A stretch of DNA of 64,000 bases from Nocardiopsis metallicus. GTDB lineage: Bacteria > Actinomycetota > Actinomycetes > Streptosporangiales > Streptosporangiaceae. A program made the position numbers and the translations under genes. Position 1 is the stretch's first letter. The number at the start of each line of letters is the position of its first letter. The stretch is from assembly GCF_014201115.1 (NCBI RefSeq), contig NZ_JACHDO010000001.1, forward strand, positions 7,626,001 through 7,690,000. Direction: 5' to 3'. Below, one piece after another: positions 1 to 64,000 of this stretch. The notes beneath the pieces are model-generated. The model saw only the letters and a list, made by a program, of their open reading frames with translations, ran no database searches and was not told where the DNA came from.

Positions 1-450
1 CCAGGGCGTCAGGCGTGCGGGCACCCAGCGGCGGGCCCGATCCCGGTACCAGGCCACCAGTGCCGCAGCCGGGTCCGGACCGTACGCCACCGAAGGGTGC
101 ACGCGGATCCGGCCGCCGTTGAAGTGCACGCCCTCGACCTCGTCGGTGACCTTCAGCCGGTACCGGCGCCCCAGATAGTCGAAACCCTCCCCCGAGACGA
201 ACTCCCGCTGCGGCTGCCGTGAGAGCAGCACGTCCTTCTCCGCGAGCTTGTCCCGCACCCAGTGCCGCTTCCGGCGCACCCACTCCTCGACCCGCGCCCA
301 CTCGGTCCCCGTCGGCACATGCAGGTGCAGGGCCCCGCCCCGGTCGACCGTGATCCCCACGGTGCCGCGCCGCTCCGAGACGTGGACCGAGAACACCAGC
401 TCTTCCAGTCGCAGCAGTTCAGGCGGGCGGGTAACCAGGGACGCGGGCAT
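1..450 (-). CDS. YgjP/M48-like metallopeptidase, N-terminal part, cut by window edge
   Basis: Only the first 150 codons are inside the window; the reading frame runs off at base 1 without a stop. The ATG at 448-450 (reverse strand) opens a frame that stays open with actinobacterial codon bias. The visible protein has a short beta-rich start, then a WARVEEWVRRKRHWVRDK helix (about residues 50-67), then a GRRYRLKV strand and a helix ending in WYRDRARRW. This order is that of DUF45/YgjP-like zinc metallopeptidases, whose HExxH motif lies further C-terminal and would be outside the window. It is divergent from the DUF2786 gene, with 199 bp between the starts. The family is an inference from the N-terminal pattern, and the catalytic residues cannot be checked. 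Confidence 0.6.
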   Translation of the reverse strand, partial: MPASLVTRPPELLRLEELVFSVHVSERRGTVGITVDRGGALHLHVPTGTEWARVEEWVRRKRHWVRDKLAEKDVLLSRQPQREFVSGEGFDYLGRRYRLKVTDEVEGVHFNGGRIRVHPSVAYGPDPAAALVAWYRDRARRWVPARLTPW

Positions 451-649
451 GCTGACCAGGCTAGAGCACGTGTGGCGAACCCGCGCGGACCTCCTCGCAC
501 GGAGCAGCCGCGACTGATGACAGGTGCGGGCAGGTCACACCCGGTGGAGACGGAGCGGTACGGGACGAGGGGCGCGAGTTTCCCATAAAGCACCTCACGG
601 AGGCGGCCGCGATGGAACACTTTCAGTCGAAACCGAGTTCGAGAAGTGG

Positions 650-2002
650 ATGAGGCCTGTGGGCAAGACAAACCGCGATCGTCGCCGCGCCAAGCAGAAG
701 AAGGTACGTGAACAACAGCGGCGCCGTCGAAGCTCCAGGCAGGACGGGCAGTTCGGCACCCTCTCAGAGCGGGAGATGGTACTGGCCGTGATCCGGTCGG
801 CCCTGGCCCACTGCGACTGTGGCCAGTGCCCTGACAACCCTTTGGCGGAGGCCGCTTCGCTGTTGGCACAGGAGACGGAGCCCCAATGGCTGCGGGCGGT
901 GGACAAGACCCTGTTCGGTGAACTCGTCGACGCGGTGGGTCGGGTGTGGCCACGGGGCTGGCAACCCGCCGAACTCGTGCGGCTGACCCGCCGGGCGAGC
1001 ACCCCTCAGGCCGCGCACCTGGTCACGGACATGGTCATCGCGGAGAACCGGCACCACGCCGAGGCCCGTACAGCACCCGAGTGGGCCGCTCAGGTCCGTG
1101 AACTCGGAGAACAGTGGTGGGGAACCGGCGCCGACCACGCGGCGCTGTTCACCGAAAAACACGGCCTCACCCGTCAGGCCTACATCGAGTCGGCCCTCCA
1201 AGCCTTGGAGTTCCTGGACGGCCTTCCCGAGATCCAGGTCCTCCTGCCGATTCCGGGAACGGCCCGCCCCGCTCCGGAACAGGCCCGGTCCCAGGCCGAT
1301 CCCGGCAAGCTCGCCCGGATCCGCGCGTTGCTGGCCAAGGCGGAGGCCACCGAGTTCCAGGAGGAGGCCGAAGCGCTCTCCGAACGGGCTCAGCAGATGA
1401 TGGTCCGCCACAGCATCGACTACGCCGCACTGGAAGCAGAGCAGGGAACCGTTACGGAGGTGGGCGGACGCCGTCTGCCCCTGGACGCTCCCTATGAGGA
1501 CCTCAAGGCGATGCTGCTCGACATCGTCGCGCAGGCCAACCACTGCCGAGCGGTGTGGCACAAACACCTGGGCATGTGCACGGTGATGGGCTTCCCCAAC
1601 GACGTGAACATGGTGGAACTCCTGTTCACCTCCTTGCTGGTCCAGGCCACCACCGCGATGCGGCGTGCCGGTACCGTCCGCGACTCCGGGGGCCGGTCCA
1701 GGACCCGCTCCTTCCGCACCTCCTTCCTGCTCGCCTTCAACGAGCGCATCGGAGAGCGGCTCGCCGAGTCGGCAGGGGCCGAGGAACGTAAGGCGGTGGA
1801 CGAATACGCCCGCGCGGGCACCGACCTGCTGCCCGTGCTGGCCTCACGCGAGACCAAGGTGGAGGAGGCCGTGGCCGAGGCGTTCCCCGAGCTGGAGTCG
1901 GCCCAGGTGCGTCGGGTGTCCAGCTGGCGGGGATGGTCCGCGGGCCGGTCCGCCGCTGATGCGGCGAGCCTGCACAAGGGTGAGCGGATCCAGGCCGGCT
2001 GA
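650..2002 (+). CDS. DUF2786 domain protein
   Basis: Protein of about 450 residues with a basic N-terminus (GKTNRDRRRAKQKK) and a clear DUF2786 segment at about residues 218-260 (KLARIRALLAKAEATE... followed by MVRHSIDYAALEAE). A second conserved-looking stretch near residue 350 (RTRSFRTSFLLAFNERIGERL) is typical of the longer actinobacterial members. The biochemical function of DUF2786 is not known to me; members occur in bacteria and phages. The ATG at 650 was chosen because the basic start follows directly; GTG at 659 is an equally good alternative. The frame also stays open upstream to 524, but that part looks non-coding. It stands alone, followed by an inverted repeat that may end transcription. 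Confidence 0.75.
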   Translation: MRPVGKTNRDRRRAKQKKVREQQRRRRSSRQDGQFGTLSEREMVLAVIRSALAHCDCGQCPDNPLAEAASLLAQETEPQWLRAVDKTLFGELVDAVGRVWPRGWQPAELVRLTRRASTPQAAHLVTDMVIAENRHHAEARTAPEWAAQVRELGEQWWGTGADHAALFTEKHGLTRQAYIESALQALEFLDGLPEIQVLLPIPGTARPAPEQARSQADPGKLARIRALLAKAEATEFQEEAEALSERAQQMMVRHSIDYAALEAEQGTVTEVGGRRLPLDAPYEDLKAMLLDIVAQANHCRAVWHKHLGMCTVMGFPNDVNMVELLFTSLLVQATTAMRRAGTVRDSGGRSRTRSFRTSFLLAFNERIGERLAESAGAEERKAVDEYARAGTDLLPVLASRETKVEEAVAEAFPELESAQVRRVSSWRGWSAGRSAADAASLHKGERIQAG

Positions 2003-2056
2003 GCGCCCGGTGCGGCGGGTTTGTAGTAGCGGCGCTCTGCGTTCGAGGCGTGCGGT

Positions 2057-2091
2057 GGAGCTCACCGAAGAGCTTCCGCTCCGTGAGCTCC
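2057..2091 (+). terminator. inverted repeat after the DUF2786 gene
   Basis: GGAGCTCAC at 2057-2065 pairs with GTGAGCTCC at 2083-2091, with a 17-nt loop. It lies 55 bp after the stop codon and has no T run. It is a plausible but weak terminator. The rest of 2003-2197 shows nothing else. Confidence 0.35.
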
Positions 2092-2197
2092 GCTACTCGA
2101 AGTCACGCAGTAGGGCCAGGGAGACCCAAGGTCAGGTGCTCAGCTAGCACACCAGGTAGTCGGCTGTGCCATTCCCGTTCGGTGCAGGGCGGCAGAA

Positions 2198-2458
2198 TCA
2201 GCGGTCGTATACGTCACCACGAGGACCAACCTTGATGACCACGACGGTAATTTGACCGTCATCGACGGTATAAACCACCCGGTGGTCTCCGACCCGAATA
2301 CGGTAGCCGTCTCTGGCCTTCAGCTTCTTGCAGCCGTCTGGTCGGGGAGCGTCAGCAAGGTCGGCGATGGCTGCGACGACGCGTTTACGTATAGGACCAT
2401 CGAGCCTGCGCAACTCCTTACGAGCTGAAGCCTTGATTTCGACCTTGTAAAGACTCAC
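2198..2458 (-). CDS. type II toxin, RelE/ParE family
   Basis: An 86-aa protein with the compact RelE/ParE pattern: an ARKELRRL helix near residue 12, a KKLKARDGYRIRVGDHRVVY core at about 44-63, and the terminal strand VVVIKVGPRGDVYD. RelE-type toxins cleave mRNA in the ribosomal A site, whereas ParE members poison gyrase; the GDHRVVY..VIKVG.R..VY pattern is closer to the RelE branch. The start ATG overlaps the stop of the upstream antitoxin by 4 bp, so the two are translationally coupled. Which target it hits cannot be told from the sequence. Confidence 0.85.
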   Translation of the reverse strand: MSLYKVEIKASARKELRRLDGPIRKRVVAAIADLADAPRPDGCKKLKARDGYRIRVGDHRVVYTVDDGQITVVVIKVGPRGDVYDR

Positions 2459-2640
2459 TCGTAGTCTTCGAACCGGAAGGGAACTGTTTCCTCGTCGGAT
2501 CGAGCGTGGATCACCGCGCTGTCTGCTGCGTCTTCCAGTTCCTCCAGATACGCTGCGGACACCAGCACCAGGCCGCGTTCTGCGAGCGCTTCGGCAAGTT
2601 CGGCGGCCATACCGCCTGGTTCGATGGGTGCAGCTGACAT
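2455..2640 (-). CDS. antitoxin of the RelE-type pair
   Basis: A 61-aa acidic protein (from the ATG at 2638-2640) that lies first in a two-gene operon with the RelE-like toxin. The N-terminus (MSAAPIEPGG) leads into helices AELAEALAERG and AYLEELEDAADSA, and the C-terminus is strongly acidic (RSDEETVPFRFEDYE), as expected for a neutralising tail. The frame extends upstream to 2715, but the ATG at 2640 has an AGAGAAATC site close by and gives a protein of the usual antitoxin length. The position, coupling and charge support the role; the fold class (Phd/YefM-like) is inferred. Confidence 0.7.
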   Translation of the reverse strand: MSAAPIEPGGMAAELAEALAERGLVLVSAAYLEELEDAADSAVIHARSDEETVPFRFEDYE

Positions 2641-2951
2641 GGTGATTTCTCTCCGTTCGCCGGGCCTCTCCACTCTACGCATGGCTCCTCGGATCGTGAG
2701 CTCGAAGAGCGGCAAGACTGATGTGGTTCTGGCCCCGGTGTCGAAGAACGAGCGGTACGAGATGTGCCTGTCGCCGCGAGCGGATCGGCAGGCACATCTT
2801 CGGCCTCGATGTTCCTGTGACCTGGGTCTCAGGCGTACCCCTACAACTCCGCCGCCCGCTCTTCTGTGCGCCCCGGCTCCTGATCAGGCACCCCTCATAT
2901 CGGACAATGGACGGTGATCCGCTCTCTACGCCTCCCCGAGGGGAACCACGC
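2641..2951. other. divergent intergenic region between antitoxin and bioY
   Basis: This stretch holds the promoters of the toxin-antitoxin pair (leftward) and of bioY (rightward). The only structure I see is GATGTGCCTG at 2761-2770 pairing with CAGGCACATC at 2789-2798 (10-bp arms, 18-nt loop). No BirA- or BioQ-type operator was recognised. Confidence 0.4.
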
Positions 2952-3611
2952 ATGCCCACCACAGTGACGGCCCACGTCCGCTATCGGGGCCTGACCTCGC
3001 GCGACCTCGCACTCGTCGCCGTGTTCGCCGCGCTCATCGCCGCGCTCAGCGTCACCGTCGCCATCCCCATCCCGTTCTCCCCGGTGCCCATCACCCTCCA
3101 GACCCTGGGCATCATGCTCGCCCCCAGCCTCCTGGGCTGGAAGCGCGGCAGCCTCGCCGTGGCCACCTTCCTCGCCCTCGGCCTGGCCGGTCTGCCCCTC
3201 TTCGCGGGCGGCCGGGGCGGGCTCGCGGTCCTGGCCGGGCCCTCCGCCGGGTTCATCGTCAGCTGGATCTTCGCCGCCCTGGTCATCGGCCTGCTCACCG
3301 ACCTCATGGTCCGCAGGGGCAAGTACAGCTTCTGGCAGGGCCTGGTCATCAACGCCCTCGGCGGCATCATCGTCATCTACGCCATCGGTGTCCCCTGGAT
3401 GGCCGTGGTGCTCGGTGACGCCGTCCTGGCCTCGCTGCTGTCCATGGCCGTCTTCCTGCCCGGCGACATCGTCAAGGCCGTGCTCACCGCCGCCATCGCC
3501 GGCGCCGTCTTCCGCGCCTACCCGATCCCGCCCGCGGGCCGCCCCGTCGCCGACGAGAGCGCTGACGCCGCCGCTGACGGCACCGGCACCTCGCGGGATA
3601 AGAACGCCTGA
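2952..3611 (+). CDS. bioY: biotin transporter BioY, S component of an ECF transporter
   Basis: A 219-aa integral membrane protein with about six hydrophobic segments. After a short cytoplasmic start (MPTTVTAHVRYRG) come AVFAALIAALSV, the BioY signature around PIPFSPVPITLQTLGIMLA (residues about 35-55), then LGLAGLPLF and a GPSAGFIVSWIF segment. BioY binds biotin in the membrane and is energised by the ATPase and T component encoded next. The ATG at 2952 was chosen over an upstream in-frame ATG at 2907 because GAGGGGAA sits just before it. The stop codon TGA overlaps the ATG of bioM by one base, the first link of a tightly coupled three-gene operon. Confidence 0.93.
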   Translation: MPTTVTAHVRYRGLTSRDLALVAVFAALIAALSVTVAIPIPFSPVPITLQTLGIMLAPSLLGWKRGSLAVATFLALGLAGLPLFAGGRGGLAVLAGPSAGFIVSWIFAALVIGLLTDLMVRRGKYSFWQGLVINALGGIIVIYAIGVPWMAVVLGDAVLASLLSMAVFLPGDIVKAVLTAAIAGAVFRAYPIPPAGRPVADESADAAADGTGTSRDKNA

Positions 3612-4345
3612 TGCTCCGCCTCGAGGGGGTCTCCCACTCCTACGAAAGCCGCGCCGTCCTGCGCGACATCAGCCTCGACCTCGCCGAACACCGCATCGGC
3701 GTGATCGGGGCGAACGGATCGGGCAAGTCCACGCTCGCCCGCACCCTCAACGGACTCGTCCTACCGGACCGGGGCCGTGTGTCGCTGGGGGAGTGGGACA
3801 CCCGGCGACACGCCAGGCACATCCGGCGCCGCGTCGGTTTAGTCTTCTCCGACGCCGCCAACCAGATCATCATGCCGACGGTCGTCGAGGACGTGGAGAT
3901 CGGACTGCGCTCCCTGCGCCTGGGCCGGGCCGAGACCGCCCGGCGGGTCGACGCCGCCCTGGAGCGCTACGGCCTCGCCGACCACCGCGACCACCCCGGA
4001 CACCTGCTCTCCGGCGGGCAGAAACAGCTGCTCGCGCTGGCCTCGGTCCTGGTCACCGAGCCCGAGGTCCTGGTCTGCGACGAGCCCACCACCCTGCTCG
4101 ACCTGCGCAACACCCGCATGGTCCACCGCACCCTGGACGGGCTCGACCAGCAGGTCCTCCTCTTCACCCACGACCTCGACCTGCTCACGGGGTTCGACCG
4201 GGTCCTGGTCATGGACGACGGCCGGGTGGCCTTCGACGGCGCCCCCGCCGACGCGGTGTCCTTCTACACCGAGCTCATGGACAGCCGACCCCTGGAACCT
4301 GGGGCCGACGCCGTCCACGAGCCCGAACCCGGAGCGGCCCCGTGA
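3611..4345 (+). CDS. bioM: biotin ECF transporter ATPase (BioM/EcfA)
   Basis: A 244-aa ABC ATPase. Walker A GANGSGKST is at about residues 34-42, the signature LSGGQKQ at about 133-139, Walker B VLVCDEP at about 154-160, and the H-loop HD follows LLFTHD. The Q-loop region reads VFSDAANQIIMPTVVEDV; the MPTV..DV pattern after it is typical of the EcfA proteins that pair with BioY. It hydrolyses ATP on the cytoplasmic side to drive biotin uptake. It overlaps bioY by one base and bioN by four, so expression is coupled. Only one ATPase gene is present, as usual for BioMNY systems, which form a homodimeric motor. Confidence 0.93.
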   Translation: MLRLEGVSHSYESRAVLRDISLDLAEHRIGVIGANGSGKSTLARTLNGLVLPDRGRVSLGEWDTRRHARHIRRRVGLVFSDAANQIIMPTVVEDVEIGLRSLRLGRAETARRVDAALERYGLADHRDHPGHLLSGGQKQLLALASVLVTEPEVLVCDEPTTLLDLRNTRMVHRTLDGLDQQVLLFTHDLDLLTGFDRVLVMDDGRVAFDGAPADAVSFYTELMDSRPLEPGADAVHEPEPGAAP

Positions 4346-5004
4346 GCGTGATCGGGCTGTACGTCCCCGGTACCGGGCCGCTGCACCGGATCACCGCCGC
4401 ACCCAAACTCCTCGTACTGCTGCTCATCGGTGCCGCCCTGCTGATCGCCGCCGACCTCTGGGCGGCCCTGGGCGCCCTCGCCGTGAGCCTGGTCCTGTAC
4501 CCGGCCGTCGGCCTGCACCCGCGCCGGGCCCTCGGGGTGCTGCGCGCCCTGTGGCCGTTCCTGCTGGCGATCGGGGTGTTCCAGACCCTGTTCGCGGGTG
4601 CCTGGGAGGAAGGCGTCCGGCTCTGTGCCCAGCTCGCCGCACTCGTCCTGCTCGCCAACGCCGTCACCCTCACCACGCGCGTGCGCGAGATGCTCGACCT
4701 CTTCGAACGCCTCGCCCGGCCGCTGCGCCGCGTGGGGGTCAACCCCGACCGGGTCGCCCTGGTCCTCGCCCTGACCATCCGGTCCATCCCGATGGTCGCC
4801 ACCGCCTGGCAGGCCGCCCGCGAGGGCTACCGCGCCCGTGGCCTCTCCGGCCGCCCGCACCTGCTCGTGGTGCCGGTGATCGTCCAGCTGCTCCGGATGG
4901 CCGACGCCACCGGTGAGGCGCTCGTGGCCCGGGGGATCGACGAGGACACCTCCGCTCGCGAGGACATCCGGCGCCCCGCGGACCCCCGCGCCTCCCGGAA
5001 CTGA
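4342..5004 (+). CDS. bioN: ECF transporter transmembrane component (BioN/EcfT)
   Basis: A 220-aa membrane protein starting at a GTG (4342) that overlaps the bioM stop as GTGA. It has four to five hydrophobic segments in the first 130 residues. The two Ala-Arg-Gly coupling helices of EcfT proteins are present: GYRARGLSG near residue 165 and ALVARGID near residue 197. These transmit ATP hydrolysis to BioY. No further gene follows in the operon; 209 bp separate it from the serine hydrolase. Confidence 0.92.
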   Translation: MSVIGLYVPGTGPLHRITAAPKLLVLLLIGAALLIAADLWAALGALAVSLVLYPAVGLHPRRALGVLRALWPFLLAIGVFQTLFAGAWEEGVRLCAQLAALVLLANAVTLTTRVREMLDLFERLARPLRRVGVNPDRVALVLALTIRSIPMVATAWQAAREGYRARGLSGRPHLLVVPVIVQLLRMADATGEALVARGIDEDTSAREDIRRPADPRASRN

Positions 5005-5213
5005 ACCGGCGCCACGGGCCGAACCGGCTCCCGAGGGCCGAACCGGCCCCACGAACGTTCCGTTCGCGCTGGCATCCTCCTGAAACACAGCTGTAAGACC
5101 AGCCCGGAAGAGCGATACCGATTCAGTATCGGACGGGTGATTTGCGCAGAGTATCTGGGGATAATGTCCGGCACAAAAACATCCCCCAAGGTACAAAGCG
5201 AACCGGTGATCGT

Positions 5214-6212
5214 GTGAACCGGCGTCCCTCCGCCGACCGACGGGTCTGGTCCGTCACGACGGCCGTCCTCGTCGTCCTCATCATGGCTCTGGCCCTGCCC
5301 GGGGCGCTCTCCGCGAACGACGCCACCCTGACCCCCGACACGGCGCTCCTCAACCAGCTGTCCGCCCGGGCCCACCTGACGCTTCCGCCCTTCGCCCCGG
5401 TCACCGCTCCGGCGGAGGGCGGAAGCGCGCTGCCCCCGGGCGAGCGGGCCGCCCTCACCGAGCGGATCGCGGCCATCGACGCCGAACACGGAGCGCACTT
5501 CGGGATCGCGGTCCAGGACCTGCGCACCGGGACGACCTACAGCTACAACCCGCATCACCGGTTCCCCACCGCGAGCGTGGCCAAGCTGACCGTGCTCACC
5601 ATGTTCCTCATGCAGGCCGAGGAGGAGGGCCGCGAACTCACCGCCGCAGAGCGCGCCGAGGCCGAACAGATGATCCGGTACAGCGACAACTCCGTCACCG
5701 ACGGGTTCTACTCCCGGCTGGGCTTCACCGACGGCTTCGTCCGCCACGCGGGCGACCTCGGGTTCACCGGTACCGAACCCCACCCGGGCGGCAGCTGGGG
5801 CTCCACCATGACCACCCCCGCCGACCAGGTCCGCCTGTTGCGCGCCCTGTACACCGACGAAGGCCCGCTCTCCCCGCAAGACCGCGCCCACGTCCGCGGA
5901 CTCATGGAGGGCGTGGCGCCCGAACAGGCCTGGGGCGTGTCCGCGGCGGCCGCTGCGGGGGACACCGTCGGGCTCAAGAACGGCTGGACCCCGAGGTCCT
6001 CCAACGGCGGCCTGTGGAACGTCAACAGCGTCGGGTACGTCAGCGGCCCCGAGCACGAGTACCTCGTGGCGGTCCTGTCCGACGGCAACCCCGACTACAC
6101 CTCGGGGGTCGCCCTCCTGGAGCTGCTGGTCACCGAGGTCATCGCGGCCATCGAGGCCCCCGCCGCCCCTGATGGCGCACACTCCCACGACACCTCCGCC
6201 ACCGCCCGCTAG
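5214..6212 (+). CDS. secreted or anchored serine hydrolase, class A beta-lactamase fold
   Basis: About 332 aa from the GTG at 5214; the frame also stays open to 5142. An N-terminal hydrophobic segment (WSVTTAVLVVLIMALALPGAL) is a signal peptide or membrane anchor. The penicillin-interacting fold motifs are present in order: SVAK (the SxxK nucleophile motif, about residue 123), SDN (about residue 160) and KNG in place of the usual KTG/KSG near residue 258. The EPHPGGSWGSTMTTPADQV segment resembles the part after the omega loop of class A enzymes. True beta-lactamase activity is uncertain, since many actinobacterial proteins of this type are carboxypeptidase-like or of unknown substrate. It is monocistronic and followed by a cluster of hairpins. 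Confidence 0.8.
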   Translation: MNRRPSADRRVWSVTTAVLVVLIMALALPGALSANDATLTPDTALLNQLSARAHLTLPPFAPVTAPAEGGSALPPGERAALTERIAAIDAEHGAHFGIAVQDLRTGTTYSYNPHHRFPTASVAKLTVLTMFLMQAEEEGRELTAAERAEAEQMIRYSDNSVTDGFYSRLGFTDGFVRHAGDLGFTGTEPHPGGSWGSTMTTPADQVRLLRALYTDEGPLSPQDRAHVRGLMEGVAPEQAWGVSAAAAAGDTVGLKNGWTPRSSNGGLWNVNSVGYVSGPEHEYLVAVLSDGNPDYTSGVALLELLVTEVIAAIEAPAAPDGAHSHDTSATAR

Positions 6213-6329
6213 ATCGTTGACGGGGCCCCACCGGCCCACTGTCTCACCGGCCCACCGGCCCACCGGCCCACCGGCGGAACGGCGGCTGAGGAGGCGCGGA
6301 TCCGTTCAGGGAGGGTTCCGGTCCCCTTT

Positions 6330-6399
6330 CCCCCGATGATCTTGCTACCAGGAGCGAGTTCGGCGCCGAACTCGCTCCTGGTAGCAAGATCATCGGGGG
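6330..6399. repeat. perfect 70-bp palindrome
   Basis: Bases 6330-6364 are the exact reverse complement of 6365-6399, with no loop. The arms begin CCCCCGATGATCTTGCTACC and meet at GGCGCC. The match stops exactly at 6329/6400 (T against T). Perfect uninterrupted palindromes of this length are normally unstable, so this is either a recently arrived element or a conserved structure. It lies between the convergent serine hydrolase and fabG genes. Confidence 0.9.
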
Positions 6400-6433
6400 T
6401 GTGGGGGGTTTGGACGCACGGGACAGGCCGCCG

Positions 6434-6475
6434 GTAGCCGACGGGGTGGCCGGAACCGGCCACCCCGTCGGCTAC
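6434..6475. terminator. 20-bp perfect inverted repeat
   Basis: Arms 6434-6453 (GTAGCCGACGGGGTGGCCGG) and 6456-6475 are exactly complementary around a central AA. No T run follows. It is the second of three strong hairpins between two convergent genes and may act as a bidirectional terminator. Confidence 0.6.
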
Positions 6476-6500
6476 CTCTCGCACGGCTGCCTCTCGCACG

Positions 6501-6536
6501 GCGGGGCCCCGTCGGAGAACTCCGACGGGGCCCCGC
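6501..6536. terminator. terminator hairpin of fabG (and possibly of the serine hydrolase)
   Basis: A 17-bp perfect stem (GCGGGGCCCCGTCGGAG at 6501-6517 with 6520-6536) closes over two bases, 40 bp after the fabG stop on the reverse strand. There is no U tract, as is common in GC-rich actinobacteria. Confidence 0.65.
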
Positions 6537-6576
6537 TCGCTGTTCCGCTGAGGGCGGGCGGCTGAGCCCGGGGCCG

Positions 6577-7335
6577 TTAGTCCAGAGGACCACCGGCGAC
6601 GTACAGGACCTGCCCGGACACGAACCCGGCGTCCTCGCCGCTGAAGAACGCGACGGCGTTGGCGATGTCCTCCGGGTGGCCGACCCGCTGGACCGGGATC
6701 TCAGCGGACTTGAAGGCCTTCATGTCCTCGTACTTGACGCCGATCCGCTCGGCGGTGGCGCGGGTCATCGCGGTCTCGATGAACCCGGGTGCGACCGCGT
6801 TGCAGGTGATACCGAACTTGCCGAGCTCGATCGCGAGGGTCTTGGTGAAGCCCTGCAGACCCGCCTTGGCGGCCGAGTAGTTCGCCTGACCGCGGTTGCC
6901 CAGCGCCGAGGAGCTGGACAGGTTCACGATCCGGCCCCACTTGGCTTCGGTCATGTGGGCCTGGGCGGCCTTGCTCATCAGGAACGAACCACGCAGGTGG
7001 ACGTTCATGACGGTGTCCCAGTCGTCGGCGGACATCTTGAACAGGAGGTTGTCCCGCAGCACCCCCGCGTTGTTCACGAGGATGGCGGGCGGGCCGAGCC
7101 GCTCGGCCACGGTGTCGACGGCGGCGGTCACCTGGTCGGCGTCGGAGACGTCACAGCCCACCGCGACGGCCTTGCCGCCGTCGGCCGTGATGCGGTCCAC
7201 GACCTCCTGGGCGTCGGACTCCTTCAGGTCCAGCACGGCCACCGAGCGGCCCTCACGGGCCAGGCGCTCGGCGACCCCGGCACCGATACCGCGGGCCGCG
7301 CCGGTCACGATCGCCACACGAGGCGTTGGGGACAT
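6577..7335 (-). CDS. fabG: 3-oxoacyl-ACP reductase-like short-chain dehydrogenase
   Basis: A 252-aa NAD(P)-dependent short-chain dehydrogenase. The cofactor motif TGAARGIG is at about residues 11-18, the NNAG motif near 89, the catalytic Ser in NLSSSSALG near 140, and Tyr/Lys in YSAAKAG near 154-160. The C-terminus GEDAGFVSGQVLYVAGG is the usual FabG ending. Such proteins reduce 3-oxoacyl-ACP or related ketones; the exact substrate is not decided by sequence. The ATG at 7335 was chosen because it has GGAGGTAA seven bases upstream; the frame stays open to 7479 without a ribosome site. It is a single gene, terminated by the strong hairpin downstream. Confidence 0.88.
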   Translation of the reverse strand: MSPTPRVAIVTGAARGIGAGVAERLAREGRSVAVLDLKESDAQEVVDRITADGGKAVAVGCDVSDADQVTAAVDTVAERLGPPAILVNNAGVLRDNLLFKMSADDWDTVMNVHLRGSFLMSKAAQAHMTEAKWGRIVNLSSSSALGNRGQANYSAAKAGLQGFTKTLAIELGKFGITCNAVAPGFIETAMTRATAERIGVKYEDMKAFKSAEIPVQRVGHPEDIANAVAFFSGEDAGFVSGQVLYVAGGPLD

Positions 7336-7565
7336 GGTGTTACCTCCATAATTCACGTGGTGGGCGCGAGGGAATCCTATCCGCATGCCTACCGGTCGGT
7401 ACGTGCCCGGGGGGTGGTTGCGGAGCACTTTCGAAACGCTCGGGTAACGCTTTCGCGGCAGCTCGGCGATACCTCTCACCTGCGGCCCGGCAAACCTTTC
7501 GGGTTCGTGTCCCCGTTTGCCTGCACTTTGTCGAACGGTGGCTTACGATTGCCGTCTAGACCGAG

Positions 7566-7577
7566 ATGCACGTGCAT
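7566..7577. promoter_or_regulatory. palindrome ATGCACGTGCAT upstream of the HATPase gene
   Basis: A perfect 12-bp palindrome 128 bp before the HATPase gene. The identical 12-mer recurs at 9896-9907, upstream of the DUF397 gene in the same cluster. The spacing from both genes fits an operator or activator site. Confidence 0.45.
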
Positions 7578-7704
7578 TCGGGCCGTGCACCAGCACGAGC
7601 TTTCCGCCGTTCGACGTAGTTCGGCACCGCGCGACACCGTTCGACGTCGTGCGACCCGTTCGACGGCGGACCGGAGTGCGTGGCCTCAGTGAGGAGTGAA
7701 GGGC

Positions 7705-8202
7705 ATGGAGTGTGCGGAGGCGGTGGCGAAGCCTGTCGGTGCCTGGTGGCTCAGGGTCCTGACCCACAGCTCGCGCCGCTGGAACACACCGGTCTGCGGT
7801 GACCGGCACGACGCCGTCACGTGGACCTTCGAACCCCGCCCCAGGGCGGTGTCCGCCGCCCGCGAGATTTCCGCGGCTCTGCTCCTCGAATGGGAGATGG
7901 AGTACTTGTCCGGTGATGTCGCGGTGGTCGTTTCCGAATTGGTCACCAATGCGGTGCGGCACGGCGGGCCTCTGGTCTTGACAAGGCAGGATGAGCCCGG
8001 TATTCAGCTCTCCCTGATGCGGAGCGGTAGTGAATTCATCTGTGCCGTTCGCGACGGCGGAGATCACTTGCCCCGGAGAAGGGAAGCCGATCCGACCATG
8101 GAGGGCGGTCGAGGGCTTGCCCTGGTGAGCGCTTTCGCGCGAGAGTGGGGTGTGATTCCCACGCCGTCCGGCGGAAAGTTCGTTTGGGCGCAATTCGTGT
8201 GA
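7705..8202 (+). CDS. HATPase_c_2 (RsbW-like anti-sigma/AbaA-type) regulatory protein
   Basis: A 165-aa protein with a GHKL ATP-binding domain: N box SELVTNAVRHG (about residue 78), G1 box VRDGG (about 117) and G2 box GGRGLALV (about 131). Short GHKL proteins like this are anti-sigma kinases (RsbW/SpoIIAB type) or partners of the XRE-DUF5753/DUF397 sets that affect development and antibiotic production in streptomycetes. ATG 7705 was preferred over GTG 7696 because GAGGAG lies eight bases upstream. It is followed by the XRE-DUF5753 gene on the same strand, with a DUF397 gene convergent. No sigma factor or anti-anti-sigma gene is adjacent, so the partner is unknown. Confidence 0.82.
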   Translation: MECAEAVAKPVGAWWLRVLTHSSRRWNTPVCGDRHDAVTWTFEPRPRAVSAAREISAALLLEWEMEYLSGDVAVVVSELVTNAVRHGGPLVLTRQDEPGIQLSLMRSGSEFICAVRDGGDHLPRRREADPTMEGGRGLALVSAFAREWGVIPTPSGGKFVWAQFV

Positions 8203-8400
8203 GTCGATGACAGGGAGCCCGTTCTCGGGCGCCGTCCGGAGGAAGGGCCCCGGTGGGGCATCCTGCCCGGCGGTCCTGGGCGCCGGAGGGATGAACGGTA
8301 TCGGCCCGTGGGCGGAACGAGGCGCTGGCTATACCGTGTACGTGTAGTGTCCTGAACGCGCGGCAATGGGGCCGGGCGACCCGATACCCTTGTTCGGAGA

Positions 8401-9309
8401 ATGTACAGAGAGGCGGCGAAGGTGGATATCGCTCAATTGCGGCAGGGGCGTGGCCCCACCGTGCGCCGTGTGCTCCTCGGGGCGAAGCTGAGGATGTTTC
8501 GGGAGCGCGGCGGCATCACACGTGAGGCCGCAGGGGAGAGGATTCGCGCTTCCGCGTCCAAGATCAGCCGGATGGAACTCGGTCGGGTCGGTTTCAAGCT
8601 CCGTGATATCGAGGACCTGCTGGAGTTGTACAACGTCACGGACACCAAGGTCCTGGCGGAATTCCGGGAAGCCGTATCGGAATCCAACCGGCCCGGATGG
8701 TGGAAGGAGTACGGCGACTTCCTGCCCAAGTGGTTCATCCGCTACGTGGGCTTCGAGGAGGCCGCCGACCAGATCCGCATCTACGAGTCCCAGTTCATCC
8801 CCGGCCTGCTGCAGACCGAGGGGTACGCCCGTGAGATCATCTCGGGCGGATCCGAGCCGGACCCGGTGGTCGAGCAGCGCCTCCAGGCCAGACTCACCAG
8901 ACAGAAGCACCTCGAGGACGTCAACAAGCGCATCTGGGTCATCCTCGACGAGGCTGCCGTGCGCCGGCCCATCGGAGGTCGGGAACGCGGCCCGGAGATC
9001 ATGCCCGGCCAGCTGCGCCACCTGATCCACCTGTGCGAGAACTACAAGAACGTCACGCTGCAGATCGTCCCCTTCGAGGTGGGCGCGCACGCCGCGGAGG
9101 CCGGTTCCTTCACCGTCCTGCGCTACGACGACCACACGCTCACGGACATCGTCTGGATCGAGCGGCTCACCGACGGTGAGGTCATGGACAAGCCGACCGA
9201 GGTCGAGATCTACAGCAAGGCCATGACCAGGCTCAGCGTCTCGGCGGCCACCCCCGACGAAACCCTCTCCATGCTCAAGGACATGCTCAAGGACCTCGAA
9301 GAGGGCTGA
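8401..9309 (+). CDS. XRE-family regulator with DUF5753 (WhiJ-like)
   Basis: About 300 aa. The N-terminal helix-turn-helix (LGAKLRMFRERGGITREAAG...SASKISRMELGR) spans residues about 25-70. The rest is the DUF5753 sensor-like region with its usual hallmarks: a GWWKEYGDFLP start, YESQFIPGLLQTEGYAR near 130, and a C-terminal IPFE-like TLQIVPFEVGAHAA...GSFTVLRY block. Such proteins pair with small DUF397 proteins and modulate development or antibiotic genes; the ligand is unknown. An alternative start is GTG 8422, which has AGAGAGG at a better distance than ATG 8401. The DUF397 partner lies downstream but in the opposite orientation rather than in an operon. Confidence 0.88.
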   Translation: MYREAAKVDIAQLRQGRGPTVRRVLLGAKLRMFRERGGITREAAGERIRASASKISRMELGRVGFKLRDIEDLLELYNVTDTKVLAEFREAVSESNRPGWWKEYGDFLPKWFIRYVGFEEAADQIRIYESQFIPGLLQTEGYAREIISGGSEPDPVVEQRLQARLTRQKHLEDVNKRIWVILDEAAVRRPIGGRERGPEIMPGQLRHLIHLCENYKNVTLQIVPFEVGAHAAEAGSFTVLRYDDHTLTDIVWIERLTDGEVMDKPTEVEIYSKAMTRLSVSAATPDETLSMLKDMLKDLEEG

Positions 9310-9607
9310 GCGGGAACGCGGGAAGAGCCCGAGCACAGACCCGCCCAGACACCCCGCAAGCGGCGCCGTGAACCCTGACCGGCGCTGTTCTCGTGTGGGG
9401 GTGCGCGCAGAGTGAAGGGCCCCGTCAGCGGTGGACGGAGCCCCTCGTGTCGGGAAACCCGTGCGGCCTGGGAGAGGGCAAGGGTGTGGCTTACCAGGTC
9501 GCGGACGAAGCACCGACCCAGGGCGCGTCAACCGGGTGACGGGGGTGGCCAGTGGGTGTTCCACGATACGGGGCGCGGAACACGCCCCGAGGCGTGTCCG
9601 TCGGCCA

Positions 9608-9841
9608 CTAGCCCAGCAGGTTGTCGAAGTCGCCGTCCTTGGCGCCCAGGATGAGGCAGTCGATCTCCTCCTGGGTGTAGACCAGGGCCGGGCCGGTCGG
9701 GAAGCGCGAGTTGCGTACCGCGATCGAACCGTCGTTCAGCCGGGCCATCTCGACGCAGGCGCCCTGCGAGTTGCTGCGCTTGGCCTTCTGCCAGGCGGCC
9801 TCGGTCAGTTCGGTCGCGCGGATGCCGTTGTGTGCGGTCAT
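9608..9841 (-). CDS. DUF397 protein
   Basis: A 77-aa protein starting MTAHNGIRATELTEAAWQKA. It has the DUF397 sequence: KRSNSQGACVEMARL, then IAVRNSRFPTGPALVYT and a FDNLL end (W-K-S-S...CVEVA...VRDSKDP...L.F type). The ATG at 9841 has AAGGAG upstream; in-frame codons before it lack a site. DUF397 proteins are encoded next to XRE-DUF5753 regulators and are thought to act with them. Here the two genes are convergent. A copy of the 12-bp palindrome lies 55 bp upstream. Confidence 0.85.
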   Translation of the reverse strand: MTAHNGIRATELTEAAWQKAKRSNSQGACVEMARLNDGSIAVRNSRFPTGPALVYTQEEIDCLILGAKDGDFDNLLG

Positions 9842-9895
9842 TTCTGCCAGCTCCTTGAGTTCTCTGAGGGGATGTGCGTGCCGATGCACTGACAG

Positions 9896-9907
9896 ATGCA
9901 CGTGCAT
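9896..9907. promoter_or_regulatory. second copy of palindrome ATGCACGTGCAT
   Basis: Identical to the 12-mer at 7566-7577 and 55 bp upstream of the DUF397 start. Two identical perfect palindromes within one regulatory gene set suggest a shared regulator, perhaps the XRE protein encoded between them. Confidence 0.45.
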
Positions 9908-10100
9908 CAGCACTGTCACTCTCACGAGCATAGCGTGACCCCGGCCACTTGTCCGGGGGTTTGGAAGGATGTAAGCGGCATGTAATCGGAGTGCGATCCG
10001 ACCGCCGGGACATCCCCCTTTCCTTGCAGGTCAGGGGTGGTATGACGATCTCAGAACCGTTCTCCCGAAAAGCACTCCGTGTCGAATTCCCTGTGGTAGC

Positions 10101-10131
10101 GAAAGGCCCCGCCGGGGGTTCCGGCGGGGCC
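10101..10131 (-). terminator. rho-independent terminator of znuA
   Basis: GGCCCCGCCGG at 10105-10115 pairs with CCGGCGGGGCC at 10121-10131; on the reverse strand the stem is followed by TTTC. It is about 90 bp after the znuA stop. Confidence 0.75.
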
Positions 10132-10220
10132 TGTAGCCGAAGGTGACACTGGTCCCGAAAGCACTCTCCGAATGTCTTTTCCGGGAGGGCGGGGGCTTGG
10201 AGCTTCCTGAAGGGCTGGTG

Positions 10221-11237
10221 CTACTCGCAGGCGAGCGCGGTGGACAGCGCGTCGAGGTTGCCGAGCATGATCGACGGGTAGTCGTCGCCGGGCGACTGGT
10301 CGGTCACGCCCTCCAACGGGTCGAGCACCTCCACCTGGGCACCGGTCTCGGCGGCGATGGTGTCCGCGGTGGCGGCGGGCATCAGCGGCTCGGTGAAGAT
10401 CGTGGTGATGTCGCGCTCGTTGACGATGTCGGTGATCGCCGCGATCTGGGCGGGGGAGGGCTCGGTGTCGGGATCCACTCCGCTGACCCCGATCTGTTCC
10501 AAGCCGTACTGTTCGGTGAGGTAGGTGAAGGCGGTGTGCCCCACGACCACCTCGCGGTGCTCGCAGGAGGCCAGGCCGCTCTCGTAGGCCTCGCCGAGGG
10601 TGGCGAGCTCGGCGGTGACGCGCTCGGCGCCCTCCTGGTACTGGTCGGCGCCGTCCGGGTTCACCTCGCCCATCCGCTCGGCCAGGGCCTCGGCGGTCTC
10701 CGTCATGAGCTCGACGTCCAGCCAGAAGTGCGGGTCGTAGTCGCCGTGGTCGTGGTCGTGCCCGTCCTCCTCGGCGTGCTCGTCGTCCTCGTCCTCGTGG
10801 CCGTGGTCGTGGTCATGACCGTGGTCGTCGTCCTCATCGTGCCCGTGCGCACCCGTCGCGGGACGGAGCTCGACGATGTCGGCGACGTTGAGCGCGGTCT
10901 CGGCGGCCTCCTGGTCGACGGCCTCGTCCACGGCGGGCTGCAGGCCCTCGACGTAGAAGGCGATGTCGGCCTCGCTGACCTCGGCGATCTGTCGGCCGGT
11001 CAGCTCCAGGTCGTGCGGCTCGGCGCCCGGCTCGGTGAGCTGGACGACAGCGACGCTGTCCCCGCCGATCTCCTGGGCCAGCCACTCCAGGGGGTAGACG
11101 CCGGTGACGAGGGTCAGGGCCGCCTCGGCGGGCGGGGCCGCGGCGTCGTCGGTCACTTCTTCGTCGGTTCCGCAGCCGGCGGCGATCATGAGTGTGGCTG
11201 CCCCGAGGGCGGCAGCTCGCACGATGGGAGTTCTCAT
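10221..11237 (-). CDS. znuA: zinc ABC transporter substrate-binding lipoprotein (ZnuA/AdcA type)
   Basis: About 338 aa. The signal peptide ends in a lipobox (MIAAGC, Cys about 21), so the protein is lipid-anchored outside the membrane. The cluster A-I metal-binding fold is visible: PHDLELT near 75, a His/Asp-rich loop at about 130-175 (many HGHD/HDHG units), PHFWLDV just after it, and GHTAFTYL with an EPLMPA motif further on. The charged His-rich loop is the mark of zinc-specific members. The ATG at 11237 was chosen because a Zur-like box lies 21 bp upstream and overlaps the longer frame. The ATPase and permease genes are not adjacent, which is unusual; they must be elsewhere. Confidence 0.9.
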   Translation of the reverse strand: MRTPIVRAAALGAATLMIAAGCGTDEEVTDDAAAPPAEAALTLVTGVYPLEWLAQEIGGDSVAVVQLTEPGAEPHDLELTGRQIAEVSEADIAFYVEGLQPAVDEAVDQEAAETALNVADIVELRPATGAHGHDEDDDHGHDHDHGHEDEDDEHAEEDGHDHDHGDYDPHFWLDVELMTETAEALAERMGEVNPDGADQYQEGAERVTAELATLGEAYESGLASCEHREVVVGHTAFTYLTEQYGLEQIGVSGVDPDTEPSPAQIAAITDIVNERDITTIFTEPLMPAATADTIAAETGAQVEVLDPLEGVTDQSPGDDYPSIMLGNLDALSTALACE

Positions 11238-11257
11238 GACCCCCATCATCGGGACAA

Positions 11258-11272
11258 TGAAAACGGTTGTCA
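11258..11272 (-). promoter_or_regulatory. Zur-type operator upstream of znuA
   Basis: The reverse strand reads TGACAACCGTTTTCA, a near-palindrome matching the actinobacterial Zur pattern TGA(N)AA-N3-TT(N)TCA. It is 21 bp from the znuA start and would place the gene under zinc repression. Confidence 0.7.
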
Positions 11273-11373
11273 ATTTATCGGTTTTGACCGTGATGCCCTG
11301 ACCTGCCAGGAAGGGGGCGGGAGGCCCCCGGAACCCGTCCGGTACCGCCCTGCCCGCTTGCGCCCCGTCTCGG

Positions 11374-12045
11374 TCAGCTGCTCTCGGCGAACCGCTCCAC
11401 GTCCTTCGTGCGACCGGCCACCACGATCACGTCTCCCTTGTGCAGCACGGTCTCCTCCGTCGCGTAGGTGAAGGACGCCCCCACCCGTTTCACCGACACC
11501 ACGGTGATCCCGAAGCGCTGCCTGACCTTCGTCTCCCTGAGGGAGCGTCCGATCAGGGTCTGGGGGGCCTTGGTCTTGATCAGCGAGAACCCCTCCTCCA
11601 GTTCCACGTAGTCGAGCATGCGCCCGGATACCAGGTGGGCCACGCGCTCACCCATGTCGTGTTCGGGCAGAACGACATGGTGGGCGCCGACCTGTTCGAG
11701 GATCCGGCCGTGCCGTCGGCTGGTGGCCTTGGCCCAGATGTCCTTGACCCCCAGATCGACCAGTTGCGAGGTGGTGAGGATGCTCTCCTCCAGATGGGTC
11801 CCGATGGCGACCACGGCCCTGCTGAACTGGGCGGCGCCGATCTGTCGCAGGGCCTCGTCATCGGTGGAGTCGGCGATCACGGTGTGGGTCAGCGACTCCC
11901 CGAAGATCTGGACGACCCGGGGGCTGGAGTCCACCCCCAGGACCTCCCAGCCGTGGTGGACCAGCTCCAGGGCCAGCGAGCTGCCGAACCGGCCGAGCCC
12001 GATGACCAGGATGCGTTTGTCGGAGAGCTTGTTGTCTTGCGGCAC
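11374..12045 (-). CDS. ktrA: K+ uptake regulatory subunit KtrA/TrkA (RCK protein)
   Basis: A 223-aa cytoplasmic gating protein. An N-terminal Rossmann RCK_N domain carries GLGRFGSSLA at about 16-25 and the acidic strand end GVDSSP. A C-terminal RCK_C domain covers about residues 140-220 (LIGRSLRETKVRQRFGITVVSV...VLHKGDVIVVAG). A single RCK pair and short length match KtrA rather than double-domain TrkA. It binds nucleotides and gates the membrane subunit encoded 39 bp upstream on the same strand. Confidence 0.9.
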   Translation of the reverse strand: MPQDNKLSDKRILVIGLGRFGSSLALELVHHGWEVLGVDSSPRVVQIFGESLTHTVIADSTDDEALRQIGAAQFSRAVVAIGTHLEESILTTSQLVDLGVKDIWAKATSRRHGRILEQVGAHHVVLPEHDMGERVAHLVSGRMLDYVELEEGFSLIKTKAPQTLIGRSLRETKVRQRFGITVVSVKRVGASFTYATEETVLHKGDVIVVAGRTKDVERFAESS

Positions 12046-12084
12046 TGGTTGCTACCTCTTGCTAACTCGTGTGCGGGACCGGCC

Positions 12085-13551
12085 TCAGCCGATCATCGGG
12101 CGGGCTTCGGGCAGGTCGTAACGGCGCTTGCGCTCGCGGAAGGCCAGCGCGGTCGCGAAGGTGACCGGGCCGATGCGCCCCGCGATCATGAGGAACGAGA
12201 GCGTCAGTTGCGCCCAAGGCTCCAGATCGGCTGTGATTCCGGTGGAGAGGCCTACCACGCCCACGGCCGACACCACCTCGAAGAGCGTCTGCATGAAGGT
12301 GAACGGGGTGGTGTGCAGGAAGAAGACCGTGGTGAACGCCACCACGGTCATCGACAGGAAGGTCAGGCTCAGCGACTGGCGGATCACGTCCGGGGCGAGC
12401 CTGCGGCCGAACACGTGCACTCTGGTGTGGGCTCTGGCCTCGGACCACACCACGAGGAAGAGCACGGCGAGCGTCGCGACCTTGATCCCGCCCGCGGTTC
12501 CCGCGCTGCCGTTGCCCACGAACATCATCATGATCGTCAGGAACAGCGTGGAGTCGTACATCGCGCCGGTCTCGGTGACGTTGAAGCCGCCGCTGCGCGG
12601 CATGACCCCGTGGAAGAAGCCGTCGGAGACCTTGGCCCACCAGTGCAGTTCACCGAGGGTCCTCGGGTTGTTCCACTCCATGAGGATGATCAGGAACGCG
12701 GTCACACCGAAGAGCAGGGCGCTGGTGATGACGGTGATCTTGGTGTGCAGCCCCCATTGCTGCGGGGTCCGCCAGTGGTGGCGCATCTCCAGGAGGACGG
12801 GGAAGCCGATCCCGCCGAGGATGACGGCCATCGCCACCGTGAACAGGATGATCCCGTCGCCGGAGAACTGGGTGAGGCTGTCGTCGTACAGGGAGAGCCC
12901 CGCGTTGTTGAACGCGGACACGGAGTGGAAGAGCCCCGAGTACAGCGCCTCGCCCAGCCCCAGGCCGTGCCCCAACCACATCCGCGGCGTGATGATCAGG
13001 AACACCACCGCCTCGATCGTGAGGCAGACGATGACGACCCGGCCCACGAGACTGCGGACGTCCCCGACCGCCTGGGCCCGGTTCTCCGCCTGCACGTTGA
13101 GCTGCATGCGCAGACTGAAGCGGTGGATGAGGGCGGCGCCCAGGAGCGAGGCCAGCGTCATGATGCCGATCCCGCCCACCTGGATGAGCGCCAGTACCAC
13201 GAGCTGTCCGAAGAGGGACAGGTCGTGGCCGATGGAGATCACGGTGAGCCCGCACACGGCGAGTGACGTGGTCGAGGTGAAGGTCGCCTCGACGAAGGTC
13301 AGCTGCTCCTCACCACTCGTCGCGGCAGGCGTCATGAGCAGGCCCGCGCCCAGGAAGTCGACCAGCACGAACATCAGCAGGAAGGCTCGGGCGGGCTTGC
13401 CCCACGTGGTGCGGTGCTTCTGCAGGGGCGGCAGGTCCTTGCGCCTGCCGAGGGGGACCCGGGCATTGATCCAGAGGGACCTCACCCGTTCGAGTACTGC
13501 CACCAACACCCGGGTCCTCGACTGCCTGGGCGCGGTGGATTTCCACCACAT
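12085..13551 (-). CDS. ktrB: K+ uptake channel subunit KtrB/TrkH
   Basis: A 488-aa membrane protein with four M1-P-M2-type repeats. The selectivity-filter Gly positions are visible in TSLAVCGLTV, VSAFNNAGLS, MPRSGGFNVTE and VSAVGVVGLST. The segment GNGSAGTAGGIKV corresponds to the intramembrane gate region. ATG 13551 was chosen with AGGTGAG upstream; a GTG at 13590 is also in frame. It is first in a two-gene operon with ktrA. Confidence 0.92.
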   Translation of the reverse strand: MWWKSTAPRQSRTRVLVAVLERVRSLWINARVPLGRRKDLPPLQKHRTTWGKPARAFLLMFVLVDFLGAGLLMTPAATSGEEQLTFVEATFTSTTSLAVCGLTVISIGHDLSLFGQLVVLALIQVGGIGIMTLASLLGAALIHRFSLRMQLNVQAENRAQAVGDVRSLVGRVVIVCLTIEAVVFLIITPRMWLGHGLGLGEALYSGLFHSVSAFNNAGLSLYDDSLTQFSGDGIILFTVAMAVILGGIGFPVLLEMRHHWRTPQQWGLHTKITVITSALLFGVTAFLIILMEWNNPRTLGELHWWAKVSDGFFHGVMPRSGGFNVTETGAMYDSTLFLTIMMMFVGNGSAGTAGGIKVATLAVLFLVVWSEARAHTRVHVFGRRLAPDVIRQSLSLTFLSMTVVAFTTVFFLHTTPFTFMQTLFEVVSAVGVVGLSTGITADLEPWAQLTLSFLMIAGRIGPVTFATALAFRERKRRYDLPEARPMIG

Positions 13552-13653
13552 GATCCCGTGCTCACCTGTCGTCACTAGCTGGGGCCTCACACAACCCGCG
13601 CAATTCTGCCAGATGAGAGGGCCGACCGAGCTGACGCTCGACTGCGCCCGGAC

Positions 13654-14565
13654 TCAGGGGTGTCGGGCCCCTTCGTGGTCGGCGTGGCCCGGCGGCTCCA
13701 GCTGGAGCGTGGAGTGCTCCACGTCGAAGTGCCCGGTCAGGCACTCGTGCAGTTCGTCGAGCATCCTCCCGCTGTCGCGCAGGTCCTCCTCGGCGACCAC
13801 CACGTGCGCGGACATCACCGGGACCCCGGACGTGATGGTCCAGGCGTGCAGGTCGTGCACGTCGATCACCGCCGGGTGGCCCATGAGGTGTTCGCGGACC
13901 TGGTTCAGGTCCATCCCCTTGGGCGTGGCCTCCAAGAGGATGTGCACGGCCTCCTTCAACAGCGACCACGCGCGGGGCACGATGATCGCGGCGATACCCA
14001 GCGAGACCAGGGTGTCCGCCTGTTGCCAGCCGGTGAGCCACACGATCAGGCCGCCCGCGATGACACCGACAGAGGCCAGCGCGTCGCTCATCACCTCCAG
14101 GTAGGCGCCCTTGACGTTGAGGCTCTCCTTGGCCCCCGAGCGCAGGATGAGCAGCGCCGCGATGTTCATCACCAGGCCGAAGGACGCGACGACCACCATC
14201 CCGAGCCCGGAGACCGCGGCGGGTTCACGGAGTCGGTCGACGGCCTCCATCACGATGAAGGCGCACAGCGCGAACAGCACGATCGCGTTGACCGCGGCGG
14301 CGAGGATCTCGGCTCTTTGGAATCCGAAGGTGCGTTTGCTGGTGGCGGGCCGGGCGGCGATCCACACCGCGGCCAGCGCCAGGGCGACCCCGAAGGAGTC
14401 GGTCACGGTGTGCCCGGCGTCGGCGAGCAGGGCCAGGCTGCCGCTGAAGACGGCTCCGGCGACCTGCACGGCAGCGACGAGGAGCATCATGCCCAGCACC
14501 AGCGCCAGCTTCCTGCTGTTGGCGGCCCCGGCGGTGATCGGGCCGTGGTCGTGTCCCGCGCCCAT
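13654..14565 (-). CDS. cation diffusion facilitator, Zn/Cd exporter
   Basis: A 303-aa CDF protein. The His-containing start (MGAGHDHGPI) precedes six membrane segments. TM2 has LLADAGHTVTDSFG and TM5 has YLEVMSDALASVGV, giving the metal-site HxxxD/DxxxD residues. The cytoplasmic tail has VHDLHAWTITSG, the usual CzcD-type motif. The ATG at 14565 has GGAGGG before it. It is divergent from an ArsR/CmtR-like repressor gene with two operator-like repeats between them, so it is very probably induced by a soft metal such as Cd, Pb or Zn. Confidence 0.92.
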   Translation of the reverse strand: MGAGHDHGPITAGAANSRKLALVLGMMLLVAAVQVAGAVFSGSLALLADAGHTVTDSFGVALALAAVWIAARPATSKRTFGFQRAEILAAAVNAIVLFALCAFIVMEAVDRLREPAAVSGLGMVVVASFGLVMNIAALLILRSGAKESLNVKGAYLEVMSDALASVGVIAGGLIVWLTGWQQADTLVSLGIAAIIVPRAWSLLKEAVHILLEATPKGMDLNQVREHLMGHPAVIDVHDLHAWTITSGVPVMSAHVVVAEEDLRDSGRMLDELHECLTGHFDVEHSTLQLEPPGHADHEGARHP

Positions 14566-14624
14566 GGGTTCCCTCCTCGGTTCTGGGTGCAGCGACGGCA
14601 CCGCGAGCAATAGTTCAGCCTTTA

Positions 14625-14654
14625 CTGTTTATACAGCGAGGGCTGTCTATACAG
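14625..14654. promoter_or_regulatory. paired operator for the CmtR-like repressor
   Basis: CTGTTTATACAG (14625-14636) and CTGTCTATACAG (14643-14654) are 11/12 identical, each nearly palindromic, and 18 bp apart centre to centre. They fill the divergent promoter region. TACAAT at 14664-14669 is a possible -10 box for the repressor gene, which would put transcription start at or next to its ATG (leaderless). Confidence 0.65.
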
Positions 14655-14676
14655 CAAACGATGTACAATGATTTTC

Positions 14677-15030
14677 ATGTTGACCTCAGAGCAGCGCCTC
14701 TCCGCGATCCAGCGCCTGGGCCGCGCCCTGTCCGACCCCACCCGGTGCCGCCTTCTGCTCGCCCTGCTGGAGGGCCCGGACTACCCGGCCGGGCTCGCCG
14801 ACCGCCTCGAACTCACCAGGCAGAACGTCTCCAACCACCTCGCCTGCCTGCGCGACTGCGGACTGGTCCGCACCCAGGCCCGCGGACGCCAGGTCAGCTA
14901 CGAACTCGTCGACGCCTCCCTCGCCCATGCCCTGGAGGACCTGCTCGGTGTCGTCTGGGGCACCACGCAGCCCCACGAGCCCTCGGGGCCCCAGTCCTCC
15001 GAAGGCCAGCCCGCCGAGCCCCGGAAGTAA
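14677..15030 (+). CDS. ArsR/SmtB-family repressor, CmtR-like
   Basis: A 117-aa winged-helix repressor. The start MLTSEQRLSAIQRLGRALSD and the recognition helix LTRQNVSNHLACLRDCGLV closely follow the mycobacterial CmtR pattern, including the Cys-x3-Cys pair (ACLRDC, about residues 57 and 61) that binds Cd(II)/Pb(II). The third ligand of CmtR, a Cys in the C-terminal tail, is absent here: the tail PHEPSGPQSSEGQPAEPRK has none. It probably represses itself and the divergent CDF exporter. ATG 14677 was preferred to 14668 by comparison with CmtR starts; no ribosome site is visible, in line with leaderless translation. Confidence 0.88.
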   Translation: MLTSEQRLSAIQRLGRALSDPTRCRLLLALLEGPDYPAGLADRLELTRQNVSNHLACLRDCGLVRTQARGRQVSYELVDASLAHALEDLLGVVWGTTQPHEPSGPQSSEGQPAEPRK

Positions 15031-15541
15031 TCCTCGACAGGCAACCAGGGGAACAGGCCTCGGCCGCCTGAGTCGCCGCGCCGCGCCGGTCCGAAGCCGC
15101 CACTGGCATCCGGGGTCCACGGCCCCCGGTCTCACTTTCCGGATGGCCGGAATCAGCCATGTGATGTCCGTTACAGGCCGTGGCTGGTTCGAGAGTGTGA
15201 AGGCCCACCTCAGCCGGGGGAATCTCCGACTTCGGGAGAACGTCCCTAACTTTGGTCGGGTGGAACCCTGACAGAAGGCTGACATGTCCCTGAGAGATCC
15301 CTGAACCGGGGCGGGGTGGCGCAACTTCCGATATAACGCGTCGTATGGTGAGTGGTGCGCCCGGCGGATGCGCGCCCTTCGACGGGGCCCCGCGCCACGC
15401 GGATGAACACCTTGCGTCCCCCACACCACAACCTCGCGGATCGGCACCGAGACCGAGCCAGTGAGTGCGCGCTCGACGACGAACGCCGCACATCCCGGTC
15501 CGGCCGTCCCACACACGGCGAGCTAGGAGCGAGCACCTCTC
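15031..15541. other. intergenic region before the RND operon
   Basis: About 500 bp without a recognisable gene. It should hold the promoter of the RND operon, probably near 15,330-15,350 where the sequence is locally AT-richer. No clear operator was found. Confidence 0.4.
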
Positions 15542-15628
15542 ATGTCCAGACAGGCCTCGACGGCCCCCGGCGCGGAGCACCCCCTTCCCGGGGCCTTCGC
15601 CCACCAGGCGGAAGGGACGAACGCGTGA
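15542..15628 (+). CDS. 28-codon ORF translationally coupled to the RND gene
   Basis: The ATG at 15542 opens a 28-codon frame (MSRQASTAPGAEHPLPGAFA...) whose TGA at 15626-15628 overlaps the GTG start of the RND permease as GTGA. TAGGAG lies upstream, at a slightly long distance. The peptide has no recognisable domain. The exact 4-bp overlap suggests a leader peptide that sets translation of the permease, but coding function is unproven. Confidence 0.4.
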   Translation: MSRQASTAPGAEHPLPGAFAHQAEGTNA

Positions 15629-18600
15629 ACCGGCTATCGGTCATGTCGCTCGGAAACCGGGCGCTGGTCCTCCTCATCACCTTGGCCGTCCTGCTCTTCG
15701 GCGTGCTCGCCGCGGTGTCGTCCAAGCGCGAGCTCTTCCCCGAGTTCTCCCTCCCGATGGTGATGGTCTCCGGCCAGTACAACGGCGCGACCCCCCAGGT
15801 GGTCGAGGGACAGGTCACCGAACCCCTCGAGCAGGCCCTCCAGGGGGTCGAGGGCATCAACACGATCTCCTCCACCTCCAGTACCGGCTCGGCGCAGATC
15901 ATGGCGGAGTTCGACTACGGCCGCGACCAGGACGCCCTGGTCCGCGAGACCCAGGTCGCCGTCGACCAGATCTCCGGGATGCTCCCCGACGACGTCACCA
16001 CCTCCGTCATGGCCATGAGCACGGACATGATGCCGGTGATGATGCTGGCCGCCAGCACCGAGAACGGCGATCAGCAGGCGATGGCCTCCTCGATCGAGAA
16101 CGTCCTCATCCCCGAGCTGGAGTCGGTCCCGGGCGTCCGCTCGGCCAACCTGATCGGAGTTCCCGGCGAGCGGGTCGAGGTCACCCCGGACGAGGACGAG
16201 CTCGCCGACGCCGGCGTCACCACCCAGGACGTCTCCGACGCGCTGGAGTCCAGCGGCCTGCTCATGGCCGGCGGCACCATCGACGAGGACGGCCGCAGCC
16301 TGAGCGTCACCACCGGTGACCAGCTCACCACCCTCGATCAGATCGAGGACGTGTGGGTGCGGCCCTCGCAGGGCGTCGACCAGTCGGCCGCCGTGCCCGG
16401 CGCCCCGCCCGCCCCGGAGCCCTCCCCGGTCCAGCTCTCCGAGGTCGCCGACGTCGAGATGGTGACCGAGGAGTCCTCCTCCATCGCGCGCCTGGACGGA
16501 AACCCCAGCGTCGCGCTCATGGTCATGGCGACCCCCGACGGCAACACCGTCGAGATCTCCGACGGGGTCCAGGACGTGCTCGACGAGCGGTCCGACCTGC
16601 TCGGCGACGACATCAACCTGTCCGTCGTCTTCGACCAGGCGCCCTTCATCAACGACTCGATCACCGACATGTTCGAGGCCGGCGGCTACGGTCTGGCCGC
16701 GGCGGTCATCGTGATCCTGGTCTTCATGCTCTCCATCCGCTCCACCCTGGTGGTCGCGGTGTCCATCCCGGTGTCGGTCCTGGTGGCCTTCATCGGTATC
16801 CAGGCCTTCGGGTTCACCCTGAACCTGCTCACCCTCGCGGCGATCACCATCGCGATCGGCCGGGTGGTGGACGACTCCATCGTGGTGCTGGAGAACATCC
16901 GCAGGCACATGGACTACGGCAAGGAACGGATGACCGCCGCCAAGGACGGTGTCCGCGAGGTCGCCACCGCCGTGGCCTCCTCCTCCCTGGCCACCATCGC
17001 CGTGTTCCTGCCGCTGGCCTTCGTCGGCGGCATGGTCGGCGAGATCTTCATGCCGTTCGCCGTGACCAGCAGCCTCGCCCTCGGGGGTTCGCTGCTCGTC
17101 GCCCTGACCATCACCCCGGTCCTGTGCTACTGGTTCCTGCGGCCCGCCGAGGTCGGCGACGCCCCCCGCGAGGAGGTCCAGCGCAAGGCCCGTGAGCGCG
17201 AGATGCGCGCTCCGCTCCAGCGCGCCTACCTGCCGGTCATCCGCTGGATCACCACCAAGCGCAAGACCGCCACGGTCCTCACCCTGGCCGCGTCGGTACT
17301 CATCTTCGTCGGCACCCTCGCGATGGCCGCCAACTCCGAGACGGACTGGCTGGGCGAGGCCGAGGAGAACACCTACACGGTCATCCAGGAGCTCGATCCG
17401 GGCATGTCCCTGGAGGCCGCGGACGCCGAGGCCGTCAAGGTCGAGGAAGCCCTGGCCGGGATGGCCTGGATCGACACCTACCAGGTCAACATCGGCGGCA
17501 ACCCGCTGATGGGCGGAGGCGGCGACCAGATCGACTACACGATCACCGCCGACCCCGACACCGACCAGCTCCGCAACCGCGACGTCCTGCGCGACACCTT
17601 CGCCGACCTCGACACCGAGTACGAGCCCCGCCTGGACTCCACCGGCGGCATGGGCGGAGCCGGCATCGAGGTCCGCGTGACCGCCGAGGACCAGGCGACC
17701 CTGGCCGAGGCGGCCGGGATGATCGAGGAGGAGCTGCGCGGGATCGACGGCGCGGACGATGTCACCAGCGGCATCTCCGCTTCGCAGCCCGCGCTCGAGG
17801 TGCACGTCGACGGTGAGGAGGCCGCCGAGTTCGGTCTCGACGAGGCGATGGTCGGCCAGACGGTCGCCGCGGCCTTCAACGGCCGCAGCGTCGGCAACGC
17901 CACCATCGACGACATCCGCCGCGACGTCGTCGTCCTGGTCCAGGACGCCCCGCAGACCGTGGCCGAGCTGGAGGAACTGCCGATCCTCACGCCCGCCGGG
18001 CAGGAGATCGAACTCGCCGAGGTCGCCGAGGTCACCGAGGTCCAGCAGCCGCCGGAGCTCACCCGCATCGACGGCGTCACCAGCACCACGGTGTCGGCCA
18101 ACCCGACCGCCTCCGACCTCGGCGCGGTCAGCATGGAGATCACCACGGCCCTGGACGGCATGGACCTGCCCTCGGGCGCCACCGCCAGCCTCGGCGGGGT
18201 CAGCCAGGACCAGACCGAGGGCTTCGCCCAGCTGGGTCTGGCGCTGCTCGCCGCGATCATCATCTGCTACCTGATCATGGTCGCGACGTTCAAGAGCCTG
18301 ATGCAGCCGCTCATGCTGCTCATATCGGTCCCGTTCGCGGCCACCGGTTCGCTGGGCCTGCTGATGCTGACCGGTACCCCGATCGGCGCCGCGGCCCTGA
18401 TCGGCATGGTGATGCTCATCGGCATCGTGATCACCAACGCCATCGTGCTGATGGACCTGATCAACCAGAACCAGAAGAAGGGGATGGAACTCAGCCCGGC
18501 CATCGTGGAGGGAGCCAGGCACCGCCTGCGCCCCATCCTGATGACAGCCGCCGGTACCATCGCCGCGCTGATCCCGATGGCCACGGGGCTGGCAGGCGGA

Positions 18601-18882
18601 GGAGCGTTCATCTCCGCCCCTGTCGCCCTCGTGGTGATCGGCGGTCTGGTCACCTCGACCCTGCTCACCCTGATCCTGGTCCCGGTCCTCTACCAGCTGG
18701 TGGAGGTGCGCCGCCACAGGCGCGAGGTCAAGGCGGCCGCCCGCTACGAGCGCCGCCGAGCCAAGCTCCGGGCCAAGGCCGCCAGCAACGGCAGCACCGC
18801 CGAGGGCGGGGCCGGAGAGGTGCCGGAGAAGAAGGAGGGCGCCGACTCCGAGGAGCCCGCCGAGGAGCCCGCCAACAAGTAG
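15625..18882 (+). CDS. RND-family efflux permease (HAE1/AcrB-like)
   Basis: A 1085-aa protein with the two-repeat RND layout: TM1 (LVLLITLAVLLFGVLAAV) at about 11-28, a large extracytoplasmic domain, TM2-6 at about 350-510, a second domain, and TM8-12 at about 870-1010. TM4 carries GRVVDDSIVVLENIRRHM, the proton-relay Asp pair of AcrB-type pumps, and the end has TSTLLTLILVPVLY. GTG 15625 has GAAGGG upstream and overlaps a small ORF. No membrane-fusion protein or outer-membrane channel gene is adjacent, as expected for a monoderm actinobacterium; the substrate is unknown. The highly charged tail ends EEPAEEPANK. A strong terminator follows. Confidence 0.92.
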   Translation: MNRLSVMSLGNRALVLLITLAVLLFGVLAAVSSKRELFPEFSLPMVMVSGQYNGATPQVVEGQVTEPLEQALQGVEGINTISSTSSTGSAQIMAEFDYGRDQDALVRETQVAVDQISGMLPDDVTTSVMAMSTDMMPVMMLAASTENGDQQAMASSIENVLIPELESVPGVRSANLIGVPGERVEVTPDEDELADAGVTTQDVSDALESSGLLMAGGTIDEDGRSLSVTTGDQLTTLDQIEDVWVRPSQGVDQSAAVPGAPPAPEPSPVQLSEVADVEMVTEESSSIARLDGNPSVALMVMATPDGNTVEISDGVQDVLDERSDLLGDDINLSVVFDQAPFINDSITDMFEAGGYGLAAAVIVILVFMLSIRSTLVVAVSIPVSVLVAFIGIQAFGFTLNLLTLAAITIAIGRVVDDSIVVLENIRRHMDYGKERMTAAKDGVREVATAVASSSLATIAVFLPLAFVGGMVGEIFMPFAVTSSLALGGSLLVALTITPVLCYWFLRPAEVGDAPREEVQRKAREREMRAPLQRAYLPVIRWITTKRKTATVLTLAASVLIFVGTLAMAANSETDWLGEAEENTYTVIQELDPGMSLEAADAEAVKVEEALAGMAWIDTYQVNIGGNPLMGGGGDQIDYTITADPDTDQLRNRDVLRDTFADLDTEYEPRLDSTGGMGGAGIEVRVTAEDQATLAEAAGMIEEELRGIDGADDVTSGISASQPALEVHVDGEEAAEFGLDEAMVGQTVAAAFNGRSVGNATIDDIRRDVVVLVQDAPQTVAELEELPILTPAGQEIELAEVAEVTEVQQPPELTRIDGVTSTTVSANPTASDLGAVSMEITTALDGMDLPSGATASLGGVSQDQTEGFAQLGLALLAAIIICYLIMVATFKSLMQPLMLLISVPFAATGSLGLLMLTGTPIGAAALIGMVMLIGIVITNAIVLMDLINQNQKKGMELSPAIVEGARHRLRPILMTAAGTIAALIPMATGLAGGGAFISAPVALVVIGGLVTSTLLTLILVPVLYQLVEVRRHRREVKAAARYERRRAKLRAKAASNGSTAEGGAGEVPEKKEGADSEEPAEEPANK

Positions 18883-18903
18883 GCCCCACAACCGTATGGG
18901 AGG

Positions 18904-18940
18904 GGGCGCCCCGCACCGGAGGTCTCCGTGCGGGGCGCCC
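18904..18940 (+). terminator. terminator of the RND gene
   Basis: GGGCGCCCCGCAC at 18904-18916 pairs with GTGCGGGGCGCCC at 18928-18940, extended by GGAG/CTCC with one bulge. TTCGTCG follows. It starts 21 bp after the stop. Confidence 0.75.
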
Positions 18941-18987
18941 TTCGTCGTGCCGACGGCTCAGGAGTTACCCCGGGGGCGCTGAGGAGG

Positions 18988-19350
18988 TCAGTGCCTGTCC
19001 CGCACCGGGTTCGGTGCCGGGTCCTCTCCACGGGGTCCGGGCCGCACGGCCGGAGTCCGGGTGAAGAAGAAGGACAGGGGGAGGGCGATCACGACGGGGG
19101 AGTAGAACAGGCCGATCGACGCGCCGGTGATGACCACCAGCACCGTCACCAGGGCGGCGCACATCCACACCGCTGGGCGCAGGTAATGCGGCGGTACCGC
19201 GAGGGGGACAGCGGCCACGAGGGTGGCCAGGCCGCCCCAGAGCGCCACCGGGCCGGGCTGGCCGGTGAGGAGCATCAGCGGCAGCGTCGCGGTCAGTGCG
19301 AGCGCGGGCGCGGTGAGCAGGGGCGTCCGTCCGCTGTGGATTGGTCGCAT
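18988..19350 (-). CDS. small integral membrane protein, unknown function
   Basis: A 120-aa protein that is mostly hydrophobic: LLTAPALALTATLPLMLL, VALWGGLATLVAAVPLAV, MCAALVTVLVVITGASIG and SPVVIALPLSFFF give about four membrane segments. The C-terminus is polar (PGPRGEDPAPNPVRDRH). ATG 19350 has GGGAAAG upstream; longer in-frame starts lack a site. I do not recognise the family. It is the last chromosomal gene before the integrated island, and attL lies 96 bp upstream of its start. Confidence 0.6.
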   Translation of the reverse strand: MRPIHSGRTPLLTAPALALTATLPLMLLTGQPGPVALWGGLATLVAAVPLAVPPHYLRPAVWMCAALVTVLVVITGASIGLFYSPVVIALPLSFFFTRTPAVRPGPRGEDPAPNPVRDRH

Positions 19351-19446
19351 CGTCGCTTTCCCATCGGGTCGGCAGTAGTGACACGCCCGGGCGCGGGGGT
19401 GGGCGAGATGATCGGAAAGGGCTGTGAAACAGGGGATTCCGGACCC

Positions 19447-19481
19447 TTCCTCTGTGTCACCGGGATGTCGATTTGTGCTAT
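19447..19481. other. attL of the island
   Basis: A 35-bp sequence that recurs at 39361-39395 with two mismatches (G/C at the eighth base, A/C at the nineteenth). The last 16 bases, TGTCGATTTGTGCTAT (19466-19481), are identical in both and are the likely crossover core. No tRNA gene overlaps it. Confidence 0.7.
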
Positions 19482-19536
19482 CTGTCCATAAAGAGCAGAA
19501 AGCGCAGGTCAAGCCCTTTTTTCGAAGATTTTGCCA

Positions 19537-20742
19537 TCACGCCGCCATCACTTTGTAACCCTGCTTCGTGAACGTCCGGTTGAGGACCTTGATGGCGTTG
19601 CTGGTAGACCCCTGGAGGAGGTGCCAGTAGACACGTTCTGTAGTTGCCGAGTTCCGGTGGCCCAGGATCTTGGCCACCTGGGGGAGCGACAACTGGGCTT
19701 CCTGAATCGCCCGTGACGCGAACGCGTGCCGCAGCCAGTGGAACGTGAACTCATCCGGGAGCTCCGCTGCTCCCACACCGTCACGGAAGTCCTGATAGAA
19801 CATCGTTAGGTTGGCATAGGGCCCGAGCTTACCCGGGCACAACTGACCGGTCTCCGGCGTACTGTACCGGCCGATGTGGTCATCCAGCTTCTCCCGCAGG
19901 TAGTCCGTCACGGGGATGTCCCGGTACTGGTGAGCCTTCCGGCGCTTGAGGGGCACCAAGGTATTCACGTCCTTCACCTGCCGGTTGATGCGCAGGACGG
20001 CACCTTCGTCGGTCTCGATGATCTGGTCTCGGCGTACCGCCAGGGACTCACCGATACGGAGCCCGCCAGCGTAACCGAGGTACACAGCGATCTGCCAGGG
20101 CCCGAAGATCCGGCTGGCCAGGATGTCCACCTGTTCCAGCGTGGGGGAGACGAAGACCCGGGACTCCACGTGTTCAGGGAGCTGGACACCAGCACAAGGG
20201 CTGCTCTCGACAATCTTGCTCGCCTTGAGGTCCTTGAAGACAGCGGCAACGGCGATGTAGATCGAGGCGACCGTGTTCGCGGCATACCCCTCCTCGATCT
20301 TCCCAGCGACCAGCGACTTGACGTGCTCCCGCGTGACCTCCGTCTCCTGAAGTGCTCCGAAGGAAGTCCCGCCCAGGTCGAACCCGTAGATATGGGTTCG
20401 CAGGTTGCTTCGGTAGCTGATCGTGGTGCTATCCGGCCCCACCCGCTGCTCAAGAAACTTCTCGGCTGCCTCTTGGAAGCTCCGCCCCTTTCTTCGGGGC
20501 GCCTTCACGACCTCTTGGACCGCGTGAGCACCCTCGACCTTCGCCGCCCAGCGGTTGGCGGCACCCCAATGGTCCCCGTCGTAGTCCTTCTTCTTGAAGG
20601 TCAGGGTCTGGAGCTTCGATCCTCGACCGCCGTTGCGCCACTGCACCGTGGCGGAGTGATCACACTTCTTCCAGACGCGGATCTTCTTCTTCTCGTCGCT
20701 GAGGCCCTTGGCGCAGGGGCAGCGCTTGAATACCGAGGCCAT
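19537..20742 (-). CDS. int: tyrosine site-specific integrase
   Basis: A 401-aa phage-type integrase. The N-terminal arm-binding part is Cys/Lys-rich (KRCPCAKGL...VWKKCDH), followed by a SAM-like core-binding domain (about 85-190). The catalytic residues are present: Arg in YAGGLRIGE (about 244), Lys in the KRRKAHQYRDIP strand, His-x2-Arg in HWLRHAFAS (about 339), His in LGHRNS and the nucleophile Tyr in TTERVYWHL (about 373). It lies 55 bp inside attL and should catalyse integration at the 16-bp core. Its ATG overlaps the stop of the excisionase gene (TGATG). Confidence 0.95.
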   Translation of the reverse strand: MASVFKRCPCAKGLSDEKKKIRVWKKCDHSATVQWRNGGRGSKLQTLTFKKKDYDGDHWGAANRWAAKVEGAHAVQEVVKAPRRKGRSFQEAAEKFLEQRVGPDSTTISYRSNLRTHIYGFDLGGTSFGALQETEVTREHVKSLVAGKIEEGYAANTVASIYIAVAAVFKDLKASKIVESSPCAGVQLPEHVESRVFVSPTLEQVDILASRIFGPWQIAVYLGYAGGLRIGESLAVRRDQIIETDEGAVLRINRQVKDVNTLVPLKRRKAHQYRDIPVTDYLREKLDDHIGRYSTPETGQLCPGKLGPYANLTMFYQDFRDGVGAAELPDEFTFHWLRHAFASRAIQEAQLSLPQVAKILGHRNSATTERVYWHLLQGSTSNAIKVLNRTFTKQGYKVMAA

Positions 20743-20900
20743 CAGACGACCGTGTTCCGGGTGAGGTAGTCCTCCACCGAGCGCTCACGGAAGCGCAGGT
20801 GCTTGCCAACACGGATTCCCTTGAGCCCCCACGACTTCCAGCAGGCGTAAACCGTCTTCTTCGGAACGGCGAGGTACTCGGAAACATCCTCAGGGGTCAT
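20742..20900 (-). CDS. xis: excisionase-like helix-turn-helix protein
   Basis: A 52-aa MerR/HTH_17-type protein: MTPEDVSEYLAVPKKTVYAC..., then GIRVGKHLRFRERSVEDYL. This is the usual recombination-directionality factor next to actinobacterial integrases. The start may instead be GTG 20927 (nine codons longer). It overlaps int by one base, so the two are co-expressed. Confidence 0.85.
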   Translation of the reverse strand: MTPEDVSEYLAVPKKTVYACWKSWGLKGIRVGKHLRFRERSVEDYLTRNTVV

Positions 20901-20940
20901 GAGGCGGTTCGATCCTCCGAGCGACACGGTCTCTCACTTT

Positions 20941-21519
20941 CTAGTCAGGATGTGGAGCTTCCCCGATGGGCGGGGGAGCGGCTTGGTTCTTCTCGAACGG
21001 TGTCTCGCCGAAGTCCGCGAGGTGCCGGACCGCACGCTCCACGTCGACGTAGGGGGCGATGCCCGCCGGACGTGAGTGGAGGTGGAAGTCCAGCAGTTGA
21101 CGACGCAGTGTCTCCGGGTCTCGGGAGGCCCCTGGGGGCCACTGCCCGTCAACCCACCGCCAGGCGTCATGTGCCGCGACCTCACCGAGGCCCGTCACCT
21201 CGACCTCGCCCGCCGCAGTCGGCGGAAGCAGGAACGCGCTGGGGGACACCTTCAACGCTGCGGCCAGAGCCATGAGGTCGTCGGTATCGACCCGGCGCTT
21301 GCCGTGCTCGATTCTGGTGACGGCTCCCGCAGTGAACGGGCGGTCATGCTCCTCAGTGAGTAGCTCGGCCAGCTTGGTGGTGCTGAGCCCTCGCGCGGCG
21401 CGTAGGCGCTTGAGGTTGGCAGCCACCTGCTGCCCTGTGGGTCCGAGCTCGTTCGCTCGGCGGCCTTGATTCGGGTTCTCGCTCATCTTGAGAGTGTCCC
21501 AGCCCAACATGGTGGCCAC
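20941..21519 (-). CDS. XRE-family repressor of the island
   Basis: A 192-aa protein. A Cro/CI helix-turn-helix covers residues about 29-90 (VAANLKRLRAARGLSTTKLAELL...AGAVTRIEHGKRRVD). The C-terminal half has no recognised domain (DAWRWVDGQWPP, DFHLHSRPAG). GTG 21519 has a perfect AAGGAGGT site; ATG 21486 is an alternative. It is directly upstream of xis-int on the same strand and divergent from the DUF2637 gene, the position of an excision/transfer master regulator. The C-terminal LLDFHLHSRP stretch is also seen in other AICE regulators as far as I can judge. Confidence 0.8.
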   Translation of the reverse strand: MATMLGWDTLKMSENPNQGRRANELGPTGQQVAANLKRLRAARGLSTTKLAELLTEEHDRPFTAGAVTRIEHGKRRVDTDDLMALAAALKVSPSAFLLPPTAAGEVEVTGLGEVAAHDAWRWVDGQWPPGASRDPETLRRQLLDFHLHSRPAGIAPYVDVERAVRHLADFGETPFEKNQAAPPPIGEAPHPD

Positions 21520-21584
21520 GGCGTACCTCCTTCCTGCTTATTAGTTCTCAATCATCATGGTTGCATCTTAACTCATCTTGATAG
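21482..21584. promoter_or_regulatory. divergent control region with repeated CTCATCTTGA motif
   Basis: CTCATCTTGAGAG (21482-21494, at the start of the XRE gene) recurs as CTCATCTTGATAG (21572-21584), with a partial copy GCATCTTAA at 21563-21571. The region around 21541-21600 is clearly AT-richer than its surroundings and should hold promoters for both directions. The XRE protein is the natural candidate to bind it. Confidence 0.4.
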
Positions 21585-21604
21585 AAGCTGAAGCCAAGAA
21601 AGAA

Positions 21605-21622
21605 GGGGTGCCATGGCACCCC
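21605..21622. repeat. 18-bp perfect palindrome in the leader of the DUF2637 gene
   Basis: GGGGTGCCATGGCACCCC is self-complementary. It lies about 80 bp before the DUF2637 start and could be an operator or an mRNA hairpin. Confidence 0.45.
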
Positions 21623-21703
21623 CGCACCTAACAGATGGCCCCGGAACAGCGCTGCAACGCCGCACCAGGGCCTACTCGAACCCTGAGACCGCAGGAAACG
21701 AGC

Positions 21704-22570
21704 ATGAACGATCGTATCGTCGCCGCCCTCGAAGCGGCCACCACAATCCCCTGGTGGGACCTCACCCCCGCCCTCACGGGGGTAGCTCTCATCGCCCTCC
21801 TCCTCATCCGCTTCATCGCCTCTGCGGTACGCGCCATCCGAGACCTATCGGAGGAGAAGCGCGACACCACCATCCAACTCCTCCTCACCATCGGCTTCCT
21901 CGTGGTGGTCGGCGCACTCGTCGCCGAAGGCATCATCGGATTTGCCCGCGACGAGATGGGCCTCGGCCCCGTCCTCAGCGTCGCCGTGTTCATCGGCATC
22001 GACGGCGTCGCCGGATTCTTCGCGCACACCGCCTACCGGTGGGCCAAGGTCGGAGGCAGGGCCTTGTTCCCCCGGGCGATGGTCATCCTCATCATCGCCG
22101 GGTCCGCCTGGTTCCAATGGATTCACGCAGCCGACCTCGCCTTGGCCGCGCAAGTCGCCCGAGCCGGGATGCCACTCATCGCCGCCCTACTCCTGGAAAC
22201 CCTCCTCGTCTCCCGCAGGAAGACGTGGAAGCAGGCCCAGACGACTCTCGGAACCTCCGTTCCCCGAGCGCGGTGGCTGTGGGACCCCATCGGTTCCGCC
22301 GGTATCACCCGACGCCAGCAGCTCTGGGCCGTGCCGGACTGGGAGGACGCCCTCGAACTCCACATGATCCGGATGGAAGCGATCCAGCGCCTGCGCCGCG
22401 AGTTCGGCCCCTTCTGGGCGTGGAAGGTACCCGCAACTGTCTCGGTCCGTCTCCGCAAGGGATTCCGAGTGTCCGAGGCCGCCGACATGGTGGACGACAT
22501 CATCACCGAACACCAGGAGCAGGAACCGCAGGCCAAGGAAGAAGCCCTGGAGCAGATCATCCCCCCGGCA
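21704..22570 (+). pseudogene. DUF2637 membrane protein, N-terminal part (interrupted by IS66)
   Basis: 289 codons of a DUF2637 protein from ATG 21704 (AGGAAACG upstream). Membrane segments appear at about 17-42 (PALTGVALIALLLIRFIASA), 52-75, 82-105 and 120-160, followed by a long soluble tail. DUF2637 proteins occur in actinomycete plasmids and integrative elements near transfer genes (Spd-like). The frame is broken after codon GCA at 22568-22570, exactly where IS66 copy 1 begins. Skipping the IS and one copy of the 8-bp duplication, the frame continues at 24184 and ends at 24390, which rebuilds a 357-aa protein. In its present state the frame runs 16 codons into the IS. Confidence 0.85.
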
Positions 22571-24175
22571 GTAAGCATTCAGAAGGCGTTGGGGACTGCG
22601 GAGGGTAGATGGCCTTAGCTGGTCAGGCGGAGGCGGGGATGGGCGGCATCCACAACTGTCCGGTGAACGCCCGGCGCAGCGCTTCGAACGCGCTCACCCC
22701 GTGCTTGCGGGCCGAGTCGATGTAGGAACGCACCCCGAGCCAGGCCGCCGCCCCCTGACGGGACTGGTGGCAACCGGAGATCTTCACCTGGGTCTTGAGG
22801 GGTCTGAGCGCTCTTTCGGCGAGGTTGTTGGTGAAGGGCACCAGGTGGGGCCGGTCGGAGAAGCCCAACACCTGCTCGGCCCGCTCCCGCAGACGCTCGA
22901 GCAGGTTGCGGGCCGGTGATTGCTTCCTTCCTTGGGCCCGGGGATGGCAGGACAGCCCGACCGCGATGCCGTGGTGGAACAACTCCCCTTGGGCCAGGAG
23001 CACCCCGGCGGGGATGTGCTCGGCCTGGCCGCAGCGCACACGCCCCGCCTCGCGGGCCAAGGTGGCCAGCGCGGACCGGATCTGACGGTGCCAGTGCTGG
23101 CCGGGGTGGTCCTGTTCGGCAGCGGTGAGCTCGCGGATCAGGTGCGCCCCGCACAGCTGGTGGGCGCACGTGTAACCCGAGTACAAGGCCAAGGAGTCGT
23201 GCACCAGGGTGCCGGTAAAGCCCGGCAGTACCCCCAACGTGTTCGCCCCGGCTCGTGAACGCGGAGCTAGACCCAGCAGGGTCAGGTGCTCGTTGCAGGC
23301 CACATGCAACCAGCACCGTTGGTCCTTGATGCGGGTGGTGGTCTCATCGGCGTGCAGCACGTGGGCCAGGGTGAGCAACGCCCGGATCAGGTTGAGGCTG
23401 TCGCTGACCAGAGCATGGGCCTCGCCCAGTAGATGCGACACCCATCCGGTGGAGACCTTCGCGCCGGTCAGGTCGTTGATGAGCTGTGCGGTGCGCTCCA
23501 CCGGGATGTGCTGGAACACGAGCAGGTAGACGGCCAGGGTGCGCAGGTGGGGGCCGTAGGAGGAAGGGGAGGCGGCCAGTTCCTGGGGCATCGCTGCTTG
23601 GGTGATGCTTCCGCACTGGCACGCGCAGGTGTGGGCGCGGTGCTCACTCACCTGCACCGTGACCAGGGGGATGTCGCGGACCTGACGGCGCTGGTAGCCA
23701 ATGGAGGAGGCCGGGTCCAGCTCGGCGTGGCACCCGGTGCAGGTGGCGGGCAGATGGTCGTGGACCTGGTCGGGGTTTTCGACCATAGGCAGTCCGAAGC
23801 CTTCAGCGCCTGGTTGGCGTCCGCGTTTGCGGGCGCTCTTCTTGGCGGGTGCGCGTTCGGGCTTGTCGAACAGGTCCGAGGAGGGTGGCAGGGAGGAGTT
23901 GCCGGAGTTGCGTCCCAGGCGGCGTTCGAGCTGCGCGACCCGGGTGGTCAGACGCGCGTTGTCGGCTCGGAGCTGTTCGTTCTCGGCCTTGAGGCGGGTG
24001 ATCTCTTCGGTCTGCTGGGCCAGGTGCTGGCGCAGGGCGGTGTTTTGTTCGTGGAGCACACCGATCAGCGCGAGCAGGTCCTCACGCGAGGCGGTCTCCA
24101 GTCCCGACGGCATGGTGGACATCGTGCCTGGTCCAGTGTCGCCCTGTCAGGCGAACCCAGCAACTGAATGCTTAC
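22571..24175 (-). mobile_element. IS66-family element, copy 1 (ISBst12-like)
   Basis: The 1605-bp element has terminal inverted repeats beginning GTAAGCATTCAG (22571-22582, and its complement at 24164-24175). The flanking CCCCGGCA at 22563-22570 and 24176-24183 is a perfect 8-bp target duplication, the length expected for IS66. It carries a single transposase gene and no tnpA/tnpB, as in the ISBst12 group. It splits the DUF2637 gene. It is nearly identical to copy 2 at 30844-32445 (3 bp length difference). Confidence 0.95.
22623..24122 (-). CDS. IS66-family transposase, copy 1
   Basis: A 499-aa transposase. An N-terminal coiled-coil/leucine zipper (LIGVLHEQNTALRQHLAQQ...) covers about 15-75, a linker SLPPSSDLFDKP follows, then a zinc-finger-like block (CTGCHAELD ... 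CACQCGS, about 130-175) and the IS66 DDE catalytic core with HADETTTRIKDQRCWLHVA near 265 and NNLAERALRPLKTQVKISG near 440. A KISGCHQS motif near the end is typical. It differs from copy 2 by one extra Ser in the SLPPSS stretch. Confidence 0.95.
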   Translation of the reverse strand: MSTMPSGLETASREDLLALIGVLHEQNTALRQHLAQQTEEITRLKAENEQLRADNARLTTRVAQLERRLGRNSGNSSLPPSSDLFDKPERAPAKKSARKRGRQPGAEGFGLPMVENPDQVHDHLPATCTGCHAELDPASSIGYQRRQVRDIPLVTVQVSEHRAHTCACQCGSITQAAMPQELAASPSSYGPHLRTLAVYLLVFQHIPVERTAQLINDLTGAKVSTGWVSHLLGEAHALVSDSLNLIRALLTLAHVLHADETTTRIKDQRCWLHVACNEHLTLLGLAPRSRAGANTLGVLPGFTGTLVHDSLALYSGYTCAHQLCGAHLIRELTAAEQDHPGQHWHRQIRSALATLAREAGRVRCGQAEHIPAGVLLAQGELFHHGIAVGLSCHPRAQGRKQSPARNLLERLRERAEQVLGFSDRPHLVPFTNNLAERALRPLKTQVKISGCHQSRQGAAAWLGVRSYIDSARKHGVSAFEALRRAFTGQLWMPPIPASA

Positions 24176-24183
24176 CCCCGGCA

Positions 24184-24390
24184 CGTAACCCTCTTGTGTT
24201 CGAGAAGGCCGTGAAGGCCGAACTCGAAGCGATCCGTAGCGACTCGCTGCGATACTCCGAACGGGACTTGTGCAGCGCTTACGGCGTGCCTGAGACGAAC
24301 CGCCGGTGGGCGAAGGCGGTCCGGAAGGAAGCGGACCGCCGCTACACGGAAACCGCATCACAGGTCGCTCACGAACCCCTCCCAGCCTGA
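24184..24390 (+). pseudogene. DUF2637 protein, C-terminal part beyond IS66 copy 1
   Basis: 69 codons including the stop. The frame joins the N-terminal part exactly (…IIPPA then RNPLVFEKAVKAELEAIRSD...). The tail carries a helix-turn-helix-like stretch (SERDLCSAYGVPETNRRWAKAV) and ends HEPLPA. It has no start of its own; GTG codons inside it lack a ribosome site. Confidence 0.8.
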
Positions 24391-24471
24391 GGACTACATC
24401 ATGGGGGCTCAGACCGGATGGTCTGGGCCCCATTTGAATACACCCCATACCGAGAAAGCCCGCCCTATTCT

Positions 24472-25647
24472 GTGACTGTCGAGATCGCAGAAAGGGTGGG
24501 CCTTTTGCATACCCAGGATAGCCCCTCCAGCGCTAAGCGCTGGGAGATCGGCCGCACCATCAAAGAGCTCCGCCAAGCCCTGGACCTATCCCAGGCCCGG
24601 CTCGCTAACCTGCTCGCAAACGCGGGTGGAGCAACGGTCGATCGCAGCCACATCAGCAGGTGGGAGAACGGCCGCTGCGCCCCTTCTCCGTACTGGCTGC
24701 GCCACCTCGCCGTTGTTCTACAAGTGCCGATGGAGCTGCTCACCATGGACCGACGAAACTTTTTGACCCACGCAGCCGGTACCGCCATCGCCCCCGTCGT
24801 CGCCTCCGACCTGCTCAGCTCCGGCTTTGACGCCGCCTTGCGCAGCGCCGCACCCTCAGCTGAGGAGTGGGAGGCCAAGGTGGTCGAGTACGGCAAGGCG
24901 TACATGGTCGAAGGCGCCGCCGAGATCCAAAAACGTCTGGCCGCCGACCTTCTCGTGCTTCAGCAGCAGGTCGAGGATCCGCACTCCTGGTCCGTCGCCG
25001 CCCGGTTGGCGACCCTGTACGCCAAAACGTTCCCAGGCTCGGATGGAGTCAAAGCCGTCACCTGGTACCGGTACGCCGCCAGGTTCGCCGACCGCTCCGA
25101 GGAAGACCAGGTACGGGTGTGGGTGCGTGGCCGGGCCGCCATCGCGCTCGGGTACGAAGGGGCTGCGCTGGGGGTGGCCGATCTTCTGAGCCAGCAAGCA
25201 CTCGCGGTCGACGAGCGGCCCTCGCTGGGTGTGGTCAACGCGGTCATGGGCCAGGCCCACGTTGCCGCGCTGCGCGGCGACCACGACCGCGCTCTGGAGC
25301 TCGTGGAGGACGGACGTCGTGCGTTCGACTCTGCCGGGTCCGATGACGCCCCCTCCGACTACGCGGTGCCCTGGTGGAGGTTCAACGTCTTCATCTCACT
25401 GTTGGCCGCGCGGCTGGGTGATGAGCGTCTGGCCGATGAGGCCCAGGCCGAAGCGGCTCGGCACCTGCCCGACAGCTTGCCGCGATTCAAGACCCACTTG
25501 GAGATGCACCGCGGTCTGATGCTCGCCCGTCAAGGAGACCCCTCTGGTTCTGACCTGGCCCAGAGTGCGCTGGACCAACTACCCCCAGAGAAGCACTCCC
25601 TGACGTTGCGGCTGTTGATGGAGGAGATCCAGGCCGCAGCGGCGTGA
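24472..25647 (+). CDS. XRE regulator with C-terminal repeat-type sensor region
   Basis: A 391-aa protein from GTG 24472 (GTG 24496 is an alternative; the frame is open to 24418). The helix-turn-helix at about 24-80 reads TIKELRQALDLSQARLANLL...DRSHISRWENGR. The remainder (about 95-390) is all-helical with TPR-like periodicity (SWSVAARLATLY..., ADLLSQQALAVDERPSLG, GDHDRALELVEDGRRAFD). A twin-Arg-like stretch DRRNFLTHAAGTAIAP follows the HTH, as in other streptomycete regulators of this class. Its place at the head of the kinase/radical-SAM cassette suggests it controls that cassette. The ligand is unknown. Confidence 0.8.
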   Translation: MTVEIAERVGLLHTQDSPSSAKRWEIGRTIKELRQALDLSQARLANLLANAGGATVDRSHISRWENGRCAPSPYWLRHLAVVLQVPMELLTMDRRNFLTHAAGTAIAPVVASDLLSSGFDAALRSAAPSAEEWEAKVVEYGKAYMVEGAAEIQKRLAADLLVLQQQVEDPHSWSVAARLATLYAKTFPGSDGVKAVTWYRYAARFADRSEEDQVRVWVRGRAAIALGYEGAALGVADLLSQQALAVDERPSLGVVNAVMGQAHVAALRGDHDRALELVEDGRRAFDSAGSDDAPSDYAVPWWRFNVFISLLAARLGDERLADEAQAEAARHLPDSLPRFKTHLEMHRGLMLARQGDPSGSDLAQSALDQLPPEKHSLTLRLLMEEIQAAAA

Positions 25648-25692
25648 ATGACACCCCAGATGGCACTCCCCCTAAGCAGGCCACCCGCCTAG

Positions 25693-25703
25693 TGTGAAAC
25701 ACA
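25693..25703. promoter_or_regulatory. small inverted repeat before the cassette
   Basis: TGTGAAACACA (TGTG-AAA-CACA) lies 17 bp before the 24-codon ORF and 45 bp after the regulator gene. It is a candidate operator or -10 region for the cassette. Confidence 0.3.
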
Positions 25704-25719
25704 TCACCTAGGAGGCTTC

Positions 25720-25794
25720 ATGGGCGCGCACTCCCCAACACACGGGTGCACCGCCTCATGGGCCCCGACCACGACCAGCCAGGACACCGTTTAG
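25720..25794 (+). CDS. 24-aa ORF with strong ribosome site, possible leader or precursor peptide
   Basis: The ATG at 25720 follows TAGGAGGCTTC, a textbook ribosome site, and encodes MGAHSPTHGCTASWAPTTTS plus four residues (one Cys, one Trp, many Thr/Ser). It is too short for family assignment. It precedes a 75-aa protein, a kinase and a B12-radical SAM enzyme on the same strand, so it could be a leader peptide of the operon or, more speculatively, a peptide substrate. Confidence 0.4.
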   Translation: MGAHSPTHGCTASWAPTTTSQDTV

Positions 25795-25837
25795 CAGCGA
25801 TGCCCTGGCCTTTTTGTTCTTCCATCACGGAGAGTTC

Positions 25838-26065
25838 ATGCCTACCGACCCGTCGACGCTACCCCGCTCACCCTCGGACCTGGTCGGGTTGGCCCTCATC
25901 CTCCCCTCTCATGAAGCCTCCGAGGAGGTCGCCCACATCCGAAGCCTGCTCACAAAGGCATTGCAGGAAAACGTGGCCCACACCCCTCCCACACAACACC
26001 CCGCCCTGACTGTGCTCACCCCCGCACCGGAAGGCCCCCATGGACAGGACCCACACCCCTCATGA
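25838..26065 (+). CDS. 75-aa hypothetical protein of the cassette
   Basis: ATG 25838 has CACGGAGAG upstream. The protein (MPTDPSTLPRSPSDLVGLAL...) has an N-terminal Pro/Ser stretch, a helical middle (ASEEVAHIRSLLTKALQENV) and a Pro/His-rich C-terminus. I recognise no domain. Its last 26 bases overlap the start of the kinase gene, which implies coupling and supports its being translated. Confidence 0.55.
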   Translation: MPTDPSTLPRSPSDLVGLALILPSHEASEEVAHIRSLLTKALQENVAHTPPTQHPALTVLTPAPEGPHGQDPHPS

Positions 26066-26729
26066 TCTGAACACACCACCGCCTACTGCCCCGGGCGGCT
26101 TCCTCGTCTCGCTCGATGGCCCCTCCGGGGTCGGTAAGACCACAACCACCCAGCAGTTGCACGACTTGCTCGCTGCTGCGGGCCACCGAACGGTCCTTGA
26201 GACGCAACCCTCCAGCTCCCCCATCGGGGCACTCGCACGGCACAGCACGCACACCATCCACGGCCTTGCGCTCACGTGCCTGATGGCAGCCGACCGCTAC
26301 CACCACCTGACGACCACACTCCTTCCTCACCTGGCCGCTGGCCGGGTCGTGGTGTGTGACCGCTACACCCCGACCGCGTTCGTCCTGGACCAGCTCGACG
26401 GCGCTGAAACCGAGTTCATCGCGTCCCTGTACCGGTACGCGCGTCCCGCCGACCTGTTCGTGTTCTTGACTGCCTCGCCCCGGGTGTGTGTTGACCGGGC
26501 CCGTAGCCGTGGCAGCAACTACAGCCGCTTCCACCACACCGACACCCGGTCGGCTGAGCGTGAGCAGGCCCTGTTCGCCGAGACCGCGCAGCGCTACCAA
26601 CGTGCGGGACTGCCTGTGCTGGAGCTTTCCACACAAGCCTTGGCAACACAGGAGGTTGCGGCCCACATCGCCGAGAGGGTCCGCGCGGAGCTTGTTGCTC
26701 GCCATGCCGGAAGGGGGCGGGTGGCATGA
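26040..26729 (+). CDS. thymidylate-kinase-like P-loop nucleotide kinase
   Basis: A 229-aa protein with a Pro/Thr-rich 18-residue start, then FLVSLDGPSGVGKTTTTQQL (P-loop at about 27-35), the DR(Y/H) motif in VVVCDRYTPTAFVLDQLDG (about 104) and a lid-like DRARSRGSNYSRF region (about 150) before the C-terminal helices. This is the dTMP-kinase/deoxynucleoside-kinase fold. A housekeeping tmk is normally chromosomal, so an island copy suggests a special substrate or a phage-like role. It overlaps the preceding gene by 26 bp and the radical SAM gene by 4 bp (ATGA). Confidence 0.82.
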   Translation: MDRTHTPHDLNTPPPTAPGGFLVSLDGPSGVGKTTTTQQLHDLLAAAGHRTVLETQPSSSPIGALARHSTHTIHGLALTCLMAADRYHHLTTTLLPHLAAGRVVVCDRYTPTAFVLDQLDGAETEFIASLYRYARPADLFVFLTASPRVCVDRARSRGSNYSRFHHTDTRSAEREQALFAETAQRYQRAGLPVLELSTQALATQEVAAHIAERVRAELVARHAGRGRVA

Positions 26730-28036
26730 AACTGGTGCTGCTCTACCCCGAGGTGTACGACATGGCCCGGTACAAGGAAGGGCGCCGGGAGTTCCCTCCG
26801 TTCGGGGTGCTCTACCTGGCGTCCGTGGTCGAGCAGGCCGGGCACGAGGTCGCCATCGAGCGCGTCACCCCCGAGCACACCGCTCTGGATCTGACCGGCT
26901 ATGACGCAGTCGGGTTCAGCCTCGCCTCCTCGGCCACCTACGGGCTGATGCTCCAGGCCCGCCGCGAAGCACGCATCGACCCTCGCGCGCTGGTGATGGT
27001 CGGCGGGGTCCACTGCAACTTCTACCCCGAGGAGTCCCTGGCGGACTTCGACGCGCATGTGGCTGCGGTTGGAGAAGCCGAGGAGACCATCCTGGAATTG
27101 CTTGACCACGCTCAAGATCGTGACTTCACCAGTGTGGCTGGTGTGGTCTTCCCTCGCGAGGACCACCCGGTTCGTACCCCACCGAGGGTGTTGATGCGCG
27201 ACATCGACCGGCTCCCCGATCCAGCCCGACACCTGCTACCCACCGAGGATTTCGTGCTCTCCGACCGGCTGGCCGGTACCGACACGCTCATGGCCCACAC
27301 CATGTTCAGTCGCGGCTGCCCCTTTCCTTGCAGCTTCTGCGCGGTCGCCCAACGGCGTATGCAGTACCGGGGCGGTACCTCGGCCCGCGCCGAGCTGGTG
27401 CACCTGATCGAGGCCTACGGCATCGAGGGCTTCGCCATCGTCGACGACAACTTCATCGTCAACAAGAACCGTGTCGCTGATATCTGCACCAACATCACCG
27501 ACCTGGGGCTGCGCTGGTCAGCGCTCTCGCGGGTGGACACCGTGGACCAGCCGCTGTTGGACACGATGGCCGCGGCCGGGTGCATCGAGGTCAAGTACGG
27601 GCTGGAGTCGGGCAGCGAGCGCCTGCTCAAAGCGATGCGCAAGAACACCACCCAGGACAAGATCCGGCGCGCGGTCCACATGAGCGCGGCCGCAGGAATC
27701 CAGGCCAAGGCCTTCATCATCCACGGCTACCCAGGGGAGAACACCGAGACCACCCGGGAGACCATCACGCTGCTGCGCGAGCTAAGGCCCAAGCTGGGCC
27801 GGGTGTCGCTGTTCCGATTCGTGCCCCTACCCGGGACCGAGGTGTACAACAACGCCTTGCTGCACCGTGTACACGGCACCCACCTCCAACCAGGTTTCGA
27901 CGGCGACTGGGAGAGGTTCCACATCCACCACAACGACCGCCACTGGTGGGGGTCCGAAGCCGACTGGGAGGAGACCCAGCGCTCCTACATCGAGCTCAGG
28001 GACTTCGTCGAAGCCGAATGGGGGCCTCAAGGATGA
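26726..28036 (+). CDS. B12-binding-domain radical SAM enzyme
   Basis: A 436-aa protein. The N-terminal Rossmann-like cobalamin-binding domain covers about 1-140 (KLVLLYPEVYDM..., VGGVHCNFYPEESLADFDAH; no DxHxxG motif, so B12 would be bound base-off without His or may not bind). The radical SAM core follows, with CPFPCSFC (CxxxCxxC) at about 198-205 for the 4Fe-4S cluster, a GYPGE motif near 334 and VPLPGTEVY near 372. Such enzymes methylate unactivated carbons or rearrange rings. The substrate is not evident. It is translationally coupled to the kinase gene. Confidence 0.88.
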   Translation: MKLVLLYPEVYDMARYKEGRREFPPFGVLYLASVVEQAGHEVAIERVTPEHTALDLTGYDAVGFSLASSATYGLMLQARREARIDPRALVMVGGVHCNFYPEESLADFDAHVAAVGEAEETILELLDHAQDRDFTSVAGVVFPREDHPVRTPPRVLMRDIDRLPDPARHLLPTEDFVLSDRLAGTDTLMAHTMFSRGCPFPCSFCAVAQRRMQYRGGTSARAELVHLIEAYGIEGFAIVDDNFIVNKNRVADICTNITDLGLRWSALSRVDTVDQPLLDTMAAAGCIEVKYGLESGSERLLKAMRKNTTQDKIRRAVHMSAAAGIQAKAFIIHGYPGENTETTRETITLLRELRPKLGRVSLFRFVPLPGTEVYNNALLHRVHGTHLQPGFDGDWERFHIHHNDRHWWGSEADWEETQRSYIELRDFVEAEWGPQG

Positions 28037-28059
28037 CCGTTCCCGCCGACCGGAAAGGA

Positions 28060-28076
28060 GGAGGCTGTTAGCCTCC
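28060..28076 (+). promoter_or_regulatory. hairpin in front of the winged-helix gene
   Basis: GGAGGCT (28060-28066) pairs with AGCCTCC (28070-28076) over GTT. The left arm contains the GGAGG that would serve as ribosome site for the ATG at 28082, so the hairpin could hide it. Confidence 0.45.
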
Positions 28077-28081
28077 CGCCC

Positions 28082-29254
28082 ATGACCCCCGAACTCGCGC
28101 CCCTGATCGTGGACTCCCACCTGCTCTCCGACAGTGAGGCGTCCCGGCTGTGGCAATGGGTGCTGGCCCGTCAAGGGCTGGCACCCCACGCCCGGCTCGG
28201 GTCGGTCGAGGAAACCGCCGACCTCGCCCTGGGGTTGCACGCCGCGCGGCTGCCGTCCCCGTTCCAGACTGTCGCCGCGCGGCTCGATGACCCAGCGCAG
28301 GTGCTGCGGCTCCTGGCCCCGGCTGGGCGGCGCGACCTGGTGACGGTGCGGTGTATGCGCAAGACCCTGCACACCCTGCCCCTGCCCCTGGCCTCGGCCG
28401 CCCACGCCGCCACCCGCCACTTCCGAGAACGGGACGCGCTGCGCGCCATGCTCAACGCCCAGGCTCCTGAAGCCGATGTCGTCACGGCCACCGCTGACCT
28501 CGCCGGCCTGCTTGAGCAGGACGGCCCCACCGGGCACCGGGACATCGAGAAACGCCTGGCCGCGCACGGTCACGCCGTGCCTGTGGTGCGGGTGGCGCTC
28601 AAACTCGCGTGGGAGCGCGGCATCCTCACCTATGCCAACACCTCACCGGTGTGGAACCGCGAACGACGCACCTTCGACCTGACCGCCCGCGCCTACCCCC
28701 GTTGGGATACCGACATGAGCCGGGAGCGAGGAGCCGAACAGTTGATGGTCGTCTACCTGGACCGGTACGGGCCGGTGAGTATGCGCGACGCCACCTGGTG
28801 GTCTGCGTTGTCGCGCCGGGATGTGGGGCAGGCATGGCTGCGAGCGGGTGTGAAGCTGGTCGAACTACAGGTGCCGTCGTGGTCGCCGCACCCGATGGTG
28901 ATGGCCGCGGACCGGTTCACCGAGTTCACCCAAGCCGAGGCACAGGAGAGCGGCGTGCACCTGCTGGCACACGAGGACGTCGCGCTCAAGGCCTACTTCG
29001 AGACCCGCCGCCGCTACCTCGGCCCGCTGCCAGCACCCAAGGCGTTCAACCAGATCGGGGAGGTGCGGCCGACCGTGATGATCGACGGTCAGGTCGTCGG
29101 AACGTGGGCATGGGACAACAGGGATCTCCGAATACGCCACCAGATCGCGCGCGGGATGGCCTCCGCGAGCGCCCATTCTCGGGTGCGCACAGCTGCACGA
29201 AGGACGAGCGCGCTCCTGCGTGCTGGTCTAGATCACACATCGGCCGCGAGCTGA
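28082..29254 (+). CDS. winged-helix protein related to AlkZ/YcaQ DNA glycosylases
   Basis: A 390-aa protein of the HTH_42 (AlkZ/YcaQ) type. The N-terminus has a helix and then SVEETADLALGLHAARLPSPFQTVAARL, where active glycosylases carry a QxQ or QxD catalytic motif. By my alignment the corresponding residues here are His-Ala-Ala, so the catalytic pair seems lost. Further conserved-looking parts are VTVRCMRKTLHTLP near 90, a winged-helix stretch at about 150-190, DRYGPVSMRDATWWSAL near 225 and a PTVMIDGQVVGTWAW strand near 330. It may bind DNA lesions or RNA without excising bases. It follows the radical SAM gene after 45 bp, in the same orientation. Confidence 0.72.
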   Translation: MTPELAPLIVDSHLLSDSEASRLWQWVLARQGLAPHARLGSVEETADLALGLHAARLPSPFQTVAARLDDPAQVLRLLAPAGRRDLVTVRCMRKTLHTLPLPLASAAHAATRHFRERDALRAMLNAQAPEADVVTATADLAGLLEQDGPTGHRDIEKRLAAHGHAVPVVRVALKLAWERGILTYANTSPVWNRERRTFDLTARAYPRWDTDMSRERGAEQLMVVYLDRYGPVSMRDATWWSALSRRDVGQAWLRAGVKLVELQVPSWSPHPMVMAADRFTEFTQAEAQESGVHLLAHEDVALKAYFETRRRYLGPLPAPKAFNQIGEVRPTVMIDGQVVGTWAWDNRDLRIRHQIARGMASASAHSRVRTAARRTSALLRAGLDHTSAAS

Positions 29255-29325
29255 CCCGTTCACCTCCTCTCGCACACGTCTCGCTGGTAGCGTCCGTGCT
29301 CACACACCCCGAGAAGGGAACCCGC

Positions 29326-29646
29326 ATGGAGCCGCTACCCGAACGCCCGCTCACCCTGGCCCAGATCCAGGATTACGTGGCGAAGATGGAGGTCGAGAGG
29401 GGGTTCTCCGACAGCACCTTGGTTGAGCAGACCCTGAAACTCGCGGAGGAGACCGGAGAGGTCTGCAAGGCCGTGCGCAAACAGGCCGCGCTCAGTGTGG
29501 ACCCCACCAGCACGGTCGGTGGTCTGGGTGAGGAACTGGCCGACGTACTGATCTACCTCGCCGCGATCGCGAATCGAAGCGGCATCGACCTCAGCCAGGC
29601 GCTGCGCGACAAGGAAGCGGTCAACGAGAATCGCACCTGGGCCTAG
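29326..29646 (+). CDS. MazG-like nucleotide pyrophosphohydrolase
   Basis: A 106-aa all-helical protein starting at ATG 29326 with GAGAAGGGAA upstream. The metal-binding EExxE...ExxD pattern is present: EETGEV (about 45-50) and EELADVLIYLAAIAN (about 75-89). Small MazG-like enzymes hydrolyse (d)NTPs to monophosphates. Downstream of a thymidylate-kinase-like enzyme, it fits a cassette that makes or controls an unusual nucleotide. It is the last + strand gene of the cassette; DUF397 is convergent. Confidence 0.82.
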   Translation: MEPLPERPLTLAQIQDYVAKMEVERGFSDSTLVEQTLKLAEETGEVCKAVRKQAALSVDPTSTVGGLGEELADVLIYLAAIANRSGIDLSQALRDKEAVNENRTWA

Positions 29647-29673
29647 GGGAACCGCCTGCACTGCCCTGGAAGG

Positions 29674-30066
29674 TCAGGCCTGACCAGACAGGCAGGCTTC
29701 GTATGCCTCCAGGGCCTCCGGTGTGTTCAGCGGGGAGGGCACCCAGGTCGCCTCGACCTCGGTCTCGCCGCGCTGGATCTTGATCTCCTCCTCGGTGAGG
29801 TACTCCTCCGGGATGTCGAACTCGCCGTCACGAGCGCCCAGGACGAAGGCCTCCCACTCGGCGGGGGTGAAGAAGAGCGTGCCCTTCTCCGGGGACTTGC
29901 CGTCGCGCACCGCGCGGAAGCCGTCGTCGAACTCGGCGACCTCCACGATCGCCTCGGAGTCCGGGTTGGACAAGGAGGAGCGCATCCACACCGCGTGCGT
30001 GGTGTCGTGCCACTTCTCATTTCCCATGGCTTCGGGCGGGATTTTTTGGCTGGTGTTGGTCACCAT
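29674..30066 (-). CDS. DUF397 protein with C-terminal extension
   Basis: A 130-aa protein (ATG 30066 with AAGGAGG upstream). DUF397 core: WHDTTHAVWMRSSLSNPDS...VEVAEFDDGFRAVRDGKSPEKGTLFFTPAEWEAFVLGARDGEFD. It is longer than usual, with about 40 extra residues at the C-terminus (EEEIKIQRGETEVEATWVPS...). It belongs to the second DUF397/DUF5753 set in the window. Confidence 0.82.
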   Translation of the reverse strand: MVTNTSQKIPPEAMGNEKWHDTTHAVWMRSSLSNPDSEAIVEVAEFDDGFRAVRDGKSPEKGTLFFTPAEWEAFVLGARDGEFDIPEEYLTEEEIKIQRGETEVEATWVPSPLNTPEALEAYEACLSGQA

Positions 30067-30119
30067 GAGCCTCCTTGTGTCGTCGTCTGAGCGGGGTAGC
30101 CTTGCCGAGTGCGCATGCA

Positions 30120-30152
30120 CCGGCCCCCGCCAACTCACCTGGCGGGGGCCGG
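30120..30152. terminator. hairpin between the two DUF397 genes
   Basis: CCGGCCCCCGCCA (30120-30132) pairs perfectly with TGGCGGGGGCCGG (30140-30152), 13 bp over 7 nt, followed on the + strand by TTTTGGG. It would end transcripts from the left on the + strand, and may also attenuate the minus-strand DUF397 mRNA. Confidence 0.65.
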
Positions 30153-30163
30153 TTTTGGGTGCT

Positions 30164-30340
30164 CTATCGGCGGACAGCCTCGACGAACGCCTTCCACTCA
30201 GGAGAGGACGCTTCCAGGTGGCCCAGGTGGCGGTTCTGCGTGTCTCGCACAGCGGCACCCTGCTCGGTGGCGCGAGCCTCCACGCAGTGGCCGCCGTTGC
30301 CGTTGCTGTACGACGACTTGTTCCACTGATCGGTCATCAT
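30164..30340 (-). CDS. DUF397 protein (short)
   Basis: A 58-aa protein with the standard DUF397 sequence: MMTDQWNKSSYSNGNGGHCV, EARATEQGAAVRDTQ, then SSPEWKAFVEAVRR at the end. Its start ATG overlaps the stop of the XRE-DUF5753 gene (ATGA), the usual operon arrangement of this pair, which tells that the now broken regulator was its partner. It was found by reading the reverse strand directly. Confidence 0.85.
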   Translation of the reverse strand: MMTDQWNKSSYSNGNGGHCVEARATEQGAAVRDTQNRHLGHLEASSPEWKAFVEAVRR

Positions 30341-30843
30341 GTGATGCTGCCTCGAATCTCTTCCATACGGGCCCTGGACGCGGGTGCCGGTAGAGCAGAG
30401 CTCCTCAGCTCCGCGAATATCCGGTCGTAGCTTGCCACAGCCTCGGGTTGCTTGAGTGACACACCCGTCTCTTGACTCTCGATATAGACGAACGTGCCGG
30501 AATCAGGTACTTCCATCAGCGTAAACGACCCGCCCAGACCCGCATGTCCCTCAGTGGCGATGGGAACGATCTGGATCTTGATACGTGGGCGGTAGGACAG
30601 GTTGATCAGGTGGTCGATCTGGGCCTGCATCACCTTCGGGTCCTCGAACCGCCGCAGCAGCACGACCTCGTCCAACAGGACCGTGATGGTAGGCGGATGG
30701 GCGCGGTCGATGAGCTTCTGTCGGTTCTTCCTCGTGTTGATGATCTGGTCGATTACCTCGGTAGTAGCCTCCGGGTTCGACAACTCGCTGATGGCTCGCA
30801 CGTACTCCTCCACCTGGTAAAGCCCAGGTACTAGCCCATGTGA
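30337..30843 (-). pseudogene. XRE-DUF5753 regulator, 3' part (broken by IS66 copy 2)
   Basis: The C-terminal DUF5753 segment: GLVPGLYQVEEYVRAISELSN, LLDEVVLLRRFEDP, then IKIQIVPIATEGHAGLGGSF near the C-terminus. The frame has no start here; it is cut by IS66 copy 2 at 30843/30844. Across the IS and one copy of the 8-bp duplication it joins the piece at 32446-32593 in frame (…KIREYSH-GLVPGLYQ…). Confidence 0.85.
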
Positions 30844-32445
30844 GTAAGCATTCAGTTGCTGGGTTCGCCTGACAGGGCGACACTGGACCAGGCACGATGT
30901 CCACCATGCCGTCGGGACTGGAGACCGCCTCGCGTGAGGACCTGCTCGCGCTGATCGGTGTGCTCCACGAACAAAACACCGCCCTGCGCCAGCACCTGGC
31001 CCAGCAGACCGAAGAGATCACCCGCCTCAAGGCCGAGAACGAACAGCTCCGAGCCGACAACGCGCGTCTGACCACCCGGGTCGCGCAGCTCGAACGCCGC
31101 CTGGGACGCAACTCCGGCAACTCCTCCCTGCCACCCTCGGACCTGTTCGACAAGCCCGAACGCGCACCCGCCAAGAAGAGCGCCCGCAAACGCGGACGCC
31201 AACCAGGCGCTGAAGGCTTCGGACTGCCTATGGTCGAAAACCCCGACCAGGTCCACGACCATCTGCCCGCCACCTGCACCGGGTGCCACGCCGAGCTGGA
31301 CCCGGCCTCCTCCATTGGCTACCAGCGCCGTCAGGTCCGCGACATCCCCCTGGTCACGGTGCAGGTGAGTGAGCACCGCGCCCACACCTGCGCGTGCCAG
31401 TGCGGAAGCATCACCCAAGCAGCGATGCCCCAGGAACTGGCCGCCTCCCCTTCCTCCTACGGCCCCCACCTGCGCACCCTGGCCGTCTACCTGCTCGTGT
31501 TCCAGCACATCCCGGTGGAGCGCACCGCACAGCTCATCAACGACCTGACCGGCGCGAAGGTCTCCACCGGATGGGTGTCGCATCTACTGGGCGAGGCCCA
31601 TGCTCTGGTCAGCGACAGCCTCAACCTGATCCGGGCGTTGCTCACCCTGGCCCACGTGCTGCACGCCGATGAGACCACCACCCGCATCAAGGACCAACGG
31701 TGCTGGTTGCATGTGGCCTGCAACGAGCACCTGACCCTGCTGGGTCTAGCTCCGCGTTCACGAGCCGGGGCGAACACGTTGGGGGTACTGCCGGGCTTTA
31801 CCGGCACCCTGGTGCACGACTCCTTGGCCTTGTACTCGGGTTACACGTGCGCCCACCAGCTGTGCGGGGCGCACCTGATCCGCGAGCTCACCGCTGCCGA
31901 ACAGGACCACCCCGGCCAGCACTGGCACCGTCAGATCCGGTCCGCGCTGGCCACCTTGGCCCGCGAGGCGGGGCGTGTGCGCTGCGGCCAGGCCGAGCAC
32001 ATCCCCGCCGGGGTGCTCCTGGCCCAAGGGGAGTTGTTCCACCACGGCATCGCGGTCGGGCTGTCCTGCCATCCCCGGGCCCAAGGAAGGAAGCAATCAC
32101 CGGCCCGCAACCTGCTCGAGCGTCTGCGGGAGCGGGCCGAGCAGGTGTTGGGCTTCTCCGACCGGCCCCACCTGGTGCCCTTCACCAACAACCTCGCCGA
32201 AAGAGCGCTCAGACCCCTCAAGACCCAGGTGAAGATCTCCGGTTGCCACCAGTCCCGTCAGGGGGCGGCGGCCTGGCTCGGGGTGCGTTCCTACATCGAC
32301 TCGGCCCGCAAGCACGGGGTGAGCGCGTTCGAAGCGCTGCGCCGGGCGTTCACCGGACAGTTGTGGATGCCGCCCATCCCCGCCTCCGCCTGACCAGCTA
32401 AGGCCATCTACCCTCCGCAGTCCCCAACGCCTTCTGAATGCTTAC
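30844..32445 (+). mobile_element. IS66-family element, copy 2
   Basis: The 1602-bp element has the same GTAAGCATTCAG ends as copy 1 (30844-30855 and complement 32434-32445). The 8-bp duplication CCATGTGA is at 30836-30843 and 32446-32453. It is in the opposite orientation to copy 1, and 3 bp shorter because of one missing Ser codon. Confidence 0.95.
30897..32393 (+). CDS. IS66-family transposase, copy 2
   Basis: A 498-aa protein identical in reading to copy 1 except that the linker reads SLPPSDLF instead of SLPPSSDLF. Zipper, zinc-finger-like and DDE regions are intact, so it is probably functional. Confidence 0.95.
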   Translation: MSTMPSGLETASREDLLALIGVLHEQNTALRQHLAQQTEEITRLKAENEQLRADNARLTTRVAQLERRLGRNSGNSSLPPSDLFDKPERAPAKKSARKRGRQPGAEGFGLPMVENPDQVHDHLPATCTGCHAELDPASSIGYQRRQVRDIPLVTVQVSEHRAHTCACQCGSITQAAMPQELAASPSSYGPHLRTLAVYLLVFQHIPVERTAQLINDLTGAKVSTGWVSHLLGEAHALVSDSLNLIRALLTLAHVLHADETTTRIKDQRCWLHVACNEHLTLLGLAPRSRAGANTLGVLPGFTGTLVHDSLALYSGYTCAHQLCGAHLIRELTAAEQDHPGQHWHRQIRSALATLAREAGRVRCGQAEHIPAGVLLAQGELFHHGIAVGLSCHPRAQGRKQSPARNLLERLRERAEQVLGFSDRPHLVPFTNNLAERALRPLKTQVKISGCHQSRQGAAAWLGVRSYIDSARKHGVSAFEALRRAFTGQLWMPPIPASA

Positions 32446-32593
32446 CCATGTGAGTACTCACGGATTTTCGTTGCTGTTTGCTCAGACTCAGCGACTTCTC
32501 GGAAGTACGCAGTCATGCCTTCGCCGCTGAAGACCGCGTCCCATGCATCCACGATGACCCCACGTGCGTTAACCGCAGTGTCAATGCGGAGCA
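32446..32593 (-). pseudogene. XRE-DUF5753 regulator, middle part between IS66 copy 2 and IS5
   Basis: About 49 codons (LRIDTAVNARGVIVDAWDAV ... TATKIREYSH) that correspond to the segment just after the helix-turn-helix. The 5' part with the HTH is missing: the IS5-family element starts at about 32594, and no HTH is seen on its far side, so that part was deleted. Confidence 0.75.
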
Positions 32594-33497
32594 CTGAGCG
32601 CTTTTCATCCTGCTTCTCGGAGTTGGAGGGCGAGCACGGCTCGGGTGATCTCACCGGCCCGTCGCGGGCAGCACCGCAGCCGGCGTAGCACGTCCCAGTT
32701 CTTGAGCTGGGCGATGGCCCGCTCGCCCGGGCCGCGAAGCTTGGCGTGCTCGGAGTTGGCGTCCTTCTTCCACTGCGGCTTGCCCCGGCCCTTGAACGGG
32801 CAGAACACCACGTCCGAGAGCCCCACGTACCCCTTGTCACCCAAGCCGAGGAGCCCCGCGGCAGCGATGCGCTCGGCGATCCTCCATACCCGTGCGGCTC
32901 TGGTGTCGTGCACCGAGCCCAGGAGTGACCACGAGGTCCACAAGGGCTCGCCGTCCGGGGCCGCGACGACCTGGATATTCATGCCGTGCCGCTTGTGCTT
33001 GCCCGAATAGAACGGGCGGTCGGCCGCGACGCGGTCGCAGGCAATGAGCGTGCCGTCCACAATCACATACCCCCACCCTGTGCGGCGTGCGCGGCGCAAC
33101 CCCTGCTCCAGGGTGGGTGCCAGCTTCGCGAGCAGGGCCGTGGTCTCGCGCACGTACCGCCAGGCGGTTGTGGTGCCCACCCCGAAACCGGCCGCGAGGT
33201 GGGTGAACGTCTCGCCCTTGTACAGATGGACCAGCACGAGCAGGGCCTGCTGTGCGGGGTCCAGGCGTCGCCATCGGGAACCGGTGTTCTTGCGGTGGGT
33301 GCGGATGGTGCGGGCGGCCAGGTTCAAGGTCCGGCGTGACAGGGGCAGCGCGGCACGGTAGAAAAGCATGTGGAGCCTCTGGTGGGCTGGTTTTCTTGGT
33401 CGTTAACTCATCTACCAGGGGCTTCTTGCTGTCAGGGGAGGTTTCGGGTAGTCGGTGCGAGCCTGTGACCAGCACCTTCAGGATGAAAAAGGCTCAG
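32594..33497 (-). mobile_element. IS5-family element
   Basis: Imperfect 19-bp terminal repeats: CTGAGCGCTTTTCATCCTG at 32594-32612 and the complement of CTGAGCCTTTTTCATCCTG at 33479-33497 (17/19). One transposase gene fills it. No target duplication is visible, because the left flank is a gene remnant and the right flank is the group II intron. Confidence 0.8.
32605..33369 (-). CDS. IS5-family transposase
   Basis: A 254-aa DDE transposase. An N-terminal HTH_Tnp_4-like domain covers about 35-85 (RWRRLDPAQQALLVLVHLYKG...FGVGTTTAWRYV). The catalytic Asp lies in YVIVDGTLI (about 107), the second Asp in LLGLGDKGYVG (about 180) and Glu in GPGERAIAQLKNW (about 217). The stop codon lies inside the left terminal repeat. 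The frame is intact. Confidence 0.9.
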   Translation of the reverse strand: MLFYRAALPLSRRTLNLAARTIRTHRKNTGSRWRRLDPAQQALLVLVHLYKGETFTHLAAGFGVGTTTAWRYVRETTALLAKLAPTLEQGLRRARRTGWGYVIVDGTLIACDRVAADRPFYSGKHKRHGMNIQVVAAPDGEPLWTSWSLLGSVHDTRAARVWRIAERIAAAGLLGLGDKGYVGLSDVVFCPFKGRGKPQWKKDANSEHAKLRGPGERAIAQLKNWDVLRRLRCCPRRAGEITRAVLALQLREAG

Positions 33498-34112
33498 GTG
33501 CGCCACGAGGCGCTGTTCAAACACATATCCGAGTGGAGGTGAAAGCAACTCCGCCGCCTTCTCGTCGTAGCGAGAAGGTGAAGCAAGGGGCAGTCTGAAG
33601 CGGAGATCGCCGCCAAGGACGGGAAGCAGCCCTGACAATGCCTGGATGGCCCAGTACTACCGGATGGGTCATGCCGCGGTTAGCGAGATGGGACGGTATA
33701 CGAAAGGAACCGGTGCCATAAAACCCCCTAATTTTTCGCCAGCTCTAACCCGGTGGATCCGGGCTGGAAAGCAGTGCGCATCCACCAACGGAGAGGACCA
33801 TAGTTCTCTCTCGTGGTGGAAAACTCCCGAGCCGGTATGTGAGATCTGGCAGGGAGGCCCTGGTGAAGGTCTACGGCGTAACCAGGGCGATACTGCGGGG
33901 GTAAAGCCGGGTACCTCGCCCGTCGATCGGAGAACAGCGAACGTGGGAACCACCGGTCCTCACTCCCTTCCCTTCTCGATGCCATCGAGAAAGGAAAGGA
34001 TAGGTGCGATGCTCACCGAAGAAGGCCAGTGGGGCGGAGACGCCGTAGTAGTCCGAGACCGGGAAAGCCGGTCACATGGCGAAGGGCGGCAGCGATTCCA
34101 AGGAGAACACAG

Positions 34113-35582
34113 GTGAATGCAAGATCCGAAGACGCACCGGTGAACACCGGAGCTTCGATCGTATGGCCGGATTCCGATACCGCCTACTTTCGGGTACGGA
34201 AGATGCAGACCAAACTCCATCAATGGGCGAAGGAGGATTCTTCACGCAGGTTCGATGACGTATTCAACCTGGTCTATGATCCGGCGTTCCTGGTCGATGC
34301 GTTCGAACGCACCGCCCGGAACAAAGGTGCCAGGACAGCAGGAGTCGACGGGGTCACCGTGCACATGGTCCGATCCCGTATCGGAAGGGATGCGTTCCTC
34401 CAACAGGTGCGCGACCTGCTCAAAAGCGGGGAATTCCGACCCAGTGAAGTACGTCGGGTGGCGATCCCCAAAGCGGGCGGGAAGCTGCGCAAGCTGGGGA
34501 TCCCCACCGTGATCGACAGAGTGGTTCAGGCATCACTGAAAGCGGTGCTGGAACCGGTCTTCGAGGCGGACTTCCTTCCCTGCTCCTATGGTTTTCGGCC
34601 CAACCGGCGCGCTCAGGACGCGATCGCCGAGATCCACAGCCTCGCCTCACCGGTGAAGAACCACCACTGGGTTCTGGAAGCCGACATCAAAGCGTGCTTC
34701 GACGAGATCGATCACACCTCTTTGATGGATAGGGTGAGAGGACGGGTCAAGGACAAGCGGACCAACGCGCTGGTGAAATCGTTCTTGAAATCCGGCGTGA
34801 TGACACAGTCCGGGAATCGAGAGGAGACCATCACCGGGACGCCGCAAGGCGGAATCCTGTCACCGTTGCTGGCCAACATCGCGTTGTCAGCACTGGACGA
34901 ATACATCGCAGCGCAATGGGAAACCAGTGCATACCGTAGACGTGTTCGTCGCCAGAAGGGAATCGGTAACTGGAAACTGGTTCGTTACGCTGATGACTTC
35001 GTCATCATGGTGCAAGGGAGCCGTGACCGGGCCGAGGTCTTGAAAGAAGAGGTGAGCCAGGTACTGACCCCGTTAGGGCTGCGCTTGGCCGAGGAGAAAA
35101 CCGGGGTTGTCCATATCGACCAGGGGTTCGATTTCCTCGGGTTTCATATTCGCCGCAGGGTGAAGAGAGGGACCCGACGTCGGTACGTCTACACCATCCC
35201 GTCTAAGAAATCCGTTCAGGCGATCAAGGACGGGGTGCGGCGGGCAACGAACAGACCCACCCGGAACACGGCCACCGAACGCAAGATCGCGGAGGTGGAC
35301 ACGATGGTTCGGGGGTGGGCGAACTACTTCCGTCATGGTGTGTCCAAGAAGATGTTCTCCACTGTGGATTCCTTTTCCTGGTGGAGGTTGTCTTCTTGGA
35401 TCCGCCGCAAGCACTCCAATATTGGTCTGCGTGAGTTGAGGCGGCGGTTCACCGATCGTGGGTGGCGGCTCGCCTATCAGGGATCTGTTTTCCGTGGCGC
35501 ATCCAACGTCACGGTGTCCCGGTATCGGTTCAGGGGGTATTCGATTCCCACCCCGTGGACCACACGACCTGCAACCTGTTGA
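34113..35582 (+). CDS. ltrA: group II intron reverse transcriptase/maturase
   Basis: A 489-aa protein from GTG 34113 (AAGGAGAACACAG upstream). RT domains: GVDGVTVHMV near 80, VRRVAIPKAGGKLRKLGIPT near 113, FLPCSYGFRPNRRAQDA near 155, PQGGILSPLLANI near 250 and the active site RYADDFVIM near 293. The maturase (X) domain follows (VRGWANYFRHGVSKKMF, about 400). No HNH endonuclease domain is seen at the C-terminus. It supports splicing and mobility of the surrounding intron. The stop lies 11 bp before domain V. Confidence 0.95.
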   Translation: MNARSEDAPVNTGASIVWPDSDTAYFRVRKMQTKLHQWAKEDSSRRFDDVFNLVYDPAFLVDAFERTARNKGARTAGVDGVTVHMVRSRIGRDAFLQQVRDLLKSGEFRPSEVRRVAIPKAGGKLRKLGIPTVIDRVVQASLKAVLEPVFEADFLPCSYGFRPNRRAQDAIAEIHSLASPVKNHHWVLEADIKACFDEIDHTSLMDRVRGRVKDKRTNALVKSFLKSGVMTQSGNREETITGTPQGGILSPLLANIALSALDEYIAAQWETSAYRRRVRRQKGIGNWKLVRYADDFVIMVQGSRDRAEVLKEEVSQVLTPLGLRLAEEKTGVVHIDQGFDFLGFHIRRRVKRGTRRRYVYTIPSKKSVQAIKDGVRRATNRPTRNTATERKIAEVDTMVRGWANYFRHGVSKKMFSTVDSFSWWRLSSWIRRKHSNIGLRELRRRFTDRGWRLAYQGSVFRGASNVTVSRYRFRGYSIPTPWTTRPATC

Positions 35583-35593
35583 GGAACCGTGGA

Positions 35594-35627
35594 GAGCCCG
35601 TTGCGTTGAAAGGCGCACGGCGGGTTC
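35594..35627 (+). ncRNA. group II intron domain V
   Basis: A 34-nt catalytic hairpin: a seven-pair lower stem GAGCCCG/CGGGTTC (one G-U) with the AGC triad, a CG/GC bulge region and a GAAA-containing loop. This is the most conserved intron element. Confidence 0.8.
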
Positions 35628-35763
35628 GGAGGGCGGGCCGTGGAAACCTGTCGTGAGTGATCACGGTAAGGCGCCACGGTCCGACCCTACTGCTTCGTGG
35701 CCTGTGGGAGCGTTCTGAAGAAGTGCACATCGATCTGCCCACCGGGGAATCAGGGCGCGGAAA

Positions 35764-37236
35764 TTACGAAGTTCCCTCTCCCTTCGCCCAAGCCGTGACG
35801 AGCTTGCTGGCGTCGGGGCGGCGAGGCATAGCAAGGATGATCAGGTCGCCCTCGCGGATTCGGGTGCGGGGTGTTGGAATGAGTACGTGTGAACCGCGCA
35901 CGACGGTGGTCACTAGCCCGTGAGGCGGGTCCAGCTCATCCAGTTGCTTACCCACGATGTACAGGCCGGGTGTGGCGGTCACTTCGATGAGTTCGGTGTT
36001 GACGTCACTGAGGGGCACATCTGAGGCTACCGGGGCGAGAGAATTTTCGTTGTCGCCTTGCGTCAGCCCGAGCCAGCGTGCTGCCGTCTGTATGCTCGCC
36101 CCCTGGACGGCCGCCGACACCAGGACCACGAAGAAGACCACGTTGAAGATCAGCGGCCCGTCAGGGTGACCTGCCACGAATGGGAAGGTGGCCAGCACGA
36201 TCGGCACCGCACCGCGCAAACCAACCCAACTGATGAACACCAGTTCCCGCCAGTTGTAGCCGAACCACACCAGGGACACCATCACCGCTATCGGGCGTGC
36301 CACCAAGACGAGCATGACGGCGACGGCCAGCGCGGGTGCGGTCACGGCAGGCAATTCGGAGGGGAAGACGAGCATCCCCAACATGAGGAACAGTCCTACC
36401 TCGGCGGTGTTGGAGAGCCCTTCGTGGAAGGTTCGGATCCCCCGTCGGTGCAACGGTGCGCGTGCACCCACCAGCAAGCCGGTGATATAGACGGCCAGGA
36501 AACCGGACGCCCCGAGGGCAGCGGCGGTCCCGTAGGAAATTCCTGCTACAGCCAGAGCCAATACGGGGTAGACACCCGCGGGCCCCAGGTTGATACGCGA
36601 CAGCAGCCAGCTACCGGCCCAACCGACCAGGAGTCCGACAGCGATCCCCCCGCCCAGTTGGACGAGGGCAAACATTCCCCAATCAGTAGGAGTGGGAGCA
36701 CCCTGCCAGGTCGCGACCAGTCCCACCGTGAGCATGATGGCGATCGGATCGTTCGCCCCGGACTCCACCTCCAGCAAGGAGGCGAGTTTGCGAGGCAACG
36801 GTGCCTTGCGCAGCATCGCGAAGACCGCTGCTGCGTCGGTAGACGCTACGACCGCGCCGATCAAGAAGGCTGTCAGCGGTTCGACGTCCAGTAGGAGGTA
36901 GGTGCCCCACCCCAGGATTCCAGCGGTCACGACGACGCCGACGGTTGCCAGCAAGAACCCGGGGGCCGCAGCACGGCGGACGTCGCCGGGCTTGGTGGTC
37001 AAGCCGCCCTCGAACAGAATCAACAGCAACGCCACGGTCCCGCCGATCTGGGCGATACGGGGGTCCTCCAGGGAAAGAAACCCCAGCCCGTCATCGGCGA
37101 TGAGCATGCCCAATGCCATGAAGAGGAGCAAACCTGGCATGCGTATTCGGCTGGCGAACCCGGCAGCTAGGATGGCCCCCATCAACAAGAGTCCAGTTGC
37201 CAGAATCCATCCATCGGCAGGCAGTTGAACGGACAT
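35764..37236 (-). CDS. K+/H+ antiporter of the CPA1 family (CvrA/NhaP2-like)
   Basis: A 490-aa protein with 12-13 membrane segments in the first 390 residues. Conserved CPA1 parts are visible: ILFEGGLTT near 75, GAVVASTDAAAVFAML near 126 and LEVESGANDPIAIMLTVG near 153 (the ND ion-binding pair). A C-terminal RCK_C-type domain (about 405-480, TELIEVTATPGLYIVGKQL..., LIPTPRTRIREGDLIILAM) marks the potassium/proton branch. It expels K+ in exchange for H+ under regulation. It is divergent from the universal stress gene (46 bp apart), so the two may share control. Confidence 0.92.
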   Translation of the reverse strand: MSVQLPADGWILATGLLLMGAILAAGFASRIRMPGLLLFMALGMLIADDGLGFLSLEDPRIAQIGGTVALLLILFEGGLTTKPGDVRRAAAPGFLLATVGVVVTAGILGWGTYLLLDVEPLTAFLIGAVVASTDAAAVFAMLRKAPLPRKLASLLEVESGANDPIAIMLTVGLVATWQGAPTPTDWGMFALVQLGGGIAVGLLVGWAGSWLLSRINLGPAGVYPVLALAVAGISYGTAAALGASGFLAVYITGLLVGARAPLHRRGIRTFHEGLSNTAEVGLFLMLGMLVFPSELPAVTAPALAVAVMLVLVARPIAVMVSLVWFGYNWRELVFISWVGLRGAVPIVLATFPFVAGHPDGPLIFNVVFFVVLVSAAVQGASIQTAARWLGLTQGDNENSLAPVASDVPLSDVNTELIEVTATPGLYIVGKQLDELDPPHGLVTTVVRGSHVLIPTPRTRIREGDLIILAMPRRPDASKLVTAWAKGEGTS

Positions 37237-37282
37237 CTTCCCCCATGGTCAGCAGTGTGGCGGTTGTGGAAGGAGCCTATCG

Positions 37283-38110
37283 GTGAGGCTGCGACTGGGA
37301 CGGCAGGGGCACCCACCTTGGGTGGGGCCGTCTGCGATCGAGCGGCTGCTGGTGCCTTTGGATGGCTCGCGGGAGGCGGCGTCGGCCCTTGAGCCCGCAC
37401 TGAGAATTGCTCGCACTTTGCAGGTTCCTATGGAACTTTTGACCGTTTATGACCAGGTGAACGGTAGATGGTGCCAGAACATCGACGACATCGCCGCAGA
37501 CCTTCCCTATGAGCACCTCGGCGTGTCCGTGGTGGGCTCGGGGTGGGCGGGCGACGTGATCGTCAACACCGTGGCTGAGGAACCGGGCACGGTGGTGTGC
37601 ATGTCCACTCACAACCGTGACCGGTTCTCACGCCTTGTTGCGGGGAGCGTGACCGAACACGTCCTGCATCGGGTTTCCGAGCCGGTATTGATGGTTGGCC
37701 CGTGCTACCGGCCTGACGAGACCGGTGTTCTCTTTGAGCGAGCCGTGGTCTGTCAGGATGGCGGTCCACGCGATGCGGTCAGCTTGGTAGTCGCTGAGAA
37801 CTGGGCGCACCAGCTCAAACTGGAATTGGAACTGGTGCACGCCTGCCTGCCTCCCACAGCTCGCTCTGAAGCTTCTCTTTCAGCCGCAGCGAAGCGTTTG
37901 GAGGAACGCGGCTTGGCTGCCCGAGACGTGGTCGTGGACGGTGAGGACCCAGCTCAGAGCCTTATCGAGCTGTTTGAGCAGCGTCCTGGTGCGATGGCAG
38001 TACTTACAAGTCGCGCTCGCGTAGGTCTGCCCAAGTTCGTCTTGGGCAGTGTCAGCTCCAAGGTGCTGGAATACAGTCCAATACCCCTGCTCATCATTCG
38101 GGCTCCGTAG
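37283..38110 (+). CDS. universal stress protein, two USP domains
   Basis: A 275-aa protein from GTG 37283 with AAGGAG seven bases upstream. Domain 1 (about 17-130) starts IERLLVPLDGSREA and has GSVTEHVLHRVSEPVLMVG, the usual end with the Gly-rich nucleotide loop. Domain 2 (about 145-275) is less conserved (AVVCQDGGPRDAV...FVLGSVSSKVLEYSPIPLLII). Tandem USP proteins bind ATP in actinobacteria and are linked to hypoxia or stress. The antiporter next to it suggests a shared stress cargo module. Confidence 0.88.
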   Translation: MRLRLGRQGHPPWVGPSAIERLLVPLDGSREAASALEPALRIARTLQVPMELLTVYDQVNGRWCQNIDDIAADLPYEHLGVSVVGSGWAGDVIVNTVAEEPGTVVCMSTHNRDRFSRLVAGSVTEHVLHRVSEPVLMVGPCYRPDETGVLFERAVVCQDGGPRDAVSLVVAENWAHQLKLELELVHACLPPTARSEASLSAAAKRLEERGLAARDVVVDGEDPAQSLIELFEQRPGAMAVLTSRARVGLPKFVLGSVSSKVLEYSPIPLLIIRAP

Positions 38111-38113
38111 ATT

Positions 38114-38142
38114 TACGGGGTTGTCTTCCGGTGTGCCCCGTA
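38114..38142 (+). terminator. possible terminator of the stress gene
   Basis: TACGGGG (38114-38120) pairs with CCCCGTA (38136-38142) directly after the stop codon at 38108-38110. There is no T run. Confidence 0.4.
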
Positions 38143-38203
38143 GCACTGAGTCCCTCTCAGCCCCACCACAAGGAACAGCTGTATCTGAAGGCGCGGTATC
38201 GGG

Positions 38204-38707
38204 TTACTCCAACTGCTGCGTTAGATGGCTGATCCAGTCGGTGTACTCCTCGATGGGGGTTGCGGTTCGGCACCCGGCGCACCACACACCGTTTTCACCG
38301 CTCCGTCTGGTGAGCATCATTAGCTCGCACTCCGGGCACGGTACGCCGTCCAAGGACACGGTCTTTACCGTCTGCCCAGTCATGGCCAGGGCGCGGCGGT
38401 ACAGCCACAACAGCTCCTGTCCGGCCTCGGTACCCGCCAGCTCGGGGTAGGCGTCCACGTACTCGGGACGGACGATTCCGAGAACGTCTTCAGGCAGGTG
38501 GCCGAGGTCTTCGATGGTGAGTTCGCGACGCATCGGTTCGGGCTCCAAACTGATCAGCCCCAGCACGAAGCGGTCGAGCAGCGCACAGGCCTCGCGGATC
38601 GCTGCGGGCCGGTGTCCCCAGGACACATCAGTCGGTGCGGCGTCGAGTCCGGCGACCGTGCGGACACGCTCTTCCCACGACAGCAGGACGCTGCTCATGG
38701 TCACCAT
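38204..38707 (-). CDS. hypothetical protein with C-terminal zinc ribbon
   Basis: A 167-aa soluble protein. The first 110 residues are helical and acidic (SSVLLSWEERVRTVAGLDAA, AYPELAGTEAGQELLWLYRR). The C-terminal part has CPECELMML...GVWCAGC, a four-Cys zinc ribbon at about 123-146. I do not recognise the family; proteins of this build occur in actinobacterial plasmids and islands. ATG 38707 was chosen (GGAAGTAG upstream), with ATG 38698 as an alternative. Confidence 0.65.
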   Translation of the reverse strand: MVTMSSVLLSWEERVRTVAGLDAAPTDVSWGHRPAAIREACALLDRFVLGLISLEPEPMRRELTIEDLGHLPEDVLGIVRPEYVDAYPELAGTEAGQELLWLYRRALAMTGQTVKTVSLDGVPCPECELMMLTRRSGENGVWCAGCRTATPIEEYTDWISHLTQQLE

Positions 38708-38838
38708 GAACCGGTCTACTTCCAGGTCGATGGGCGCGAGCAGGGTGGTGGGGTGACCACCACGTCTCGGACGGGGCGAAGAGGCGCTGGCCGCTCGCGG
38801 TCTGCCTGCTCTCTGTCGCGACCGGAGCCGGGATCGGA

Positions 38839-39141
38839 GTGGTGTTCGACGGACCCCTGGACCTCATGATCCTCGCCGCGGTGATGTGCGCGGTTCTGGC
38901 GGTGGTCTGGCTGATCACCGACAAGGGCGGGTGGAAGGTCTCCGTGCACTCCCTGGTCGCTGTGACTGGAGCTGCCATCGCGACGTTGCTGTACGGGGCC
39001 TGGGCGGCTTTGGCGGTCTGGCCGCTCGCTCTCCTTGTCGGCTGGTCCCGGGTCCAGCTCAAGGCGCACACACGGGCGCAGGTAATCGTCGGTGCCCTGC
39101 TGGGCGGTCTGGCCGCTGTGTCGTTCACCGTGTTGAGATGA
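38839..39141 (+). pseudogene. PAP2-like membrane protein, N-terminus out of frame
   Basis: 100 codons from GTG 38839 with three membrane segments and the end of a PAP2 phosphatase domain (WKVSVHSLVAVTG, LLVGWSRVQLKAHTRAQVIV, GALLGGLAAVSF). The same frame continues upstream without a start codon as far as the stop at 38707-38709 and reads like real protein (RRWPLAVCLLSVATGAGIG). GTG 38753, in another frame, would give a natural start (VTTTSRTGRR). This points to a frameshift near 38785 and an originally longer protein. The catalytic Arg/His of true PAP2 enzymes are only partly present (SR...HT). Confidence 0.55.
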
Positions 39142-39360
39142 AGGCCTGCGGGTAAGGTTGCTCTCAGTGATGGCCCTCGGGCCCGAGGTACGTGATGGTA
39201 TCGGCGGTTTCGCTGCCATCACCGTGTCATCACGGGGAGCGGAAGTGACCGGAACCAACGGGGACTAACCGGCGTCTCGCCGTGCCCCCGTTGGCCCCAA
39301 TGTCGCAGCTCAGACGGGTATCTGTGTCTAGAACCCCTGCTGTGCAGGGGATCCAGGACT
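39142..39360. other. island end region before attR
   Basis: No gene. The palindrome CCTCGGGCCCGAGG lies at 39175-39188, and the hairpin CCCCTGCTGTGCAGGGG lies about 10 bp before attR. These may be integrase or accessory-factor sites of the attP arm. Confidence 0.35.
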
Positions 39361-39395
39361 TTCCTCTCTGTCACCGGGCTGTCGATTTGTGCTAT
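39361..39395. other. attR of the island
   Basis: The second copy of the 35-bp att sequence, with the 16-bp core at 39380-39395. It ends 27 bp before the start of the 57-aa gene, so the element sits in the leader region of that gene. Confidence 0.7.
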
Positions 39396-39422
39396 CCGCG
39401 CAGTCCAGGCAGGCTTCCTCAC

Positions 39423-39596
39423 ATGGATGATTCGAAGAAGAGCCTGGAAGACCTCGTCCGTGACGAGCTCGGTGACGAGCCGTCCCAGGAGGCGAAGGAC
39501 TACGCGCGTGAGCTCTACGAGCGTTACAAGCTACCCGCCGCGGACACTACAGCCTCCGCCTCCACCGCCGAGACCACCGCTCCCTCCGAGGAGTAG
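39423..39596 (+). CDS. 57-aa acidic protein, unknown function
   Basis: ATG 39423 opens MDDSKKSLEDLVRDELGDEP, then a helix SQEAKDYARELYERYKL and an Ala/Thr/Ser-rich tail. I recognise no family. It is the first chromosomal gene right of attR, with only 27 bp of leader left outside the island, so insertion has probably replaced its promoter. The ribosome site is weak. Confidence 0.5.
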   Translation: MDDSKKSLEDLVRDELGDEPSQEAKDYARELYERYKLPAADTTASASTAETTAPSEE

Positions 39597-39673
39597 GAAC
39601 CGACCACGCCCCCAGTACGGCGACGCACGGACCTCACGACCGGCGGCAAGGCGCTCCAGAACACGATCGGCTC

Positions 39674-40243
39674 TCAACCGGGGCGGTCGGATTCCCGGTC
39701 GTCGCCGTCCCACACGAGTTCGAACCACACCTGGCGGCCCCGCCCGTCGCGGCGTGGTTCGGTACCCCATTTGCTGGAGAGCGCCTCGACCAGATCCAGA
39801 CCCCGGCCGTGTTCGGCCGTGTCATAGGGGTCCCGGTGCTGGGGTTGAGGGGCCTCCGTCGTGTTGCCGAGGTCCCGCACCTCCACGCGGGCCCACCCCG
39901 GCGCGTGCTGTACGCACACCTCGAACTTCCCGGTGTCATGGCCCGAAGCGCTGTGGGTGACGGCGTTGGTGGCGAGCTCGCTGGTCAACAGCGTCGCGGT
40001 GGTCAGCTCCGGTGATGTCGCCAGCTGACGGGCGACGAATCTGCGTGCGTAGGCGATCTGGCTGGGCAGGCCGGGAAAACGTCTGCGTGCCGGACGTGGC
40101 ACCGGACGCGGTGCCGCGCTGGATCGGTATGTGCTGCTGGACTCTTCCATGGAATTCGCCGGACGTTGGGGACGGTGGAGAGGTGCCGACGTCGTCTGGG
40201 GCGGATGCGAAGGCGTGGAATAAGGGGCTGCGGTCTCATGCAA
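39674..40243 (-). CDS. HATPase_c_2 (RsbW-like) regulatory protein
   Basis: A 189-aa protein from ATG 40243 (CGGGGAGTG upstream); ATG 40150 is an alternative that removes a Pro/Ser-rich leader. GHKL motifs: N box SELATNAVTHS (about 89-99), G1 VRDLGN (about 123) and G2 HGRGLDLVEAL (about 145). It is of the same class as the protein at 7705, and no partner gene is adjacent. It is probably an anti-sigma kinase or a phosphorelay component. Confidence 0.8.
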   Translation of the reverse strand: MHETAAPYSTPSHPPQTTSAPLHRPQRPANSMEESSSTYRSSAAPRPVPRPARRRFPGLPSQIAYARRFVARQLATSPELTTATLLTSELATNAVTHSASGHDTGKFEVCVQHAPGWARVEVRDLGNTTEAPQPQHRDPYDTAEHGRGLDLVEALSSKWGTEPRRDGRGRQVWFELVWDGDDRESDRPG

Positions 40244-40784
40244 GTGGGTTCACTCCCCGGGGAAGTGTGTTCGAGGGCAGGGCTGAACTGGCGCCTGGCC
40301 CTCGAAGCGTCCATGCCCGAAACGGGTCACGGCGCGAGGTGGACACACGGGGCGAAGCCCCCTGGGGCAGGGAGGGACACGGCTCGGTATCGCTGGGGGT
40401 GCGGTACGAGGGTGGCGGCACGCGGTGGGGGAGAAGCCGCGGGGCTTCACCCTGGACGGTGGCGTGGCCTGGGGGTTGGCCGTGGCGGATGGTCATGTCT
40501 GGTGTGGGGGGTGCCCTACGACACTGCAGGGCCTACTCGCGCTCAGCATACGCTCCGTGCCTCCTTGGCGACCCGGTCGACCTGGTCCGGACAGGGTAAC
40601 CCTGCCTGAGCTGGGTAAAGGGAGCGTTTAACAAGCTGGGGAGCCTGGTTGGGGCTGGATATCGGCGGGGATACGTGCCCTTGAGGCGTTCCCGTGGAGA
40701 ATAACGATTTGGTGAAGACCGCCTGAATTTTGCTACTTGGTTCGGTCTTGCGCGTGGTGTGGATCACCCGACAGGGTATGTGGC
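40244..40784. other. intergenic region without a supported gene
   Basis: All frames in this 540-bp stretch look like shadows. One inverted repeat is present (TTCGAGGGC 40270-40278 with GCCCTCGAA 40298-40306). The AT-richer part at 40,700-40,740 may be the promoter of the glycosyltransferase gene. Confidence 0.4.
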
Positions 40785-42395
40785 ATGGCCTCGCCCACCC
40801 CCGCTCCGATGCCCATGGGCCTCGGCGTCGAGATCGACCGCGCCGTCCGGCTCACCGACGAGGGCCACGTCCTCGTCGGCGGCTCACCTCCCCGCGCCCT
40901 CCGGCTGCCGCCCCAGGGCGTCAGCACCGTCATCCGCTGGCTCAGCGGCGCCGCCCTCGGCCGCCACCGGGAACGTCAGCTCGCGCGGATACTGGTGGAG
41001 GCGGGTCTGGCCCACCCGCGTCCGGCGCCCACCGCCCCGGGCCCCGACGTCGAGGTCGCCGTGGTCGGGTCGGGACATCACCGCGAGCTGGAGACCGTCC
41101 TGGACCTGATCGCGGAGGAGTACCCGCACCTGCGCCTGGTCGTGGTCGGCGCCGTCGGGCTCGCCGCCCGGGTGGCCCGCGAACGCGGTCTGCGGGTGGT
41201 GGGCGTGCCCGTGGACGGGCCGATGACCGGGGCCCAGGCCCGAGCGACGGCGCTCAAGGCCTGCGACGCCGAGGTCATCGCGCTGCTGGACGCCGACACC
41301 CTTCCCGGACCGGGCTGGCTCGAAGCTGCTCTGGGCCACTTCGCCGACCCCGGCGTCGCGGCCGTGGTGCCCCGGGTCCTGGCCGCGCGGACGCGCTGCG
41401 GCCCCCGCGGGATGACCGTCTCCGCGCTGAACGCCCTGCACGCCGACCGCGGGGCCGACCCCGCGCCGATCCTGCCCTGGGGCCAAGGCCACCGCGGCCT
41501 CGGCCAACCCGCCCCACCCAACGAACACGCCTCGGTCGAACCCCTGGAGCCGGTTCGCACACTGTTCGTCCGGCGCGGTACAGCCTGCTCCGATCCCTCA
41601 CTGGGCGCCGCGGCGGAGGTGGACCTGCTGTGGCGGCTGGCCGGGGAAGGCTGGTCGGTGCGGTACGAACCCCGCTCACGGGTGTACGCCGTGATGCCCA
41701 CCGGTATCGGCTCCTACCTGCGTGCCCGGTTCGAGGCCGGGGCCGCCGCGGGGCCGCTGGCCAGGCTGCACGGGCGGCGGGCGGCCGGGCCGGAGCTGTC
41801 CCTGTCCGGCGCGGCCGGTCTGGGCCTGGCGTTGGCCGGTCGGCCCCTGAGCGGACTGGCGGTGTGCGCGGCCGGGGGAGCGTTGCGGGTCCGCGGACTC
41901 ATGAACGGGGCCGGCGTCCCGGCGGCGGACGCCCTGCGGCCGGTGGCGGTGGACCTGGCGCACACGGCGCGCACCGCGGCGCGGGTCGCGCGGACGAGCT
42001 GGTGGCCCGTGGTGGCGGCGGTGGCCGCGGGCGGGGCCGTGGCCGGGATGAGGCCCGGGTCCAGGCCGGGGATCAGGTCCGGAGCCGGGTGGCCCGGACA
42101 CCGGGCGCTGGCCGCGGCGGCCGTGCTGACCGTTCCGCACCTGTTGTCCTGGCGGCGCCGTCACGGTGCGGCCCCGGTGGGTCCGGTGGTGTGGACCGGC
42201 CTGTCGGTCGCCGGTGACGCGGCCCGCTCGCTGGGCACGTGGTGGGGCATGGCCCGGGTCGGTTCCGCGGCTCCGCTGGTACCGCGCGCACGCCCGCCGG
42301 TGTTGTCCAAGTCACTGGAGTCCTCGCAGGTGGCAGGGGGTGCGAAAGACCCCGGCGATAAGCCGCGATCACTGGCCGTGCTAAGTGAACGTTAA
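40785..42395 (+). CDS. mftF: mycofactocin-type glycosyltransferase (MftF-like)
   Basis: A 536-aa protein. The N-terminal 70 residues (LGVEIDRAVRLTDEGHVLVG, then SPPRALRLPPQG) and the LVEAGLAHPRP segment match the MftF head. A GT2 domain follows (about 80-340), with DVEVAVVGSGHHREL, the LLDADT metal motif near 165 and VDLLWRLAGEGWSVRYEP near 290. A C-terminal membrane-associated region with several hydrophobic helices completes it. MftF adds beta-1,4-glucose units to premycofactocin. None of mftA-E is in the window, so this is an orphan copy or the cluster is split. ATG 40785 was chosen; several other ATGs follow closely. Confidence 0.72.
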   Translation: MASPTPAPMPMGLGVEIDRAVRLTDEGHVLVGGSPPRALRLPPQGVSTVIRWLSGAALGRHRERQLARILVEAGLAHPRPAPTAPGPDVEVAVVGSGHHRELETVLDLIAEEYPHLRLVVVGAVGLAARVARERGLRVVGVPVDGPMTGAQARATALKACDAEVIALLDADTLPGPGWLEAALGHFADPGVAAVVPRVLAARTRCGPRGMTVSALNALHADRGADPAPILPWGQGHRGLGQPAPPNEHASVEPLEPVRTLFVRRGTACSDPSLGAAAEVDLLWRLAGEGWSVRYEPRSRVYAVMPTGIGSYLRARFEAGAAAGPLARLHGRRAAGPELSLSGAAGLGLALAGRPLSGLAVCAAGGALRVRGLMNGAGVPAADALRPVAVDLAHTARTAARVARTSWWPVVAAVAAGGAVAGMRPGSRPGIRSGAGWPGHRALAAAAVLTVPHLLSWRRRHGAAPVGPVVWTGLSVAGDAARSLGTWWGMARVGSAAPLVPRARPPVLSKSLESSQVAGGAKDPGDKPRSLAVLSER

Positions 42396-43003
42396 TACCT
42401 GTTACCCAGGGTAACGACATTTGCCCGTGTCGAGGGGTGACCCGACCGCCTGGATCGGCGGTTTTGGTGACCCGTTGTAACCCGAGGTCGGTCAACTGCG
42501 GCTTTGGCCACCGCGGAGCGGAACTTTGTTTCAGGTGTGTTGCCAGCTGTCGCGAATGAGATGACGAATCGCCAGGAGGGTCGGTGTTTCGTAAACGACG
42601 TTTACTCTCTGTAGTTCTCGCATGGGTGTTTGTGCAGGTCAGTGGCCATTTGTGACGCACTGGAGCGACCTTGTTGCTGAACGTGAAACCTTTGACAATT
42701 CTGCGCGAACTTGCTGCCGTTATTGGCACCGTTGTCCTTTCTTGATGCGGCGGTTACCGTCAAGTGTCTAGTTGTCGTCCAGACTCTTGACAATCCGGTC
42801 ACTGAACGTGACTCGGAAGTCAGTGTGTTTCAGTGGTCACCGGGGGTAATCCTCGTGGTGTCGGTTGAGCATGTGCGCTAACTCGGGCTAACCGTTCGGG
42901 GCGCCTCTGCCTTGCCCGCTCCGCGTCACTCCCCGTGTCGGCGACTCACAACAGATCACGACAGGTCAAGCGCCGGGCTCGGCTGTGAGGTTCGGAGATA
43001 GTT
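42396..43003. promoter_or_regulatory. long leader region of the oligopeptide transporter operon
   Basis: 607 bp without a supported gene. GTTACCCAGGGTAAC (42411-42425) is a perfect inverted repeat around one base, just after the glycosyltransferase stop. GGTGACCCG occurs twice around 42435-42480. The part 42,590-42,800 is AT-richer than the surroundings and probably contains the promoter. Confidence 0.45.
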
Positions 43004-43984
43004 TTGGGCAAGTTCCTGGCCAGGCGGCTGCTGAACTACGTTGTGCTGATTTTCATCGCGACGAGTTTCGCCTACCTGCTCGCCGCCACCAACCTTCAGC
43101 CACGCGTCTACTTCGAGCAGATGCAGCCACCACCGCCGCCCGAAGTGGTCAACAGCCAGCTGGACGCGCTGAACCTCAACGACCAGACGCCACTGGCCCA
43201 GCGCTACGTCACCTGGATGAGCGGGGTCCTCACCGGGGACTTCGGCAAGACCATCCAGGGCGGTGACGTCACCTCCCAGATGTGGTTGAAGGCCGGCGTC
43301 ACCCTGCGGCTGATCACCGTGGCCACCATCCTCGGCAGTGCCCTGGGCATCGCGATCGGCGCCTACGCCGCGGTCCGCCAGTACCGCGCCTTCGACAAGG
43401 CCGCCACCGGCGCCTCCTTCTTCGTCCTCTCGATCCCCACCGTGGTGATCGCGATCGTCATCCAGGTCGCCGCGGTGGCGATCAACGACGCGCTGGGCTT
43501 CACCTTCCTCAAGTACGTCGGTGAGTACTCAGCGGGCTTCCAAGGCAACGCCTGGGAGACGCTGCTCAACCGGATCCACCACGCGATCCTGCCGACCCTC
43601 GTCCTCGCCCTGGCACTGTTCGCCGCCTTCGCCCGCTACCAGCGCAACATGATGTTGGACGTGCTCGGCTCGGACTTCGTGCGAACCGCCATGGCCAAGG
43701 GGCTCACCCGCAGGAAGGCGCTGTTCAAGCACGCGCTCAGAACCGCGCTGATCCCCACCATCACCTACTTCACGTTCACCTTCGGCGCGCTGGTCTCCGG
43801 ATCCACCTTCACCGAGAAGATCTACGGATGGCACGGCATGGGCGCCTGGCTCATCGACTCCATCGCCAGGCAGGACGTGCACGTGGTCGCCGCGGTCTCC
43901 TGGTTCATGGCCATCACCATCATGGCGGCGTCCTTCCTCTCGGACATCCTCTACGCCTGGCTCGACCCGAGGGTGAGGGTGTGA
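43004..43984 (+). CDS. peptide ABC transporter permease (DppB/OppB type)
   Basis: A 326-aa permease starting at TTG 43004 with CGGAG upstream. An N-terminal GKFLARRLLNYVVLIFIATSF anchor is followed by a Pro-rich periplasmic loop, then the BPD_transp_1 domain (about 100-320). The EAA-like loop is AMAKGLTRRKALFKHALRTALIP, which contacts the ATPase. It is first in an operon for oligopeptides or nickel-type ligands. Confidence 0.92.
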   Translation: MGKFLARRLLNYVVLIFIATSFAYLLAATNLQPRVYFEQMQPPPPPEVVNSQLDALNLNDQTPLAQRYVTWMSGVLTGDFGKTIQGGDVTSQMWLKAGVTLRLITVATILGSALGIAIGAYAAVRQYRAFDKAATGASFFVLSIPTVVIAIVIQVAAVAINDALGFTFLKYVGEYSAGFQGNAWETLLNRIHHAILPTLVLALALFAAFARYQRNMMLDVLGSDFVRTAMAKGLTRRKALFKHALRTALIPTITYFTFTFGALVSGSTFTEKIYGWHGMGAWLIDSIARQDVHVVAAVSWFMAITIMAASFLSDILYAWLDPRVRV

Positions 43985-44067
43985 CGATGCCGGACAGCCC
44001 CGCCACCCGCACCCGCGAGTCCTCCCCCGACGCCACCGCAGCAGCCATGTTGGAGATCACGCCATGA
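43981..44067 (+). CDS. possible 28-codon ORF between the two permease genes
   Basis: GTG 43981 overlaps the stop of the first permease (GTGA), and the TGA at 44065-44067 overlaps the ATG of the second (ATGA). It reads VTMPDSPATRTRESSPDATA and eight more residues. Perfect 4-bp overlaps on both sides suggest coupling, or that this was once the N-terminus of the second permease. It has no recognisable domain. Confidence 0.35.
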   Translation: MTMPDSPATRTRESSPDATAAAMLEITP

Positions 44068-44969
44068 CCATCGCCACCGAGACGCCCCAGGACGTCCCCG
44101 CCTCGCCACCGGCGCCCAACCGGCTCAAGGACATCGCCCAGCAGCTCCTCGCCACCCGACGCGTCATCGTCGGCATCGTGATCCTCGTGCTGCTGGCCGT
44201 CCTCGCCTTCGTCGGCCCGATCATCAGCCCGTGGAACGTCGGCGAGCGCGACTACGGAGCCCTGCTCCAGGGGATCTCCCCCGACCACTGGTTCGGTACC
44301 AACCGCACCGGCCTGGACATCTTCACCCAGACCACCGCTGGCCTCCAGAAGTCACTGCTCATCGGGCTCCTGGTGGCCGCGATCTCCACGGTGGTGGCCG
44401 CCCTCGTCGGAGCCTTCGCCGGCTACTTCGGCGGACTCACCGACAAGGCCCTCACCTGGATCGCCGACCTCGCCCTGGTGTTGCCCAGCTTCGTCATCCT
44501 CGCCATCCTGTCCCGGCACTTCGTCGGCCAGGGCGGCTGGTTCATCCTGGTCCTGCTGCTCGCGGCGTTCAGCTGGATGGTCACCTCCAAGATGGTCAGG
44601 GGCCTGACCATCTCGCTGCGTGAACGCGAGTACATCCACGCCGCCCGCTTCATGGGCGTGCCCCCCTACAAGATCATCCTGCGGCACATCCTGCCGAACA
44701 TGTCCTCGCTGCTCATCGCGGACGCCACCATCATGGTCAGCACCGCGATCATCGGCGAGACCGCACTGAGCTACTTCGGTCTGGGCGTGCAGTCCCCCGA
44801 CGTCAGCCTCGGTGTCGTCATCGCCGACGGGGCCTCCTTCGCCACCACCGCGCCCTGGGTCTTCATCTTCCCCACGGCCCTGCTGGTGCTGCTGGTCCTG
44901 GCCGTGAACATGATCGGGGACGGGCTGCGCGACGCACTCGACCCCGCCGCCAAGTCGCGTCGGTCCTAG
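44064..44969 (+). CDS. peptide ABC transporter permease (DppC/OppC type)
   Basis: A 301-aa permease. The N-terminal cytoplasmic part ([14 protein letters not shown]...) precedes TM1 ([20 protein letters not shown], about 32-51). The OppC-type core [16 protein letters not shown] is near 72, and the EAA loop [25 protein letters not shown] near 190. GGAG eight bases upstream supports ATG 44064. It forms the heterodimeric channel with the preceding permease. Confidence 0.93.
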
Positions 44970-44986
44970 TAGGGGAAGGCCCACCA

Positions 44987-47158
44987 ATGAGCACCGAGAC
45001 CATCGTGGACACCGCGTCCGAGAACAGCGACCGCACGGAACAGACCCCTGTCCTGGAGGTCACCGACCTCACGGTCACCTTCCGCGGAATGAACAACAAC
45101 CCCGACGTCAAGGCGGTGCGAGGCGTCAGCTACGCCGTCCACCGGGGCGAGGTCCTGGGTATCGTCGGCGAATCCGGCTCCGGCAAGTCGGTCTCCTCCA
45201 TGGCCGCTATGGGGCTCCTCCCCGACCACGCCGAGATCACCGGCTCCGTGCGCCTGCACGGCGAGGAACTCCTCGGCAAGTCCGACCGGGAGATGGCCCG
45301 CAAACGCGGCAAGGTCATCTCCATGGTCTTCCAGGACCCGCTGTCCGGCCTGACCCCCGTGTACACGGTGGGCGACCAGCTCGCCGAGGCCGTACTCGTG
45401 CACAACCCCAGGGGCGGCAAGGCCCACGCGCACCGCCGCGCGGTCGAACTCCTCGACCTGGTCGGCATCCCCAACGCCGAGGACCGCTACCGCTCGTTCC
45501 CGCACGAGTTCTCCGGCGGTATGCGCCAGCGCGTCATGATCGCCATGGCGATGGCCAACGACCCCGACGTGATCATCTGCGACGAGCCCACCACGGCCCT
45601 GGACGTCACCATCCAGGCGCAGATCCTCGACCTGCTCCGCACCGCTCAGCGCGAGACCGGCGCGGCGATCGTCATGATCACGCACGACCTCGGCGTGGTC
45701 GCCGGTTTCGTCGACCGCCTCCTGGTCATGTACGCCGGACGGCCGGTGGAGATCGGCTCCGTCGACGAGATCTACTACAACAGCCGTATGCCCTACACCA
45801 TGGGTCTGCTCGGCGCGGTGCCCCGCATGGACCTGGAGGACCAGGGCGCGCTCGTCCCGATCAAGGGCACCCCGCCCTCGCTCTCCGCCCTACCGCCCGG
45901 CTGCCCCTTCGCGCCCCGCTGCCCCATCGCGGAGGAGGAGTGCGAACGCGCCGAACCGGAGCTGCTCACCATCGGCTCCTCCCAGCACGGTGGCGAGGGG
46001 CACACCGAGGTCGAGGACACCGGCGTACAGCGCGCCGCGTGCATCCGCTCCGGTGAGATCGACGCCAACGGCTGGACCGCCAAGGACATCTACCCGGTTC
46101 CGGAGATTCCCGAAGCCGAGATCGCCTCGGTCAGGCGCGAGGACCTCCCCGAGGTCCTGCGGGTCCAGGACCTGATCAAGCACCACCCGCTGATGAAGGG
46201 CGCCATCTTCAAGCGCCGGGTGGGCACCGTGTACGCGGTGGACGGCCTCGACTTCGACATCCGCGAGGGCGAGACCCTGGCACTGGTCGGTGAGTCCGGC
46301 TGCGGCAAGTCCTCCACCCTCATGGAGATCCTCGGCCTGGAGCAGCCCCAGCGCGGCAGCGTCGAGGTGATGGGCAAGGACGTGTCCAAGCTGACCCGCA
46401 CCGAGCGGTTCGCGCTGCGACGCGACATGCAGATCGTGTTCCAGGACCCCATGAGCTCCCTGGACCCGCGCATGCCGGTGTTCGACATCATCGCCGAGCC
46501 GCTGCGCACCCACAAGGTCCCGGCCCAGCAGGTCACCGAACGCGTCTACGAGCTGATCCAGCTCGTCGGCCTGAACGTCGAGCACGCCACCCGCTTCCCC
46601 GCGGAGTTCTCCGGCGGCCAGCGCCAGCGCATCGGTATCGCCCGGGCCCTGGCACTGGAGCCCAAGCTCCTGGTGCTCGACGAGCCTGTATCCGCCCTGG
46701 ACGTGTCCATCCAGGCGGGTGTGATCAACCTGCTGGAGGAACTCCAGGCCAAGCTCGGCCTCGCGTACCTCTTCGTGGCGCACGACCTGTCCGTGGTCCG
46801 GCACATCGCCGACCGCGTCGCGGTCATGTACCTCGGCAAGATCGTGGAGGTCGGCGACACCAAGTCGATCTACACGCATCCGAGCCACCCCTACACCCAG
46901 GCCCTGCTGTCCGCCATCCCCGTTCCCGACCCGGAACGCGAGCGGGCACGCACGCACATCGTTCTGGAAGGCGATCTGCCCAGCCCCGCCAACCCGCCCT
47001 CGGGTTGCAGTTTCCGAACGCGGTGCCAGAAGTTCATCACGCTCTCGGAGTCCGACCAGGAGACGTGTACGGGCACCGAACCGGCCATCCTCCCGACCAA
47101 CGGAGGAGACCAGGGATCCGCCTGCCACTTCGCGGAGCGGCAGGCGGGTCTTGTCTGA
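44987..47158 (+). CDS. peptide ABC transporter, fused double ATPase (DppD-DppF)
   Basis: A 723-aa protein with two complete ABC domains. Domain 1: Walker A GESGSGKS near 60, signature FSGGMRQR near 170, Walker B VIICDEP near 190, followed by the oligopeptide-transporter C-terminal Cys cluster ([14 protein letters not shown], about 305-318). Domain 2: Walker [10 protein letters not shown] near 432, signature FSGGQRQR near 540, Walker B LLVLDEP near 560 and a second Cys motif (CSFRTRC near 675). Fusion of the two usually separate ATPases is seen in some actinobacteria. The Cys clusters may bind an Fe-S centre, as described for DppD/OppD. Confidence 0.94.
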
Positions 47159-47231
47159 CCCACGGTTCACCCAAGGCAAGGTCGACGCCGCCCCGCGCGC
47201 CGACCGGACCACCCCTAGGAGGAAGATCCCC

Positions 47232-48944
47232 TTGCGTATCGGGAAAGCGCGTTACCTCGCGCCCGTCGCCGCCATGGTGCTGCTGGCCAGCGCCTGCGCG
47301 ACCGGCGATGATTCCAACCAGGACGACGCCCGCGAGGAGCAGGCGTCCCTGCCCGGTGAGGACCTCAACCCGGCGGACCGCGACGACCTCCAGGACGGGG
47401 GTGACTTCGTCTGGGCCCTGAGCGAGTACGAGCAGCAGCACAACATGCACCACGTCAACGGCAACAAGGGCGACGTCCGCCGCGTCATCGCCGCCGTCAT
47501 GCCCTCGGCCAGCCGCTACGACGCCGAGGGCGGCTTCGCCCCGAACGAGAACTACGTCCTCGAGTACGGGGTGAGCGAGGACGGCCTCGAGGTCGACTAC
47601 ACCCTCAACCCCGACGCCGTCTGGTCCGATGGCAACCCCATCACCTGGGAGGACTACGAGGCCACCGTCATCACCCGCAAGGGCGAGCGCGACGGCGACT
47701 TCGAGATCCTGTCCACCGTCGGTTACGAGTGGATCGACGAGGTCGTCCAGGGCGACGACGAGTACTCCTTCACCCTGAAGATGAACGAGCCGTTCGGCGA
47801 GTGGCCGACCCTGTTCTCCCCCGTGTACCCCAAGGAGTACATGGAGGACGAGGAGCTCTTCGCCGAGGGCTACGACAAGGACATCCCGGTCACCGCCGGC
47901 CCCTTCGGCGACGTGGAGTTCGACGACGTCGCCTCCCGCATCACCGTCCACAAGAACGAGGACTGGTGGGGAGAGGAGGCCAAGCTCGACCGCATCATCT
48001 TCTCGGCGCTGGACACCAGCGCCCAGGCCGGTGCCTTCGCCAACGGCGAGGTCGACGGCTTCTACCTCGGCTACGACGCCGCGGGCTACGAGCGCGTCAA
48101 GGACATGGACGACACCTACTTCACGCGCGCCGTCAACCACGGTCACCGCTTCACCGCGCTGAACGGCTCCAGCCCGCGCCTGGAGGACAAGCGCGTCCGC
48201 CAGGCCATCGCGCTGTCCATGGACCGCGACACCCTGGCCAATGTGGCCCTGGGAGCCGTGGACTGGCCCATCACCGGTGAGGTCAACCGCCTCCTTCGCT
48301 CCAGCCAGCACGGCTACCAGGACAACAGCGGCGACCTGGGCGACCGCGACCTGGAGCGCGCCGCCGAGCTCCTCGACGAGGCCGGCTGGACCCTCGAGGA
48401 CGGTGACGAGTTCCGTACCAACGAGGACGGCGAGACCCTGACCCTCGCCTACGTCGCCTCCGAGGGCATGGACCTGGCGGTCGACGAGGCCGAGATGGCC
48501 CAGCAGATGCTGGCCGAGGTCAACATCGAGGTCGACGTCCAGCAGGTGCCCGCCAACGCCCTGTTCTCGGAGTACGTCACCCCCGGCAACTACGAGATGG
48601 TGACCTACGTCCTCGTCGGCACCAGCCCCTACTCCTCCAGCACCAAGGGCAACTACGGCATGCCGCTGGACGAGGACGGCGAGGACTGGGGTGCCAACAA
48701 CAGCAAGCACTCCACCCAGGAGATCTCGGACCTCTTCGACGACCTCGCGGTCGAGACCGACCCGGACCGCTACGCCGAGATCGCCAACGAGATCGACGCC
48801 CTCCTCTGGGAGGAGGTCGTCACCATCCCGCTGTTCGAGCGTCCCGGTTTCTACGTCCTCAAGGACAACCTGCACAACTGGGGTGAGTACGGCCTGGCCG
48901 CCGACTACGTGTACGAGGACATCGGTTGGGCCAAGGAGGACTAG
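47232..48944 (+). CDS. peptide ABC transporter substrate-binding lipoprotein
   Basis: A 570-aa SBP_bac_5-type protein. The start was set at TTG 47232 because AGGAGGAAGATCCCC precedes it and it yields a clean lipoprotein signal (RIGKARYLAPVAAMVLLASAC). An in-frame TTG at 47151 would place about 27 charged residues before the signal. Features: DYTLNPDAVWSDGNPITWED near 120 and NGSSPRLEDKRVRQAIALSMDRDTLA near 315, the conserved SBP_bac_5 block. It delivers peptides or similar ligands to the permeases encoded upstream. It comes last in the operon, unlike the usual first position. Confidence 0.93.
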   Translation: MRIGKARYLAPVAAMVLLASACATGDDSNQDDAREEQASLPGEDLNPADRDDLQDGGDFVWALSEYEQQHNMHHVNGNKGDVRRVIAAVMPSASRYDAEGGFAPNENYVLEYGVSEDGLEVDYTLNPDAVWSDGNPITWEDYEATVITRKGERDGDFEILSTVGYEWIDEVVQGDDEYSFTLKMNEPFGEWPTLFSPVYPKEYMEDEELFAEGYDKDIPVTAGPFGDVEFDDVASRITVHKNEDWWGEEAKLDRIIFSALDTSAQAGAFANGEVDGFYLGYDAAGYERVKDMDDTYFTRAVNHGHRFTALNGSSPRLEDKRVRQAIALSMDRDTLANVALGAVDWPITGEVNRLLRSSQHGYQDNSGDLGDRDLERAAELLDEAGWTLEDGDEFRTNEDGETLTLAYVASEGMDLAVDEAEMAQQMLAEVNIEVDVQQVPANALFSEYVTPGNYEMVTYVLVGTSPYSSSTKGNYGMPLDEDGEDWGANNSKHSTQEISDLFDDLAVETDPDRYAEIANEIDALLWEEVVTIPLFERPGFYVLKDNLHNWGEYGLAADYVYEDIGWAKED

Positions 48945-49085
48945 TCATCGTCTTCGGATGATGCCTCTCCGCTGAGTTTCTCCGCGGAGTCTCTCCACCG
49001 GTTCCGCGCGGTGTCCGCACCGGGCGCCGCGCGGAACCGGCCGACGCGGTGAGCGTTCGCCAGATGTTCTGAAATGTGACACTGA

Positions 49086-49119
49086 GGGCGTCGGCCCCCT
49101 TCACCAGGGGCCGGCGCCC
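49086..49119 (+). terminator. terminator of the peptide transporter operon
   Basis: GGGCGTCGGCCCC (49086-49098) pairs with GGGGCCGGCGCCC (49107-49119), with one G-U pair. TTCGCCG follows. It is about 140 bp after the stop. Confidence 0.7.
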
Positions 49120-49237
49120 TTCGCCGTCCCCGGGATTCGGCGGCGAAACAGACGGTCGGAGTGCCGGGGCACCCCGCTGCCTGACAGAATCGTCGGAGTC
49201 CGACACTCCCCCCGCCCCGCTCGTTGGAAAGTTCCAG

Positions 49238-50416
49238 ATGCGACTCCACCCTCTCGCCGCCGCGTGCCTGGCGGTCCTGTTGTGTGCGGCCCTCACCTCC
49301 TGCTCCCGCCAGGAGGAGGACTCCGACGAGGCCTTCGATCCCCCCGTAGGGGCGGCGGTGGACCCAGGCGCCGGGGAGGCGGACGACGCCAGCCCGCCCC
49401 CGGAACCGCCGGAGGCGGAATGGTCCTTCGGTACCCCCGTCGGCTGGGCCGACCAGCCCAAGGCGGTCGCGGCCCCCACCCAGGACCCGGCCGACGAGGA
49501 CACCACGGCCGAGGACGGTGCTGACGAGGACGGCGACTCCGCGGAGTCCTCGGCGGACCCGGCGGACCCCGGGGACGAGCCGCCCCTTGAGGACGAGCCG
49601 GTCGGCCCCACCGAGCACCCCGGGGTGACCGGTGGAGCCGGGGGCGAGACGGTCACCGCCACCGACGCCGACGAACTCGCCGAGCACCTGTCCGCGGCCG
49701 AACCCCTGGTGGTCGAGGTCGAGGGCGACATCGACCTCGACGGCACCGTCCGGGTCGCCTCGGACAAGACCCTGCTCGGCGTGGGCGAGGGAGCCGAACT
49801 CACCGGCGGCGGCCTGATCGTGGACGGTTCCAGCAACGTCATCCTCGCCAACCTGGGCATGGTCTCCGAGGGCCCCGCGATCGCGGTCCGCGGCGGAGCC
49901 CACCACGTGTGGGTGGACGGCTCCACCTTCTCCGGGGGCGAGGACAGCGCCCTGATCTCCGTCACCGAAGGGTCCGACCACGTCACCCTCTCCTGGAACC
50001 ACTTCACCGAGGCCGAGTCCGCGGTCGTCATCGGCGGCCGCGACGACCAGCCCGGCGCGCTGCGCGTGACCGTGCACCACAACTTCTTCGACGGCACCTC
50101 CGGCCGACACCCGCGTGCCCGCAACGCCGAGCACGTCCACGTGTTCAACAACTACTTCCGGGACAACCCCGAGTACGGGGTCGAGTCCGCCTACGGATCG
50201 AACGTGCTGGTCGAGGGCAACTACTTCGAGGGCACCCCGGTGTCGGTGTCCACCGAGACCGACGAACCGGGCAACGTGGTCACCCGGGACAACCTGCTGG
50301 TCGACTCCAAGCAGCCCCAGCTGCGCGGCAACGTGCCCGACCCGCCCTACGCCTACGAGCTCGACGACACCGTCAACGTCCCCGAAGTGGTCATGAACCG
50401 AGCCGGCACCGACTGA
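49238..50416 (+). CDS. pectate-lyase-like lipoprotein (PL1 beta-helix)
   Basis: 392 aa. The lipoprotein signal (AACLAVLLCAALTSC, Cys about 23) is followed by about 110 very acidic, Pro/Asp/Glu-rich linker residues. The C-terminal part is a right-handed beta-helix of pectate lyase family 1: TDADELAEHLSAAEPLVVEV near 152, DKTLLGVGEGAEL near 185, SWNHFTE near 255 and the catalytic-site region GTSGRHPRARNAEHVHVFNN near 287. Such lyases cleave polygalacturonate; a plant-debris niche would fit. The lipid anchor and long linker are unusual for a secreted lyase. ATG 49238 is supported by the signal peptide. Confidence 0.83.
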   Translation: MRLHPLAAACLAVLLCAALTSCSRQEEDSDEAFDPPVGAAVDPGAGEADDASPPPEPPEAEWSFGTPVGWADQPKAVAAPTQDPADEDTTAEDGADEDGDSAESSADPADPGDEPPLEDEPVGPTEHPGVTGGAGGETVTATDADELAEHLSAAEPLVVEVEGDIDLDGTVRVASDKTLLGVGEGAELTGGGLIVDGSSNVILANLGMVSEGPAIAVRGGAHHVWVDGSTFSGGEDSALISVTEGSDHVTLSWNHFTEAESAVVIGGRDDQPGALRVTVHHNFFDGTSGRHPRARNAEHVHVFNNYFRDNPEYGVESAYGSNVLVEGNYFEGTPVSVSTETDEPGNVVTRDNLLVDSKQPQLRGNVPDPPYAYELDDTVNVPEVVMNRAGTD

Positions 50417-50421
50417 CCACG

Positions 50422-50449
50422 CCGGTGGGAACCGGTCGGCTCCCACCGG
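50422..50449. terminator. terminator after the pectate lyase gene
   Basis: CCGGTGGGA (50422-50430) pairs with TCCCACCGG (50441-50449), six bp after the stop. Confidence 0.6.
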
Positions 50450-50578
50450 TACCGGCAGTCGTGCTGATCCCGGGGCTCGGGTGGGAGCGGTCTGCCCGGG
50501 ACCGCGGGGCCTTCATCCGGTGGCCTCAGCCGGCAGGAGAGCGGGTTCGCCGGCGGGAACCGGATTCCGGTCGGCGGA

Positions 50579-51409
50579 TCAGGTGGTCAGCGGGTGGTAG
50601 TCGTAGGTCTCACCGAAGCCCTCCGGAGAGGTGTAGCTGAGTCTTCGGGGGTGCCCGTCCTCGTCCACCCAGAGTTCGAACTCGGCCTCGGCGATCCGGG
50701 TCAGGGTGTTGCGGCCGGTATCCGGCTGGTAGTCCCCGGCCAGGGTCCGGAAGGTTCCCGTGTACCGGTGGGCGGTGTGGGTGCTGGCCTGGACGCCCCG
50801 GGAACCCTCGGGCAGTTCGATCTCCTCCGTGCCGGTCATCTCCAGGTCGGTGGCCGAGCCCGTCAGCTCGTCCAGGGGGCCCAGGACGAACTCCACCGAG
50901 CACAGGCGCCGGTCGGCCTCCGAGGGTGAGTCCAGCACCGTCATCCCGGGAAGCCCCTTCTCCGCCGACATGATGAACCCGGTGCCCGGCAGGTCGTACC
51001 GGTAGACCCGGACCCCGGAGTGGGTCTTGAAGTAGTGCTCGAAGGCGGTGTCGGAATCGGGCTCGTGCCGGGCCCAGCCGTGCGCGGTCCCGCGGCCTTC
51101 GACACTCTGCGTGTAACTGATGTGGAACGAGGGTGCGGACCGCAGCTCCTGGGCGGCCAGCTCCAGGAACTCCTCCGGGGCGGTGGGGTCGGCGTCCCCG
51201 GCGCGGACCAGCGGGGGGCGTGTCTCGGATGGGGAGTCCCCCATCGCCGGGTCCGGTTGGCCGCCGCCCAGCGTCATTTTGGCCATGCCCCAGCCGCTGG
51301 CGACCACGGCCAGACCGACCAGGGTCAGCAGCAGGCTCAGCAGCCAATGGGACCGGCCGGGCCCTTCGGTCTTCGACTCCTCACCGGTGGACGGCAACGA
51401 CGTCGGCAC
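50579..51409 (-). CDS. membrane-anchored extracytoplasmic protein, LppX/LprG-like in appearance
   Basis: 276 aa from GTG 51409 (GAGGCG upstream). One membrane segment (SLLLTLVGLAVVASGWGMA, about 24-43) anchors an outer domain. That domain has alternating strands ending in AEFELWVDEDGHPRRLSYTS, a pattern seen in mycobacterial LppX/LprAFG lipid-binding lipoproteins and in LolA-like folds. There is no lipobox. It is convergent with the pectate lyase gene. The role is unknown; lipid binding is only an inference from the strand pattern. Confidence 0.6.
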   Translation of the reverse strand: MPTSLPSTGEESKTEGPGRSHWLLSLLLTLVGLAVVASGWGMAKMTLGGGQPDPAMGDSPSETRPPLVRAGDADPTAPEEFLELAAQELRSAPSFHISYTQSVEGRGTAHGWARHEPDSDTAFEHYFKTHSGVRVYRYDLPGTGFIMSAEKGLPGMTVLDSPSEADRRLCSVEFVLGPLDELTGSATDLEMTGTEEIELPEGSRGVQASTHTAHRYTGTFRTLAGDYQPDTGRNTLTRIAEAEFELWVDEDGHPRRLSYTSPEGFGETYDYHPLTT

Positions 51410-52347
51410 TGGCAGCGCCTCGATTCTGCAGTTCGGTGTTCGGGGGGGTACCGCTTACGCGGAGTACGACGCGGTGACTCACCGCTCTGTTCGGGTGTCG
51501 GGCGAACATAATCTCCGCCGACAGTGACGAACCGGGCCGCGTCACCGGAGCGTACGGGTTCGGGGCCGGGCCGCAGAGCTGTCACCCGGGCCTAGCGGCT
51601 CCAGCCCGGATCGCTGGTGTCCACGCGGGTAGCGGAGGCCCGGGGCCCGGACCGGAACCCCGGGCACGGACCGGCACCAGGGGGTGAGGTGATCGTCGGC
51701 CCAGCACGCGATCACCCTCCGAGGCCGGATCATGGCCGGTTGCGGTCGAACCCGAACCCCTCAACCAGCCGTGGCTGGTTCCGTTCGAAGCGCCGGATGG
51801 CCCGCCGGACGCCTGATCGAGCTGCCACTGCCTGCGCCGGGGGGTGGGCGAGGAGGGCGGTCCTCGCGATGGTCGTCACCCCGCGCACCCCGGAGCAGGC
51901 TGCGCTCGGCGGCGGTCGCCCGCTCGCGGTGCGGAACGCCCCCGGCCCGGGCTGCCCCCTCGACCCCCCGGCCACAGGGCCACGTGCAGTCGGTCGCGGG
52001 TGACCGCGGTACCCCGGGGCGCGTGTCCGCACCCCCACACGTAGGCGGCGGCCCGACCGAAGGCGACGGCGTCAGCGGACAGGTGTGTGAGAACGGGATG
52101 GCGCGCTCGGAGCAGGAGGTCGTGGTCGGGCGGCAGGACGGCGAGCGGAGAACTCGGGCCGGTCGGCGGCTCGGCCTGATGCGCCCTGGGGCGTGGGCGG
52201 GGCGGGGGAACGGGAGCGGAGGGGAGCAACCGGTGGGAGAGGTGTGATCTCGCGGCATGTCTCCAGGTTCGGTCGCCCGTCCGCCCCGGACAAGCCCCGA
52301 TCTCCCACCTGTGGGCAACTCCGCGCCCCGACCCGATCAGGCCGTGT
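51410..52347. other. 938 bp without a supported gene
   Basis: Several frames are open on both strands, but all are Arg/Pro/Gly-rich and none has a domain, a good start or consistent third-position bias. The most protein-like piece is on the reverse strand at about 52,030-52,170 (HDLLLRARHPVLTHLSADAV). I cannot assign it. Confidence 0.4.
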
Positions 52348-53445
52348 CTAGCGGAAGGGCGGGGGGCCGACCGAGAGGTGGATGTGGTCCACGTGGTCCA
52401 GGGTCAGGTTGCCGTGGTACGTCGCTTCCCGTCGGACCTGCATCCACGGCCCCACCGACTCCCGTCGCGGATTCCAGATGTGGTAGTCGTAGATGATCCC
52501 CTTGACGTTGAGTTCCGCGTGGTTCTGGATGAGGAAGTCGATCACCTCGATGGCGGTCGCGTGCATCTGGGGCGTCGGGATCCCGCCCAGTTCGGCCATC
52601 ATGTAGTCCACGGCCTGTCCCCACCCGTGGTCACTCTCCAACCCCGGCCGATAGCCGCCGGCGCTGAGGTAGAACCCGGGGAACTCCTGGTTGAGTACCT
52701 CGTGCGTGGCGCACATCTGCGGGTGCAGGCCGTCGAGGGCGCCGCAGTCCACGATCGCCCCGCCGCCGAAGACCGAGTTCGGGTCGTACTTGTACTGCCC
52801 CTCCTGATCGATGAGGTGCACGTCGAAGTAGCCCGCGGCCTGGTCCCCGTCGTTGATGGCCTGGCCGTCGCAGTAGAGCCCGTCGTCGTTGCGGCCGCAG
52901 TCGACGGACAGCTCGATGATCGCGATCGCCGCGGCGGTGCCCTCGAAGGACGAGGCGTCGTCCTCCTCGCCGTCGCACACCACGTCGTTCCAGTGCCGGG
53001 AGCCGTCCTCGGCCAGCTCCTTCTGGCAGGCCGCTCCGCGGATCTCCACCCGCACGATGTTGCCGAAACGGCCCATGCTGTTGTCGCTGGCCCGGATGTC
53101 GGTGAGCACGGCGCCGTTGTTCTTCGCGTACGTCTCGGCGCGGCCCTTGGCGACCTCCTCGTCGTACCGGGGCATGGGGTAGACGTCGTTGGCGAGCTGC
53201 TCGGCCGCCTTGTCCCGAAGACCCGCCACAGCGGCCAGCGCGGCGGCGTCCGCGGCCGTCTGCGCCTGAGAACGCATGTCGTTGGCACTGCCCACGCGAA
53301 CGAACAGCAAGGTGAGCGCGAGCAGGCTCAGGGTCAGCCCGAACAGGAGGAGGACGTTGGCCTGTCCGTCGTCACGGCGTCCCTGGAGTCGGTGTCTGCG
53401 TGCCGAGGTGGGGGAGGTTCGTCGCATGATGGTCCGGGGGTCCAT
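52348..53445 (-). CDS. TadG-like membrane-anchored protein fused to a peptidase-like domain
   Basis: 365 aa from ATG 53445 (53427 is an alternative). The N-terminal part carries a TadE/TadG-type leader: DDGQANVLLLFGLTLSLLAL (about 28-47), then RSQAQTAADAAALAAVAGL, the Flp-pilus-associated TadG hallmark. The C-terminal 150 residues have LESDHGWGQAVDYMMAE, YDYHIWNPRRESVGPWMQ and LDHVDHIHLS, the DHxxGxxxD ... DHxHxS zinc-peptidase-like pattern (M15/ARB_07466 type). The fusion of a pseudopilin-like anchor with this domain is unusual. No other Tad genes are adjacent. Confidence 0.75.
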   Translation of the reverse strand: MDPRTIMRRTSPTSARRHRLQGRRDDGQANVLLLFGLTLSLLALTLLFVRVGSANDMRSQAQTAADAAALAAVAGLRDKAAEQLANDVYPMPRYDEEVAKGRAETYAKNNGAVLTDIRASDNSMGRFGNIVRVEIRGAACQKELAEDGSRHWNDVVCDGEEDDASSFEGTAAAIAIIELSVDCGRNDDGLYCDGQAINDGDQAAGYFDVHLIDQEGQYKYDPNSVFGGGAIVDCGALDGLHPQMCATHEVLNQEFPGFYLSAGGYRPGLESDHGWGQAVDYMMAELGGIPTPQMHATAIEVIDFLIQNHAELNVKGIIYDYHIWNPRRESVGPWMQVRREATYHGNLTLDHVDHIHLSVGPPPFR

Positions 53446-53724
53446 CCCCGCGGGGGCGGGGAAACGGTCGGTTCGAGGAGAAAACGGGGCCGGGACGAAC
53501 GGGGGGCACGTCACACGGACCTCTCCCCGGCGCAGCTTAACCCGCGCGGGTACCCCGGGTACAGACGGGGTTCGCGCTCTGTGGATCACCGGTCACCGTT
53601 CGCCCAGGTGAGACCCTGGCCACCCGCCGTGAGCCTGACCGGAGTCGGTCACCGGTCCCCTCGGTCCCACCATCGGGACGAACCACCGGAGAACCGGTAG
53701 CCCGCCCCGAAGTCACGGCCCTCT

Positions 53725-54396
53725 CTACAGCAGGGTCGTCCAGTAGGTCCAGAAGGCCTGCCCGACCGCGCCCACGATGACCAGCCCCCACACGGTGAGC
53801 ACCACCGTGTGGTTGCGGGCCAGCACACCCGCCGGTCGGCGAACGGCGGCCGGGACCGGCAGGTGCCCGCTGCGGAGGTTGTGCAGCGTGACGTACCAGA
53901 AGAGCGGGATCGTCACCGCCCACACCACCACGCAGTACGGGCACAGGGCGTTGATCCGGTACAGGCTCTGGAAGATCAGCCAGTGCACGAACACCACCCC
54001 GAACACACAGCCCGTCTGGAGGCCCAGCCAGAACCAGCGCCGGAACCCGAGGTCCGTGCCCGTTCCCGTCCGGGCGAGCAGGGCCGTTCCCACGGTCGTG
54101 ACCACGGCGAAGCAGGCCACCCCGATGATCGGGTTCGGGATCCCGAACACCTCGGCCTGCGGGGTCGCCATCACCGTTCCGCAGGACAGCACCGGGTTGA
54201 AACTGCACGCGGGCACGTGCTCCGGGTCGGCCAGGACCCGGACCTTCTCCACCAGCAGCGCGGCGGCCGCGACCAGGCCGACCAGCCCGCCCACCACCAG
54301 CACCCACGGCAGGGCCCGGCTGAGGACCGGCACGTCGGCGCCAGGGCGGGGGTACGGGGACGCGGGCACTTCCCGCTCGCCGGACCGGGCGCTCAT
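53725..54396 (-). CDS. vitamin K epoxide reductase family protein (VKOR)
   Basis: 223 aa with five membrane segments. The first Cys pair appears in CSFNPVLSCGTVM (about 62-70), with the active-site CxxC in INALCPYCVVVW near 146; a Ser-Cys-Gly after the first pair is normal. VKOR reoxidises a DsbA partner, with quinone as electron acceptor. Its ATG overlaps the stop of the DsbA-like gene (TGATG), which supports a functional pair. Confidence 0.93.
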   Translation of the reverse strand: MSARSGEREVPASPYPRPGADVPVLSRALPWVLVVGGLVGLVAAAALLVEKVRVLADPEHVPACSFNPVLSCGTVMATPQAEVFGIPNPIIGVACFAVVTTVGTALLARTGTGTDLGFRRWFWLGLQTGCVFGVVFVHWLIFQSLYRINALCPYCVVVWAVTIPLFWYVTLHNLRSGHLPVPAAVRRPAGVLARNHTVVLTVWGLVIVGAVGQAFWTYWTTLL

Positions 54397-55091
54397 CACT
54401 CCAGCTCCGCGTCGATCATCGCGGACAGGACCTCGTGGCTCGGCATGCTCGGTGCGAGGCGGCCGTTGACGTAGATGGTCGGGGTGCCCTGCACGCCCAG
54501 CGCGACGCCGTCGTCGAAGTCGGCCTGGACCCGCTGCTGGGTCTCGGCGGCCTCCATGGTCTCGACGAACTCGTCCATGTCCAGGCCGAGGTCCTCGGCG
54601 AAGCCCACGAACACCTCGCTCTGGTCCTCCCGGGACTCGCCCCATGAGGCCTGGGTCTCGAACATCCGCTGGTACATCTCGTCCAGGGCGTCCTGCTGCG
54701 CGGCGGCCTCGACCGCGGCGGCGGAGGGGCCGGAGTTGTGGTGCCCGGGGAGCGGGAAGTAACGGATGACCATGTTGATCCGGCCGTCGTAGTCCTCGCG
54801 GATCCGCTCCATCACGGGGTACTGGGCGCGGCAGGCCTCGCACTCGAAGTCGAGGAACTCCACCACGGTCACCCGGGCGTCCTCCACCTGGTCGAGGTAG
54901 CGGCTGTTCTCCCGGACGAGCACGTCGGCGGGGGCGGTGGGCTGGTCCTCGGGCGAGGCCCCGGGCGCGGTCGGTCTGGCGGAGCCTTCCGCGACCGCGG
55001 TGTCGTCGTCGCGGTCGAGGTAGACGAGCAGGCCGATCCCGAGGGCGGCGACGAGGAGAAGGCAGAGGGTGATGATCAGGTTCTTGCTCAT
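54396..55091 (-). CDS. DsbA-like thiol-disulfide oxidoreductase
   Basis: 231 aa with an N-terminal membrane anchor (LIITLCLLLVAALGIGLLVYL, about 5-25). The thioredoxin fold carries FLDFECEACRAQYP (CEAC active site, about 84-87) and the cis-Pro loop GVQGTPTIYVNG near 203. It oxidises cysteines of exported proteins and is recycled by the VKOR encoded next. It is coupled by a one-base overlap. Confidence 0.93.
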   Translation of the reverse strand: MSKNLIITLCLLLVAALGIGLLVYLDRDDDTAVAEGSARPTAPGASPEDQPTAPADVLVRENSRYLDQVEDARVTVVEFLDFECEACRAQYPVMERIREDYDGRINMVIRYFPLPGHHNSGPSAAAVEAAAQQDALDEMYQRMFETQASWGESREDQSEVFVGFAEDLGLDMDEFVETMEAAETQQRVQADFDDGVALGVQGTPTIYVNGRLAPSMPSHEVLSAMIDAELE

Positions 55092-55175
55092 GGAAATCCC
55101 AGGGGTCCGGGTTCTTCGGAAACGGGCACGCGTGTGAGCCCCACGGCCGCGGGGGAGTGGGGTTCGTCGGTGCTT

Positions 55176-55553
55176 CTAGACCCGCTGGACGCAGAGAAGG
55201 GTGAGCAGCCGGTACCCGTGCGGCGAAGCGGGGTCCCGGCGCGATCGCCGCGAGGAAGGACCGGCTCGGGGCACCAAGGGGACACAGAGAACCAGGACGG
55301 ACCCGAACGCGAGCATCGGCTGCGCGGTCAGGAGCCCCTGCTCGTCCGGAGTGGGACAGGTGTGCGGAAAACCAGGCTCATCCGGGGAGTCCGGAGCCAC
55401 CGCCCGCTCCACGGCGACCCCCGCGCCCCCGAACCCGTCACCCGCGGAGGCGGCCCCGGGATAACACAGGGCGCAGAGGAAACACAGCACGACAACAGCG
55501 ATCAACGGCACTACCAGGGTGCCCCACCGCTGTCTGCTGCTGTACCCGTCCAT
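55176..55553 (-). CDS. small membrane protein upstream of dsbA-VKOR
   Basis: 125 aa: MDGYSSRQRWGTLVVPLIAV opens a first membrane segment (about 12-35, with three Cys), then an extracytoplasmic loop (PGFPHTCPTPDEQ), a second segment (AQPMLAFGSVLVLCVPLV) and a basic tail ending LLTLLCVQRV. I do not recognise the family for certain; similar short proteins are annotated only as membrane proteins in streptomycetes. It may be co-transcribed with the thiol genes 84 bp downstream. Confidence 0.55.
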   Translation of the reverse strand: MDGYSSRQRWGTLVVPLIAVVVLCFLCALCYPGAASAGDGFGGAGVAVERAVAPDSPDEPGFPHTCPTPDEQGLLTAQPMLAFGSVLVLCVPLVPRAGPSSRRSRRDPASPHGYRLLTLLCVQRV

Positions 55554-55780
55554 CAGGGGAACTGTAGCGCCGCCCGAACAGCTCTCAGGTCCGGGGTAAG
55601 CCAGCCGCCCCGCCCCACGCGAACACGGGTGCGGGCACAGCGCGGGAACGCCGCGACCGCCCTGGCCCCGCCACCTGCCCGAACAGTGGGGTACGCGGCG
55701 GCGCGCGTGGTCCAGGGGCACAACGAAGCGGGGTGGGTGGCCCACCCCGCCCGCTCCTCGGCACTCTTCACCGGGGTCCT

Positions 55781-58372
55781 TCAGCGGAGGCGGCGGTTGA
55801 GCGCCTCCGCCACGTGCACGTCGGCCACGGTCACCTTCATGTCGCCCGAACCCGTGGGCGCCACGGTCACGGAACGTACGTACGCTCCGTGACTCCAGCG
55901 GCGCGCCGTCTGGTCCGGGACGGCCTTCGCACCCACCTTCGCCAGCGCACCGGCCGGGCCAGCCTTCAGCCTGAGCTGCCAGGACGCCCTCAGCACGGAC
56001 ACCCCGCGGTAGTCGTTGTGCGCGAGCAGCGGCAGAGTTCCCACCAGCCGCCCCTCCTCGCGGCCGGGGCGGTGTGGCAGCGCCTCCAGCGGATACCGCT
56101 GCCCCGCGTTGGTGCCCCGAACGACCTCCAACGCGAAGGCCGTGCCCTCCGGGGCCGGGCTGCCCAGGGCCACCTCGAAGAGCAGCCGGTCACCGCGGCG
56201 CCCCACCGGCCGCACCCGGACCCGATCCACCGGCATAGTCGGGGCCAGCGGTGCGGTCAGCAGCCCCAACCGGTCGTTGACCGTGTAGTACGGGCGCACC
56301 TTGCAGCCGATGCCCCGGACGGGCCGCACCTGCTGGGACGCGTACTCGATGATCCGCTTGTAACCGACCACCCCCGACAGGTGCCTGCCCACCGTGCACT
56401 CGGTGCCGTCGGAGAGGATGAGGAGCATCTGCCACTTCTCGGAGTCGCCCTCCCGCCCGCGCACCACCACTTCGGGGTCGATGACCGCGGTGAACTCACC
56501 GCTGGCCGTGACCGCCGACGGGAACTCCCGGCGAGTCTGCGCAGCGGTGCGCAGCCGCACCACCAGCCGGGCACGGGCATCGGGGCGCTGCCGTCCGAGC
56601 ACTCGGCCCTGCACGGTGATCAGACCGTCCGCGATCTCCACGTGCTCGATCTCCGCGTGGTGCGCCGAGCGCCGCACGTGCAGCACCAGACGGCCCTTCG
56701 TGGAACGCGCGGGCACCACCAGGGAGAGCTCTTCGGTGTCTGCGGCCGGCATCGGGAACCCGTGCTGGTGGATCTCCACGTCCCGGACCGGGGCCTCCAC
56801 GCCCCCGTCCACCCGAAAGACCTGCCACTCGCCGGTGACCAGTCCTTTCAGCGGAGCGGCCACGGTGGTGGACCCGCCCGGGCCGGACCCGCCCGCTCCA
56901 GGTCCGTTCACGGCCTGATCGTGCACGCCCGACCCGACCGCCTCGGCCCCGCCCCCGACCTCGGTGGCCCTGCGGGAGGCATCCACCACCACACGCCCGT
57001 CGGCCTCCGGGAGCAGCTCGATCCTTCTCCCCGACTTGGCCAGCACCACCCGTTCCGGGATCCGCCCGGCGTCCGACCCGGCGACCCCTTCCACCAGTCC
57101 GAACCACAGCACCGCCGCCCCGTCCGGGCCCGCCTCCACCCGGCAGGAGGCGGGTGGTTCGGGGCGCGGAGCGGGCAGGTGCGGTGTGGGCGGTGACGGC
57201 GCCCCCGCCCCCGCGAGCTCCGCGAACAGCTCCTCGTGCATGCGCACCACGTTGGCCGGATCGAAGCGTTCGGAGTCGGTGAGCGCCGCCGCCGACATCC
57301 GGCGCCGCAGCTGGTCGTCGCCCATCAGCTGGGCCAAGCCCTCGGCGATCCCTGGTGCGGACTTGTTCGGGACCAGCAGCCCGTCCTCCCGGTCCCGGAT
57401 GATCGACGCGGGCCCGTGCGGGCAGTCGGTGCTCACCACCGGCAGCCCGGACCGCATGGCCTCCACGATGGTCATCCCGAACGGTTCCTCGCTGGACGTC
57501 ACCGCCGCGAATGCCCCCTGCGCCCATGCCTCCTCGACCCTCGGGTGCGGCCCCATCAGCCACACCCTGTCCTGGAGCCCCAGTGAACCCACCAGCCTGC
57601 CTAGCGCCCCGCGACGGCTGCCCCGACCGTAGATCCGCAGCGTCCAGTCCGGGAACTCGTCGCTGACCATGGAGAACGCCTGCACCAGCAGGTCGTGCCG
57701 TTTGCTGGGGGCAAGGCGACCGGCCGAAACGATCGTGCGCGAGTTCTGGCCGTTCACGGTGAAGGGCGGCGCGGGCACCGAGTTGGGGATGGACAGCAAC
57801 CTGACCCCCGGCATCGGCATCCGCTCCGCGTAGGTGCGCGCGTCGGCCTCGGTGACGGTGACGAAGGCGTCGAGGTTCGGGTACTCGGCGGCCATGACCT
57901 GCCGCAGTTCCCTGGAGTGCTGTTCGTAGGTGAGGTGCTCCTGGCCGACCTTGACGACCCGGCGGGGCGCGGCACGGGCGATCACCACGTTGAGCCCCGG
58001 GCGGGTGCCCACCACCACGTCGGCGTCGGTGGTGGCGAGGTACTCCTCCAGGCGGTCGTCGGTGAGGCGGCTGTGGGTGCTGCTGCGGCCGTCCTCGACG
58101 GGGAAGAGCAGCGGCGGAAGCCCGGCCCGTTCCGACCCTTCGTACAGTGGTCGCCCGTCGACCCCGGTCGCCTGTTCGCCCTGCTGACGGATGTCGACCA
58201 GCGGCCGCAGGCTGACCTGTGCGGGAACGGGAAGGACGGGTTCGGCGCGGTGCCGGAACACCGAGACGATCTCCACCTCGTGCCGGGCGGACAGCGCCGC
58301 CGCCTGGTTGGCGACGGTGCGCACGGTTCCGCCGATGCCGTACATGTCGTTGATCAGATAGGCGATCTTCAC
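55781..58372 (-). CDS. GT4 glycosyltransferase with large C-terminal extension
   Basis: 863 aa from GTG 58372. GT-B fold: KIAYLINDMYGIGGTVRTV at the start (Gly-rich donor loop), IVSAGRLAPSKRHDLLVQAF near 235 and the EX7E motif EEPFGMTIVEAM near 312, which binds the nucleotide sugar. After about residue 385 comes a Pro-rich linker and about 470 residues of mostly beta-structure with no domain I recognise (repeated RL.L.V.R patterns, GRHLSGVVGYKRIIEYASQQ near 675). Similar long proteins are thought to build cell-wall glycopolymers in actinobacteria. It is monocistronic. Confidence 0.82.
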   Translation of the reverse strand: MKIAYLINDMYGIGGTVRTVANQAAALSARHEVEIVSVFRHRAEPVLPVPAQVSLRPLVDIRQQGEQATGVDGRPLYEGSERAGLPPLLFPVEDGRSSTHSRLTDDRLEEYLATTDADVVVGTRPGLNVVIARAAPRRVVKVGQEHLTYEQHSRELRQVMAAEYPNLDAFVTVTEADARTYAERMPMPGVRLLSIPNSVPAPPFTVNGQNSRTIVSAGRLAPSKRHDLLVQAFSMVSDEFPDWTLRIYGRGSRRGALGRLVGSLGLQDRVWLMGPHPRVEEAWAQGAFAAVTSSEEPFGMTIVEAMRSGLPVVSTDCPHGPASIIRDREDGLLVPNKSAPGIAEGLAQLMGDDQLRRRMSAAALTDSERFDPANVVRMHEELFAELAGAGAPSPPTPHLPAPRPEPPASCRVEAGPDGAAVLWFGLVEGVAGSDAGRIPERVVLAKSGRRIELLPEADGRVVVDASRRATEVGGGAEAVGSGVHDQAVNGPGAGGSGPGGSTTVAAPLKGLVTGEWQVFRVDGGVEAPVRDVEIHQHGFPMPAADTEELSLVVPARSTKGRLVLHVRRSAHHAEIEHVEIADGLITVQGRVLGRQRPDARARLVVRLRTAAQTRREFPSAVTASGEFTAVIDPEVVVRGREGDSEKWQMLLILSDGTECTVGRHLSGVVGYKRIIEYASQQVRPVRGIGCKVRPYYTVNDRLGLLTAPLAPTMPVDRVRVRPVGRRGDRLLFEVALGSPAPEGTAFALEVVRGTNAGQRYPLEALPHRPGREEGRLVGTLPLLAHNDYRGVSVLRASWQLRLKAGPAGALAKVGAKAVPDQTARRWSHGAYVRSVTVAPTGSGDMKVTVADVHVAEALNRRLR

Positions 58373-59764
58373 TGATGTGCCCCCATGTCCTCGACGCCGC
58401 CCCGTGCCCGAGTGCACGGGGCACGGGGCACAGGGCGGTGCCGGCCCCTGTCGCCCCACACCGAGCCGATCCCCGAGCGGAGGCGGTGTGGGGATTGAGC
58501 GATCAGGTTATGGGCGATATGCGGCCAAAGATCCGAATCTGTCCGGGAGTGTCCAAAGGTTTGCCGCGCCCTGTTGGTGTTTTGCGGCGAGTTCAAGAAA
58601 ACGCGAAGCCGGGGCGGGAAAAGGGCGGGAAGCAGGACGACGGAGGCGCTGCCCTGGCCGAGGGGAGGGCGCCTGGGCCCGCGGGGCCCGTGTGGGGCCT
58701 GCGGGGCGGAGTCAGCCGGCGGGCAGGGAACGTCGTCGGTCCGCGGACGGAGAGCGTCCTCCCCCGAACTCTCGGGGAGTCCGGTCTGAGCTGACCGGGA
58801 GAGTTCGGAGGAGGACTTGGGAGGAGGGCGGCCCGGCCACACGCGGTAGGACGGTCAGACCGCGTGCACCGACCTGAGCCCAGGGTTCCGGGCTCGGGGC
58901 CGCCCTCAGGTCATGGTGGGTGCGATCAGCGCTTTTCGAACCACGGGTCCCGTCCGTTCCCGGGCCCAGGGGCCCACCTGCTTCCGGCCCATGGTCTCCA
59001 CCCCTCGCTTCCCAGTCGGGCCACCAGCCCAGAACAGGTGCCCGCACCCGCCTCCGGCGCTGTGCCACGCACCCGCACGACGGCGGCCCCGGAAACGGGG
59101 TGTTCGGTCTCGTTGTCCATGGGGACAGGGCCCCCGGAGTGGAGGGGCCCGCTCCCCCGTCCCTCGGCAAGTGGAGCCGGGAGCGAGGACGGGGGAGCGG
59201 TGGAGGGAGACGACGCAGTCAGGTGGAAGGCGGGTGCTCGGAGACCCTCCAGGCCCGAGCACCTCCCACCCGACCTACCGAAACGGGGCCCGCCCCCCGG
59301 TTCGCTGCCGTCTCCTGGCTTGTGGTCATACGGCTTGTGGTCGTACGGTTCGTCGTGTGTCAGAGCCTGCGCGGCGGCCCGGGCCGCCCGCGGTGCGTTG
59401 GTGCGTAGAGGTTCCAAAACGTGTTCCTGACGAGGTGGAGGACTCGTACTTCGGCCCGCTGGCGGGTTCTGTACTCCCAACAAGTGGAATCTTGTTTCTG
59501 TTGAACAACTAGCGGTGGTTGTCCCACCGAAAACGTCTCGCGGGGAGCAACGCGACGTTGGTCGTGATGGACACTCTGCCGGAGTTTCTGGAAAAAATCG
59601 TGGGTTGAGACGGAGTTCCCATGGCCGAATCTGGCCACCCTGAGGGAAGCCCAGGTCGCAGAGGGTGAGGGGTTTTCGGCGGTCGGAGCACGTCTCTGGA
59701 GAGGTAGCTGCCACGGGCACCCGGAGGGGGCACGAGGTCCCGGAGGCCCGACAGGGACGGGCCT
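58373..59764. other. 1.4 kb without a supported gene
   Basis: I found no gene. CCTCCCCCGAACTCTC (58758-58773) pairs with GAGAGTTCGGAGGAGG (58799-58814) with one mismatch, a strong hairpin. A short frame ending TLPEFLEKIVG at about 59,600-59,609 on the + strand has protein-like composition but starts only after a stop at about 59,510, so it could be the tail of a lost gene. The part 59,440-59,640 is AT-richer than its surroundings. Confidence 0.4.
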
Positions 59765-61225
59765 TCAGAACCTCAGCGGGTCTCCCCGGCCGTCTTCCCA
59801 CTCCGGTGGGAGGTGGACGACTCCCGGGGTGCCGCGTGAGACCGCCTCCGTCAGCCCTACCGGAACCACTCCTCTGGCGGGGTTATCGGTGGTGTCGCCG
59901 AAGTCCACCAGTCCACCGGTGAACCGCGTCCCGGGGAAGCTCACGACTCCACTGGCGAAGTCCGCTCCGAAGAAATGCACGTTCGCACCGTCGAACTCGG
60001 TTCTTCTGAACTCCACCTGCCCACCGTGGAACCGGGCTTCGCTGAAGTAGACGACTCCACCGGTGAAGCGCGTGTCGATAAAGCTCACGTGTGCGTCGGT
60101 GAACCGGGTTTCGATCAAGTTGACGTGCCCGCCGGCGAAGGTCGCCCCTCTGAAGTTCACTCGCCCGCCGGTGAACCGGGCCCCGGCGAAGTTGCCACCG
60201 TCGAAGACCGCCTGACTGAAGTCGTAGTTCTTGCCCCGCCATCGGGTTTCTTCACGTAGGTGGCTGCCGATGATCCGCAGGATGGTGTGCCGGACCTCGC
60301 GGGTGGGCTCGAACTCCTGTTTGAGTTCGTGGTAGCGGGTCCAGGACGCCGGTGACTCGCCCTCTCCTGGTTTCTCGGGGGCCGGTGCGTAGGGCATGCG
60401 GATGTAGGCGCACAGCACGTCGATGACGGTCTGCACCAGGTCCTCGCGGTCCTTGGGAGCGTCGTCTGCGAGGTTGGCTAGGGCGTGGACAGCCCCCAGC
60501 CGGACGGCCTGGTTCTCGTTGCCGAGCTCGGTGTAGGCGTTGGTGAATCGCTCGTCGAACAGCTTGAGCTCTCCGCGCCGGGATTCGGCCTCGGTAGTGA
60601 GCTGGCGGCGGTAGTTGATGACCAGCAGCGCGGTGGCGCCGAGCCCGGCGACGATGGCGAAGGCCCGGATGGAGATCGCGTTCAGGTGCCCCACCGTGAA
60701 CTCGTCCGGGGTGGCCGGGACCCTGGCGCCCATGGCCCACCAGGCCAGCGCGATGATCAGCACGACAGCAACGCTCACCGCCCCGATCACCAGTGCGATG
60801 AGGACCGGCAGCGGCAGGGGCTTCTTCGGGGCTGCTCGATCGGCGTCCCGTGGGGCGCGCAGAGCCCTCAGCTGGAAGAGCGCAACGGTCGTCCCGACCA
60901 GACCGACCACGGACCAGGCCACCAGCCCGAACCGGGGGAGTGCGGACACCCAGGCGAAAACCGGCAGCAGGAGGCGAATCCCCGCGATCAACAGGGCCGG
61001 CGCGCTCAGCGCCAGGACCACCAGCCAGATGCCACGGGCCGGAGACAGCCAGGCCCGGAAACGGGCCAGGTGCGGCTCGACCTGGACCTTCAGCCGGCGC
61101 AAGGCGTTCGATACCCGGGCACGCACGAACACGCACCTGCCCGGGCGGTCGCCGGCGGGTGCGCTGGAGGAGGCCTCTGGGCCGGTGACGGCGTTGGCGC
61201 CGGGCTCGGGGGAAGGGGGGTCCAT
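59765..61225 (-). CDS. membrane protein with C-terminal pentapeptide repeats
   Basis: 486 aa from ATG 61225. Four to five membrane segments span about 65-210 (IWLVVLALSAPALLIAGIRL, LVAWSVVGLVGTTVALFQLR, VLIALVIGAVSVAVVLIIAL, AIVAGLGATALLVINY). A helical region follows (RLGAVHALANLADDAPKDRE), then about ten pentapeptide units (372-455) with a regular ten-residue period (FAGARFTGGRVNFRGATFAG and on). The repeats form a right-handed quadrilateral beta-helix. The function is unknown; the class is common in actinobacteria and not necessarily gyrase-related. Confidence 0.85.
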   Translation of the reverse strand: MDPPSPEPGANAVTGPEASSSAPAGDRPGRCVFVRARVSNALRRLKVQVEPHLARFRAWLSPARGIWLVVLALSAPALLIAGIRLLLPVFAWVSALPRFGLVAWSVVGLVGTTVALFQLRALRAPRDADRAAPKKPLPLPVLIALVIGAVSVAVVLIIALAWWAMGARVPATPDEFTVGHLNAISIRAFAIVAGLGATALLVINYRRQLTTEAESRRGELKLFDERFTNAYTELGNENQAVRLGAVHALANLADDAPKDREDLVQTVIDVLCAYIRMPYAPAPEKPGEGESPASWTRYHELKQEFEPTREVRHTILRIIGSHLREETRWRGKNYDFSQAVFDGGNFAGARFTGGRVNFRGATFAGGHVNLIETRFTDAHVSFIDTRFTGGVVYFSEARFHGGQVEFRRTEFDGANVHFFGADFASGVVSFPGTRFTGGLVDFGDTTDNPARGVVPVGLTEAVSRGTPGVVHLPPEWEDGRGDPLRF

Positions 61226-61374
61226 GAGGGGCAGACTAACCGAGAGGCCTGGGGCCGATGGTTTCCCGGGACCGGGACCGGCCACTTTCCGTCCGGCAAC
61301 GGCGCACGTCGGTAATCTGTGCCTGATCAACGCTCCGGGGAGAACCGACGGATCCGAGAGAACGTGGGGCCCCA

Positions 61375-61852
61375 TTCCTTCGCAAGGCACTGCACTCACC
61401 CTGACCGTGCTTTTCACCGTGCTTCTGGTGGGCTGTTCCGGGGGCAGGGAAGCGGTCGCGCCTTCTCCTGAGCCCACGGCGGCGGCTGAGCCGAGTGACT
61501 TCGAGGAGCTCTCCGGCGCTGAGATCCCGAGTCCGCCGAGTCTGTCGAGGTGTTCTCCGTCGGTGGCTCCGGTTCACTTCGGAAGTATGTCGCCACCTTC
61601 AGCCTGCCGGATGAAGAGGCCGCCGCGGATTTCTGTAGGAGCGGGAGGATCGGAAACAACTTTCCCGTGTCCGGGGGTGAACTGCCAGAAGGTCAGCAGG
61701 AGCGGCACTTCATCGGGGAGACGGAACTGGTCGAACCCCGCAGGTGCACATCGGTGAAGCAGGGTGAAAGAGTCGATCGCAGCGTGGTGTTCAGCTTCCC
61801 CGAAGGTGAGCGGGTCTCGGTGTAGGCCGTGACACAAGAGGTCGGAAGGTAG
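61375..61852 (+). pseudogene. degenerate lipoprotein, paralogue of the gene at 63446
   Basis: Compared with the intact copy at 63446-63925, this copy has lost the ATG (ATT at 61375), has a one-base deletion in a C run (ATCCCGAG against ATCCCCGAG, about 61527-61534) that shifts the frame, and has a TAG at 61822-61824 where the intact gene has TGG. The signal (TVLFTVLLVGC), PSDFEELSGAEIP, SLRKYVATF, RHFIGETELV and SVKQGE blocks are otherwise conserved. It is no longer translated as one protein. Confidence 0.85.
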
Positions 61853-62140
61853 GAATGCCAGTCAACTTCTGTTCTTTCGATGGGCGACACGGTCGGTGCC
61901 TGGTGGATTTTCCATATAGATCAAGAGCCCCGCAGGTAGGGCGAGTGTGCCCATCATTCCAATAGCACAACAACGTCCCTCACGCGCTTGTAGCGTGTCA
62001 CTCACGACCTATATCAACACGTCAACGCCGCGTGTGGGCGAATGGCCAGTTTCGGCCACCGACCGACGATGCTCAGGGTAGGGGTCTGACTACTAGCCTG
62101 CGATCCGCCCCCTTAAGCCCCCTTGCGAGCGGATCTCTCG

Positions 62141-63439
62141 ATGTTGCGCCGTCTTCATGGCTCCGATCGCGGAGCATCCCTGGTGGAATACGCCGCTGTC
62201 ATACTCGTGGTCGCTGTGATCGCAGCGGCCGTGATCGCCTTCGGTATCCCCCGTCAGATCCAGCAGGGAATCTCCAGTGCGATCGAATGCGCTCTGACGC
62301 CGGAGGGCGACTGCGCTCCTGAAGGTGCGGGGGACCAGCCTGGTGGCGACCTGGCAACCCAACCGGAGGGCGGCCAGGGCTCTGGTTCTGGCGCAGACTC
62401 TGACACCACCGATCCATCCGAGCCTGGTGAGGCCAACCCGGGCGAAACAGACCTCGATTGGGGCACGGAGGGGGTCCCCCTCGTGTTGGGCGGCACCGAG
62501 GGTTTCGAAGCGCACCCGCTCCTCTACCAGCCCGAGTCCGGCAACGGGGCGACACCCACACACGATTCCTTCACAGCGACCATGGAGCGGGTCCGTGACG
62601 ACAGTGGAAGCCGTGGGGACGACGACGGCTACGAGACGGAGTTTTCCGACGACGGAACGGCTGGAAGCGACCCGAACGAAGGCTTCGATGAGCTCGGTCT
62701 GGGGTCCCCGGTCGAGGGAGACTCACTCGACGAGGATGTACACCCGCCGGAGTGGACAGGGCCCAAGCCTCACAATGAATACGGGTCGAAGGAAGCCACG
62801 AAGGAGCATGAGAAGACGCTGAAAACCTGGAAGCGCAGAGCATGGGTGGCGAATATGATCGGACTGGGTAACGCTTCCCAGAACATGGCTCACTACCTCG
62901 AGAACAGTGGTGAACCTCTGGAGCAGGATGTCAACGACATGCTGAAATCAGTCGACAGGTTCAACTCTGATGTAGAGCAGGAACAGACGGACCTCATTAT
63001 GGAAGCGATCCGCCAGGCGAAGGCGGAGGGTGGAAACGGTCCCTTCACGTTTCCGATCAGAACCCCCTGGGCGCAGCACCATGGAAACCAAGATGAAGAC
63101 GGAAACGACTGGTACTTCGCTTCGGGAAGCTGGCAGTACAGTCAGACCGGGGATATCGTCGTTACCCGCGAGCCCGACGGAAGCTGGACCTACGACATGG
63201 AAGTCCAGGTCCACATGAGAGACCAGTACGACTGGCATGGCGCTGACGACTCCAACCTGAAAGTCGACATCCCCTTTATCGGTCAGGTGGACGACGAGGA
63301 GTTGGCAGAGCTGGCACGAGCGGGCTTGGCCCAGGAGTTCACCATGCACGGGACCTCTGACCCGGTCTCTCGCGGCGGGAGCTCTGCCTCGGACGAGGAG
63401 TTGGATGAAGAATTTGCAAGCGGCCCGGGGACCAGGTGA
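62141..63439 (+). CDS. secreted protein with Flp-pilin-like N-terminus
   Basis: 432 aa from ATG 62141 (TTG 62123 is an alternative). The N-terminus DRGASLVEYAAVILVVAVIA is a class III (Flp/TadE-type) leader plus membrane helix (about 10-35). Then come 100 acidic, Gly/Asp/Glu-rich residues and a helical middle (NEYGSKEATKEHEKTLKTWK). The C-terminal 110 residues have DWYFASGSWQYSQTGDIVVT, DGSWTYDMEVQVHMRDQYDW and a final LAQEFTMHGTSD. That end resembles the C-terminal domain of secreted actinobacterial proteins of toxin-like build, but I cannot name it. Six bp upstream of a lipoprotein gene, so it is probably co-expressed with it. Confidence 0.65.
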   Translation: MLRRLHGSDRGASLVEYAAVILVVAVIAAAVIAFGIPRQIQQGISSAIECALTPEGDCAPEGAGDQPGGDLATQPEGGQGSGSGADSDTTDPSEPGEANPGETDLDWGTEGVPLVLGGTEGFEAHPLLYQPESGNGATPTHDSFTATMERVRDDSGSRGDDDGYETEFSDDGTAGSDPNEGFDELGLGSPVEGDSLDEDVHPPEWTGPKPHNEYGSKEATKEHEKTLKTWKRRAWVANMIGLGNASQNMAHYLENSGEPLEQDVNDMLKSVDRFNSDVEQEQTDLIMEAIRQAKAEGGNGPFTFPIRTPWAQHHGNQDEDGNDWYFASGSWQYSQTGDIVVTREPDGSWTYDMEVQVHMRDQYDWHGADDSNLKVDIPFIGQVDDEELAELARAGLAQEFTMHGTSDPVSRGGSSASDEELDEEFASGPGTR

Positions 63440-63445
63440 GCGCCG

Positions 63446-63925
63446 ATGACACAACGAGGAACCACTCTTGCCCTGACTGCCGTTCTCACCGTGCTCCTGG
63501 CGGGCTGTTTCGGGAACGAAGAGGAGCCGGAGCCTACTGCTGAGCCCACGGCGGCGGCTGAGCCAAGTGACTTCGAGGAGCTCTCCGGTGCTGAGATCCC
63601 CGAGTCCGCCGAGTCGGTCGAGGTGTTCTCCGTTGGTGACTCCGGTTCGCTTCGGAAGTACGTCGCCACCTTCACTCTGTCTGATGAAGAGGAAGCCAAG
63701 GCGTTCTGCGAGAGTGGGAAGATCGGCTATTACCGTGTGTTGTCCGCTGGCGACGTGGTGGAAGAGGAGCGCGAGCGGCACTTCATCGGGGAAACCGAAC
63801 TCGTCGATCCTGTGAGATGTACGTCGGTGAAGCAGGGTGAGAACGTCGATCGCAGTGTGGTGTTCAGCTACCCCGAAGGGGAGCGGGTCTCGGTATGGGC
63901 CTTGACACAAGAGGTCGGATGGTAG
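63446..63925 (+). CDS. small lipoprotein next to the Flp-headed protein
   Basis: 159 aa. The signal peptide ends in a lipobox (TVLLAGC, Cys about 21). An acidic Pro/Glu/Thr linker leads to a single alpha/beta domain (SLRKYVATFTLSDEEEAKAF, GETELVDPVRCTSVKQGENV) with two Cys. I recognise no family. The gene starts 6 bp after the preceding stop. A degenerate paralogue lies 2 kb upstream. By position it could be an immunity-type partner of the preceding protein; this is an inference. Confidence 0.65.
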   Translation: MTQRGTTLALTAVLTVLLAGCFGNEEEPEPTAEPTAAAEPSDFEELSGAEIPESAESVEVFSVGDSGSLRKYVATFTLSDEEEAKAFCESGKIGYYRVLSAGDVVEEERERHFIGETELVDPVRCTSVKQGENVDRSVVFSYPEGERVSVWALTQEVGW

Positions 63926-64000
63926 ACGTGATTGCTCCCTCTGCCCGTGATTTGGTCTCGAAGCCCGCTCGGGTTCCCTCTCCCCGCATCAGCGTCGCCG

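What the first reader, a model, noticed from the sequence alone, without database searches (positions are those of the whole stretch)
24472..29646. Candidate undescribed cassette: kinase, B12-radical SAM, AlkZ-like protein, MazG
A dedicated XRE regulator heads a co-directional set: two tiny ORFs, a dTMP-kinase-like enzyme, a radical SAM enzyme with a B12-type domain, a winged-helix AlkZ/YcaQ relative and a MazG-like pyrophosphohydrolase. The first three large genes overlap or nearly touch. Together they could make, license or police a modified nucleotide (production by the radical SAM and kinase, clean-up by MazG, sensing by the glycosylase-like protein), or serve as a phage-defence or nucleoside-product module. 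I know no described system with this set.
Basis: partly seen in the sequence, partly recalled or inferred. Interest (0 to 1): 0.75.

Follow-up and report, generated by a model that had tools for sequence, protein, structure and literature searches.

The report
Mobile nucleotide-making cassette with DNA-repair antidotes
A small gene set that recurs on bacterial chromosomes, plasmids and phages appears to make an unusual nucleotide and to carry its own enzymes for cleaning that nucleotide out of the cell and its DNA; it may be an undescribed way for bacteria or their parasites to fight phages, but no activity has been tested.

Summary
The genes are there and the set is conserved. The core is a dTMP-kinase-like protein, a B12-binding radical SAM enzyme, an AlkZ-like protein and MazG (26040-29646); the XRE gene and tiny ORFs are not part of it. 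Of 22 related loci, 21 keep the AlkZ neighbour, 14 a nucleotide kinase and 21 a MazG or NUDIX gene (two antisense). Supporting roles are thus filled by different proteins: glycosylase by AlkZ or AlkA type, kinase by TMK or cytidylate-kinase type, hydrolase by MazG, NUDIX or CYTH. In 14 of 19 type I loci AlkZ has its own promoter-like element 3-9 nt before its start. Best explanation: radical SAM enzyme and kinase make a modified nucleotide; glycosylase and hydrolase protect the bearer. Carriage by mobile elements suggests conflict with phages or rival elements. Chemistry and purpose are inferred. Here the cassette sits beside an integrase and between two independently inserted IS66 copies. No paper describing the set was found in the open-licence library searched.

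The parts
26040..26729 (+). dTMP-kinase-like P-loop kinase (cassette branch; the genome has a canonical dTMP kinase elsewhere)
   Evidence: PF02223 75.7 bits; TIGR00041 70.5 bits, below its cut-off of 83.25; canonical dTMP kinase elsewhere, 166 bits; TMK-type cassette kinases of both architectures form one branch against 13 canonical ones
26726..28036 (+). B12-binding-domain radical SAM enzyme; CxxxCxxC at C198, C202, C205, invariant in 19 aligned sequences
   Evidence: PF04055, PF02310; alignment A1
28066..28074 (+). Extended -10 promoter-like element TGTTAGCCT, 7 nt before the AlkZ start codon (leaderless-type promoter)
   Evidence: TGNTANNNT 3-9 nt before the start as I set it in 14 of 19 type I loci; only 2 such sites on both strands of 17.3 kb around the window cassette
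28082..29254 (+). AlkZ-like (HTH_42) protein, predicted DNA glycosylase or modified-DNA reader; H53-A54-A55-R56 where AlkZ has its catalytic Q-x-Q
   Evidence: PF06224 100 bits; AlphaFold2 model pLDDT 92.9, Foldseek best hit AlkZ 5uuj, E 4.7e-15, TM 0.73/0.77; motif
29285..29293 (+). Extended -10 promoter-like element TGGTAGCGT, 32 nt before the MazG start
   Evidence: such an element precedes 7 of the 17 MazG/NUDIX genes examined
29326..29646 (+). MazG-type nucleotide pyrophosphohydrolase
   Evidence: PF03819 31.9 bits; NUDIX stands in its place in Streptomyces type I loci
24472..25647 (+). XRE/HTH_31 regulator; neighbour, probably not part of the conserved cassette
   Evidence: PF13560 44.9 bits; only a 26% match, in L014, among the loci over 5 kb held at that call
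25720..25794 (+). 24-aa ORF behind an AGGAGG; not shown to be a gene
   Evidence: sequence; no DNA similarity in relatives over this stretch
25838..26065 (+). 75-aa ORF overlapping the kinase start; not conserved
   Evidence: no Pfam match; no tblastn match
22571..24175 (-). Insertion sequence of IS66 type (family name recalled), left copy, own target duplication CCCCGGCA
30844..32445 (+). Insertion sequence of IS66 type (family name recalled), right copy, own target duplication CCATGTGA
19537..20742 (-). Tyrosine integrase of the element that seems to carry the cassette
   Evidence: PF00589 54.4 bits
21635..22618 (+). DUF2637 protein; its ORF runs into the left IS copy, so the gene is apparently split by it
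   Evidence: PF10935 34 bits; position of the IS end

Best explanation
This is a mobile four-part cassette that makes a modified nucleotide and protects its bearer from it. Inferred steps: (1) the B12-type radical SAM enzyme alters a nucleotide, probably a pyrimidine one because its partner is a TMK-type or cytidylate-kinase-type enzyme; (2) the kinase raises the product towards the triphosphate; (3) the product hinders polymerases or is built into newly made DNA, above all that of a replicating phage or rival element; (4) a triphosphate hydrolase (MazG, NUDIX or CYTH) clears it from the host pool; (5) a DNA glycosylase (AlkZ type or AlkA type) removes it from host DNA. In the window's type the glycosylase gene usually has its own promoter-like element (14 of 19), and the hydrolase gene sometimes (7 of 17), so the antidote could be made whether or not the producing genes are on. 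Shown here: the conserved set, the exchange of different proteins in the supporting roles, the shared kinase branch, location on a phage, on plasmids and beside an integrase, and the promoter-like element. Not shown: any chemistry, any antiviral effect.
For: Co-occurrence from three starting points. Replacement in each supporting role: AlkZ-like versus AlkA-like glycosylase (profile hit to AlkA structures E 1.1e-7, catalytic Asp column invariant in 17 sequences); TMK versus Cytidylate_kin2 (both are P-loop kinases); MazG versus NUDIX versus CYTH. The genome has its own canonical dTMP kinase and three other AlkZ-like proteins with standard motifs, so the cassette copies look specialised. Mobile setting: phage SF3, two genes from its integrase end, conjugative plasmid pSP01, other Streptomyces plasmids, IMG/VR viral contigs, integrase in the window, coupling-protein gene of the TraG type near L021. 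Patchy: 7 of 297 genomes of the order carry the type I radical SAM gene, own genome included.
Against: No substrate, product or phenotype is known. The AlkZ-like motif lacks both catalytic glutamines, so glycosylase activity is not assured. No kinase was found in 8 of 22 type I loci, among them all six Streptomyces ones (one of these, L020, starts at a contig end); L011 lacks AlkZ and kinase; L021 lacks a hydrolase. Of 13 type II loci found from the AlkA side, 4 lack a detected kinase and 2 a hydrolase. The CYTH genes lie antisense to the cassette, so they may be neighbours rather than parts. The promoter-like element is absent before AlkA in the 23 type II loci examined. The match to the candidate defence pair PDC-M51 is weak, and the six PDC-M51A hits in 197 genomes had no cassette partner in their short flanks. 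For type I loci other than the window and L021 the mobile setting was not determined: the scan meant for it failed its positive controls. Type I was not found in viral contigs. A MazG-type hydrolase could instead remove a normal competing nucleotide, as in phage base-replacement pathways (recalled).
Confidence: 0.45

Rival explanations
1. A base-replacement or base-modification pathway: radical SAM and kinase make a modified dNTP, the hydrolase removes the competing normal dNTP, and the element's or host's DNA carries the new base; the glycosylase polices wrong or foreign DNA.
For: Synthesis enzyme + dNMP kinase + dNTP pyrophosphohydrolase is the known recipe of phage base replacement (T4 hydroxymethylcytosine with its dCTPase, Z-genome phages with MazZ: recalled). 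The set occurs on phage SF3 and plasmids.
Against: No further ORF family recurs beside the type I set in more than 7 of 24 loci compared; the one in 7 is the DUF5753 protein, so no polymerase or replication gene travels with it. A glycosylase is not part of the known recipes (recalled).
Confidence: 0.2
2. A small biosynthetic cluster for a nucleoside-type antibiotic or genotoxin, with AlkZ/AlkA and MazG/NUDIX as self-resistance.
For: AlkZ-like proteins are enriched in Streptomyces biosynthetic clusters and some give self-resistance (PMC9040887, abstract and passages). The B12 radical SAM OxsB of oxetanocin is a distant relative by profile (E 7.9e-11).
Against: No exporter, phosphatase or tailoring gene recurs with the type I set; a kinase charges the product towards a triphosphate, which does not normally leave cells (recalled); carriage by phages and plasmids. 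One locus (L011) has an MFS transporter next to the radical SAM gene, but lacks AlkZ and kinase.
Confidence: 0.18
3. The glycosylase is the weapon: it removes modified bases from invading phage DNA, as Brig1 does, and the other genes adjust nucleotides to steer or limit it.
For: DNA glycosylase Brig1 excises alpha-glucosyl-hydroxymethylcytosine from T4 DNA (PMC11078745, abstract and passages).
Against: Brig1's top structural matches were uracil DNA glycosylases, not AlkZ or AlkA types; a radical SAM enzyme, not one glycosylase family, is the common part here.
Confidence: 0.1
4. An ordinary grouping of unrelated housekeeping genes, or cargo of an IS66 composite transposon.
For: Two inverted IS66 copies flank the region.
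Against: Each IS66 copy has its own 8-bp target duplication, so they came independently; the set recurs in relatives whose held stretches have no match to this transposase.
Confidence: 0.03

Closest known systems
Viperin / prokaryotic viperin (SAND) antiviral nucleotide dehydratases
   Same: Radical SAM enzyme proposed to act on a nucleotide to make an antiviral analogue; a link of some viperins to nucleotide kinases is recalled, not seen (the Nature 2021 paper is not held)
   Different: P0004 has a B12-binding domain and scores with B12 radical SAM families; no viperin model among the 25 of 35 NCBIfam hits shown; a glycosylase and a triphosphate hydrolase accompany it
AZL self-resistance glycosylases in biosynthetic clusters (AlkZ, HedH4)
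   Same: HTH_42/AlkZ fold over the full length
   Different: H(A/S)AR motif instead of (Q/H)xQ, QxD or Hx(S/T)(D/E); partners are nucleotide enzymes
PADLOC candidate system PDC-M51 (A radical SAM, B kinase)
   Same: P0004 hits PDC-M51A (41.5 bits) and P0003 PDC-M51B (21.2 bits); L021 proteins 52.2 and 41.9 bits
   Different: Low scores; six PDC-M51A hits in 197 genomes of the class show no cassette partner within about 1.5 kb; none of the ten papers names PDC-M51
Oxetanocin A radical SAM OxsB
   Same: B12 radical SAM; OxsB acts on an adenine deoxynucleotide (recalled); profile E 7.9e-11
   Different: The OxsB chain is 744 aa; other structures score better (9ccb, AprD4 6fd2); partners differ
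Brig1 anti-phage DNA glycosylase
   Same: DNA glycosylase used against phage DNA (PMC11078745, passages)
   Different: Different glycosylase fold by its own authors' structure search; 'radical' occurs nowhere in the main text

Membership tests
Viperin/SAND | Radical SAM protein of the viperin family | tested here: not met
   No viperin model among the 25 of 35 NCBIfam hits shown for P0004; the best are B12 radical SAM families
Viperin/SAND | Makes 3'-deoxy-3',4'-didehydro nucleotides | not testable with these tools
   needs biochemistry
AlkZ-like (AZL) glycosylase | HTH_42/AlkZ fold | tested here: met
   PF06224 100 bits; Foldseek 5uuj E 4.7e-15
AlkZ-like (AZL) glycosylase | (Q/H)xQ catalytic motif, or QxD (YQL), or Hx(S/T)(D/E) (AZL2) | tested here: not met
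   HAAR in 18 and HSAR in 1 of 19 aligned cassette proteins; H53 and A55 align to the two catalytic Gln of AlkZ
AlkZ-like (AZL) glycosylase | Lies in a biosynthetic gene cluster | not tested
   no cluster-finding tool
AlkA / HhH-GPD glycosylase (type II protein) | Profile similarity and catalytic Asp | tested here: met
   profile hits to AlkA structures, E 1.1e-7 and 2.4e-7, Asp column invariant in 17; single-sequence Pfam only weak, HhH-GPD in 3 of 17, best E 0.0037; AlphaFold2 model of low confidence, not used
dTMP kinase (TIGR00041 equivalog) | Score over the curated cut-off of 83.25 bits | tested here: not met
   70.5 bits; Pfam family PF02223 is met
MazG pyrophosphohydrolase domain | PF03819 over cut-off | tested here: met
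   31.9 versus 22 bits
PDC-M51 candidate defence system | Both A and B profiles matched side by side | tested here: inconclusive
   both matched but weakly; the library gives no cut-off
IS66 composite transposon | One target duplication flanking the whole unit | tested here: not met
   each copy has its own duplication

The most novel reading that the evidence does not exclude
An undescribed class of self-immunised nucleotide-analogue immunity: a B12-type radical SAM enzyme and a dedicated kinase make a toxic deoxynucleotide that ruins replicating phage DNA, while a dedicated DNA glycosylase and a triphosphate hydrolase keep the host clean. Different glycosylases, kinases and hydrolases have been swapped into the same roles, and phages and plasmids carry the cassette to exclude rivals.
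Probability: 0.4. Interest if true: 0.92.

Novelty: categorically new. Interest (0 to 1): 0.78.

Why it matters
If the reading holds, bacteria have another radical-SAM route to antiviral nucleotides besides viperin, with a built-in base-excision antidote. It would place uncharacterised AlkZ-like and AlkA-like proteins and accessory dTMP kinases in one pathway, point to a new nucleotide worth isolating, and explain why phages and plasmids carry such genes. Even if the purpose differs, the exchange of enzymes in fixed roles around a radical SAM enzyme makes the pathway directly testable.

Tried and rejected
Composite transposon: rejected by separate target duplications. XRE and tiny ORFs as cassette parts: rejected for lack of conservation. 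Known RNA such as a B12 riboswitch: no Rfam match in 22000-33000 at gathering thresholds. Type I cassette on viral contigs: none found with A1, the L021 radical SAM protein or A2. Radical SAM enzymes of the two types as one clade: the free tree separates them, but the tree that holds them together is not rejected and scores 1.52 log units higher (p-AU 0.543; sub-sample of 10 type I, 11 type II and 31 other rows, six long rows left out), so left open. Fold of the type II glycosylase: AlphaFold2 mean pLDDT 48, discarded. Integrase motif scan: missed known integrases, discarded. A hairpin just before the AlkZ start in the window and L004 was seen and not pursued. Promoter-like element before AlkA in type II: 0 of 23, some starts set roughly. 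PDC-M51 as the same system: not shown. Papers: (listings) gave no description of the set; passages of two comparative papers on defence systems do not describe it.
Full report
WHAT IS IN THE WINDOW. The described genes are present and co-directional. The kinase and radical SAM genes overlap by 4 nt; the next two gaps are 45 and 71 nt. The region lies between two near-identical insertion sequences of IS66 type (inverted arms of 1311 and 295 nt at 100%; family name recalled). Each copy has its own 8-bp duplication, CCCCGGCA on the left and CCATGTGA on the right, so they inserted independently. Left of them are a tyrosine integrase and a DUF2637 gene, which look like part of an actinomycete integrating element (this label is recalled). 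Between cassette and right IS lie DUF397 and DUF5753 proteins; the latter ORF starts just inside the IS end and lacks the start of its Pfam profile.

THE SET IS CONSERVED (TYPE I). A scan of about 85,000 species with the radical SAM protein gave 27 loci. Five (L025-L028, L030) are distant and show no cassette partner. Of the other 22 (L004-L024, L029; L016 and L017 score alike and may be near-duplicates; L029 has only a radical SAM remnant, L022 a split match), profile scans find AlkZ-like next to it in 21 (not L011); a kinase in 14 (10 TMK-type, 4 of the type that Pfam calls Cytidylate_kin2 in L013; none found in L011, L015-L018, L020, L022, L029, of which L020 starts at a contig end); and MazG in 13 and NUDIX in 6 on the same strand, antisense MazG in 2 (L011, L023), none in L021. 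Hosts span eight actinobacterial families and L021, titled only 'Bacterium 1XD42-1', where radical SAM, AlkZ and kinase sit about 1.1 kb from a TraG-type coupling-protein gene. In the window's order the type I radical SAM gene is in 7 of 297 genomes, its own included (matches over 700 bits); one of these, L037, lacks AlkZ and kinase. In 396 genomes drawn from the phylum only its own has it; 60 others match distantly (at most 243 bits), and the 29 of these loci that were fetched show no partner in their flanks of up to about 1.5 kb. From the AlkZ side, 8 of 297 genomes match at E 1e-40 and 6 lie beside the radical SAM gene. Of the two others, L113 is a distant match. L114 has near AlkZ a radical SAM ORF without B12 domain, a kinase nearer to cassette kinases (46%, E 1e-37) than to canonical ones (37%, E 4e-16), an endonuclease/exonuclease/phosphatase-type protein (23.4 bits, just under its cut-off of 24.5) and CYTH genes. 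The kinase and radical SAM ORFs as read lack their N-terminal parts, so this locus may be broken.

A SECOND ARCHITECTURE (TYPE II). Relatives of about 30% identity on Streptomyces plasmids and in phage SF3 stand in a row: unannotated protein of about 270 aa, B12 radical SAM, dTMP kinase, NUDIX or MazG. Ten plasmid records of 30 with a match were viewed: six hold the full set (L075, L078, L080-L083), four do not (L076, L077, L079, L084) (for L079; for the others). The unannotated protein is an AlkA-type glycosylase: its profile hits 3-methyladenine DNA glycosylases (2jhj E 1.1e-7, E. coli AlkA E 2.4e-7), and the Asp that is catalytic in that family (recalled) aligns to a column invariant in 17 sequences. 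Single-sequence Pfam hits are weak (3 of 17). Of eight viral contigs seven hold it (and, for SF3 itself), two of them alike over the 3 kb compared; L089 is cut by the contig end. From the AlkA side, 13 of 394 genomes of the class match and 13 of 13 have a radical SAM match next to it, weak in two (L093, with a TGA inside its AlkA gene, and L101). With wider flanks a kinase is found in 9 of 13 and a hydrolase in 11 of 13 (2 NUDIX, 9 CYTH). The CYTH genes are antisense, so their membership is less sure. In viral contigs the AlkA side gave 7 loci; six were scanned and hold the full set, the seventh lies on a contig already found complete.

SHARED KINASE, OPEN RADICAL SAM HISTORY. In a tree of 43 kinases the TMK-type cassette kinases of both types form one branch (100/100) against 13 canonical dTMP kinases, with type I inside type II. 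Accessory kinases unlinked to cassettes were not sampled, so this is not proof of exclusivity. The window genome has a canonical dTMP kinase elsewhere (166 bits). The two radical SAM groups are each one clade; whether they are sisters is undecided.

THE ALKZ-LIKE PROTEIN. Its model (pLDDT 92.9) matches AlkZ over the whole length. At the AlkZ catalytic QxQ it has H53-A54-A55, followed by R56; 18 of 19 aligned cassette proteins read HAAR and one HSAR. The published classes are QxD, (Q/H)xQ and Hx(S/T)(D/E) (PMC9040887, passages). The same genome has three other AlkZ-like proteins with QAQ, QID and QAQ. So the cassette copy looks specialised, and its activity cannot be taken for granted.

A SEPARATE PROMOTER FOR THE ANTIDOTE. 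In 14 of 19 type I loci an extended -10 element TGNTANNNT ends 3-9 nt before the AlkZ start as I set it (5-7 nt in the ten where the codon I chose is a start codon); it is missing in L010, three Streptomyces loci and L021. Around the window cassette, 17.3 kb on both strands hold only two such sites, before AlkZ and before MazG. It precedes 7 of 17 MazG/NUDIX genes and 0 of 12 kinase genes (some starts set roughly). Type II lacks it before AlkA (0 of 23). The loci are related, so this is not 14 independent cases. It suggests that AlkZ is transcribed on its own as a leaderless message; that is an inference.

HOW IT MOST LIKELY WORKS. Supporting roles are filled by different proteins of like activity, while a radical SAM enzyme is the maker. 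The simplest pathway is: make a modified nucleotide, charge it, and protect pool and DNA from it. Carriage by a phage close to its integrase, by plasmids and beside an integrase in the window, with patchy distribution, argues for conflict between elements. PADLOC's candidate pair PDC-M51 (radical SAM, kinase) is matched weakly by both proteins, but a link was not shown. Rivals are base replacement, a nucleoside product with self-resistance, and the glycosylase as weapon.

NOVELTY. Ten literature searches in an open-licence library listed no paper describing the set; most subscription papers are not held, among them the prokaryotic viperin paper. The label 'categorically new' refers to the gene set; if the product proves to be an antiviral nucleotide, it would work like viperin without being one.

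Noticed in passing
window 34029-35582: Group II intron-type reverse transcriptase/maturase (PF00078, PF08388).
   Followed up: no
window 15352-18882: 1176-aa AcrB/AcrD/AcrF-family transporter (PF00873, 685 bits), unusual in an actinobacterium (recalled).
   Followed up: no
window 30337-30813 and 29674-30258: DUF5753 ORF that starts just inside the right IS66 end and lacks the start of its profile, beside a DUF397 protein.
   Followed up: partly
   Followed up: partly
   Followed up: partly
L077 4539-9491 (Rhizobium acidisoli plasmid): Three radical SAM genes in a row with an iron-sulfur assembly protein and a CYTH gene downstream.
   Followed up: no
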